From a virus, in the IMG/VR virus record IMGVR_UViG_3300046791_000326, positions 1-35,127 of that record: a stretch of 35,127 nt of DNA, one strand, 5' to 3'. Within the stretch, counting starts at the first letter, position 1, and each line of letters opens with the position of its first letter. The notes under the pieces were generated by a model that saw only the letters and a program-made list of their open reading frames with translations, ran no database searches and was not told the DNA's origin. This document shows positions 1 through 35,127 of this stretch, piece after piece. The translations under genes were made by a program, and so were the position numbers.

Positions 1-1
1 C

Positions 2-202
2 GGCCGCGAGGTGCGCTACGTCAATGCCCCGTCGCTGGTGGTTCCCGTCACCTTTCCAGTCACCAGCCATGTCGCCGTGCGGGTCGGGGGTCTCGAACTC
101 AGTGATGCCTATGCCGTGCAGGCGCATCTGCGCTGGCATCCGGACCAGACGGGGCAAGTGGTGGCATTGACGGTGCCGATTCATCCACAGGAGCCCAGGT
201 GA
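2..202 (+). CDS. C-terminal part of a virion protein (5' end outside window)
   Basis: The reading frame is open from the first complete codon of the window to a TGA at 200-202, so this is the last 66 codons of a gene that begins upstream. The visible part is rich in Val, Thr and Pro with alternating hydrophobic residues, which suggests a beta-rich domain, and I recognise no family. Its stop overlaps the GTG start of the next gene (GTGA), so the two are probably translated together in the structural operon. A tail or head accessory protein is likely from context only. Confidence 0.6.
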   Translation, partial: GREVRYVNAPSLVVPVTFPVTSHVAVRVGGLELSDAYAVQAHLRWHPDQTGQVVALTVPIHPQEPR

Positions 203-795
203 AATTCTCCACCAGCCTGGTGCGCTTCGGGTCGGTGGGCGATGTCGCGCTTGAACTGCGCAAGGCGCTGACGGCGATCGCCGCCGGCTGGAATGTCGAG
301 CACAACCCGGACGGTACACATAAAGCCTCCGTCACCGCCGGTCTGCCGACCGCGCATCACACCACGCACGAACATGGCGGCAGCGACGAGGTCGCTTTCA
401 CCACCGGCATCATCGAGCGTGGCCGCAGTGTCGCGATGGGCGAGTGGACCAACTTCACCCCGACCCTCACCGCCTCGGCAGGCACCGTCACCATCAATGC
501 CAATGTGACCTGTCGCTACACCCTCATCGGCAAAACGATGATCCTGACCTTCTACCTCGTGATTACGCTGAGCGCAACGCCCATCAGTCTCACCCTGACG
601 CTCCCCGGCGGCGTGACGGCGGCGAATGCGACCGTCAATGCCATGCTCGACATTACCGGAACCGCTCTGCTGTTCCAGACGCCATCGACAGGTGCGACGA
701 CCGCGCTGCTGTATCGCAATGGTAGTGGCGGCAGCGGCGTCTGGCCCACCGGCGGCAATACCATCGGCGGCACGATCACGTTTCCGATTCAGTAG
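199..795 (+). CDS. Tail- or head-fibre-like structural protein
   Basis: A 198-residue protein that starts at GTG 199 with an AGGAG-type ribosome site around 189-193. The N-terminal third is mixed. Around residue 55 a His-rich stretch (HHTTHEHGGSDEV) resembles the trimerisation or linker motif THEPGGxD seen in many phage fibre and neck proteins. The C-terminal half has the pattern W-T-x-F-T-P-T-L-T followed by CRYTLIGKTMILTFYL, which resembles the beta-jelly-roll tip of receptor-binding and C1q-like phage fibres. The role as a virion surface or host-recognition protein is inferred from these motifs and from the structural neighbours. Confidence 0.65.
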   Translation: MKFSTSLVRFGSVGDVALELRKALTAIAAGWNVEHNPDGTHKASVTAGLPTAHHTTHEHGGSDEVAFTTGIIERGRSVAMGEWTNFTPTLTASAGTVTINANVTCRYTLIGKTMILTFYLVITLSATPISLTLTLPGGVTAANATVNAMLDITGTALLFQTPSTGATTALLYRNGSGGSGVWPTGGNTIGGTITFPIQ

Positions 796-805
796 AGGCG
801 CCCCA

Positions 806-1114
806 GTGGAATCCCTGGAATTGACCGATCCCGTCGTCGTCCCCGAAAAAGTCACGGCCCACTATCAAGTCATCCTGCTGACCCTGAGCTGGGAAACCGA
901 CCCCTCCGGTGTCAAGGGCCACGTCTGGATCAAACTCGTCGACGAGCACACGCAGCCGTTCCACCACGCCTATCACGGCCCTGAAGCCCTCGACCTGATG
1001 AAGTGGATGAACACCGCCAATTTCACGACCACCTCGATGCACAAGCGCATCCTGCAGAAGCTCTCCAATGACGGCGTGCTGCCTGGCACCGTCACCGGCA
1101 CCCCGGACCCGTAA
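806..1114 (+). CDS. Small virion-operon protein of unknown function
   Basis: A 102-residue protein starting at GTG 806, preceded by GAGGCG at 795-800. The frame is open further upstream, but that part overlaps the fibre-like gene, so the GTG with the ribosome site is preferred. The protein is soluble and mildly acidic, with a Trp/His-containing core (HVWIKLVDEHTQPFHHAY) and a helical C-terminal half ending in a Gly/Thr/Pro tail. No family is recognised. It lies between the fibre-like protein and the large repeat protein and probably belongs to the virion or its assembly. Confidence 0.65.
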   Translation: MESLELTDPVVVPEKVTAHYQVILLTLSWETDPSGVKGHVWIKLVDEHTQPFHHAYHGPEALDLMKWMNTANFTTTSMHKRILQKLSNDGVLPGTVTGTPDP

Positions 1115-1131
1115 CCCGAAAGCACACCCTC

Positions 1132-2757
1132 ATGGCGACCCTCAAATACGGCGACCCCGGCTACGACCCCTACGACGGCTACGACACGCAGCACTTCCTG
1201 CAGCAGTCGCTCAATGAGGACGACCGCTCCGGGGCCGGGGACGGCACCCCCAACACACCGGGGACCAATCTGCCGCTGACCCCCCCGCCCGGTGCGCCGT
1301 CGTCCGGGGCCGGAGCCACCGGCTACAACACCTACTACGACGCCCATGCGGGTCAGGACCCGCTCGCCGTGCTGGCCGGCGCCTACCCGGAATTTCTCGG
1401 CCGCCCCGCCGGACCCGGTGAAGCCGCCCTGCACTATGGCCCCGGCTCGGTCGGCTACACCGGCGGCGGACTCCGAGGGGGCGTCGGCGAAATCTACAAC
1501 TCCCCGGAAGCCGTCGCCTACCGCAGCCGCCCGGCCACCGCCACGACCCCGACGACTGGAGGCGGCGACACGACGGGCGGCGGGACCGGCGGGAGTAACC
1601 TGACAGGGGCCTTGGCGGTCTCTCCGGCCAATCCGTATACCGGCGGCGCCGCCGCCTCCACCCGTGCCCCACGGCTGATTCAGCGGGGCGACCAGTGGGT
1701 GCTGACCGAGCACGGCAACGAGCGCGTCCTGCAGCCGAACGAAGTCGATGACGCCCGCAACTACGTCACGCAGTTTGCCCGGCAGAATCCCACCGGCTTC
1801 ATCCAGGCAGGAAGCCCCGGCTACGACCCGACCCAAGCCACCACCAACGAAGGCTACCCACGCATCACCGGACAGACCGGCACCACCGGGACGACCGCGA
1901 CGGGCACGAGCGGGACCGGTGCCACCGGGTATGGCGGCGTCCAGCTCGCCCCGCGCACGGGCGGCAATAGTGGCGACTGGAGCGGCTTCAATAACGCCCG
2001 TGCCATCGCCGGCGGCGATGCCAACTCCATCAAGGATGCGTGGTTCCGCTTCGGACAGGGCTTCAACTTCAACCCGGCCGGCCACAGCAAGCAGGAGATC
2101 GAAGCCTTTCTCACCTCGCAGATTCCTGCCGCGGCGGCGTACGGGCTGCACATCGACCAAGTGCGCGGCGATCAGATTCACGTCACCACCGCCGAAAACC
2201 CGGAAGGCACCTGGGTCGACGTCGTCGGCAATGCTGGCGGCACGGGTGCGTCCCCGTGGACGTGGCAGGATCAGTCGTATCTGGACAGCGGGGGCACTGG
2301 TGGGGGCGGGGGCACGACGGGCAGCGGAGGCGGCCAGTATCAGGCCCAATTCAACAGCATCATCGGCAACCGCGCCCCGTCCTATGCGACCCTGCAGGCG
2401 ATCGAACCGGATCTCAATCGCGCCGGCTTCAAACTCGTCCGCAATGCGAGCGGCACCGGGGCCGACCTGCAACTCCCGACGGGTGAAATCGTCGACGTCA
2501 TCGCGGGGCAGACCGGCCCCTCCGGCGGCACGTCCTGGCAGTGGCTCACCGGCAATGGCGGCACTGGCGGCGGTGGCGGCGGTGGGACCACGGGTGGGGG
2601 GGGCGGAGCGGGCGGTGGTGGCGGCGAAGACCCGCTGACCGCAGGCCTGGGTGGCTCCGCCCTCTTCCAGCAACTCATGGCCGCGCTGCTGCAAGCCATT
2701 CAGGGCCAGCGCTCCCCGACCAATCAAGCCAACCTGCAGCAGACGCTGAACGGATAG
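1132..2757 (+). CDS. Large Gly-rich virion protein with a duplicated domain
   Basis: A 541-residue protein made of small folded blocks joined by Gly/Thr/Ser-rich linkers. The motif PGYDP occurs near residue 8 and again near residue 228. Two blocks in the second half, roughly residues 285-385 and 405-465, share a pattern: helix, x-GLHI or x-GFKL strand, Gly-x-x-VDV, then a Trp-x-Trp pair (SPWTWQD and TSWQWLT). They look like diverged copies of one domain. The C-terminal 30 residues form a Gln/Ala helix. The next gene starts three bases after the stop codon. Long linkers and repeated domains fit a virion structural or DNA-ejection protein, but no specific family is assigned. Confidence 0.65.
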   Translation: MATLKYGDPGYDPYDGYDTQHFLQQSLNEDDRSGAGDGTPNTPGTNLPLTPPPGAPSSGAGATGYNTYYDAHAGQDPLAVLAGAYPEFLGRPAGPGEAALHYGPGSVGYTGGGLRGGVGEIYNSPEAVAYRSRPATATTPTTGGGDTTGGGTGGSNLTGALAVSPANPYTGGAAASTRAPRLIQRGDQWVLTEHGNERVLQPNEVDDARNYVTQFARQNPTGFIQAGSPGYDPTQATTNEGYPRITGQTGTTGTTATGTSGTGATGYGGVQLAPRTGGNSGDWSGFNNARAIAGGDANSIKDAWFRFGQGFNFNPAGHSKQEIEAFLTSQIPAAAAYGLHIDQVRGDQIHVTTAENPEGTWVDVVGNAGGTGASPWTWQDQSYLDSGGTGGGGGTTGSGGGQYQAQFNSIIGNRAPSYATLQAIEPDLNRAGFKLVRNASGTGADLQLPTGEIVDVIAGQTGPSGGTSWQWLTGNGGTGGGGGGGTTGGGGGAGGGGGEDPLTAGLGGSALFQQLMAALLQAIQGQRSPTNQANLQQTLNG

Positions 2758-2760
2758 CGC

Positions 2761-4011
2761 ATGGCGACCTACAGCACCAGCGACGCACAAAAACAGATCT
2801 CGGACTACACGATGGGGAAGTACGGCCGTGCCCCCACCGATGACGAGTGGGGAAAGATCGGTCAGGGCATCGACTACAGCAGCGGCAACATTTCCGACGC
2901 CCAGTTGCAACAGGCCTACGGCAATGCCGATACGCTGGCCGCGTCCTACGGTGCCCCCGCCGGCAACTTGACACCCCCGAAAACTGGCACCACCGCTGGT
3001 GGTCCTGTCAGTGGCGACATGGGCGCAGGCGGCAATATCACCCCGGCTCCAACGGCGGGCGCGGCGACGACCAACCCGTATGCGGGCGTCAATCCGACCT
3101 CGAGCCTCACCGGCACGCAGGCCCTCAGCCAATTGCAGACGGCCATCGGCCGCCCGCTGACCGCCGCCGAGCTCCAGCAGGCCCGCACGCTTATCGGCTA
3201 CACCGACCCCACGGGCCAAGCGCCGATGACCGGCGCCCAGTACAACCAACTGCTCCAGACCGCCGCGTCTCTCACGCCCGGTGCGAACTACACGCCACCA
3301 GCCGCAACGACGCCTCCACCCGCAGGACCGGCCGCCACCACGACGCCACCACCCGCCGGGGTGAAGCTGCCGGAATACGGCCTGAACCTCCCGCCCAACC
3401 TGCAGGGCCAGGTGGGCAACCTCTTCCAGCAGCAGCCCGCCACCCCCATCCAGAGCCAGTATCAGACGTCGCTGCTCGACCTCATCAACAAGTCGCAAGC
3501 GCCCGTGAGTCTCGACGACCCGAACCTCGCCCGCCAGTCCGAGCAATACCGCGCCTCCCGGCAGCGGGGCACCGAACGGCAGCGCTCAGCCCTTGCGGAA
3601 CGTGCGGCCCAGACCGGGACCCTCGGCGCCGGCGGCTTCGATACGGCCGTGGGCAATTTGTATGGCGAGGAGTCGCGAGACATCGCGGGCCGGGACACCG
3701 ACATCATCGCGAAGGAAATGGACGCCCGACGGCAGCAACTCACCCAGGCCCTGCAACTCGCGCAAGCCACCGGCAATGCCGAAGCGGCACGGCTGCTCCA
3801 GACACAGCTCGGCCTCCTCGATGCGTCCATTCAGCAGACGGCGATCGAGCAGCAGGGACGGCTGGGTACCGGCGACCTCATCACGCGGCTGCTATCGACG
3901 CTACTGACCAATGCCTACAACTACTCCGCACTGGGCACCAATGCGGCGCTCAGTCTCAACACCGGCGACAACAATCTCATTCAGAACATGCTGAGTCAGT
4001 ACCTCAGATAG
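2761..4011 (+). CDS. Predicted virion or ejection protein, helical C-terminus
   Basis: A 416-residue protein. Residues 1-60 form a small helical block containing GRAPTDDEW. Residues 75-215 are low-complexity Pro/Thr/Ala linkers with repeated ATTTPPPAG-type strings. Residues 220-416 are a long helical, Gln/Ala/Arg-rich segment without cysteine, with repeated DARRQQL and ALQLAQA heptad-like patterns and an N-rich end. This architecture is common among internal or stopper proteins of short-tailed phages. It sits directly after the Gly-rich protein and before another helical virion protein, so co-translation is likely. Function is inferred from context; no catalytic motif is visible. Confidence 0.6.
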   Translation: MATYSTSDAQKQISDYTMGKYGRAPTDDEWGKIGQGIDYSSGNISDAQLQQAYGNADTLAASYGAPAGNLTPPKTGTTAGGPVSGDMGAGGNITPAPTAGAATTNPYAGVNPTSSLTGTQALSQLQTAIGRPLTAAELQQARTLIGYTDPTGQAPMTGAQYNQLLQTAASLTPGANYTPPAATTPPPAGPAATTTPPPAGVKLPEYGLNLPPNLQGQVGNLFQQQPATPIQSQYQTSLLDLINKSQAPVSLDDPNLARQSEQYRASRQRGTERQRSALAERAAQTGTLGAGGFDTAVGNLYGEESRDIAGRDTDIIAKEMDARRQQLTQALQLAQATGNAEAARLLQTQLGLLDASIQQTAIEQQGRLGTGDLITRLLSTLLTNAYNYSALGTNAALSLNTGDNNLIQNMLSQYLR

Positions 4012-4023
4012 AGGATAGCGTCC

Positions 4024-5010
4024 ATGAGCCTCCTCGACGACATCGCCAAAATCCTCAACATCGCCAGCGGCCCTGCCAGCGCCATCGGCACCGGTCAACA
4101 GCAGGAACGCAACCGGTCAAACGAGTTTGCCGACGCCAGAGGCCGCACGCTCGCCAATATCTACGGCACGCAGGTCGGGGCGCAGACCGGCATCTACGGC
4201 AATCAGGCCAACAACCAGACCGCCCAGTACAACGCCCATCAGGACGCTCTCACGCAGGCGCTGCTGGGGGCCAGCCGCGAACAGACCGCCAATGCCGCCG
4301 TGGACCTCGACCGCCGCAAGTTCGCGCTCACGGCGCCAGGCACACGCGCGGGACAAGCCGCCTCCGGCTCCATCCTGCAGAACCTGCAACCCTCTCGGCT
4401 GCAAGGCGGCTCCGCCCAGCTCATGGCCCGCACCCCGACCATCACCGGTGGGGCCATCAATGCCCTCGGCCCCGGTGCGCGGGAAGCGGGACGACTGCTC
4501 GAGCAAGGGGCACTGGCGGGCCTGAGAAGCGGCGACACCTTCGACCCGCTCACGAAGACCGATTTCCAGGGCGGCGTGCTGGCCCCGCCGGGGATTCTGG
4601 CCGCCCCGTCGCCGCTCGCTTCCCCGACCTTGCCGGCCTATCAGGGACCGGGCGGGGTGGAGTCCGCGCTGGGGGCCATCGGGGCCGGCGGGGGGATTCT
4701 CAACGCCATCAAGAAACTCTTCAGCGGCAGGGGAGGCGGCGGCGGCCCCAGCGGCCCCGGCGATACCTTCGGCCTCGACCCGTACACCTACGGCGGCGGT
4801 GTCGATACGTCCCCACCCGTGCCTCCCCCCGGACCGACCGGCGAAACGGGTGGGCGTTTCTACACCGACCCGATGAACCTCGACCCGTTCAACCCCTACA
4901 CCTACGGTGGCCGCGTCGACACGAATCCGCCCACCGGCCCGGACACCAGCGGCAGCGCGGGCGATCTGGATGGCTACTGGGACGGGACCCAGTGGGTTTC
5001 GGGGTTTTAA
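4024..5010 (+). CDS. Predicted virion protein with YTYGG repeats
   Basis: A 328-residue protein with a good ribosome site (GAGGATAG) before ATG 4024. Residues 1-120 are helical and Gln/Asn/Ala-rich, resembling the C-terminal segment of the preceding protein. The middle is Gly/Ala-rich and includes a short hydrophobic Gly-rich stretch near residue 220. The last 80 residues are Pro/Gly/Asp-rich and hold two copies of the motif YTYGG-x-VDT (in FGLDPYTYGGGVDT and FNPYTYGGRVDT) plus a final YWDGTQWVSGF. A similar WDGT-x-WV end closes the next protein. It is probably a component of the same virion substructure. Confidence 0.6.
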   Translation: MSLLDDIAKILNIASGPASAIGTGQQQERNRSNEFADARGRTLANIYGTQVGAQTGIYGNQANNQTAQYNAHQDALTQALLGASREQTANAAVDLDRRKFALTAPGTRAGQAASGSILQNLQPSRLQGGSAQLMARTPTITGGAINALGPGAREAGRLLEQGALAGLRSGDTFDPLTKTDFQGGVLAPPGILAAPSPLASPTLPAYQGPGGVESALGAIGAGGGILNAIKKLFSGRGGGGGPSGPGDTFGLDPYTYGGGVDTSPPVPPPGPTGETGGRFYTDPMNLDPFNPYTYGGRVDTNPPTGPDTSGSAGDLDGYWDGTQWVSGF

Positions 5011-5013
5011 GTC

Positions 5014-6231
5014 ATGGCCTGGGGCATACCGGGGAACGTCGGCGAGATTTACCGCAAGCAGCAATCGGATGAACTGAAAGACCAGCTGCTCCAGCAGGAG
5101 ATGGCCGCTCGTATGCGGGAGGCCGACTTGCGCCAGCAGGAGCTATCCGCACGCATTGCTGAGCAGCGACAGATGGAAGCCGAACGGGCGAAGGCTGCTG
5201 AACGACAAACCTCACTGGACTTGGAGAAGCAACTCAGCCCAGGCGCACAGACACCGGCTGCTGCCGCCGTGCTCAGAAGGTATCCAGCGACCGCCGCACG
5301 GCTGAGCACAGCACGGCTTGACCCGGCGTTCGGGACGCCACCCATTGACGTGCTCGCGCCGAACGAGAAGCAGGCCGCAGACGCTACGACACTGAAGGAA
5401 CGTGATGCAGCACTGGAGCAAATCTCCGCCGACCCGCGCCTCAAGACGCTGGTGCCGTTGCTTAGAGGAGGACTGCTGACCAGTGTTCCGGCCAATGCGA
5501 TTCTGCCGGACGAGCCGAAGCCACCCACGAAATACCGCGTCACCGTCAAAGGCCCTCACGGCGAACCGATGGCGACCCTCAAGACCGAGGACGAACTCGG
5601 ACCAGGCGTTGAGGAGTATCGCGCACCGGACCGACCGCCACGCACGGAGATGACGCCGGGCCAGCAGTTCCAAGCCACCCGTCAACTCCGCAACGACTTC
5701 GTCCGAGAGACGAAAGCCGCAATGACCGTGCAGCAGCAACTCGCCATGATGGACTCGTCATTGGACGCGGCCAAAAAGGGCGACCTGGCCTCTGGCTCGC
5801 AGGGCGTGCTCGTGACGTTCCAGAAGATTCTGGACCCCAACAGCGTCGTGCGCGAATCGGAGTATGCACGCTCGGCCGCAGGCCAGTCGTTGCTGTCACG
5901 CATGGAAGGCGCGGCGACGCGACTCATCTCCGGTGGCGCGGGTGTGCCGGTCAATGAACTCGAAAAATTCGTGACGCTCGGCAAGCAGTTTGTGCAGGGT
6001 CAGGCGGACTCCGCCCGCGAGACGAAGACACAGATTGATGCGATTGCTTCTGAGTTCGGCATCGACCCGAAGAACATCACGCGCGATTATGGCGAGCCGC
6101 CGACAGGTGGCGGTGGGGGCGGTGGACAGGATTGGCTGAAGGTGCCAGCCGCACAGCGGCCCGTCGGTGCCAAGGCGACACTGCCCAACGTGGGTGCGGT
6201 GACGTGGGACGGCACGTCCTGGGTGAAGTAG
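5014..6231 (+). CDS. Coiled-coil virion protein
   Basis: A 405-residue protein starting three bases after the previous stop. Residues 10-75 form a strongly predicted coiled coil, dense in Glu, Gln, Arg and Leu. The middle is a mixed domain with VTVKGPHGEPMATLKT. Residues 210-355 are helical and include SLLSRMEGAATRLISGGAG. The end is a Gly-rich linker followed by VGAVTWDGTSWVK, a short beta motif also seen at the end of the preceding protein. Internal virion proteins of podovirus-like phages often have this make-up. No enzymatic motif is seen. Confidence 0.6.
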   Translation: MAWGIPGNVGEIYRKQQSDELKDQLLQQEMAARMREADLRQQELSARIAEQRQMEAERAKAAERQTSLDLEKQLSPGAQTPAAAAVLRRYPATAARLSTARLDPAFGTPPIDVLAPNEKQAADATTLKERDAALEQISADPRLKTLVPLLRGGLLTSVPANAILPDEPKPPTKYRVTVKGPHGEPMATLKTEDELGPGVEEYRAPDRPPRTEMTPGQQFQATRQLRNDFVRETKAAMTVQQQLAMMDSSLDAAKKGDLASGSQGVLVTFQKILDPNSVVRESEYARSAAGQSLLSRMEGAATRLISGGAGVPVNELEKFVTLGKQFVQGQADSARETKTQIDAIASEFGIDPKNITRDYGEPPTGGGGGGGQDWLKVPAAQRPVGAKATLPNVGAVTWDGTSWVK

Positions 6232-6235
6232 GTCC

Positions 6236-8215
6236 ATGCCGCAACAACGCTACGACGACGACGGCAATCCGATTGGCGGCGCTGCTGGCGCAGCACCCAC
6301 TCGTTTTGATGACCAAGGCAATCCCATCACCGAAGGTCCGCCAGAATGGCAGGGACCACTCACGCCACGGGAGCAACTGCGGCAGAAACTCACCACCCCC
6401 GATGACACACAACGAGCACGCGCAGCCGAAACGGCATGGGGGGATCTGAATCCCGTCAACCTTGCCCGTCAGGCATGGCAGGGCATCACCGGAGAACTGG
6501 AAGCCGGGCGGAATGCCATGCACGAAGGACGGCCGGTCGCCGGTGTGGCGCATACCGTCGCGAGCATGGTGCCGATTCTCGGCCCGATGGTGATGAACGC
6601 ACCCGGCCGGATGGCCGATGAACTGGAGAAGGCCCTCATTGCGCGCGGCAAGGGAGACACGACACGCGCCGTTGGCCATACCGCCGCAGGCTTGATTCCG
6701 GTGGCTGGCCCAATGGCCGCTGACATTGCGGAACAAGCCGCCTCTGGTGATACGGGTGGCGCAGCCGGACACCTCGTCGCACTCGGGCTCGGTCCGAAAG
6801 TCTACGGTGCTGCGGCTGGTCCTGCGGGGAGAGTCGCGAGTGGTGCAGCAGAGAAGGTCGCCGGAGCAGCCGAGCGTATCGGAGAACGCGCGCAGATGGC
6901 GGCGGCCGGTGCGAAAGAAGGCGGCATCGGTGGAGCGGTCTCGTCGGTCATTCGGAACGTCGCGCCGATTGAACCCGAAGCCCTGATGATGAAAGCCGTG
7001 CGCCCGCGCTCCTCGCAAGTCAACTTCGAGGCCAAACTGCCAGCGGCGATGGAGGAAGCGAAGGTCAGTGAGCAGGCGATGGGCAAACCCATCACCAATT
7101 TCGAGACCCTGGTCGAAGCCATCGACCTCGCCAAGAAGCGCGTGCGTGCCCGATACGACGAGATGGCCGGTCCGCTGCGCGAGCAAGGCATCACCCTCGA
7201 CCTCACCCCGGCCGCCGACAAGATGATGGCCGCAATTCCTGAGACGCTCCGCCTGGAGAATCCCGCCGCCGCCGCACGGATTGCCAAAACCGCCGACCTC
7301 TATCGCCGCCGCGTCCCGCTCGAAGCCGCCGAGCAGTATCTGAAAGAAGCCAACGCGCAACTGGAATCGTTCTACGCCAAGTTCCCAGGGTCGCAGCGCA
7401 AGGCGCTCGAAGCCAGCCCCGAAGCGGCCATTCCCAATGCGCGGGCACAGGGACTCCGCGAGGCGATCTATGGGGAATTGGACCGGGGCACCGGCGAAGC
7501 CGGAGCGGTTCAGCGGCGCTATGGGTCCCTGATGGCGCTAGAAGAAGAGGCGCTCCGTCAACTCAACGTCTCGAAACGGCTCAAGGAGCAAAGTCTCGCC
7601 GAACAGATCAGCACGCCGCGCGCCTACTTCGATATGGTCAAGGGCGGTGTCAAGGCGCTGAGTGGCAACCCGGCAGGCTTGGCGGATGCGCTCGGTGGCT
7701 ATGCCATGCGGGAAGCCTCGCGGTTTATGAAGGAGCAAGGGACTGCCGAGGCGATGATTCGACGCGCCTTCGAAGGCTATCGACCGCGTCGGCCAGCGGA
7801 TCTCCCCAACGTCCCGCAAATCGAGCGTGGAGCCATTGTCCGGCCAGCGGCGGAGACCAGCGGCATCACAGAGTCACCGCCGTGGATGCCGCAGAGTTAT
7901 CCCGTCTCGGAGCGACGCGGTCTGCCTCCGGCGCGCACCGTCCATGCAGTGGAAGGGATACCGGATACCAGTGGTCGCACTGAACCGCCGTCGTGGATGC
8001 CGAAGCAGTATCCACTCTCGCCGGAGACGGTAAAAACTCTGAGCCGAGAGGACCTCATCAGCCGCTTGTCCGGTGTACAGCGCACCCCTGGACTCGCCCC
8101 TGAAGAGGCTGCCCAACTGATGCAGGTTCTCCGCGACGAAATGCGACGCCGTGGGATCAGCCTCGTGCCGATCAAGGGGCCGGTCGCTCCTCGCACCTAC
8201 ACGCAACGTCGGTAA
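6236..8215 (+). CDS. Large predicted ejection/internal virion protein
   Basis: A 659-residue protein starting at ATG 6236, five bases after the previous stop. The N-terminus has two short copies of R-(Y/F)-DD-x-GNPI. Residues 90-210 are Ala/Gly-rich amphipathic or hydrophobic helices (VAHTVASMVPILGPMV and LIPVAGPMAADIAEQA), the type that lets ejection proteins enter a membrane. Residues 230-520 are long charged helices. The last 130 residues are Pro-rich and contain two copies of a TSG-x-TE-x-P-x-WMP-x-x-YP-x-S motif. It is the last large structural gene before the membrane and hydrolase genes. Its role in DNA ejection is inferred. Confidence 0.6.
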   Translation: MPQQRYDDDGNPIGGAAGAAPTRFDDQGNPITEGPPEWQGPLTPREQLRQKLTTPDDTQRARAAETAWGDLNPVNLARQAWQGITGELEAGRNAMHEGRPVAGVAHTVASMVPILGPMVMNAPGRMADELEKALIARGKGDTTRAVGHTAAGLIPVAGPMAADIAEQAASGDTGGAAGHLVALGLGPKVYGAAAGPAGRVASGAAEKVAGAAERIGERAQMAAAGAKEGGIGGAVSSVIRNVAPIEPEALMMKAVRPRSSQVNFEAKLPAAMEEAKVSEQAMGKPITNFETLVEAIDLAKKRVRARYDEMAGPLREQGITLDLTPAADKMMAAIPETLRLENPAAAARIAKTADLYRRRVPLEAAEQYLKEANAQLESFYAKFPGSQRKALEASPEAAIPNARAQGLREAIYGELDRGTGEAGAVQRRYGSLMALEEEALRQLNVSKRLKEQSLAEQISTPRAYFDMVKGGVKALSGNPAGLADALGGYAMREASRFMKEQGTAEAMIRRAFEGYRPRRPADLPNVPQIERGAIVRPAAETSGITESPPWMPQSYPVSERRGLPPARTVHAVEGIPDTSGRTEPPSWMPKQYPLSPETVKTLSREDLISRLSGVQRTPGLAPEEAAQLMQVLRDEMRRRGISLVPIKGPVAPRTYTQRR

Positions 8216-8228
8216 ACAGGAGGCTTCT

Positions 8229-8405
8229 GTGATTTCCCTCATCCTCGTGCTCGTTATCGTCGGGGTGGTGCTGTATCTCTTAGAGACGTACATCCCGATG
8301 GACCCGGCGATCAAGACCGTGATCCGCGTGGTGGTCGTGCTCGTACTGTGCCTCTGGCTGATCCAGACATTCGTCGGCGACATCCCGCTGCCCAAGTTGC
8401 GCTAG
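8229..8405 (+). CDS. Small two-segment membrane protein, Thivi_2564-like
   Basis: A 58-residue protein with a clear AGGAGG ribosome site before GTG 8229. It has two hydrophobic segments, about residues 2-19 and 31-49, separated by the turn ETYIPMDPAIK, and a short tail. The pattern of two helices around a YIPMD-x-x-IK linker matches what I remember of the small Thivi_2564 family found in phages and bacteria, whose function is not established. Its place directly before the glycoside-hydrolase-like gene and after the last virion gene would suit a holin or other lysis membrane protein, but that is inference. Confidence 0.7.
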   Translation: MISLILVLVIVGVVLYLLETYIPMDPAIKTVIRVVVVLVLCLWLIQTFVGDIPLPKLR

Positions 8406-8414
8406 GAGTCTTGA

Positions 8415-9938
8415 GTGACGAACTTCAAATTCGTAGTCGACCGCATCAACAACGCCTACCCCTGGCTGCTCCAGTGGAACACGCACGAGGCGTGCGGTGA
8501 ATTTCTCCAGCGCGTCTGCAATGAACCGGAGTGCAAAGCGGAGCGCGTGGGCCTGCTCTCGAAAGACCCAGGCGAGAACGGCTACGAATTTCCCAATGGG
8601 ATTCGGACGTCGCACGACGTCATCGCATTACCCAATGGCGAGCGTACAGATATCGTGCAGAGCGCGGGCGGGCATCCGGCTCCCGGTGGCCCCGCATGGG
8701 GCGTCATCCCTCCCGACCAGTGGCGCCCGCATAACGTCTGGGTGGACATCTCGAGCTGGCCGATTTACGACTCGCACACGCCGCATGATGCCGGTCCGAC
8801 GGGTGTATGCGAAGTTGGGTTCGGGTGGTTCTGCCTGATGACGGCACTCGCCGAATGGCCCGACGAAGCCAAGGCCAACATGGACTGGATTCTCAAGAAC
8901 ATCAACCCCTCCTGCTTCCGGGTGATGCTCGCGGTTGAGGGTGAGTCGCACATGCAGGGCAGCGACCCCGATGTCTGGTCAGAAGCTGGCGTGTTCATCA
9001 ACGAAGATTGGGAGAACCGCTACCGCAAGATGCTCGAATGGGTCAAGAGTTTCGGCAAGCAAGTCCACGCCACCGTCTATGGAGGCCGGAACCAGACCCC
9101 CACTGAGGCCGATCGCAATGCCTTTCACAGCCGCATCATCGCGGCGAGCGACGGTCTGTGGGATGCCATTCGCTCCTTCGAATGCGCCAACGAGTACAAG
9201 GTCAATAAGTGGACGACGCCGGAAGTGCGGGCAATGGGACGCGACCTGCGCGCCAAACTCCCTGCAGGATTCCGCCTCTCGCTGTCGTCACCGGATGCGG
9301 CACACACCGGGTCTGGCGATATGAGCAACGAGGTGATGGAGGCGTCCTTCGAGGAACTCTATGGCGGTGATGACCACGCCGGGGCCAACGAAATCACCAT
9401 CCACACGATGCGGGACGGCGGCAAGTGGAGCGACCCGTACTCCTACAACTTCTGTATGCCCGACATGCCGAAGATCAACAACGAGCCGCCGGGGCCTGGC
9501 AGTTCAGCAGGCGGGATGTACACGACTGGCGCCGATGTGGAGAAGGATCTCAGTAACACCATCGGTGCGGGCTGGGCGATGTACATGGGCCACTCGGAGT
9601 GGTGCGTGTGGAACGGCCATTTGCCTGATTGCTACTATAACTCTTGGCGCGAAATCAAGAACGTGTGGGAACTTCCCAACATGCCTGAGTGCGCAGCAGC
9701 GATGAAGGCTCACACTGGAGAACCCGAGATGGCGATTCCCGCATATGACGAGGGCTGGATTTCTGATGTCGTGCGGCCTGCAGTCGTGGCTCAGTATACC
9801 GAAGCAAACCATCCACTCGACGACATGTACCCGGTGTGGATCACCCGCACGCAGTACGATTACGATGCTGGATTGAGCAAGGACGACAGCCTCAATAAAC
9901 ACATCAGCGAATTGCGTGTCGCCCTTGGGTTGTCTTAG
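8415..9938 (+). CDS. Glycoside-hydrolase-like phage protein (two domains)
   Basis: A 507-residue protein from GTG 8415, with GGAG at 8405-8408. Residues 1-110 are a separate domain with a conserved-looking core (EACGEFLQRVC and the segment PNGIRTSHDVIALPNG) that I have seen in phage proteins of unknown function. Residues 125-430 resemble a TIM-barrel hydrolase of clan GH-A type. ECANEY near 256-261 has the A-N-E form of the acid/base strand, and INNEPPGP near 354-361 is a candidate nucleophile strand. HSEW occurs near 393. The protein sits after a small membrane protein and before the convergent early operon, so a cell-wall or capsule-degrading role is plausible. The substrate is not visible and no signal peptide is seen. 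Confidence 0.55.
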   Translation: MTNFKFVVDRINNAYPWLLQWNTHEACGEFLQRVCNEPECKAERVGLLSKDPGENGYEFPNGIRTSHDVIALPNGERTDIVQSAGGHPAPGGPAWGVIPPDQWRPHNVWVDISSWPIYDSHTPHDAGPTGVCEVGFGWFCLMTALAEWPDEAKANMDWILKNINPSCFRVMLAVEGESHMQGSDPDVWSEAGVFINEDWENRYRKMLEWVKSFGKQVHATVYGGRNQTPTEADRNAFHSRIIAASDGLWDAIRSFECANEYKVNKWTTPEVRAMGRDLRAKLPAGFRLSLSSPDAAHTGSGDMSNEVMEASFEELYGGDDHAGANEITIHTMRDGGKWSDPYSYNFCMPDMPKINNEPPGPGSSAGGMYTTGADVEKDLSNTIGAGWAMYMGHSEWCVWNGHLPDCYYNSWREIKNVWELPNMPECAAAMKAHTGEPEMAIPAYDEGWISDVVRPAVVAQYTEANHPLDDMYPVWITRTQYDYDAGLSKDDSLNKHISELRVALGLS

Positions 9939-10004
9939 CTGCTCTGCTCGGTCATGTCCACACCGTTCACAGGTGACGTGCTGTTCCGGCGGCATGTCAC
10001 TCAT
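9504..10004 (-). CDS. Start-coupled antisense reading frame with a zinc motif (doubtful length)
   Basis: ATG at 10004 overlaps the stop of the coiled-coil gene (ATGA), as is typical of this operon. The first residues, including VTCERCGHD, look like a real small zinc protein. The frame then has no stop until 9504 and runs for 435 bases antisense to the hydrolase-like gene, where it looks like a shadow. Either a short gene lost its stop codon by deletion, or the overlap at the start is coincidental. Only the first 20-25 codons look convincing. Confidence 0.25.
   Translation of the reverse strand: MSDMPPEQHVTCERCGHDRAEQLRQPKGDTQFADVFIEAVVLAQSSIVIVLRAGDPHRVHVVEWMVCFGILSHDCRPHDIRNPALVICGNRHLGFSSVSLHRCCALRHVGKFPHVLDFAPRVIVAIRQMAVPHAPLRVAHVHRPARTDGVTEILLHIGASRVHPAC
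9973..10000. terminator. Hairpin between convergent genes
   Basis: GTGACGTGC (9973-9981) pairs with GCATGTCAC (9992-10000), nine pairs with one G-U, around a ten-base loop. It lies between the end of the rightward hydrolase-like gene and the end of the leftward early operon. There is no U-tract on either side, so intrinsic termination is uncertain. Confidence 0.35.
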
Positions 10005-10225
10005 GGATGCTCACGTCCGTTGAGGCGGTCGCGCAGTTCGAGCACTAATTGCTCCAGCCGGTTGACCGTGACGCGCAGGTCCTCATGCTCGTCCTTGGCG
10101 TGCAGGGCCGCGTCCACGACTTGCACCAAGGCGGTGCCGGCGGAGGCAAGTTCCTGATGGGCCGCGATGAGATGCTCGGAGGCCTTCTTGAGTCCTTCGA
10201 GTTGGTCGCGAAAATACGGGTCCAT
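10001..10225 (-). CDS. Small coiled-coil protein
   Basis: A 74-residue, helical, charged protein with heptad-like leucines through most of its length (LEGLKK, then LRVTVNRLEQLVLELRDRL). The ribosome site GAGGGAGG lies about seven bases before ATG 10225. Length and shape resemble small phage accessory proteins that oligomerise through a coiled coil; no family is assigned. It is preceded by a 97-base G+C-rich leader that can fold, unlike the tightly overlapping genes further upstream, so it may have its own promoter. Confidence 0.7.
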   Translation of the reverse strand: MDPYFRDQLEGLKKASEHLIAAHQELASAGTALVQVVDAALHAKDEHEDLRVTVNRLEQLVLELRDRLNGREHP

Positions 10226-10322
10226 GATCGCCCTCCCTCAAGGGCACCTCAGAAGGTTGGCGGCAACCGGTGAGGAACCGGGCTTCGGGGCTCGAGACCC
10301 TAGCCGCCGTCTCTAGCATACC
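10226..10322 (-). promoter_or_regulatory. Structured leader before the coiled-coil gene
   Basis: This is the only sizeable gap near the distal end of the leftward operon. It holds several alternative stems: GGTTG 10255-10259 with CAACC 10264-10268; CCGG 10267-10270 with CCGG 10278-10281; and an outer pair GGCGGC 10259-10264 with GCCGCC 10303-10308. The first two share bases and exclude each other. A TATGCT -10-like element (minus strand, 10315-10320) stands upstream without a recognisable -35. It may be a promoter plus folded leader. Confidence 0.3.
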
Positions 10323-10544
10323 TTAGCGCACCAGCCGCAGCCCTGACCGGGTCTGCTGCTCTCGCCGCGCATCAATCCTCGCCCAGAACTGCTGCTGGCG
10401 TCTGAGCTCCTGAGCGACCTGCTCCGGCCGGAGCACCTTCCACACCTCGGTCACCGTCCCACATCTCGAGCAGGACACCTGACCCTCCAGCGGTGTGTAC
10501 CGCACCACGGTCTTGTGTCCGGTGAGGAGGCAGCGCAGATTCAT
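10323..10544 (-). CDS. Small zinc-ribbon protein, DUF1660-like
   Basis: A 73-residue protein. It starts with the hallmark of small prophage zinc proteins: RCLLTGHK followed by YTPLEGQVSCSRCG. The motif C-x-x-C-G with the upstream Cys and His probably binds one zinc ion. The C-terminal half is a basic Gln/Arg-rich helix. This resembles the DUF1660 group of prophage proteins, whose role is unknown. Its start overlaps the stop of the next upstream gene (ATGA), so translation is coupled. Confidence 0.7.
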   Translation of the reverse strand: MNLRCLLTGHKTVVRYTPLEGQVSCSRCGTVTEVWKVLRPEQVAQELRRQQQFWARIDARREQQTRSGLRLVR

Positions 10545-10816
10545 GGCTGCTCCTGACGGCAGTCGGCGAGATCAGCATCGGTCTTCGCAGGAAAATCCCA
10601 TTCGTGACCGCACTTCGCGCAGCGCCGATGTACAGACATGGACTCAGCCACATGCCATCCATCCGGGCATGGGTTATTGGGGGATGCCTCCTGCGCGGCG
10701 AGGGCGGCTAAGCATTCTTCCAGCAATTCGGCCCGCCATGTCTTGCTGCCATCTGAGTCTAAGCATTCCTGTATCCGCTCTCTGAGCGTCTGGGACGAGG
10801 GCTGGGGAGGGGTCAT
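10541..10816 (-). CDS. Hypothetical protein with C-terminal zinc knuckle
   Basis: A 91-residue protein. The N-terminal half is helical and acidic. The C-terminal half carries NPCPDGWHV and then RRCAKCGHEWDF, a cysteine pattern typical of a zinc ribbon. No family beyond that is recognised. It overlaps both neighbours by four bases (ATGA), which supports its being a real gene in the leftward operon. Confidence 0.65.
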   Translation of the reverse strand: MTPPQPSSQTLRERIQECLDSDGSKTWRAELLEECLAALAAQEASPNNPCPDGWHVAESMSVHRRCAKCGHEWDFPAKTDADLADCRQEQP

Positions 10817-11064
10817 TGCGTCACCAGGGCCATGAGCTCGTCGGGCGTGCTCACGAATTTCAGCGGGAAGCCAGCAGCTTCGAGGCGCTTCTGGGTCGGT
10901 GTCTTGGGCGTTTTCGCGCTCTTGAAATCGACGGCAAACAGCGAACCCCGCCGCGTGTAAATGAGGGCGTCGATGGAGGTATTCAGCAGCAGCACGACTG
11001 CCCCCATCTGCCGGGCGAGGGCGGTGAGGCTGGCGGCGGTGGTATCGACACGGGCCTTCCTCAT
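10813..11064 (-). CDS. Small PD-(D/E)XK nuclease-like protein
   Basis: An 83-residue protein. The core runs helix, strand, strand: SIDALIYTRRGSLFAVDFKS followed by TPTQKRLEAAG and a C-terminal VSTPDELMALV. This matches the compact phage nuclease fold related to VRR-NUC or Holliday-resolvase-like proteins, with an Asp in SIDAL and D-x-K in VDFKS as candidate metal ligands. In such phages it sits with recombination genes, as here with YqaJ, ERF and NinB. Starting at ATG 11064 gives an ATGA overlap with the upstream micro-gene; an extension to 11121 would overlap that gene more and is less likely. Confidence 0.65.
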   Translation of the reverse strand: MRKARVDTTAASLTALARQMGAVVLLLNTSIDALIYTRRGSLFAVDFKSAKTPKTPTQKRLEAAGFPLKFVSTPDELMALVTQ

Positions 11065-11186
11065 ACCGTCACCGGTTCGTCGGTCCCCTCCGACCGTTCG
11101 CAGTCGTAGCAGTCCAGGCAATGGCGGAACCAGCGCCCCGTGCGCCGGCCCCGTATCCAGCGGCTCCAGCGATGCACATGCCTCAT
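11061..11186 (-). CDS. 41-residue Arg/Trp-rich zinc micro-protein
   Basis: This short gene overlaps the downstream nuclease-like gene (ATGA at 11061-11064) and the upstream gene (ATGA at 11183-11186). Its product has a very basic Trp-rich N-terminus, then HCLDCYDCE, a C-x-x-C-x-x-C cluster that could bind metal, and an acidic tail. Coupling at both ends is the main evidence. No family is recognised; nucleic-acid binding would fit the composition. Confidence 0.6.
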   Translation of the reverse strand: MRHVHRWSRWIRGRRTGRWFRHCLDCYDCERSEGTDEPVTV

Positions 11187-11377
11187 GGGTTCACGAGCAG
11201 GATGAGGTTCATGTAGGCGACGGCGAGGGCATCTTCCGGTTCCAGCCCCGACTCATAGAGCCGTTGCTGCTCCACGGCGATGATGGGTTGCAAGGCGCTG
11301 AAGTGCGGCAACTTCCGCATCTCCCGGATGAGTGCCCAGGTCTTCCGCTGCATCTGCTTTTCCAGCCACTGCCTCAT
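11183..11377 (-). CDS. Small helical hypothetical protein
   Basis: A 64-residue protein from ATG 11377, chosen because it overlaps the upstream stop (ATGA); the frame is open for 13 more codons into the previous gene. It is all-helical, basic at the N-terminus (MRQWLEKQMQRKTW) and ends in a hydrophobic helix (EDALAVAYMNLILLVNP). No family is recognised. It belongs to the tightly packed leftward operon. Confidence 0.6.
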   Translation of the reverse strand: MRQWLEKQMQRKTWALIREMRKLPHFSALQPIIAVEQQRLYESGLEPEDALAVAYMNLILLVNP

Positions 11378-11637
11378 GGCTTCAGCGCCTCCACTTTGGC
11401 TTTGAGCCGGCGCCATTCGTCCTGCGGCATCTTGCCCTTCCAGCGCTGTAATTCCTCGAGCTTTTCCTGATACTCATCAGCCGCCCGCCGCTGCCGAATC
11501 TTCTCGGCCATCTCCTCGGGCACACGCAACACCTTGACCGGCACGAACCGGCTGACCTTCTTCTTGGGAGCAGTGGGTGTCGTGAGAAAGCGTGTGAGGT
11601 GTTCATTCCGCTTTGCCCCGAACAAATCGTCAGCCAT
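11374..11637 (-). CDS. Small charged helical protein
   Basis: An 87-residue protein. The N-terminal third contains a basic patch (APKKKVSRFVPVKVLRVP). The rest is a charged helix with a possible coiled coil (EYQEKLEELQRWKGKM). ATG 11637 is preferred to GTG 11643 because GAGGG then lies seven to eight bases upstream, a normal spacing. It is the first gene after a 277-base gap and may have its own promoter. No function is assigned. Confidence 0.6.
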   Translation of the reverse strand: MADDLFGAKRNEHLTRFLTTPTAPKKKVSRFVPVKVLRVPEEMAEKIRQRRAADEYQEKLEELQRWKGKMPQDEWRRLKAKVEALKP

Positions 11638-11914
11638 GCACACGCCCTCTATTCCCTCTCTCTACTGGAGCGCGGGTGAGAGAGATTCTGAAACGGTCTC
11701 TCGGCCTCCGACGACGGCACACCGCCTGCCCTCGGTCTGGGATGATCCGTGCCGAACACATCCCCAGGTTCCTTTTCAGGCCGTCACATCCACGAGAACT
11801 ATCCCCTCGTGTTCTCGAGAGGGAGAGACTTTGCGCATGGTCGTCAGGGCGAAGACGTTGCCCGCTTGCCCCCGTGGACTCTCCGTCGCTTGGTGCGGTT
11901 TACTCTTCCCGCCG
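11638..11914. other. Non-coding gap inside the early operon, with alternative hairpins
   Basis: This is the longest gap in the leftward operon. CGAGAAC (11793-11799) pairs with GTTCTCG (11811-11817). A competing stem, CACGAG (11791-11796) with CTCGTG (11806-11811), uses overlapping bases, so only one can form at a time. A 43-codon Arg-rich minus-strand frame from ATG 11761 to 11630 has an AAGGA ribosome site but an unconvincing composition. The gap may hold a processing site, attenuator or promoter. Confidence 0.3.
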
Positions 11915-12289
11915 TCAAGAGCGCTTCGGGTGCTCTTCCCCATTCCCCCGAGGCTGAGGGCCTGCCTTGTTTTCCTGCCGCAAATTTTTCTCGTCAAAAA
12001 CCAATTGCTGAGCTAGGTTCTCACGCGCTGCCTGTTCGGCACGGAGCCGGTGCCTCTGCTCATAGGCCTCGTGCATGTGCTCGTTAGAGGGATACAGGTC
12101 CCATTGCTCGACCTTCGCGAGCGGCACCCATCGCTGGGCGGACGATTCGCCGAGAAACCATTCAAAGAGTTGTACGAGGACGCCCTGATCGGTGACGGCG
12201 AGGATTTCGCCCTGCCATTCCACTAGCCGATGAGGGCCGTAGAAACTGTGGAAGAAGCGGCCCACGAGTGGGTGCTGTGGCGTTTTCAT
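11915..12289 (-). CDS. Conserved phage protein of unknown function
   Basis: A 124-residue protein with a mixed N-terminal domain: VGRFFHSFYGPHRLVEWQG, then LVQLFEWFLGE and WVPL, a pattern I have seen in phage accessory proteins without known function. A charged helical region follows (HMHEAYEQRHRLRAEQAA), and the tail is basic and unstructured. The SH3-like look of the first half suggests a small beta barrel. Its ATG overlaps the stop of the upstream gene (ATGA). Confidence 0.65.
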   Translation of the reverse strand: MKTPQHPLVGRFFHSFYGPHRLVEWQGEILAVTDQGVLVQLFEWFLGESSAQRWVPLAKVEQWDLYPSNEHMHEAYEQRHRLRAEQAARENLAQQLVFDEKNLRQENKAGPQPRGNGEEHPKRS

Positions 12290-12489
12290 CGCACGCTTTC
12301 AGCGACGATCCATTCCGCGAGAAATTCCACTTGGTCGCGGCGGCGTGGTGTCGACATCTCAAACGCGAGACATAGTGTGCTGATGACCTTTTCAATCGCG
12401 TGTCGCGGACAGCCGGCAATGGACAGTTCACGGACGATGGTGGTCAACGCCCTGGCCTCACGATCAGAGATGGCGACCTTAGCCCACAC
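12286..12489 (-). CDS. Small hypothetical protein
   Basis: A 67-residue helical protein containing SDREARALTTIVREL and FLAEWIVAES. The start is uncertain. GTG 12489 gives a short overlap with the HNH gene, while the frame stays open to 12570, inside that gene. The stop overlaps the next start (ATGA), which supports expression. No family is recognised. Confidence 0.5.
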   Translation of the reverse strand: MWAKVAISDREARALTTIVRELSIAGCPRHAIEKVISTLCLAFEMSTPRRRDQVEFLAEWIVAESVR

Positions 12490-12883
12490 CGAGTGACACC
12501 CACTGCTGCTGTTCGTCGCTGAGGTAGAACGCACATAATCCGTGTGTGCCATACGTGGTCTCGGGTTCAATCCTGAGATCGCCGGAGTGATGACTTCCGC
12601 GCTCCCCGATGTGGTGGGGGAAACACAACACGAGCATCAATTCCGGCTTGGTGCGATCGAGTTGCTTGTCACCCCCGATACCTTTGTGGTGAAGGTGAGC
12701 CACATTCGGCGCCCACCCTTTCGACAAGTTCCGGCAACCCGGCACACGGCAGCGATTCCCATCGCGCGCTTTCACGAGGGCTTTGGCCTTGAGCTCCAAC
12801 GTGCGCCGGGAGGCTCGCCGTTCGAGCAGTTCCTTGCGGCGCTCGCCGCGCTCAGGCTTCGGGCAGGCGGTGCTGAGTGTCAC
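12479..12883 (-). CDS. HNH endonuclease
   Basis: A 134-residue protein. After a basic N-terminal helix it shows RVPGC, then VAHLHHKGIGGD and LVLCFPHH. This is the classic HNH core: zinc cysteines, the His-His pair at the first beta strand, and the final C-x-x-H-H. Such single-domain HNH proteins nick or cut DNA. In phages they act as homing, packaging or recombination-associated nucleases; which applies here is not visible. Its ATG overlaps the stop of the NinB-like gene (ATGA). Confidence 0.8.
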   Translation of the reverse strand: MTLSTACPKPERGERRKELLERRASRRTLELKAKALVKARDGNRCRVPGCRNLSKGWAPNVAHLHHKGIGGDKQLDRTKPELMLVLCFPHHIGERGSHHSGDLRIEPETTYGTHGLCAFYLSDEQQQWVSLGVG

Positions 12884-13344
12884 GCGGCCCTCCGCTTGGG
12901 CTTGCCGTAAATCTCCGGGTGGTTCCGCCGATACTCATCAGGTGCTGTGAGAATCACGCCGCACTCGGCCGCGATGATGAGCGTCTGCTCGATGAGGTCG
13001 GAAAACTCCTGCACCGTCAGCGTCGAGGTGTGCAGTTTATTGGGCACTGTCACGACTTCGCCCGTAATCGCATGGGTGGCCTCATGCGTGCCGAAGACAT
13101 GCTCCAGTAGTTGGCGCTTCAGCTCGTCGATGTCGTGGCCTTCCTCACGCGCCCACGGTTGCACCATCGCATGGAAGCCGCGCCCTTGCGCCTCGGTGCG
13201 CTTCTGCCGACGCGGCCGAATCTCCAGGGCGACTTCTTGGCCCTTAAGCTTCTTCGCCACGAAGGCGCGAAACTTCTTCGACTCGATTGGGTCAAGGGCG
13301 AACTTCCCGGTGTCCTCATGGACGTAGCCGTAGAAGACGCTCAT
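12880..13344 (-). CDS. NinB-like recombination protein
   Basis: A 154-residue protein starting at ATG 13344, which has GGAG about eight bases upstream and overlaps the preceding micro-gene (ATGA). The core pattern matches the lambda NinB/Orf family: RPRRQKRTEAQGRGFHAM in place of the usual KRSLDQN-x-x-H-A-M, a helix with LKRQLLEHVFG, then EFSDLIEQTLIIAAECGV. NinB/Orf proteins assist phage homologous recombination, replacing host RecFOR function in lambda. Finding it beside YqaJ and ERF genes supports that role. The family assignment rests on pattern memory. Confidence 0.65.
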   Translation of the reverse strand: MSVFYGYVHEDTGKFALDPIESKKFRAFVAKKLKGQEVALEIRPRRQKRTEAQGRGFHAMVQPWAREEGHDIDELKRQLLEHVFGTHEATHAITGEVVTVPNKLHTSTLTVQEFSDLIEQTLIIAAECGVILTAPDEYRRNHPEIYGKPKRRAA

Positions 13345-13424
13345 GGCCGTGACTCCAGTCGTCGCTGTCGAAGTTGTCGCTGGTAGAGCTTTGCGCAGAC
13401 CCTGCAGTGACGGTGTCCATTCAT
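13341..13424 (-). CDS. 27-residue micro-protein with a Cys pair
   Basis: The ATG overlaps the stop of the upstream 46-codon gene by one base (TGATG), and its own stop overlaps the NinB-like start (ATGA). The product is very basic with a HCRVC motif near the N-terminus and an Arg/Gln-rich helix after it. Exact coupling at both ends is the only strong evidence. It could be a real micro-protein or a translational bridge for the NinB-like gene. Confidence 0.45.
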   Translation of the reverse strand: MNGHRHCRVCAKLYQRQLRQRRLESRP

Positions 13425-13564
13425 CACGCACTCCGCTGCAGAATCGTGTCGAGCAATGCCTTCAAGAGCGCAACGAGGTCAGTCGGGTTCGACGGCGGCG
13501 GTGCGGGCGGACAGTAGATGTCCCGCGTGTCGCCCCAGTACGATTTATCGAAGAGGCTAGACAT
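13424..13564 (-). CDS. 46-residue hypothetical protein
   Basis: The ATG at 13564 overlaps the end of the YqaJ gene, and the stop overlaps the following micro-gene start. The N-terminal half (SLFDKSYWGDTRDIYCPPAP) resembles a short motif peptide, followed by a Pro linker and a Leu-rich helix (TDLVALLKALLDTIL). The clean operon fit and amphipathic C-terminal helix support coding. No family is recognised; a partner-binding peptide of the recombination proteins is a guess. Confidence 0.55.
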   Translation of the reverse strand: MSSLFDKSYWGDTRDIYCPPAPPPSNPTDLVALLKALLDTILQRSA

Positions 13565-14222
13565 GCGCCGCCTCCACGGCATGCCAGCCGAGCGCCGCCT
13601 GATACTCGCGCTCCACTTCCTCGAGAAAAACTCTCACCTTCGCCGCGTACGCCTCGATTTCGACGTCATTGCGCAGGTAGCGCACGTAGAAGGTGCGGAG
13701 ATGTGACGGCATCCTCGGGTCGAACGAGAGGAAGTCGCACCACTGAGCGTCGGTGACGAGCAGTTGATGGAGGATCTGTGGCCGGTGCTCAGCGGGGAGT
13801 TCAGCGGGACCACGCAGGTAGCCGAAGTGGGTGGCGCTCTTTGGACATTTTGCTTCTACGCACCCAACGACGTCGCCGATATGCCCGTCCAAAGACACGC
13901 CGATGGGCAGTTCGTTGTGCGCGATGAATCCGGTGCGGATCACGACGTTGCCCGTTAAGGCTTCGTACGCTGCGAGTGCCTCATCCTCATGTGCTGAACC
14001 CCAGGCCATGGCCTCGTTGACGAACCCGTTACCGGTGTCGTACGGCGTATCTGTCAACTTTTCCACCACGAGTCTGGTCCGAAGGTCACGGCGCGCAGCA
14101 GCCTCGCCACTACGGACAGACGCTAGTAGGTCCTTCGCGTCAGAGCCGCAAATTCTCTTGGCACGCGCTTGAAACCATGCCGGCGATTTTTGCGGCGCGT
14201 CGATGATAGTGAAGTTACGCAT
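13557..14222 (-). CDS. YqaJ-family recombination exonuclease
   Basis: A 221-residue protein from ATG 14222, an eight-base overlap with the HNH gene. Motifs of the lambda-exonuclease/YqaJ fold are present in order: QKSPAWFQARAKRICGSDA at the N-terminus, an MAWGSAHEDEAL helix, then GVSLDGHIGD and VEAKCP. The last two supply the Asp and E-x-K of the PD-(D/E)XK active site. These enzymes resect double-stranded ends 5' to 3' so that an annealing protein can pair the remaining strand. The ERF gene lies one gene upstream, so the two form an Exo/annealase pair. Confidence 0.85.
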   Translation of the reverse strand: MRNFTIIDAPQKSPAWFQARAKRICGSDAKDLLASVRSGEAAARRDLRTRLVVEKLTDTPYDTGNGFVNEAMAWGSAHEDEALAAYEALTGNVVIRTGFIAHNELPIGVSLDGHIGDVVGCVEAKCPKSATHFGYLRGPAELPAEHRPQILHQLLVTDAQWCDFLSFDPRMPSHLRTFYVRYLRNDVEIEAYAAKVRVFLEEVEREYQAALGWHAVEAAHV

Positions 14223-14877
14223 CGACCACCATCTTTCGTCGAGCCCACCATTGCCTGACTCCTTCTGACACGGCGGCACGATGGGCGGCTGGCAGTTTGC
14301 GTCCCTTCAGCGTGGCGGAAATCTTGCGCCGCATGTCCTCGGGTTTTGGTTTGCCGCCCAACTCCACCTGCATGTGATGGGCATGGCAGAGAAATGCGAT
14401 ATTTTCAGCCGCATTGTTTCTCGTGTTGCCGTCGATGTGATGGCGTTCAGCGACACGCGAGCAATTCGGCCGACTGCACGTTCCCGTATCGGCAAACCAT
14501 CGTCGTGCGCGATCGCGTCCAACTTTGTCAGAGGCGTCATCGCCCAGCCATCGCTGATTGCGTTCTCGCTCAGCAAATCGTGCCTGACGACTCATGCATC
14601 CGCACGACCGCGTGTTGCCGTTACGGAGTGACTGGCCAAGCGTGATGGTATGGGCACCGCATTCGCAGACGCACAACCACTGACGAAAGCCGTGCTTATT
14701 GCTGCCCCTTGACTCGAGCACAGTCAAACGGCCAAACGTCTGTCCAGTTAACGTGCCCTGTCTTGCGTTGTGGCCGCGAAGAAAGCGAAACGGCTGCCCC
14801 TTGGTGTAGCCCATCTGGGGCGATGTGACCGTCGCTAGATTGGTCGGCTGGCCGCACCCGCATTCGCAGAGCTTCAC
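14215..14877 (-). CDS. HNH endonuclease with zinc-ribbon N-terminus (homing type)
   Basis: A 220-residue protein. Residues 1-40 hold CECGCGQPTN and FLRGHNAR, a common N-terminal metal-binding module. Residues 42-95 look like an AP2-type DNA-binding part (GQTFGRLTVLESRG, then WLCVCECG). Residues 105-175 contain the HNH core (ERHHIDGNTRNNAAEN, then FLCHAHH). The tail carries a NUMOD-like helix-turn-helix (RRKISATLKGRKL). This composition is typical of phage homing endonucleases. Its insertion between YqaJ and ERF, genes usually adjacent, fits a mobile gene. Confidence 0.8.
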   Translation of the reverse strand: MKLCECGCGQPTNLATVTSPQMGYTKGQPFRFLRGHNARQGTLTGQTFGRLTVLESRGSNKHGFRQWLCVCECGAHTITLGQSLRNGNTRSCGCMSRQARFAERERNQRWLGDDASDKVGRDRARRWFADTGTCSRPNCSRVAERHHIDGNTRNNAAENIAFLCHAHHMQVELGGKPKPEDMRRKISATLKGRKLPAAHRAAVSEGVRQWWARRKMVVDA

Positions 14878-15482
14878 GCGACGGTCTCCGCCTTCGGAAC
14901 TTTCGCAGCAGTTTGCTTGAGCTTCATCCAGTCGTCGCCGTGATGCTGCGTTAAAAAATTCCGGTAGTCGGCCTTCGAGGATTTCCAGACTTTCTGTAGT
15001 TCTTCGATACCGGTGTCGGCCACGGCGGCGAGGTCGTGCAACCAGTTATCAAAGCCAGGCGGAGCCACGGCCTTGACTGGCGTCGGCTTGCTGCGGGCTT
15101 CCGCGCTCTCGGCGTCATCGTCTTCGGCGGCGACCCCGGCGATGGCGGCGAGTGCATAGCGGCGACCGTAGCTCGACGCTGATCCGAAGGCCTGCGGCCC
15201 GTCGTCTTTCGGGGTGAGCGACAGCGAGTCGCGGAGCCACTGCCCAGACGAGTGCATGAGCATGGTCGTGACGGTGACTTGGGTCTCGGTGTTGGAAATG
15301 GTCTGCGTATAGGCGATGCCGTGCTTACTCAGCGGGTCGGTGATGACGGCTCGCACGGAGGCCAAGCTCGCGAATTTGCTCTTGAAGAACGGGTTGGCAC
15401 TATCCTTGGTGGCGTTCTCGATTTCGCCTTGGGCTTTGGCGAGGGCTGCGGCGAGTTCGTTGATCTGGTCGGAGTGGGTCAC
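14874..15482 (-). CDS. erf: ERF-family single-strand annealing protein
   Basis: A 202-residue protein from GTG 15482 with AGGAGG eight bases upstream. Signature segments are the N-terminal NPFFKSKFASLASV, then DPLSKHGIAYTQ, and the C-terminal core FGSASSYGRRYALAAIAG ending in AAEDDDAE. All are hallmarks of the ERF family of phage P22. These proteins form rings that anneal complementary single strands in RecA-independent recombination and genome circularisation. The last 70 residues are a less conserved helical tail. It pairs with the YqaJ exonuclease downstream. Confidence 0.88.
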   Translation of the reverse strand: MTHSDQINELAAALAKAQGEIENATKDSANPFFKSKFASLASVRAVITDPLSKHGIAYTQTISNTETQVTVTTMLMHSSGQWLRDSLSLTPKDDGPQAFGSASSYGRRYALAAIAGVAAEDDDAESAEARSKPTPVKAVAPPGFDNWLHDLAAVADTGIEELQKVWKSSKADYRNFLTQHHGDDWMKLKQTAAKVPKAETVA

Positions 15483-15494
15483 GGGCTTCGCCTC

Positions 15495-15695
15495 CTATGA
15501 CAAGCGCTTCTGGAGTTCCTCGGGATGGAGCTGCTCGAGCATGCCGATGGTGCGGATCAGCAGTCCGACCTTCTCGTGGAGCCTGGCAATCTCCAGTTTC
15601 ATGACGATGAGATGAGCTTCGGTGACCTCCACGCTGGAGAGGCCGTCGGCAATGGCTTCGGCTTCGCGCAGCAGCCGGTCGTGGGTGGGGGTCAT
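15495..15695 (-). CDS. Small helical hypothetical protein
   Basis: A 66-residue, entirely helical, Leu/Glu-rich protein (RLLREAEAIADGL, then KLEIARLHEKVGLLIRTIG). Its ATG overlaps the upstream stop (ATGA), and the ERF gene begins 13 bases beyond its end. A short coiled-coil partner is possible; no family is known to me. Confidence 0.6.
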   Translation of the reverse strand: MTPTHDRLLREAEAIADGLSSVEVTEAHLIVMKLEIARLHEKVGLLIRTIGMLEQLHPEELQKRLS

Positions 15696-15937
15696 GCGGT
15701 CACCTCTGGGATCTCAGCGGCGAGGGCGGCTTCGAGTTCCTGGGCCCGGAGTTCGAGTAGCGCCGAGAGCGCGTACATGCACGCCACGGCGCCGCGGTCA
15801 TAGCCGGGCAGGATGACCGACGCGGAGCCGAGCTCGACGACCGCGAAGTGCAGCGCCGGGGTGGCGTGGTCGTTCACGAGCACCTTGACGACGGGGTCGT
15901 GGTGCTCGCCGGCGAGGTTGATGGAGACGCTCATCAT
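15692..15937 (-). CDS. Small hypothetical protein
   Basis: An 81-residue protein. The first half alternates hydrophobic and charged residues (ISINLAGEH-like, then VKVLVND and LHFAVVELG) as in a beta sheet. The second half is a helix ending in acidic residues. Two ATG codons stand side by side at 15937 and 15934; the first overlaps the upstream stop. I have seen similar short proteins in early regions of phages of GC-rich hosts, without assigned function. Confidence 0.6.
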   Translation of the reverse strand: MMSVSINLAGEHHDPVVKVLVNDHATPALHFAVVELGSASVILPGYDRGAVACMYALSALLELRAQELEAALAAEIPEVTA

Positions 15938-16251
15938 GGGCGGCCTTCGGCCTTGGCAATGGCGGCACGGGCCTGTTCGGTGTCTGGGCTCATGGCTCGC
16001 AGGGCCTCCAGCAGATCCGGTGCGGCGGCGATGAGGTGGGCGTTGGCGATGCCTTCGTCACGGTCTGGCAATCCCAGATCACGTTTACAGATCACCTTCT
16101 CGTCATCAGGAGAGCGCAACACAAACGCACCTTCATCGTCATGCCACAACTGCCACGGTCCGGGTGTGTGGGTGCCAGTCACCGGCACGGTGGGGAGTGC
16201 GCGGGTCTCGGTGTCGATGCTCACCGGCTTGTCCTTCTCCATGTTCTTCAC
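15934..16251 (-). CDS. Conserved phage protein with HTPGPW / AAAPDLLEAL motifs
   Basis: About 105 residues from GTG 16251, which overlaps the upstream stop (GTGA); ATG 16242 is an alternative and the frame is open to 16296. The segment THTPGPWQLW, followed by ANAHLIAAAPDLLEALR, is a signature of a common phage and prophage protein of unknown function. The middle resembles a small beta sheet. The annotation is conserved but functionally unknown. Confidence 0.65.
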   Translation of the reverse strand: MKNMEKDKPVSIDTETRALPTVPVTGTHTPGPWQLWHDDEGAFVLRSPDDEKVICKRDLGLPDRDEGIANAHLIAAAPDLLEALRAMSPDTEQARAAIAKAEGRP

Positions 16252-16343
16252 TGGCTCATCCCCTGTACCGCGGCGAGAATCAACAGGCTCATCCACAGCA
16301 AACTGACGATGGCGAGGCCGAGCCGTTCAGCGTGGGACCGCAT
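16248..16343 (-). CDS. 31-residue single-helix membrane peptide
   Basis: The ATG at 16343 lies in the last codons of the HNH gene, and the stop overlaps the next gene (GTGA). Residues 8-26 (LGLAIVSLLWMSLLILAAV) form one hydrophobic helix long enough to cross a membrane, preceded by a charged start. Small membrane peptides like this in phage early operons can modify host membrane processes. It could also be a coincidental frame, but coupling at both ends argues for expression. Confidence 0.45.
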   Translation of the reverse strand: MRSHAERLGLAIVSLLWMSLLILAAVQGMSQ

Positions 16344-16704
16344 AGACCCGTCCGGGGCGCCCGACCTTCCGGCCTTTGTGGATGGCGTCGTGGATGTTGT
16401 CGAGTTGCGTCCCGAGCATCAGGTGTTCGGGGTTGCAGCACGGCGGCTGGTCGCAGGAGTGGAGCACGTACATCCCGTCCGGGATGGTGCCGTGCGTCAG
16501 CCGATAGGCGATGCGATGTGTCTGCTCGTTGATCTGGCGGCCATCCTCGCGACGCCCAACGGCACAGAGGCCGTAGCCGTTGACCTGCTTGGCGCCGAGC
16601 CAGAACCAGCACTCACCCTCGCGGCGGTCGACGCGGCCCCAGAAGTGGGCACGCTTGGTGTCGGTCCACGTCGCCACGGCGGCTGCGGCTGCGGTGGTGC
16701 TCAT
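16327..16704 (-). CDS. HNH endonuclease (HNH_3 type)
   Basis: A 125-residue protein from ATG 16704, which overlaps the upstream stop (ATGA). The core has EGECWFWLGA, then THRIAYRLTHG and DGMYVLHSCDQPPCCNPEHL followed by LGTQLDN, the pattern of the I-HmuI-like HNH_3 group. The C-terminal basic stretch would contact DNA. The same motif order appears in the HNH gene at 29957, so this phage carries two relatives. It probably acts as a homing or nicking enzyme. Confidence 0.8.
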   Translation of the reverse strand: MSTTAAAAAVATWTDTKRAHFWGRVDRREGECWFWLGAKQVNGYGLCAVGRREDGRQINEQTHRIAYRLTHGTIPDGMYVLHSCDQPPCCNPEHLMLGTQLDNIHDAIHKGRKVGRPGRVYAVPR

Positions 16705-16865
16705 GACGCCTTGGCCCATGACCCGTGAACGCTGGTGCCGGCGACCCAGGCTTCGACTTTGGCTTTCGAGTAGCGATGGGGCACGGGGGACTCGAGGTGC
16801 TTGCGGCTACGGGAGATACCGAGGGCTTCCCACAGTTCCCGGTGCGTGAGCGTGAGGCGGTCCAT
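16701..16865 (-). CDS. Excisionase-like winged-helix protein
   Basis: A 54-residue protein with ATG at 16865, overlapping the upstream stop by one base. LTHRELWEALGISRSR forms a helix-turn-helix, and HRYSKAKVEAWVAG is the strand plus helix that closes a MerR-like or HTH_17 winged helix. This architecture is standard for excisionases and small phage regulators. It is the second gene of the leftward operon, next to the Cro-like regulator and about 1.1 kb from the integrase, so directing excision is a reasonable inference. Confidence 0.6.
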   Translation of the reverse strand: MDRLTLTHRELWEALGISRSRKHLESPVPHRYSKAKVEAWVAGTSVHGSWAKAS

Positions 16866-17152
16866 CAGGCGGCCTCGTTGTCGGTTTCGCGGCTGATCTC
16901 GGGGAACAGGTCGTCCATCGTGCAGCCGAAGAACTTCGCGAAGGGACGGGCGGTGTTGAGTTCGACGTTGCTGAAACGGCCCCGTGCGATGGCGCTGACG
17001 TGCTGGTAGGGGACGCTGGGGATCTCGCGAACCAGGTCTCGCAGGGCGGTATCGGTCATCGCCATCGCAAGTCGGACGCGATTGACGATGGTGGGGACGA
17101 GTGGCGCCGCACGTAGCGCCGCCAGTTGCTCGGGCGATAACGGCTTGGGCAT
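16865..17152 (-). CDS. Cro/CI-type HTH regulator, first gene of the leftward operon
   Basis: A 95-residue protein with an XRE-like helix-turn-helix at residues 20-80 (TIVNRVRLAMAMTDTALRDL, VPYQHVSAIARGRFSN, then ARPFAKFFGCTMDDLFP). ATG 17152 has no ribosome site upstream, and an inverted repeat begins at the next base, so translation may start from a very short leader. Divergent from the CI-like gene, it takes the position of Cro in a lysis-lysogeny switch. The stop overlaps the excisionase-like gene. Confidence 0.75.
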   Translation of the reverse strand: MPKPLSPEQLAALRAAPLVPTIVNRVRLAMAMTDTALRDLVREIPSVPYQHVSAIARGRFSNVELNTARPFAKFFGCTMDDLFPEISRETDNEAA

Positions 17153-17321
17153 AGGCGTCTGAAGTGGAGACTACCCAACGGACGCCTGAAAATCAACTAT
17201 ATTCTTCTTTAAATGCCTAAGACACCTTTAAACGCCAGCTCTGCAGGATTGAGACTCCCGTCTAGGTGGGAAATTTCCTTACTAGATTGGAATATGCGGA
17301 TTTGACATAATTCCAGTCAGA
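17153..17321. promoter_or_regulatory. Divergent control region with candidate operators
   Basis: This AT-rich stretch separates the Cro-like (-) and CI-like (+) genes. It contains the inverted repeat AGGCGTC (17153-17159) with GACGCCT (17181-17187), and a direct repeat CTTTAAAYGCC at 17207-17217 and 17226-17236. It also has the palindrome GGAAATTTCC (17269-17278), and GGAATATG (17289-17296) against CATAATTCC (17306-17314). A TTGACA hexamer lies at 17302-17307. These look like operators and promoters of a phage switch; exact transcription starts cannot be told. Confidence 0.6.
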
Positions 17322-17690
17322 ATGATTGCCCTACAGTCAAGTACTGCGCCTGCGACATCATCCATGCCTAAACCTGTGCGCCGGCTGCATCCACTGGGCC
17401 GAGTAGTACGGCAGCACCGGGAGAGTCAGGGTCTCTCACAGGAAGAGTTGGCTGTACGCGCGAAGATGCACGCGAAGCAAGTCTCCAATCTGGAAGTGGG
17501 GAAGAACGTCCAGATCAAGTTCTACCAGGATTGTGCGATCGGGCTGGGCTTCCGTGATGCCTACGAGATGTTCTTGCAGCCGGTCGACCCGCTGATGCGT
17601 CGGCTCATGCGACTGTGGCCGTCGCTCTTGCCGGAACAGCAAGCGGATTTAGTGGCGCGAGCGCAGGCGTACCTCGTTGACGGGCTGTGA
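17322..17690 (+). CDS. CI-like XRE regulator
   Basis: A 122-residue protein from ATG 17322, or 108 residues from ATG 17364. An XRE helix-turn-helix occupies about residues 24-80: GRVVRQHRESQGLSQEELAV, then KQVSNLEVGKN. A short helical C-terminal part follows (LLPEQQADLVARAQAYL). There is no LexA-type protease domain, so it is a short repressor of the kind that needs another signal for release. Position opposite the Cro-like gene and upstream of the integrase suggests control of lysogeny. Confidence 0.75.
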   Translation: MIALQSSTAPATSSMPKPVRRLHPLGRVVRQHRESQGLSQEELAVRAKMHAKQVSNLEVGKNVQIKFYQDCAIGLGFRDAYEMFLQPVDPLMRRLMRLWPSLLPEQQADLVARAQAYLVDGL

Positions 17691-17832
17691 GGAGCCACCA
17701 CAGGTCACGCAAGACCAGTTGCTGACGCTCGTCGGAGAGCGCGCGAAAGAAAATCGCGGCGTGTTTTTCACGACGACCCCTCTGAGACGACGGCGTGACG
17801 CGGGCCATACGACGACGCGGCGACGACGACAT
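17605..17832 (-). CDS. Possible small Arg-rich minus-strand gene
   Basis: A 75-residue frame with GGGAG eight bases before ATG 17832. The middle (FRALSDERQQLVLRDLWWLL) reads like a real amphipathic helix, and the N-terminus is very basic. Its 3' end overlaps the 3' end of the CI-like gene by 86 bases, which is tolerable for convergent genes. A plus-strand frame in the same place (17677-17907) looks less protein-like. No family is recognised, so this remains tentative. Confidence 0.4.
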   Translation of the reverse strand: MSSSPRRRMARVTPSSQRGRREKHAAIFFRALSDERQQLVLRDLWWLLTARQRGTPALAPLNPLAVPARATATVA

Positions 17833-17944
17833 GAGGCAGACTCCCGACTCAAGGATGTGCTTGTCATTCAAGCCACGGGGAGAAAACGGGACACAGTAAC
17901 CGTATGAGGGCGACATTACAACTGTCAATTCTGGTAGAGCTGTA

Positions 17945-18922
17945 ATGAAAAAGACCAAGCCCCCGAAGGGCATCCGGCAGAAGGGCAATCGCTGGGAAGT
18001 GTATGTCACGGTGAACGGCGAGCGGGTCTGGACGACCTTCCCGCTGGCGACGCCGCTGCAGACGATGGAGGTGTGGCGCCGTGACCAGCGTCATGTGCCG
18101 CCGCCCTCGGACAGTTTCGCGGCGGACATCGCGTCGTATTTGCTCACCGTGCAGCACATGCCGACCTTCCATGAGCGCAGTTTTCATCTGCAGTTCTGGC
18201 AGCGGGCATTGGGGCCGGAGCGAGCTCGCGCCACGATTACGACGACCGAGATCAATCAGTGTCTCAGCAAACTGAAAGCCAGCGGAAAATCGAACACGAC
18301 GGTCCGTCACTACCGCACAGCACTGCTTCATCTGTTCAACCGGCTCGACCCGGATGGGCTGAATCCGGTGAAGCGGACCTGGAAGCCGGCGGACCCGCCG
18401 CTCGAAGCTCGGGCGCTCGAGCCTGCGGTCGTGTGGCAGATTCTGAAGGCGATCAAGGGACCAAAGACGAAGGCGCGGCTCTGGGTGATGGCGACGACGG
18501 GGCTCCCGCACAAGCAACTGATGCAACTGACGCCGGCGTCGGTGGACTGGCCCGCCTCGCGGGTGCTGGTGCTGGCCAGGCGCAAGGGTGCTGGGGCCGC
18601 GGGTCGGTGGCTGCCGCTGAGCAAGAGCGCCCGGTATGCCTTCAGGAGTCTCGACAAGGCGGAAGGCTGGGGCGCGTTCAGTGTGGGCGGCATGCGGCAG
18701 ACGTTTCAGCGGGCCTTGAAAGCACTGGGCTTGCCGTCCACGATCCGGCCGTACGACATCCGGCACATGGTCGGGACCGAGCTCTACCGGGCGACGGGCG
18801 ATCTGGCGACGGTGGCGCGGCTGCTGGGGCATGCGGACATCAAAACGGCGAGCCGGTACAGCCTCGCGGCGCACGAGCTCAACGACCGGCTGGCGATGGA
18901 TAAAGTGCGGATCGGTGGATAG
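17945..18922 (+). CDS. int: Tyrosine recombinase (phage integrase) with atypical active site
   Basis: A 325-residue protein: N-terminal arm-binding part (GIRQKGNRWEVYVTVNGE), core-binding helices at 55-145, and a catalytic domain at 155-310. Catalytic candidates are K214 (RRKG), R273 (YDIRH), H296 (LLGH) and nucleophile Y305 (SRYS). The first arginine, usual in TGLR, is replaced by proline (TGLPHKQL, P188). The first His of H-x-x-R is Tyr (Y270). The protein otherwise has normal length and order, and attP follows 45 bases after the stop, so it is probably functional in a divergent integrase group. Confidence 0.85.
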   Translation: MKKTKPPKGIRQKGNRWEVYVTVNGERVWTTFPLATPLQTMEVWRRDQRHVPPPSDSFAADIASYLLTVQHMPTFHERSFHLQFWQRALGPERARATITTTEINQCLSKLKASGKSNTTVRHYRTALLHLFNRLDPDGLNPVKRTWKPADPPLEARALEPAVVWQILKAIKGPKTKARLWVMATTGLPHKQLMQLTPASVDWPASRVLVLARRKGAGAAGRWLPLSKSARYAFRSLDKAEGWGAFSVGGMRQTFQRALKALGLPSTIRPYDIRHMVGTELYRATGDLATVARLLGHADIKTASRYSLAAHELNDRLAMDKVRIGG

Positions 18923-18967
18923 GGAAGTGGCGATTGGCAAGATTTGTTAAGCATTTTGGCAAAGTCA

Positions 18968-19017
18968 CCGGCCTTCTAAGCCGAATGTCGTGGGTTCAAA
19001 TCCCTCCGGGCGCACCA
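18968..19017 (+). other. attP core: 3' half of a tRNA-Arg(UCU) gene
   Basis: The segment reads as the right half of a tRNA. It has anticodon stem CGGC, loop CTTCTAA with anticodon TCT, stem GCCG, then a TTCAAAT T-loop and a CGGGCGC acceptor strand followed by A and CCA at 19015-19017. No matching 5' half (acceptor GCGCCCG plus D arm) stands upstream, so it is not a tRNA gene. Phage integrases often use a tRNA 3' end as the crossover region, and the integrase gene ends 45 bases away. Phage genes on both sides point to attP. Confidence 0.8.
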
Positions 19018-19081
19018 ATTCCTCAGCAAAACCACTCAATCAATCAATCCACATGAGTCCATATAAGGCCGTTTTGTACGT

Positions 19082-19104
19082 AAAAGGTGGATGAAAAGGT
19101 GGAT
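19082..19104 (+). repeat. Tandem 12-base repeat in the attP arm
   Basis: AAAAGGTGGAT occurs at 19082-19092 and 19094-19104 with a 12-base period, 65 bases right of the core. Just before it, at 19037-19050, CAAT is repeated three times. Such directly repeated short sites next to a core are typical arm-type integrase binding sites. Function is inferred from position. Confidence 0.45.
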
Positions 19105-19167
19105 AGGCATGAGAGCATCGGCCTGCCCACTTGTGAGTGAGAGGGCGGAGCGCCGTACGGTGATGGG

Positions 19168-19335
19168 TTAGGCGGCTGAGCGAGGCGGGCTGGGCCGCCA
19201 CTGATGGGAGCAGACGCTACAGGCGAACCGCTTCAAGGTCTCATCCCATTCGACCATGCGCAGCTCGGCGCACTTCGGGCACGGGGGTGCTTCACGGCGT
19301 GAGAGCCACTCGCGCATGCTGGTGATGAGCCCCAT
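19168..19335 (-). CDS. 55-residue zinc-ribbon protein
   Basis: From ATG 19335. The product carries a basic N-terminus (MREWLSRREAP), then PPCPKCAELRM and, 20 residues further, FACSVCSHQWR. That is two C-x-x-C pairs as in a complete zinc ribbon. No ribosome site is obvious. The arrangement of Cys pairs and the W-R-P ending support coding over chance. A nucleic-acid or protein-binding role is possible; the family is not identified. Confidence 0.6.
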   Translation of the reverse strand: MGLITSMREWLSRREAPPCPKCAELRMVEWDETLKRFACSVCSHQWRPSPPRSAA

Positions 19336-19415
19336 AGCACAATTCTACGACGGCCGCCACTGTCAAAAATACTAGGAATATCCCTGAGCCCTGGATGCCG
19401 ATTCCCGCGCGTGTG

Positions 19416-19598
19416 ATGAATCGGTTCGCCGCGGAGGCGGATGACCTGGTGGTCGAAATCGCGGCGCTGCTCGAGGGCCGGCCACTGCTGACGGTGCTCC
19501 TGGCGCTGGGCGAGATTCTGGGTGGGACGTTAGCGCGCGAGTTCGAACCGCTGGAGCAAGAGGCGTTTCTGCGCTCCGCTGGACAACCGGATTCATGA
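19416..19598 (+). CDS. Small Leu-rich helical protein (tentative)
   Basis: A 60-residue frame from ATG 19416. It is helical, acidic and Leu/Ala-rich (DDLVVEIAALLEG, then PLLTVLLALGEILG, LEQEAFLRSA). Such short helical proteins occur in phage accessory regions. The alternative minus-strand frame is Pro/Arg-rich and looks like a shadow. There is no clear ribosome site, and it would be the only rightward gene in this stretch, so confidence is limited. Confidence 0.4.
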   Translation: MNRFAAEADDLVVEIAALLEGRPLLTVLLALGEILGGTLAREFEPLEQEAFLRSAGQPDS

Positions 19599-19704
19599 AC
19601 GGCCGGCGACGAGCCCGCGGGTGCACTAATCGCGCATGGCTTGTCTCGCGGGCCTCGGCGACGGACATCAGCAAGGCTCGCTCAACGGCGGCCCGCGAGG
19701 TGCT

Positions 19705-19932
19705 CTACCCATTCTGCTCGTGAGAACCCCATCGTCTCAACAGAGCAATGACGTCGGCGCGGGTGTGGGGTGTCGCGGCAGAGTCGATCGAGTTCATCAC
19801 GGTACTTGATCGGGTGTCTGGATTCTCGGCCATCCATGAGCGGCGGCGTCGTTCTGCTTCGTGTCGGCTGCTAACAAACGCGAAGCCTGCGCTCCCTTCG
19901 GCGTCGTCGTAGAAATGCACGCGATAGATCAT
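19705..19932 (-). CDS. Small hypothetical protein
   Basis: A 75-residue protein with AAGGA six to seven bases before ATG 19932. The N-terminus (MIYRVHFYDDAEGSAGFAFV) alternates like paired beta strands, followed by an Arg/Glu helix (RHEAERRRRSW). The second half is less ordered. Similar short proteins with an EGS-G-F-x-F motif are known to me from phage genomes, without assigned function. It is the last gene of the leftward accessory cluster 19705-22268. Confidence 0.6.
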   Translation of the reverse strand: MIYRVHFYDDAEGSAGFAFVSSRHEAERRRRSWMAENPDTRSSTVMNSIDSAATPHTRADVIALLRRWGSHEQNG

Positions 19933-20001
19933 GGTTGTGTCCTTGAGAAAAAAGCCCGTCAGTGCCTCCCGCGACGCACCAACGGGCCACGGTCATCTTG
20001 A

Positions 20002-20214
20002 TTAGAGCAGCGCGAAGCCCCAGAGGGCGATACGGCAGACGGCGAGGAACAGCCCGAAGGCGATTGCGAGTCCGAGCAGGCCGGCGGCCAGCCCAGCGAT
20101 CACCTTCAGTGCGTCCTTGAAGAACATGAACACGACGCCGGTCATGAACACGATCACCCCGAGGCAGACGACGAAGATCAGGCCGCCGAACAGCGTAGTG
20201 AGCGCGTCAGTCAT
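20002..20214 (-). CDS. Small membrane protein, two to three hydrophobic segments
   Basis: A 70-residue protein from ATG 20214 with GAGG six bases upstream. Residues 7-31 (LFGGLIFVVCLGVIVFMTGV and beyond) and 37-68 are strongly hydrophobic, separated by the short charged loop KDALK. It may act as a holin-like or superinfection-related membrane protein; nothing in the sequence decides. The neighbour upstream is probably secreted or membrane-anchored. Confidence 0.6.
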   Translation of the reverse strand: MTDALTTLFGGLIFVVCLGVIVFMTGVVFMFFKDALKVIAGLAAGLLGLAIAFGLFLAVCRIALWGFALL

Positions 20215-20222
20215 GGCGGGCC

Positions 20223-20390
20223 TCAGTCCGAGAACGAACGACAGACTTCCGAGATGTTGTAGTAGCGCTTGGCGAGGTGCTTGGCTTCGTCCTGGCAGTC
20301 GGACAAGAGGGTGAACGGGCCAGCGACCTTGGCGCCGGAATACGTGCAGACATACCAAGCGAAGAGGCAGACGAGAATCTTGCGGGTCAT
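20223..20390 (-). CDS. 55-residue probable secreted or membrane-anchored peptide
   Basis: The ATG at 20390 overlaps the stop of the upstream gene (ATGA). The N-terminus has a Lys/Arg pair and a hydrophobic stretch (KILVCLFAWYVCTYSGA), like a signal peptide or anchor. A small domain with two cysteines (LLSDCQDEA, then SEVCRSF) follows, which could form a disulfide outside the cytoplasm. Such short exported peptides in phage accessory regions may alter the host envelope; that is inference. Confidence 0.55.
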   Translation of the reverse strand: MTRKILVCLFAWYVCTYSGAKVAGPFTLLSDCQDEAKHLAKRYYNISEVCRSFSD

Positions 20391-20605
20391 CGGTCGGAGC
20401 CTTTCTGAGCAATCGTGATGTGTTCGGCCGAGACGATCGTCCCGGAGTAGTTCGGGGAGCCGTGGCGGTTCTCCAGGTAGACGGAAGCGGCCTCGACGGT
20501 CGCATAGTTCGGTGGCGCCATGCGGACGTAGTTGATCGAGCCGGAGCCGTGCGGAGTCGTCACGAGTGTTCCGGGGCGAAGCTGGTCTGATGTATAGCGG
20601 GTCAT
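20387..20605 (-). CDS. Small SH3-like hypothetical protein
   Basis: A 72-residue protein rich in beta-forming residues: RPGTLVTTPHGSGSINYV, then YATVEAASVYLEN and a final SGTIVSAEHITIA. The pattern of PG-x-x-V-x-T and a later GT-x-x-x-A resembles small SH3/KOW-like barrels found in phages. It is probably soluble. It overlaps the signal-bearing peptide gene by four bases. No specific function is assigned. Confidence 0.6.
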   Translation of the reverse strand: MTRYTSDQLRPGTLVTTPHGSGSINYVRMAPPNYATVEAASVYLENRHGSPNYSGTIVSAEHITIAQKGSDR

Positions 20606-20687
20606 GGGTCAGAGCCTTTGTCGGAATCGAGCGGGAATGCTCGCGGAGGCCGGCTGTCTCAGTCAGTCGGCTCCCGTGAACGCTCCG

Positions 20688-21071
20688 CTAGGCGGCCTGC
20701 CGCAGACGGGCACGTGTCAGACGCCGCGACAGTCGCGCATGGAAGATCGCCATCGGTCGCGCCCTGTTGCGGTCAATCCGGTACGCGTCCCGAATAGCGT
20801 TCAACGCCTTGTAATCCGCCGGCTTGGACGCGCGAGTCTCGAGTTCGGTGAGCAGGGACTCTGCCGCGGCGCGCAGGTCCGGCCGGATCGGGCTGGCGAC
20901 GCGCAGGAAAAACCGCACATCTTCGCGGCAGCCGATTTTCTTGAGGTAGGCGTGGAGCTCGGCATCGCTCAGCGTCGCCTTGTCGAGTTCGGGCGCATAC
21001 GCCTGGAAAACTTTGGCGGCTTTGGGTTGTCGGATTGTCTGGCCGCAGCAGGTACACTTGGGACTAGCCAT
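20688..21071 (-). CDS. Hypothetical protein with N-terminal zinc motif
   Basis: A 127-residue protein from ATG 21071 with AGAGG upstream. Residues 1-12 hold KCTCCGQTI, a C-x-C-C start common in short phage zinc proteins. The rest is helical and basic: ELDKATLSDAELHAYLKKIG, then DLRAAAESLLTELETRA, and an Arg-rich end. DNA binding would suit the composition. The frame is open to 21128, but the later start has the better ribosome site. Confidence 0.6.
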   Translation of the reverse strand: MASPKCTCCGQTIRQPKAAKVFQAYAPELDKATLSDAELHAYLKKIGCREDVRFFLRVASPIRPDLRAAAESLLTELETRASKPADYKALNAIRDAYRIDRNRARPMAIFHARLSRRLTRARLRQAA

Positions 21072-21175
21072 GATCGGTTTACCTCTACTAAACGGGTTAT
21101 GGTGAGGGCCGGCGTGCTCCACTGACATGGAGTGCCGGCCCGCTTTCGATGCGAGCTTCAGGCGGCCTCTGCTTA

Positions 21176-21367
21176 CTACAGTCGAGCGTAGGCGCGCGCC
21201 TTCCGCTCTGCTTCTTCCCAGCGGGCTTGACGTTCGGCATACGCGCGGGCACGTTCGGTCACACGCTTCCGGCAGGCTTCGCGCCAGCAGCGATCTGAGC
21301 GATCGCCCACCAGCTCCTCATACGCTCGCGACTCTCCGCACTCCGCACACGTTTGGGTCATGGTCAT
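21176..21367 (-). CDS. Small Cys-rich charged protein
   Basis: A 63-residue protein with two possible starts, ATG 21367 and ATG 21361, after a purine-rich GAAGAGAG leader. The N-terminal half has TCAECGESRAY and RCWREACRKR, four cysteines placed as in a zinc finger. The C-terminal half is an Ala/Arg/Glu helix. It is one of several short zinc proteins in this cluster. Function unknown. Confidence 0.55.
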   Translation of the reverse strand: MTMTQTCAECGESRAYEELVGDRSDRCWREACRKRVTERARAYAERQARWEEAERKARAYARL

Positions 21368-21402
21368 GGTTCTCTCTTCTCTCTTCCTGAATGACACTGG
21401 CG

Positions 21403-21654
21403 CTAAAAGACGCGCGTGACTCGCTCACGCCACAATTCCGGCCGGCTGCTGACCTCGAGTAATTCGGCTTCGGTCCACTGCGCGAGCCGCTTGGCGCCGT
21501 TCCCAAAACACGCCCAGAGGCGCCCGTCATTCGACACAACATAGCCTTCCAAGCGGTACGTGCTTGATTGATAGCGGTCGGTATAGACGGGCTTGTAGCC
21601 ACGCGCGATCGCGTTCGGATTGAATCGGTCTGACAGATCAGCTGTTGATTGCAT
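21403..21654 (-). CDS. Small hypothetical protein
   Basis: An 83-residue protein with a GAGAAGAG leader before ATG 21654. The sequence is mixed and rich in Tyr, Arg and Trp (RGYKPVYTDRYQSSTYRL, then EGYVVSNDGRLWACFGNGAK), which suggests a compact beta-rich fold. No family is recognised. The leader resembles those of the two neighbouring genes, so they may share expression strength. Confidence 0.55.
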   Translation of the reverse strand: MQSTADLSDRFNPNAIARGYKPVYTDRYQSSTYRLEGYVVSNDGRLWACFGNGAKRLAQWTEAELLEVSSRPELWRERVTRVF

Positions 21655-21689
21655 GGTCTCTTCTCTCTTGAATCTGAATCGTGCTAGTT

Positions 21690-21899
21690 CTACAGTGCCT
21701 TGGGATGATTGCGCGCGTAGCGGATGTAGTGAGCCGCCCAGTCTCGAGCCTCAGACCACTCCTCACGAGGCTGGAGATATTCGGCCTGCCCACGTGGGCG
21801 CCACTGAATCCGCGACATCAGGCGATACCCGCGCGACCACTGGCCGCTATGAAACCGCTCGCATGCGTAGGACAATCCGATCAATCGTTCGCTGTTCAT
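21690..21899 (-). CDS. Small Arg/Trp-rich hypothetical protein
   Basis: A 69-residue protein with AAGGAA before ATG 21899. It contains GLSYACERF, SGQWSRGYRL and EEWSEARDWAAHYIRYAR, the last an amphipathic helix. No motif is diagnostic. It forms part of the leftward accessory set, whose genes are separated by 20-40-base leaders rather than overlapping. Confidence 0.5.
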   Translation of the reverse strand: MNSERLIGLSYACERFHSGQWSRGYRLMSRIQWRPRGQAEYLQPREEWSEARDWAAHYIRYARNHPKAL

Positions 21900-21939
21900 T
21901 GCGGTTTTCCTTGTGAATAAACCGTGCTAGGATGCCCGA

Positions 21940-22116
21940 TTACCGGGCGTCAACGACTTGGACCGACGTGTTGTGCTTGTAGGCGTTCATGTGCGACACG
22001 GCCTCACGTTCCGCCTCACGCTTCCCCACGGGCTGCGTCAAATGGCACGAGTAGCACACAAAGCACACGGCCCGGAACTTCGTCGCTCGCTTACTGACCT
22101 TCGGTGATTCGTTCAT
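21940..22116 (-). CDS. 58-residue zinc-finger-like protein
   Basis: ATG 22116 overlaps the upstream stop (ATGA). KFRAVCFVCYSCHLTQPV is a tight C-x-x-C-x-x-C-H cluster, and HMNAYKHN further on supplies two more histidines, as in a C2H2-like finger. The N-terminus is basic. Sequence-specific or RNA binding is possible, but no family is assigned. Confidence 0.6.
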   Translation of the reverse strand: MNESPKVSKRATKFRAVCFVCYSCHLTQPVGKREAEREAVSHMNAYKHNTSVQVVDAR

Positions 22117-22268
22117 GACTGCTTCCCCTTCTTCTCTACCGTCTTCCGCCATTTCGCCAAGTTCGCTGCCGAGCTCACAGCCTTCCGCGGACTCTTCACC
22201 GAACCACCACGGCGGCCGAGCGCGACTGCGTTCGCGTCCTTCTCTCTTGTCTCTAACCGCTTTGCCAT
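22113..22268 (-). CDS. 51-residue basic protein, RRGGS type
   Basis: From ATG 22268, the first gene of the leftward accessory set. The product is strongly basic, with ANAVALGRRGGSVKSPRKAV followed by NLAKWRKTVEKKGK. The ALGR-x-GGS motif is familiar from small phage and plasmid proteins of unknown role. The divergent gap upstream carries repeats that may be operators. Confidence 0.55.
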   Translation of the reverse strand: MAKRLETREKDANAVALGRRGGSVKSPRKAVSSAANLAKWRKTVEKKGKQS

Positions 22269-22343
22269 AACCCTACTGTGACGCAAACCGCTTAGAAGTG
22301 TCAAGCGCTTAGTATCAACCCCTTCACAGAACTGCACTAATTC
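22269..22343. promoter_or_regulatory. Divergent promoter region with iterated CGCTTAG
   Basis: This 75-base AT-richer gap separates the basic protein (-) from the HTH gene (+). CGCTTAG occurs at 22289-22295 and 22306-22312, 17 bases apart, inside the longer similar strings CAAACCGCTTAG and TCAAGCGCTTAG. The second copy includes the palindrome AAGCGCTT (22303-22310). The HTH protein next door is the obvious candidate to bind here. Confidence 0.4.
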
Positions 22344-22814
22344 GTGTCTGAGACTCAAGAGACCGCAGAAACACAGCCCGCAACTTATACACAGCAACCG
22401 TCTTACTCACGCCTCAACTTCAACCAACTCGGAATTGTCCTCAGACTTCATGCCGAAGGCGCTACCCAAACAACCATTGCCAAGGCAATAGGATGTAGCC
22501 AGGCTAGCGTCTCCTTCGCTCTCACTCGCCTCGGTACCGACACTGCCGACCTCGCCAAACATCACTTCAAATCAAGAGCCTATAAAGCCTCGCGGCGTCT
22601 GACAGCCATCGCTGAGAAAGGCAAAGACGGTGACGCGGTGAAGGCTGGGAAGGTCGTTTTAGAGGCGGCTGGCGTGATTTCCTCAATGAATTCGTCAATC
22701 CAGCTCGGCATTCAGGTGATCATTGGTGGGGAGTCACAGCCCGCGATCGGGGCTGGTTCGGTCCAAGTTGAGGCACTCGAGACGACACTTTCGCCACTTT
22801 CGCCTAGTGATTAA
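22344..22814 (+). CDS. HTH protein, regulator or small-terminase-like
   Basis: A 156-residue protein from GTG 22344. Residues 28-62 are a helix-turn-helix: LGIVLRLHAEGATQTTIAKA, then GCSQASVSFALTRLG. A helical region follows (FKSRAYKASRRLTAIAEK, then DAVKAGKVVLEAAGV). A DNA-binding head with a helical oligomerisation part of this kind is seen in small terminases as well as in regulators. No separate TerS gene is visible before the terminase at 28375, so TerS is a possible role. Base composition is less GC-rich than in the neighbours, and no ribosome site is seen. Confidence 0.55.
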   Translation: MSETQETAETQPATYTQQPSYSRLNFNQLGIVLRLHAEGATQTTIAKAIGCSQASVSFALTRLGTDTADLAKHHFKSRAYKASRRLTAIAEKGKDGDAVKAGKVVLEAAGVISSMNSSIQLGIQVIIGGESQPAIGAGSVQVEALETTLSPLSPSD

Positions 22815-22878
22815 CGTAATGACGAAAGCGTTTCGCCTAACTTCAGCGTAATCCTTAGGTAAACGAGAGGCTTTCGCC
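22789..22878 (+). repeat. Four copies of TTTCGCC at a gene end and downstream
   Basis: TTTCGCC lies at 22789-22795, 22798-22804, 22831-22837 and 22872-22878. The first two overlap the last codons of the HTH gene (two LSP units). The third partly forms an inverted repeat, CGAAA 22823-22827 with TTTCG 22831-22835. The cluster could be a binding site or transcript end. It stands out from the surrounding sequence. Confidence 0.3.
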
Positions 22879-22882
22879 TTTC

Positions 22883-23068
22883 GTGTCTGATAATGCGCAG
22901 TATGTTAACCAACCTCAGCAGCGCACTGGCGCTCGGCGGGAGCTGCGACTCGAGGCCGATCCGAAATCGGATTCCGGGCGAGCGGATGAGCCAAGGGACC
23001 CTACCGGTGGCAGTTGCATGTCTTGTGCGGAGAATTTTTGGGGTTGCGAGTCCCTTCTACTAGTGTAA
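22883..23068 (+). CDS. Doubtful 61-codon frame
   Basis: It starts with GTG in TTCGTGTCTGA, the same 11 bases that surround the start of the HTH gene at 22344. The product is hydrophilic and Gln/Arg/Asp-rich, then GGSCMSCAENFWGC. Neither ribosome site nor overlap supports it. It fills most of the gap before the next convincing gene. Confidence 0.2.
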   Translation: MSDNAQYVNQPQQRTGARRELRLEADPKSDSGRADEPRDPTGGSCMSCAENFWGCESLLLV

Positions 23069-23079
23069 AACTCCCCTGC

Positions 23080-23394
23080 ATGGCAGAAGAAAAGTGGAAA
23101 AGTATAAAGGTGCGGGAATGGGTGTGGCGGGCGTTGAGGCAGGCGGCGGCGGCAGGGGACGAGACGATTACGGCTGTGGTGGAGCGGCGGTTGACATCTG
23201 AGGGGCAACGGCCTGGAGCGAAGCCGAAGGCTGAGGTAGTGATGCCATCAGTGAGTCAGCCGGTGAGGGCGGTGCCGAAGAAGGCGGTTCAGCCGGTCAC
23301 GAGAGGGTGTCGTCGGTGTGGTCATGAGGGTGGGCTGCACGGGACGTTTTCGTGTTCGGCGCGGGATTGTGAGTGCGAGGGATTTCTGTCATGA
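23080..23394 (+). CDS. RHH-like protein with C-terminal Cys/His zinc motif
   Basis: A 104-residue protein from ATG 23080. Residues 5-40 (WKSIKVREWVWRALRQAAAA, then ETITAVVERRL) resemble a ribbon-helix-helix DNA-binding domain. A Pro/Lys/Val linker follows. The last 30 residues hold CRRCGHEGGLHG followed by CSARDCECEGF, a C-x2-C-G-H-x4-H-x4-C-x4-C-x-C-x2-F motif repeated at the end of the gene at 23709. Codons here end mostly in G. The stop overlaps the next start (ATGA). Confidence 0.6.
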   Translation: MAEEKWKSIKVREWVWRALRQAAAAGDETITAVVERRLTSEGQRPGAKPKAEVVMPSVSQPVRAVPKKAVQPVTRGCRRCGHEGGLHGTFSCSARDCECEGFLS

Positions 23395-23567
23395 GGCTGC
23401 CGCGGCGGGTGAAGGTCTTCATGTTGTTTGAGCGGAAGCGGATGTCGCGTCGGTCGGTTCGGCTGGCGATGCGGTGGTTGTGGAGTCGTCATCTGGATGA
23501 TCGTGTGAAGGAGGAGCGATGGGAGGTGGCGCAGGCGTTTACGAGGCGGAGGTTTGAGTATGAGTGA
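23391..23567 (+). CDS. 58-residue basic protein
   Basis: ATG 23391 overlaps the previous stop. The product is Arg-rich and helical: RLPRRVKVFMLFERKRMSRR, then VRLAMRWLWSRHLDDRVKEE. It may bind nucleic acid or a membrane surface; no family is recognised. The coupled start and the shared G-ending codon bias with its neighbours support a real gene. Confidence 0.5.
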   Translation: MRLPRRVKVFMLFERKRMSRRSVRLAMRWLWSRHLDDRVKEERWEVAQAFTRRRFEYE

Positions 23568-23712
23568 CGAGGAGCTGAAGGCGGCGATTCGGGAGGCGTA
23601 TCCGGTGTTTGTGGCGAAGGTGGCGGCTGGGGAGATTGTGGTGCGGGGGCCGCTGACGTATGCGAAGAAGGGGCCGAGTGTGGGCGGGGTGCCTGAGGGG
23701 GTGAAGGCGTGA
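23560..23712 (+). CDS. 50-residue hypothetical protein
   Basis: ATG 23560 overlaps the end of the basic protein by eight bases, and its stop overlaps the next gene (GTGA at 23709). The product (MSDEELKAAIREAYPVFVAK, then GEIVVRGPLTYAKKGPS) has a helical start, a short beta hairpin and a Gly/Lys/Val tail. Coupling at both ends is good evidence. Function unknown. Confidence 0.55.
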   Translation: MSDEELKAAIREAYPVFVAKVAAGEIVVRGPLTYAKKGPSVGGVPEGVKA

Positions 23713-24008
23713 GCGGGCCGATGGAGGGGGTGCTGAATCGGGAGAAGAGTGAGAAGGCGAAGCGTCATCGGGAGGGGATGAAGCGGTATTGGGCGAAGTG
23801 GCGGGCGGCGAAGGCGGCGCGGGTTGAGACGGGGGTTGCTGAGGAGCCTCGGTCTGAGCCTGAGCCGTTGCGGCCGATGGTGGTGGATGTGGTGGTGTGT
23901 GTGAGGGTGGCGGCTGGGCGGGAGTGTGGGCGGTGTGGGCACGGGTTGGGGGTGCATGATTTTCGCGGGTGCCAGGCGGGGGGGTGTCGGTGTGGCGCGT
24001 TTCGGTGA
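23709..24008 (+). CDS. Basic protein with the same C-terminal zinc motif
   Basis: A 99-residue protein from GTG 23709. The N-terminal half is a very basic Lys/Arg/Ala helix (REKSEKAKRHREGMKRYWAK). After a Pro/Glu linker and a Val-rich strand it ends in CGRCGHGLGVHDFRG followed by CQAGGCRCGAF, the same Cys/His order as the protein at 23080. The shared tail suggests a common partner or metal-binding role. Codons end almost always in G. Confidence 0.6.
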   Translation: MSGPMEGVLNREKSEKAKRHREGMKRYWAKWRAAKAARVETGVAEEPRSEPEPLRPMVVDVVVCVRVAAGRECGRCGHGLGVHDFRGCQAGGCRCGAFR

Positions 24009-24074
24009 GAACATGCTGAACTGGGTGCCGGTTCCGTGCGACACCGAGACCCGCGACTAGGGCACGTATCCGGT

Positions 24075-24842
24075 ATGCGACCGTACTACGAAGAGGCTGG
24101 GGTCACGATTTACCACGGGGATTGCCGCGAGATGTTGTCCGGCGTCCGTCCTGTCTGCGACGTGCTCTGTACGGACCCCCCGTATGCATCGGCGGCGGCG
24201 ACGGCGACAACGGGCTGGGCACGGCAGAAATGGGGTGGCAACTGGGGCGACATGTCCATCCTGACGATGCTCGCGGAGTTGGTGCTGGATTCTGCGGCCT
24301 TGTCGCCCATCCATGAAGCGGTGTGGTTCGCGGATCATCTCGGGTATGCGGCGCTGATTCCGTCGTTCTTCCGGCGTTATCAGGTGGTGCAGAGCGTGGT
24401 GTGGGACCGGGACATGCTGGGGATGGGGGCCTATTTCCGCAAGCAGACGGAGATGGTGATTTACGCGCGGCACACCGACTCGGCGCTGTTTCGCGTGCTG
24501 GACGCGCGGGACCTGATTCGGCTGCGTCCGTCATCGGCCGAGAAGGAGCATCCCGCTCAGAAACCGCTCGATCTGCTCATCGCCCTGCTGTCGCCGCTGG
24601 GCGGGCAACGGGTGCTTGATCCGTTTGCGGGGACGGGCACGACGTTGTTGGCGGCGAAGCAACTCGGTCGTCAGGCCATCGGGATAGAAATCGAGGAACG
24701 GTACTGCGAAATCGCGGCGAAACGGCTGAGTCAAGGGGTGCTGTCCTTCACTGAGGCACGCAGTCCCTATGACGCGGGTCTCGGTGCGGGTCGGGAGGCG
24801 ACTGAGCCGATGAACATGTTCTCTGAATCGTTTGGAGGGTGA
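24075..24842 (+). CDS. DNA methyltransferase (N6-adenine or N4-cytosine), DPPY type
   Basis: A 255-residue protein from ATG 24075. Motif IV (TDPPY, residues 33-37) stands near the N-terminus, and the S-adenosylmethionine site (VLDPFAGTGTT, 180-190, then GIEIEERYCEIA) near the C-terminus, the order of beta-class amino-methyltransferases. HPAQKPLDLL before motif I is also typical. The middle 100 residues should recognise the target. No restriction enzyme gene is adjacent, so this is an orphan phage methylase, likely for protection or regulation. Its tail EATEPMNMFSESFGG recalls that of the second methylase gene. Confidence 0.85.
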   Translation: MRPYYEEAGVTIYHGDCREMLSGVRPVCDVLCTDPPYASAAATATTGWARQKWGGNWGDMSILTMLAELVLDSAALSPIHEAVWFADHLGYAALIPSFFRRYQVVQSVVWDRDMLGMGAYFRKQTEMVIYARHTDSALFRVLDARDLIRLRPSSAEKEHPAQKPLDLLIALLSPLGGQRVLDPFAGTGTTLLAAKQLGRQAIGIEIEERYCEIAAKRLSQGVLSFTEARSPYDAGLGAGREATEPMNMFSESFGG

Positions 24843-24846
24843 ACCG

Positions 24847-25113
24847 ATGAGCGAGTATACCGACGTGAAGGATGCGAAAGAGACGAAGGGTGGGAAGAAG
24901 CATCAGTTCAGCGTGCAGCGCGTCGAAGGACTGCAGGGGTTGCAGGACCTGCTCAACAGCACGGAGGGCGGGAAGGTGGATTCGTGGCAGCGAGTCGGTG
25001 ACGGCGCGACGTTCATCGTGGTGATGAGCGGCGTTCCCGTGAAGGAGGAGCCGGCGCCGGTGGACGAGGCGGAGGAGGCGAACGGGAACAAGGCGAAGAA
25101 GAAGAGTGCCTAA
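24847..25113 (+). CDS. Small protein between the two methyltransferase genes
   Basis: An 88-residue protein with a strong ribosome site (GGAGGGTGA) before ATG 24847. The N-terminal third is charged. The middle (HQFSVQRVEGLQGLQDLLNS, then WQRVGDGATFIVVMSGVPV) has helix and strand character and looks like one small fold. The tail is acidic, then Lys-rich. It lies four bases after the first methylase and is followed by a 48-base gap with a TATATAG element. No family is recognised. Confidence 0.6.
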   Translation: MSEYTDVKDAKETKGGKKHQFSVQRVEGLQGLQDLLNSTEGGKVDSWQRVGDGATFIVVMSGVPVKEEPAPVDEAEEANGNKAKKKSA

Positions 25114-25161
25114 CTTTTTGTAAGGGACTTACCGAAACCTTCTCTATATAGTACTGCGCTG

Positions 25162-26392
25162 TTGACGACGTGGTCGGTGCTCGGCGGGGACGTGCGAGAC
25201 AAGCTCAGGGAGATCCCAGAGGGTTCCGTGCAGACGTGCGTCACGTCGCCTCCCTACTGGGGCCTTTAGGGATTACGGGACGGCGACGTGGGTGGGCGGG
25301 GATGGTGGGTGCGACCACGCACAGGAAGCCCCTCGCTTCAACGGCCCGAAGCAGACGAGCGCACAGGTATCCGGCCACGCATCGAAAGCGGAGTCGCACT
25401 GGCGGAAGGCGTGTCAGAAGTGCGGCGCTCAGCGCATCGACAGCCAGATAGGGCTGGAGCCGACCCCGGAGGCGTACGTGCAGTCCATCGTCAGCGTCTT
25501 TGCGGAGGTGTGGCGGGTGCTGCGGGACGATGGGACGCTGTGGCTGAATCTGGGGGATTCGTATGCGAGCAGCACGAAGGGAGACACCCGCACACCGGAA
25601 GAATTAGCGGCCAAGAGTCGGTTGGGATGGGCGAGCGGACCGAACACATCAGCCAATCAATGCTACCGCAATCAAGGATCGGTGCGAGCGTTGGATCATG
25701 GTCTGAAGCCCAAGGATCTCGTCGGCATCCCGTGGCGTGTCGCGTTTGCGTTGCAAGCGGCAGGCTGGTATCTGCGGAGCGACATCATCTGGGCGAAGCC
25801 CAATCCCATGCCAGAGTCAGTGACGGATCGGCCGACGAAGGCGCATGAGTACCTGTTCCTGCTGAGTAAGCGGGAGCGGTACGTCTACGATGCGGAGGCG
25901 ATCCGTGAACCGAACTCTCCATCCACGATTGCGGCATTCGGAATATCGGCTACACGGACACCATTCCCAGGAACCGCCCCAGATCGCAATGACTCTGGCG
26001 GCGGCGGGTTGAAGCACTGTGGTGTGAATGAGGACGGCCGTAATAAGCGCAGCGTGTGGACCGTCGCCACCCAGCCCTATCCCGAGGCGCACTTCGCAAC
26101 ATTTCCAGAAGCCCTGATCGAGCCGTGCATCTTCGCAGGCTCACGCATCGGTGATACGGTGCTCGACCCCTTCTGCGGCAGCGGCACGACTGGTGTGGTG
26201 GCGATTCGCCATCAACGAGCCTTTCTCGGCATCGAACTTAATCCAAATTACCTCGAATTGGCTCGCACGCGCATCGGCAACGAAGCCCCGCTCTTCTCCA
26301 CTGAGGCACGGTGCCCAACTCCGCGGGTCTCGGTGTCCTGCGCGAGCGAAGCCGACCAGCCCAACATGTTCTCTGAAGCCGTCCCTGCTTGA
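25162..26392 (+). pseudogene. DNA methyltransferase gene interrupted by a one-base frameshift
   Basis: Two frames join into a normal beta-class methylase. From TTG 25162 or GTG 25177 the first gives GGDVRDKLREIPEGS and TSPPYWGL, then stops at TAG 25267-25269. With one T of the TTT at 25265-25267 removed, the product continues RDYGT in frame to 26392, including DPFCGSGTTG and GIELNPNYLELA. The catalytic SPPY lies before the break, so the downstream 366-codon frame alone would be inactive. It may be a sequence error, decay or recoding. The tail QPNMFSEAVPA resembles that of the first methylase. Confidence 0.8.
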
Positions 26393-26477
26393 ACCCCTCC
26401 TCATTGTCGGCATCCTGGCCTTCGGCGTGAGTACCGCGGTGAGTGCCCTGCTTTACTGGTGGAGTCGGAAGCGATGA
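26385..26477 (+). CDS. Possible membrane micro-gene before the lectin-like gene
   Basis: A short open frame reads EPLLIVGILAFGVSTAVSAL followed by LYWWSRKR, one hydrophobic helix with a basic end. Its stop overlaps the ATG of the lectin-like gene (ATGA at 26474-26477). No ATG, GTG or TTG start lies nearby in frame, so a CTG or ATT start would be needed. It could be real and coupled, or the end of a decayed gene. Confidence 0.3.
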   Translation: MLEPLLIVGILAFGVSTAVSALLYWWSRKR

Positions 26478-28243
26478 CCTACAGCGAGCTCATTCTCAGC
26501 CATTCCCCGTCGAACTACTGGAAACTTGGCGAATCGAGTGGGCTGACGGCGGCGGACAGTGCGGGGAGTGCGCCGGGGACGATTTCCGGGGGTGTGACGC
26601 TCGCGCAAGCCGGAGCGCTGGCGGACGGCACGACGGCGATGACCTTCAATGGGACGACGGGCAAGATTGTGGCGGGGTCGGGTTCGTTGCCCGCGGCATC
26701 GACGCTGGAAGTGTGGCTGAATCACGCGGCGGCCGTGCAAAGTCCCGTCGTGACCATCACGCAGGCGGGGGTGGAACAACCCACACTCTATATCGACGCC
26801 GCGGGGAAACTCTGGGTCTATGACGCCCCCAACACCGGCCTGAGTAGCGTCAGCCTGCTGGCGACAGGCGGGTGGCATCATGTGGTCGTGGTGTGGGACA
26901 CCGGAACCCTCCGCCTGTATCTGGACGGCGTGGTGGACAGCACGATCGGCAGCGCGACGCGCACCGTGATCGGCGTGGGACCCATCGCCATTGGCCATGA
27001 TCCGGCCTTTGGCGCGGGCACATCGGCGTTTTTCAACGGCTCCCTGGATGAAGTGGCCATCTACCCCCGCGCCCTCACCCCCACCGAGATCAGCGACCAC
27101 TACGCCGCCCGACTCACAACCGCCGTGCCCTCCGCCGGCTGCGACCACACCACCGTCTGGTCGAAACACCTCGCCACCCTCAGCGCCCCGACCGTCGAAT
27201 CTGAACGGGCGTACCTCGCGACGCTCTACGGCGAACCCGGCGGCAGCGACATGAGCACGCTCGTCTCGAGATGGCTGCAGGCGATCACGTGTGGGACCGC
27301 TGTGGCCACCCCCGCCGCCCCGACCCTCAGTCTCGTGTCCCCGAATACCGGCACCCAGGGCACGATGGTCACCGTCACCCTCACCGGCACCGGATTTATC
27401 GCGGGCGCCACCGGTGTGAGTGTGAACGGCGTCGGCATCTCGGTCGTGAACATCCAGGTCCTGAGCCCGACGTCCCTCACGGCGGATCTCGCCATCGCCG
27501 CCGCCGCCCCACCCACCGCCCGGTCGATCACCGTCACCCACGCCGGCGGCTCCGCCTCACAGGCCTTCACCGTGAGTGCCGCCGTCGTCGTCCTCGGCAC
27601 CGTCGTCCTCCTCGTCGGGGCCGACACCGCAGTGGTGGATGAGAGTCTCACCGCCCGGACCCTCACCCTCGGCGGCAATGCCGCCCGCACCACCACCCCG
27701 GTCAAATACGGCGCCGGGGCCCTCACCTTCGATGGCACGGGCGATTTTGTGAGTGCCGCCTGGAGTCCCGACTTCAGTTTCGGCGCCGGGGATTTCACCA
27801 TCGAAGGCTGGTTCCGGTTCCTGGTGAAAACCGACCTCCAGGCCATGCTCGGCTGGTGGCACAATACCTTCACCGCCCAGTGCAGTTGGTTTTTCTACAT
27901 TTCCGGCGGCTTCCTGCGCTTCCGTGACGTCATCGGCACCACGACCAGGGACTTACAGGTGGCCTGGGTGCCGACCCTCGGGCAGTGGTACCACCTCGCC
28001 GTCGACAAGAGCGGCACCATCGCCAGGGTCTACGTGGACGGCGTCGTCGTGGCGACCAATCCGTCCTTTACCGGGACCCTCAATGACGGCACGGTGGTGT
28101 TCACCCTCGGGCGACTCGGCAATGATGCGACCTTTGCGTCGTTCGATTTCAATGGCCAGATGGACGAGGTCCGGGTCGTGCGCGGCGGCGCGCAGTACGC
28201 CGGGGCCTTCACCCCGCCCACCGGCCCCCTCCCACGCCCATGA
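26474..28243 (+). CDS. Lectin-like virion protein: LamG, IPT/TIG, LamG
   Basis: A 589-residue protein from ATG 26474 with GGAG upstream. Residues 10-215 are a concanavalin/LamG sandwich (SNYWKLGESSG, TLEVWLNH, WHHVVVVWDTGTLRLYLDG, then FFNGSLDEVAIYPRALTPTE). Residues 288-372 are an immunoglobulin-like IPT/TIG domain (LSLVSPNTGTQGTMVTVTLT, then TGTGFIAG). Residues 385-585 are a second LamG domain (FTIEGWFRF, WYHLAVDKSGTIARVYVDGV, GQMDEVRVV). No signal peptide is seen, so it is probably on the virion surface, binding host glycans. Its place just before the terminase is unusual for a fibre. Confidence 0.8.
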   Translation: MTYSELILSHSPSNYWKLGESSGLTAADSAGSAPGTISGGVTLAQAGALADGTTAMTFNGTTGKIVAGSGSLPAASTLEVWLNHAAAVQSPVVTITQAGVEQPTLYIDAAGKLWVYDAPNTGLSSVSLLATGGWHHVVVVWDTGTLRLYLDGVVDSTIGSATRTVIGVGPIAIGHDPAFGAGTSAFFNGSLDEVAIYPRALTPTEISDHYAARLTTAVPSAGCDHTTVWSKHLATLSAPTVESERAYLATLYGEPGGSDMSTLVSRWLQAITCGTAVATPAAPTLSLVSPNTGTQGTMVTVTLTGTGFIAGATGVSVNGVGISVVNIQVLSPTSLTADLAIAAAAPPTARSITVTHAGGSASQAFTVSAAVVVLGTVVLLVGADTAVVDESLTARTLTLGGNAARTTTPVKYGAGALTFDGTGDFVSAAWSPDFSFGAGDFTIEGWFRFLVKTDLQAMLGWWHNTFTAQCSWFFYISGGFLRFRDVIGTTTRDLQVAWVPTLGQWYHLAVDKSGTIARVYVDGVVVATNPSFTGTLNDGTVVFTLGRLGNDATFASFDFNGQMDEVRVVRGGAQYAGAFTPPTGPLPRP

Positions 28244-28371
28244 CCTCCCACCCATCGGCGCACCGCGACGCGCCGTCGGGACCCGGCCTGCCGATGATGG
28301 CCGCGAGTCTCCGGTGCGTTCGTCTTCGCCGACGCCGCCGGGGTGTCCGCCGCAGTCATCATCGGCTCTAA
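28240..28371 (+). CDS. Tentative 43-codon basic frame
   Basis: The ATG overlaps the lectin-like stop (ATGA). The product is Arg/His-rich (SLRCVRLRRRRRGVRRSHHR), which may just reflect GC-rich sequence. In another frame the same DNA reads GAFVFADAAGVSAAVIIGSN, which is more protein-like but lacks a start. The stretch may hold a damaged small gene. Confidence 0.25.
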   Translation: MTSHPSAHRDAPSGPGLPMMAASLRCVRLRRRRRGVRRSHHRL

Positions 28372-28374
28372 CAC

Positions 28375-29358
28375 ATGGCCGCTCGCTGCTGTTGGTGTAA
28401 CGCGCCGCTCACCCGCTGGGTCGCCCAGCCGGGCATCACCGAGCGACCGTTCGTGTGCCCGTCACTGCCGTGTCAAGAGCGCATCTATCGCAAGAGCGTC
28501 GTGCTGAAACAGAAAGGGAAAAGTCCGCGGCCACTCTTCATCCCACTGCCCCGCCAGTGCGAGTGGATCGAGGCCGCGATGGACAAACGCATCACCCGCT
28601 TACTCGTGGGCGGTGCGGCCGGACCTGGCAAATCACGCTGGCTCCGCGAGATGCTCTACCGCTTCGCGCAACTCATCCCCGGCTTTCATGGACTCTTACT
28701 GCGCCGCACGCACAAGGACCTCGACCAGTCCCATCTCAGATTCGTCCCCTTCGAGGTCTCACTCAGAGGCGGCACCTGGAAAGTCGCGGATCGCGTCATC
28801 GAGTTTCACCACAAGGACTCCGCGCCGAGCATCATTCGCTGCGGCCATCTCGAAGATTCCGGCTCGCTGCAGAATTACCTGTCGGCCGAATACGACGTCA
28901 TCGCACCGGACGAACTGGTCACGTTCCAACGCGACGAAATGATCGAACTCTTCACCCGCGCCCGCTCGAGCAATCCGCACCTACTGAAACTCCGCGGCGG
29001 CTACCAGTATCAGGCCCTCAATGAAGACGGCGTCCTGGAACAGATGACCACCGACGGCTCACTGGTCATTGCGTCGAGTAACCCCGGTGGCAAGGGCGCA
29101 CTCTGGATCAAGGAATACTTCATCGACCACTGCCCCGACCCCGCCGAAGCCCCGTCGTATCAACCCGAGTTCTGGGCCTTTCATGGCGCGAGACTGCGGG
29201 ACAATCCGTATCTCACGTCGGGCTACGCCTCGACGCTGCGCGACTTGCCCGAGGTCCGGCGCCGACAACTGCTCGATGGGGACTGGTCCGTGTTCGCGGG
29301 GCAGTTCTTCAACTGGCGCCAGTCGCAGCATGTCGCCGACCTCGGCATCCACCCGTGA
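28375..29358 (+). CDS. terL: Terminase large subunit, ATPase part (split gene)
   Basis: A 327-residue protein. Residues 1-35 hold two Cys pairs (CCWC and CPSLPC) as an N-terminal metal-binding addition. Residues 79-87 (GGAAGPGKS) are Walker A; YDVIAPDEL at 173-181 is Walker B with catalytic Glu180. IASSNPGG near 240 is the coupling motif. RLRDNPYLTSGY and the LLDGDW element near 300 end the ATPase domain. The usual nuclease domain is missing and is encoded by the next gene, which overlaps by four bases. The protein drives DNA packaging at the portal. Confidence 0.9.
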   Translation: MAARCCWCNAPLTRWVAQPGITERPFVCPSLPCQERIYRKSVVLKQKGKSPRPLFIPLPRQCEWIEAAMDKRITRLLVGGAAGPGKSRWLREMLYRFAQLIPGFHGLLLRRTHKDLDQSHLRFVPFEVSLRGGTWKVADRVIEFHHKDSAPSIIRCGHLEDSGSLQNYLSAEYDVIAPDELVTFQRDEMIELFTRARSSNPHLLKLRGGYQYQALNEDGVLEQMTTDGSLVIASSNPGGKGALWIKEYFIDHCPDPAEAPSYQPEFWAFHGARLRDNPYLTSGYASTLRDLPEVRRRQLLDGDWSVFAGQFFNWRQSQHVADLGIHP

Positions 29359-29960
29359 GACTTCGAGACCTGTCGGTGAAGCTCGGCATGGACTGGGGCC
29401 AGAGTGCGCCCGGCTGCTTTCTCTGTGGTGTGGCCTTGCCCGACAATCATGCCGCAATCGTCTGGGAGATGAAATTCCAAAAGCAGTCCGTCCGCGAAGT
29501 GGCCGAGGCCATTCGTGAACAGACGCTCGGTGAGTGGAAACTCCCAAAGATGCCTGTTTGCTATTGTGATCCCGCGATGCGCATTGCCACCGGCCAGATT
29601 GGAGAAGATTTCGTCGGCACGTTCAGTCGCTATAAAGTGACGCTGACACCCGTGTCGAACAACCGTCAGCTCGGCTGGCAACGGGTCCATGAAGCGCTCG
29701 CCATCGACCCGTCGACGAAGACGCCGTGGCTCACCGTGCATCCCCGCTGCAAGTATCTGATTCGCACGCTGCCGATGATGCTGCAGGATGAGGGGAAGCC
29801 CGAGGACCTCGACACGGACTCGGACGATCACGCGGTCGACGCCTTACGCTATTTGATCATGGGTGGCTTGCGCCACAACAGTAAGAGCCTTATTCTCAAG
29901 CCCGAACCTCAAGGCTCGTGGGGGCAGATGAAGAGATTCCTCAAACGAACCGCCGCATGA
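29355..29960 (+). CDS. terL: Terminase large subunit, nuclease part (split gene)
   Basis: A 201-residue protein beginning at GTG 29355 inside the stop of the ATPase gene (GTGA). It is the RNase H-like nuclease domain: GMDWGQSAPG with Asp13, VCYCDPAMR with Asp72, and TDSDDHAVDALRYLIMGG with Asp158 and Asp162. These acidic residues coordinate the two metals that cut concatemeric DNA. In most phages this domain is fused to the ATPase. Here a separate start and the overlap imply two proteins that assemble, unless a -1 frameshift fuses them. Confidence 0.85.
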   Translation: MRLRDLSVKLGMDWGQSAPGCFLCGVALPDNHAAIVWEMKFQKQSVREVAEAIREQTLGEWKLPKMPVCYCDPAMRIATGQIGEDFVGTFSRYKVTLTPVSNNRQLGWQRVHEALAIDPSTKTPWLTVHPRCKYLIRTLPMMLQDEGKPEDLDTDSDDHAVDALRYLIMGGLRHNSKSLILKPEPQGSWGQMKRFLKRTAA

Positions 29961-30610
29961 GAGCGAAATTGACCGAAGACGCCATCCATGCGATTCGGGC
30001 GTCAAGAGAATCCGGCAACGTACTGGGGAGACAGCACGGAGTCTCTCGGACCACGATTGCATTGATTCGTCGCCGGATTGCGTGGAGCCACGTCCAGGAA
30101 ACGCCTCAGGAAGAGGAAACCCGCAAGACACTCCACGCCCCAGTGACCCTCGCCGACCGACTGCTCCCGCATATCGCCGTCAGCGCCCTCGATGACTTCG
30201 ACGTGTGCTGGCCGTGGACGGCTGGGCGTCATAGCAGCGGATATGCCACACTCCGAACCGCTCCGCAGGGTCCCAAGGCCTACGTCCATCGACTCATGTG
30301 GGAGCTGACATGGGGCACGCCGGTCCCGGACGGGAAGTACGTGCTCCATGCCTGCGACAACCGAATTTGTTGCCGACCCTCCCATCTGTGGCTCGGCACC
30401 CTTCGTGACAATGCGCTTGACCGCGAAGCCAAAGGCCGAGGCCGTCAGCCCATTGGTGAAGACCACCGTCGGTCGAAGTTGAAGAACGCGCAAGTACTGG
30501 AAATTCGCGCGTCCAAACGGTCGGAGGATGACCTCGCCGCGCACTATGGTGTGAGTCCCAGCGTCATCGGGGCCGTTCGCAGACGAATCACCTGGAGGCA
30601 CTTGCCGTGA
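29957..30610 (+). CDS. HNH endonuclease flanked by two HTH repeats
   Basis: A 217-residue protein from ATG 29957, coupled to the upstream stop. Residues 5-45 (LTEDAIHAIRASRESGNVLG, then HGVSRTTIALIRRRIAW) and the last 45 (LKNAQVLEIRASKRSEDDLA, then YGVSPSVIGAVRRRITW) are copies of one helix-turn-helix. Between them is an HNH_3 core: CWPWTAG, YVHRLMWELTWG, YVLHACDNRICCRPSHLWLG. Placement between terminase and portal, two genes normally adjacent, fits a homing endonuclease or a packaging-associated HNH protein. Confidence 0.85.
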   Translation: MRAKLTEDAIHAIRASRESGNVLGRQHGVSRTTIALIRRRIAWSHVQETPQEEETRKTLHAPVTLADRLLPHIAVSALDDFDVCWPWTAGRHSSGYATLRTAPQGPKAYVHRLMWELTWGTPVPDGKYVLHACDNRICCRPSHLWLGTLRDNALDREAKGRGRQPIGEDHRRSKLKNAQVLEIRASKRSEDDLAAHYGVSPSVIGAVRRRITWRHLP

Positions 30611-32733
30611 TTGGAGATTATCTGCCAGACGCTCCCGCGATGACGCTTGAACCTCCGACAGAGGAGATGGGGCCACGATTAGCGATACCGCTATCAGAAG
30701 AGAAATTGGCACTGTTTCAGAAAGAAATCGAACGGGCGCGGCAGTTACGTGAAGACAAAATCGTGGAATGGTGCGTGTCTGACAACCTCGACCGTTATGC
30801 CCCGGCCAAGAAGAATGATCCAGGCGTGAACGTCGGAGTGGATTTCAGGGACGTGGAGAGAAAAGGGGCGGCGCTTTTTTATGATCAACCGACCGTGAAC
30901 GTCCAGCCCGGCCCCGACGGAAATCCCCAAGCCGCGGTGCTGCACCAAGAGTTACTCAACGGCCTGCTCAGCGCGCAGAAGATGAACGCCAAGGCCACGG
31001 CGCTCAAAGCCATCAAAGACTGCCTCGTCGCCATCCAACCCGCCTTCACCAAAATCGGCTACCTCCCCGTCACCGTCGACATGCCGCAAGTCAATCCCAT
31101 GACCGGTCAACCGGAAATGGTCCCGGTCGTGGTGCATGATGAAGTCTTCTGGTCACGTATCTCAGGAAAAGCGGGCCTGCTGCCCGTCGACTTCAAAGAT
31201 ACCGATTACGACAGGGCGCAATGGATTGGGTATGACTGGAAGAAACCCGTCTCCCAGGTCAAACGCGATTACGGATTTCCCCCCGACTGGGAGCCGCCGA
31301 CGGGTGGGACGCGAGAGGTCACCTTCAATGAAGGCAAAGACCCGGCTGGCAGCAGCGACCCGCAATGCACCGGCACCGAACTCTGGTACCGCGCCTGCCT
31401 CTTCGATGACTCCGTCTCCCATCCCGAGCTCCTGCGCGTCCTTGTCCTGCTGGATGGCTACGACCAACCCGTCAAACATGAAAACGCCCCCTGGCAAACC
31501 CTCGACCCGACCGGCCGCCTCACCGCCGACTCCATCCAGGGCTACCCGATCCACCCGCTCACGCTGAGAGATTTTCCCGACTCCGCCTGGGTCCCCGCCG
31601 ACGCGAGTCAAACAGGACCGCTCACGCACGAGATCAACACCTACTTGACTCAAGCGAAAGCCAAACGCGACTCAAATCGGCTCATCCTGGCCACGGATGT
31701 GACACGCATCGACATCGAAGCGGCTGGTCGCATCGCGGATATGGACATCTTCAAGGGCATGGGCCTCTCGATTCTGCCGGTGCAAGAAAACGCACTCGTG
31801 GGGCAGAACACGGCGATGCAGCAAGTGCCCACGCTGGATCTGGGACGCGAAACCTACCTCGGCCTTCAGATCTTCGAATCCAAGAGGGATCAGGTGCTCG
31901 GCATTTCAGCGCCACAAGGCGGGGTCCAGAACGACACGAGCCGTACGGCCACTGAGATTGCCACGGTCCAGCGAAATGCAGACGCGAGGTTTGAACAGGA
32001 GCGACAGCGGGCGCTCGCGTGGTGGATCAGAGGTGTGCAAAAGCTGTCGGCATTCGTCGTGAGGTACGGGGACCGTTGCGCTGAAGATATTCTCGGGAAG
32101 CCACGCGCCCAGCAGTGGATGCAATTCCGCCAGCAGGGATTTCTCGGGTCGTTCACTTTTGAAGTCCAGATAGACAGCGGGAAGTACCTGGACATCGAGC
32201 AAGACCGCAGGCAGTTTTTGCAGGTTGTGAATTTTGCCGCCAAGTCTCCGTTTATCCGGCAGGACACGATGTGGAAGACCTTCTGCCAGAAGTTCGGATA
32301 CGACCCGCAGGAATGGCTCACTCAGCCTCAACCGCCGAAGCCTGAGCCCCCGAAGCTCTCTATGGCGATTAACGGGGATGATCTATCTGAGCCGCAGTCG
32401 CCGATGATAGTGGAAATCTTGGCCGCGCAAGGGATTCAGATTTCGCCCGCTGCGATCCAGAACATGGTTTTGGCAAAGAAGGCCCAGCAGCAGGCCGAGC
32501 AACAGGTCGCTCTGACCAAAGCCAATCCCGTCTTAGGTCTGATGGCTGAACCACCAGCCGCCGAACCGCAGCCGCCGCAGCCTGGAGCGCCCGGAGCGCC
32601 ACCCGTCAATCCACAGACACCTGGACCTGCCGACCAAGCCGAACGGCTGGACAAGCACGGCCTGCAGGAGAGCGGCAGTTTGCCGGGTGCAGGCTCCGCA
32701 CCAGGACCGGGCGCCGGTCCCGTCATGCCATGA
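30607..32733 (+). CDS. Portal protein
   Basis: A 708-residue protein, the size of portals in P22-like and other short-tailed phages. It follows terminase genes and contains segments typical of portals: an N-terminal helical clip (KLALFQKEIERARQLREDKI), FKDTDYDRAQWIGYDW, WYRACLFDD, the long PADASQTGPLTHEINTYLTQ helix, and SAPQGGVQNDTSRTATEIAT. The C-terminal 120 residues are Pro/Gly/Gln-rich and disordered. The portal ring docks terminase and forms the DNA channel. GTG 30607 overlaps the HNH stop. Confidence 0.8.
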   Translation: MIGDYLPDAPAMTLEPPTEEMGPRLAIPLSEEKLALFQKEIERARQLREDKIVEWCVSDNLDRYAPAKKNDPGVNVGVDFRDVERKGAALFYDQPTVNVQPGPDGNPQAAVLHQELLNGLLSAQKMNAKATALKAIKDCLVAIQPAFTKIGYLPVTVDMPQVNPMTGQPEMVPVVVHDEVFWSRISGKAGLLPVDFKDTDYDRAQWIGYDWKKPVSQVKRDYGFPPDWEPPTGGTREVTFNEGKDPAGSSDPQCTGTELWYRACLFDDSVSHPELLRVLVLLDGYDQPVKHENAPWQTLDPTGRLTADSIQGYPIHPLTLRDFPDSAWVPADASQTGPLTHEINTYLTQAKAKRDSNRLILATDVTRIDIEAAGRIADMDIFKGMGLSILPVQENALVGQNTAMQQVPTLDLGRETYLGLQIFESKRDQVLGISAPQGGVQNDTSRTATEIATVQRNADARFEQERQRALAWWIRGVQKLSAFVVRYGDRCAEDILGKPRAQQWMQFRQQGFLGSFTFEVQIDSGKYLDIEQDRRQFLQVVNFAAKSPFIRQDTMWKTFCQKFGYDPQEWLTQPQPPKPEPPKLSMAINGDDLSEPQSPMIVEILAAQGIQISPAAIQNMVLAKKAQQQAEQQVALTKANPVLGLMAEPPAAEPQPPQPGAPGAPPVNPQTPGPADQAERLDKHGLQESGSLPGAGSAPGPGAGPVMP

Positions 32734-33110
32734 CCTGCGACCGCTGCTTCCAACCCCTCACTCACGGCGAGCATGGCGTCGGCCTCTGCCCCTACGAACC
32801 GCGCAAAGCCGCCACCGTCATCAGTGATTCCTATAGGGGTGGACGCACATTTGAAAATGGCTTCTCGTCGCCGCAAACATTTTATTCGCACAGCGAACAC
32901 GTCAAAGCCCTCGATGCCGCCGGCCTGCAAATCGCCCCGCGCTACGTCGAGAACTCCAAGACCATGACCCGCTGGGATACGGTGAATCTGGAGGCGGCGC
33001 GCGTCCTGGTCACCCGCGGTGCGTCCCCGCGCATGGCGGGGAAAAAGGTACTGCCGCCTCCAGACGACTCTATTACGGTGACTGATGCCGGATGGCGCGT
33101 GAAACCGTGA
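32730..33110 (+). CDS. Conserved phage zinc protein after the portal
   Basis: A 126-residue protein; its ATG overlaps the portal stop (ATGA). The start TCDRCFQPLTHGEHGVGLCP with three cysteines, followed by SYRGGRTFEN and FYSHSEHVKALDAAGLQ, is a pattern I associate with small phage proteins encoded just after portals. The Cys motif probably binds zinc; the rest is mixed. The function is unknown. It could help head assembly. Confidence 0.65.
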   Translation: MTCDRCFQPLTHGEHGVGLCPYEPRKAATVISDSYRGGRTFENGFSSPQTFYSHSEHVKALDAAGLQIAPRYVENSKTMTRWDTVNLEAARVLVTRGASPRMAGKKVLPPPDDSITVTDAGWRVKP

Positions 33111-33571
33111 AACTGGCTCCAGCACCACTCGCGTATCAGCCCATCATCAACATTCCGTCGCAGCAGATGGCGATCCTGTTGGCCCTCGAACCGGTCTGCC
33201 AGGCGGCCGGCCTCTGGGTCGTGTGCCCTGTCTGTGCCCGCGAGCTCGGCACCGTCAAACACCTCATTACGAACAACCATCCCGAGGACATCACATGGCA
33301 AGTGACGTGCCCCTGCACCAAGCGATTGTTTCAACGGGCCAGCTTGCGCCACTCGATGACCCCCAGCGGCGATCTCCTGACGGCCGCGGCAACCCTCTTT
33401 CCGATCGTCCGTCTCGCAGTCAGGTGCCCAGTGAAACAGACCGGCTGTCTCACGACGGACCTGCAGTTGACACAGAGGCCGGACGGGGTCACGGCGAGAT
33501 GCCAGTGTTGGCAGATGCAGCTCGGAACCGGGACCTATACGTTCAGGAAGAAGCAGACGGCACCGTCGTGA
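33107..33571 (+). CDS. Cys-rich hypothetical protein
   Basis: A 154-residue protein from GTG 33107 (overlap GTGA) or ATG 33092. It contains the pairs VVCPVCARELG and VTCPCTKRLF, then RCPVKQTGC and ARCQCWQM, eight cysteines that could hold two zinc ions. The beginning resembles a beta-rich segment (YQPIINIPSQQM). It forms part of the run of small zinc proteins 32730-33881. No family is assigned. Confidence 0.6.
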   Translation: MKLAPAPLAYQPIINIPSQQMAILLALEPVCQAAGLWVVCPVCARELGTVKHLITNNHPEDITWQVTCPCTKRLFQRASLRHSMTPSGDLLTAAATLFPIVRLAVRCPVKQTGCLTTDLQLTQRPDGVTARCQCWQMQLGTGTYTFRKKQTAPS

Positions 33572-33681
33572 CCTGCGACTGCCGAAATACCGTAGTAGAA
33601 AGCCGCCCCAGTGGTGCAAGATACTGCAGCCACTGCGGCTCTCCTATCAAAACCATCAGACCGACGCAATCGAGATTTTAA
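33568..33681 (+). CDS. 37-residue zinc-ribbon micro-protein
   Basis: GTG 33568 overlaps the previous stop (GTGA), and its stop overlaps the next ATG by one base (TAATG). VTCDCRNTVVE followed by ARYCSHCGSPI gives C-x-C and C-x-x-C pairs, a minimal zinc ribbon. Coupling on both sides and intact cysteine spacing argue that this very short gene is real. A longer frame from 33223 overlaps the previous gene and is not needed. Confidence 0.55.
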   Translation: MTCDCRNTVVESRPSGARYCSHCGSPIKTIRPTQSRF

Positions 33682-33881
33682 TGACGGACTTGCTGGCGAC
33701 CACACAAGCGGCGATTGACACAGTCCTGACACCAGAACAGCAGGCGCGCGAACGGATGCCCGACGGCACCTATCGTGTGTGCTGCAGTCGCTGTGGGAAG
33801 TCAGTGAGCAGTCCGCTGCCGCTGCCGGTCATCGTGCGCGCGTGGGTCGAGTGCCCCGAATGCATCGAATCGAAGCAATGA
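33681..33881 (+). CDS. Small zinc-ribbon protein
   Basis: A 66-residue protein with a helical start (LLATTQAAIDTVLTPEQQAR) and then YRVCCSRCGKSV and WVECPECIE, two Cys pairs of a zinc ribbon. It overlaps both neighbours. It resembles short phage proteins that bind metal and perhaps nucleic acid. No specific family is assigned. Confidence 0.6.
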   Translation: MTDLLATTQAAIDTVLTPEQQARERMPDGTYRVCCSRCGKSVSSPLPLPVIVRAWVECPECIESKQ

Positions 33882-34273
33882 CGTTCCACGTGCCCGAGAA
33901 GGCGCGGCTGACGACAGGTCCGCTGGCGACTGATTTCACCTACGGACAGAACGGCGCATTCCGCATCCCCTCGCCCGAACCGGGATGGACACTCTTTCTC
34001 ATCTGCGCCGACGGGACCGATGCCGAACCGACTGAACCTGACGCCGAGAACTGGGAGCACGTCTCGGTGCGCGCCGCTGCTTCTGCCACCAAGAGCCGAG
34101 TCCCCAACTGGCGCGAGATGTGTCACGTCAAGGACCTGTGCTGGGACGAGGACGACATCGTTATTCAATTGCATCCGAAGAAGTCGGACTACGTCAACCA
34201 GCACCCGCATGTGCTGCACCTCTGGCGGTGCAAGAACCGCGAGGTTCCGATGCCGCCCCGTTCCTGTGTCTAA
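33878..34273 (+). CDS. DUF7694-like phage protein
   Basis: A 131-residue protein from ATG 33878 (ATGA overlap). The C-terminal half (WEHVSVRA, then VPNWREMCHVKDLCWDEDDI, QLHP, YVNQHPHVLHLWRC, PPRSCV) matches what I recall as the DUF7694 pattern of W-x-E-M-x-x-(I/V)-K-D and N-x-H-x-x-x-L-H-L-W. It occurs in phages and has no known role. It is the last gene before the structured intergenic region. Confidence 0.65.
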   Translation: MTFHVPEKARLTTGPLATDFTYGQNGAFRIPSPEPGWTLFLICADGTDAEPTEPDAENWEHVSVRAAASATKSRVPNWREMCHVKDLCWDEDDIVIQLHPKKSDYVNQHPHVLHLWRCKNREVPMPPRSCV

Positions 34274-34301
34274 CACGATGATTTAACGACCCAACGTTCG
34301 A

Positions 34302-34354
34302 CCACACACTAGACCGGCCAGTCGAACCCCGAGTGCCTTCTCGGGTGTGTGTGG
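34302..34354 (+). ncRNA. Folded intergenic RNA element (unnamed)
   Basis: CCACACAC (34302-34309) pairs fully with GTGTGTGG (34347-34354). Inside, CCCGAG (34328-34333) pairs with CTCGGG (34340-34345) around a six-base loop, and a near-palindrome GACCGGCCAGTC precedes it. This makes a closed, possibly three-way structure just after the portal-region genes. It may be a leader element of the next operon or an RNA processing site. No known RNA family is recognised. Confidence 0.4.
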
Positions 34355-34374
34355 ACATCAGGCAGTGAGACTCA

Positions 34375-34420
34375 GGCGCTTGCGCGTCATCGACCGATTC
34401 GATGACCCAGGCGCCTTTTG
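34375..34420 (+). terminator. Nested hairpin with T-rich end, likely intrinsic terminator
   Basis: GGCGC (34375-34379) pairs with GCGCC (34411-34415), enclosing TCATCG (34387-34392) with CGATGA (34400-34405). The outer stem is followed at once by TTTTG and another TTTTG. It stands after the terminase-portal operon and before the scaffold-like gene, where partial termination would adjust head-protein levels. Confidence 0.6.
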
Positions 34421-34489
34421 TTTTGTACCTGCCTGATTCTTTCCTCTTCGAGCGCCGCGCAGCGATACAGCGGCAAGTGAGCAATCAGC

Positions 34490-35127
34490 ATGACAGGCGA
34501 AACACCGAGCACCCCAACACCCACACCGGCCCCGCCCCCTCCGGCGCCGCCGAGTGCCCCGACGCCGTCTCCGACCCCGTCAACCCCTTCCGCCGATAAC
34601 AAGCCGACATCCTTCGCCGATGCACTCGCACGCGAAGATGCGGCGGCAGCCCCGGCACCTGCCCAGACCTCACAGCCGTTCCGTGAACCCGATGCGTTCC
34701 AGCCCGCTCAGGCGACAAGTGAGCCCGCACCCGGTCCCGAACCGCCCCCCGTCGGCGAACCTCCGCAAGAGAGATGGCCGACCATCCTCGACAACGCTCG
34801 GAAGAAGGAGCGCGAACAGGTCACGCAGCAGTTTCAGCAGCAGGTCCAGCAGCTCCAACCCGCCCTGCAAGTCATTCAGAAACTCAACACCGACTTGCCT
34901 GGAACCGTGGGTCAGCTCATTCGCGAAGGCCTCGCCTCCCCGCAGCATCGCGAAGGACTCAGAGCCGAACTCGGACGCCTCTTCGGCTCGCTGAAACAGC
35001 AAGCACAACAGGCCGCACAGCCACCGCCATTCACCGACGACGTCGAGCCGCAGCGCTACGTCACCGTCGAGGGTCAGCAGTACTTCGATCCGCAAGCGGA
35101 TGCGAAGTGGCAGGAGTGGCGCGAGCG
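34490..35127 (+). CDS. Scaffold-like head protein (3' end outside window)
   Basis: Starts at ATG 34490 and is open to the window end, 212 complete codons. Residues 1-35 are Pro/Thr-rich and disordered. FADALAREDAAA follows, then a Pro-rich linker and RWPTILDNARKKEREQ, a pattern typical of phage scaffolds. A long Gln-rich coiled coil comes next (QQFQQQVQQLQPALQ), then YVTVEGQQYFDPQADAKWQEW. Location after portal genes and charged helical content support a scaffold or pre-head assembly role; the coat gene is expected beyond the window. Confidence 0.65.
   Translation, partial: MTGETPSTPTPTPAPPPPAPPSAPTPSPTPSTPSADNKPTSFADALAREDAAAAPAPAQTSQPFREPDAFQPAQATSEPAPGPEPPPVGEPPQERWPTILDNARKKEREQVTQQFQQQVQQLQPALQVIQKLNTDLPGTVGQLIREGLASPQHREGLRAELGRLFGSLKQQAQQAAQPPPFTDDVEPQRYVTVEGQQYFDPQADAKWQEWRE

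Follow-up and report, generated by a model that had tools for sequence, protein, structure and literature searches.

Among the marker genes of virus taxonomy is that of the terminase large subunit (TerL), which, to our knowledge, has been described as a universal chain of two domains, an ATPase and a nuclease; in one leading model it is the nuclease domain that moves the DNA. In the virus DNA analyzed here (IMG/VR record IMGVR_UViG_3300046791_000326, positions 1 to 35,127; this whole stretch of 35,127 nucleotides is hereafter called the window), the two domains are found in two adjacent genes, which a first-pass annotation had taken for a genuine division of TerL. The question raised by this locus is whether it encodes a terminase of two separate chains, and what such an arrangement would mean for the packaging motor.

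ATPase and nuclease genes of the window

The two genes, their motifs and the genes that follow them are listed below.

28375..29358, + strand: gene for the terminase ATPase, corresponding to the N-terminal half of TerL, 327 aa, ATG start, stop TGA at 29356-29358
28609..28635, + strand: Walker A GGAAGPGKS, residues 79-87 of the ATPase ORF
28891..28914, + strand: Walker B and catalytic glutamate YDVIAPDE, residues 173-180 of the ATPase ORF
29074..29091, + strand: coupling motif SSNPGG, residues 234-239 of the ATPase ORF
29355..29358, + strand: GTGA, shared by the stop of the ATPase gene and the start of the nuclease gene, with the geometry of translational coupling
29355..29960, + strand: gene for the terminase nuclease, corresponding to the C-terminal half of TerL (RNase H fold), 201 aa, GTG start, stop TGA at 29958-29960
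29391..29393, + strand: acidic residue D13 of the nuclease ORF, DWG motif
29568..29570, + strand: acidic residue D72 of the nuclease ORF, CDPA motif
29826..29840, + strand: D158 and D162 of the third acidic motif, DDHAVDALRY, of the nuclease ORF
29957..30610, + strand: free-standing HNH_3 endonuclease gene at the nuclease-portal junction, overlapping its neighbors on both sides (ATGA and GTGA)
30607..32733, + strand: portal gene (SU10_portal and phrog_1216 match weakly; homologues occupy this position in L001, L003 and L005)

Re-reading of the sequence bore out the coordinates first assigned to the two terminase genes, as well as the four-base overlap between the GTG start and the upstream stop codon (GTGA, 29355-29358). 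The accompanying claim that both halves keep their catalytic residues was also upheld, as all motifs could be located and were conserved in alignments of 33 rows (ATPase) and 30 rows (nuclease). Conservation was at least 90% at G79, G80, A82, K86 and S87 of Walker A; E180 of Walker B was invariant and D179 almost invariant, and N236, P237 and G239 of the coupling motif did not vary. The nuclease residues D13, D72, D158 and D162 were each conserved at a level of at least 90%, D158 being invariant. The ATPase ORF matched TerL families of PHROG (phrog_979, E 4.9e-23), and the nuclease ORF matched the Pfam family Terminase_6C (PF17289) with 26.8 bits, above the cut-off of 22.6.

When solved structures were searched by sequence, the nuclease matched D6E TerL alone and the ATPase had no match. 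AlphaFold models of the ATPase and nuclease had mean pLDDT values of 90.4 and 85.0, respectively, with low confidence in the last ∼15 residues of the ATPase model, as expected for a free tail. Foldseek matched the ATPase model to the TerL structures of D6E, Sf6, P74-26 and T4, and the nuclease model to those of D6E, SPP1 and P22; D6E TerL was the top match for both. As in TerL, the pair comprises an ASCE ATPase with Walker A, Walker B/catalytic glutamate and coupling motif and an RNase H-fold nuclease with three acidic motifs, and lies in the packaging module adjoining the portal gene, which was recognized by its weak profile matches and conserved position. What departs from TerL is that the two domains do not share one polypeptide, being encoded by separate genes in the window and in 22 further contigs.

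Several other features of the window and its relatives were recorded. The N-terminus of the ATPase (28387-28473) contains a conserved cysteine cluster (C5, C6, C8, C28 and C33) resembling a small zinc ribbon ahead of the ATPase core. The gene adjoining the terminase (26459-28243) encodes a 594-aa protein with Laminin_G_3 and TIG domains, whose relatives in L001 and L003 have the middle part in common and a different N-terminal part. Two nearby genes (24036-24842 and 25292-26392) encode N6/N4 DNA methyltransferases, and a second HNH_3 match is located at 16396-16524 within an ORF on the minus strand (16327-16719). Six long forward ORFs at 1132-9938 had almost no Pfam or PHROG match, the ORF at 5014-6231 alone hitting phrog_13634. 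The presence of a tyrosine recombinase gene (Phage_integrase, 17945-18922) suggests that the virus may be temperate. Among relatives, the nuclease ORFs of L096 (4001-5488), L106 (3875-5479) and L118 (2019-3482) are ∼490 residues long and carry an insertion near the DDHA motif; judging from weak Hint/intein profile matches, these insertions are likely inteins at the nuclease active site.

Relatives of the locus and the number of chains

The first-pass annotation had recognized that the split would be doubtful if close relatives all carried one fused gene. The reverse was observed: every one of the five closest IMG/VR relatives (L001, L002, L003, L005 and L006; 67-80% protein identity) is split, and the position of the break is the same to the residue. 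The two-gene arrangement, which the annotation had proposed to look for in other genomes, was identified by wider scans and HMM classification in 23 distinct IMG/VR contigs (the window counted, near-copies removed), and fused relatives were found as well (L009, L010, L011, L125, L014 and L015); because contigs were retrieved by similarity to split proteins, these split and fused counts are not frequencies. A scan of genome contigs with the nuclease alignment gave a single match, a 6.9-kb contig (L131) in a Rhizobium metagenome-assembled genome (MAG), which is split too, and a scan of bacterial genome contigs with the ATPase alignment gave none; as evidence for the host, the MAG contig is weak. 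The best matches among isolated phages were ∼30% identical, and the four records examined (L132-L135) were fused. The viruses concerned form an uncultured group of tailed bacteriophages.

The junction takes several forms. Stop and start codons overlap in 12 of the 23 split contigs. In nine of the 23 the overlap is of four bases and the start codon lies 12 residues ahead of DWG, L117 and L118 have an ATGA overlap, and L113 has an overlap of one base; ATGA or GTGA overlaps occur in 11 of the 23 and in the MAG contig. Short gaps separate the two genes in L005, L105 and L108, and 0.4-2.2 kb lies between them in the remaining eight of the 23. In L099 (1219-3372) and L104 (2147-4001), ∼2 kb of sequence without assigned identity separates ATPase and nuclease, one frame of the L099 gap having a repeated VVSHRGSL motif; L106 also has other sequence without assigned identity between the two genes.

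An indel error made in sequencing or assembly would look much like this, with two frames that follow one another but are shifted. However, the closest relatives are split at the identical residue with conserved start codons, and several relatives hold an intact gene in the gap, so sequencing or assembly error was rejected as the source of the split in the window. Decay of the gene is countered by purifying selection on both halves. For the pairs with measurable dS (many other pairs being saturated at synonymous sites), dN was well below dS: dN/dS values were 0.04/0.48 (ATPase) and 0.18/1.61 (nuclease) for L001/L003, and 0.20/1.09 and 0.03/0.22, respectively, for L005/L006. Error or decay as a whole has a negligible chance of being correct. 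On the basis of the 23 split contigs, the selection on both genes and the models matching TerL structures, the initial proposal of a genuine division into ATPase and nuclease was well founded.

Separate genes might still yield one chain. In particular, it had been suggested that a -1 slip at the overlap could restore the fusion, and the nuclease frame is indeed open upstream of the ATPase stop in the window and in other overlapping relatives. Frameshifting or readthrough nevertheless appears very unlikely as the way to the working protein. The frame relation of the two genes is 2, 0 or 1 depending on the relative; whole genes lie between them in L002, L094, L114, L115 and L126; and the stretch in which a slip could occur is just 16-22 nt in L001, L003 and L096. 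No XXXYYYZ heptamer is present near any stop, the sole match being in L006, 145 nt upstream and in the wrong phase. Moreover, the nuclease start codon and the N-terminus MRxRDL are conserved. The suggested slip was hence dropped, given the varying frames and the lack of a slippery heptamer near the stop.

Another way to a single chain would be to join the two genes as exons after transcription, as in the terL transcript of ICP1, or as split-intein exteins after translation. Spliced-out introns are known in terL of ICP1 and SIOphi (PMC10448857, PMC11878797), and endonuclease genes are present at the junction in some relatives. Yet a four-base overlap leaves no space for an intron, and there is no space for intein halves because the ATPase ends 26-31 residues past GDW and the nuclease starts 12 residues before DWG. 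A self-splicing intron at the junction was not found: Rfam gave no match at gathering scores in the window, L002, L005, L006, L012 and L092, nor up to E 0.5 in L002, L094, L114, L115, L126, L099, L104 and L106. Such splicing seems even more improbable than frameshifting.

The residues from GDW to DWG number 26+12 or 31+12 in split forms and 35-36 or 43 in fused relatives; these counts are about equal, therefore nothing has been lost at the linker. The division lies within the usual linker between the two domains, and every conserved residue is retained. A search of ten records (seven split and three fused) located one ATPase and one nuclease place per record, with two exceptions, the nuclease of G008, which is divided by an intein, and a fragment of ATPase scoring 15.5 bits in G006; none of the seven split records contained a second, fused TerL. 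The varying frames, the lack of slippery heptamers near the stops, the absence of an Rfam match to an intron and the lack of space for a split intein make two chains the most satisfactory reading.

Conflicting histories and endonuclease genes at the junction

The two halves of the terminase have different histories. In the ATPase tree, the window clade grouped with fused L009, L010, L011 and L125 and split L108 (100/100), whereas in the nuclease tree it grouped with L012, L014, L103 and others (100/100). Forcing the ATPase data to the nuclease-supported clade worsened lnL by 82 (AU p 2e-5), and forcing the nuclease data to the ATPase-supported clade worsened it by 102 (AU p 7e-41); it should be noted that these clades were named after the trees had been seen, which weakens the p values and hardly affects the size of the difference. 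Split and fused forms interleave on both trees. Parsimony required four split/fused changes in the ATPase tree and in the nuclease tree alike, fused L014 is nested among split relatives, and a single clade uniting the split forms, again defined with the trees already in view, was rejected (AU p 1.3e-5 and 5.7e-15). In these viruses, the conflict between the trees of the halves is a warning not to treat TerL as a single evolutionary unit.

More recent events are seen in pairs of close relatives. In L005/L006, identity is 73% in the ATPase gene and 93.5% in the nuclease gene and changes at the junction (third positions, 0.546 vs 0.865; Fisher 9e-15). In L001/L003 it is 89% in the ATPase gene, 73% in the nuclease gene and 85% in the part of the portal that was aligned (third positions, 0.752, 0.502 and 0.659, respectively). 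The 5' end of the ATPase gene is itself mosaic in L005/L006, therefore recombination is not confined to the junction.

Further analysis of the junctions revealed that a small, free-standing gene for a recognized endonuclease occupies five of the 23: in L002 and L094 the gene between ATPase and nuclease is of the HNH_3 family, and in L114, L115 and L126 it encodes endonuclease VII (34-42% mutual identity of the proteins). The split point of the window itself has no endonuclease, its HNH gene lying one junction downstream, between nuclease and portal, where L006 has a homologue in the same position. The HNH_3 proteins encoded by L002 and L094 share 44-55% identity with those of the window and L006. 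Most of these endonuclease genes overlap the adjoining gene by ATGA or GTGA, at their start or at their stop. Thus, the junction behaves as a site of insertion and recombination.

Whether insertion caused the split is a different matter, since phages often carry endonuclease genes close to their terminase genes (PMC10448857) and their association with the junction alone is no proof of it. With regard to origin, and leaving the two-chain reading untouched, the gene may instead have been divided by fission at the linker without mobile endonucleases, which would have settled later in ready-made overlaps. This is consistent with the occurrence of the same HNH_3 family at the nuclease-portal junction of the window and L006, already a gene boundary, and with the recognition of an endonuclease in just five of the 23 split junctions. 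On the other hand, Aeh1 nrdA and T4 gene 60 demonstrate that genes can be split by endonuclease insertion (PMC2988022), and two unrelated endonuclease families are found at the ATPase-nuclease junction. We would give fission before insertion a little less than an even chance.

A two-chain motor and its known counterparts

We consider it probable (roughly 0.8) that these viruses possess a two-chain terminase, in which a predicted ATPase pump and a predicted nuclease cutter act without a covalent link, and whose junction is a site of insertion and recombination. The upstream gene would provide a ring ATPase with a lid and a short free C-terminal tail, and the downstream gene an RNase H-fold nuclease, whose translation is probably started by the same ribosomes via the stop-start overlap. 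The two chains could then assemble on the portal without a covalent link, as a ring of ATPase chains with nuclease chains bound, the former pumping DNA and the latter cutting the genome end. Joint operation of both chains in a single motor is our inference.

When T4 gp17 was divided at the linker, ATPase and nuclease activities were kept and translocation was abolished (reviewed in PMC3012670 and PMC9958956), so that the covalent link matters at least in T4. In light of this result, a natural split means either that a non-covalent interface takes the place of the link or that the nuclease does no mechanical work in the motor. An alternative reading would place the nuclease protein outside the motor, for example acting only at genome ends, with a pump that is a ring of ATPase alone. 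Such a ring has been suggested for phi29-like motors. Separate genes permit separate dosage, and the exchange of halves between lineages suggests that they depend loosely on each other. However, the adjacent and mostly overlapping gene order is kept across lineages and the domain order is identical in fused relatives, and we regard a nuclease outside the motor as unlikely.

A broader proposal can be made, to which we assign slightly under even odds: that there is a widespread class of tailed viruses with two-chain terminases, in which the nuclease is a separate, exchangeable motor subunit and endonuclease genes at the junction promote swapping of the halves. If so, a packaging motor that exists in nature could do without the covalent link between ATPase and nuclease that T4 needs. 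Two-chain terminases of natural viruses offer a way to test whether this link is required, and with separate chains it can be asked directly if the nuclease domain takes part mechanically in pumping, regulates it or does nothing but cut.

In the literature searched, largely papers available without subscription, there was no earlier report of a split TerL. Three short PHROG families labelled terminase large subunit (phrog_10250, phrog_5653 and phrog_9526; 199-280 positions) match one half only, a likeness that is by profile label and length and not by members. The intron- or intein-interrupted terL genes of ICP1, SIOphi, Mic1 and JA1 resemble the present case in that terL is targeted by mobile elements; in those viruses splicing restores a single chain, whereas no splicing element was found here. 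Closer parallels are Aeh1 nrdA, split by mobE, and T4 gene 60, split by mobA, in which one protein is likewise made as two polypeptides and the split junction is associated with a free-standing HNH gene (PMC2988022). The present split differs from them in that most junctions have no endonuclease, two endonuclease families are involved and many lineages are affected. Finally, the pair shares with single-chain TerL (T4 gp17, D6E TerL and Sf6 gp2) the same two domains, motifs, order and fold, and is divided at the inter-domain linker seen in the D6E and T4 structures, but is made from two genes as two chains. On this basis, we classify it as a two-chain variant of TerL rather than a new family.
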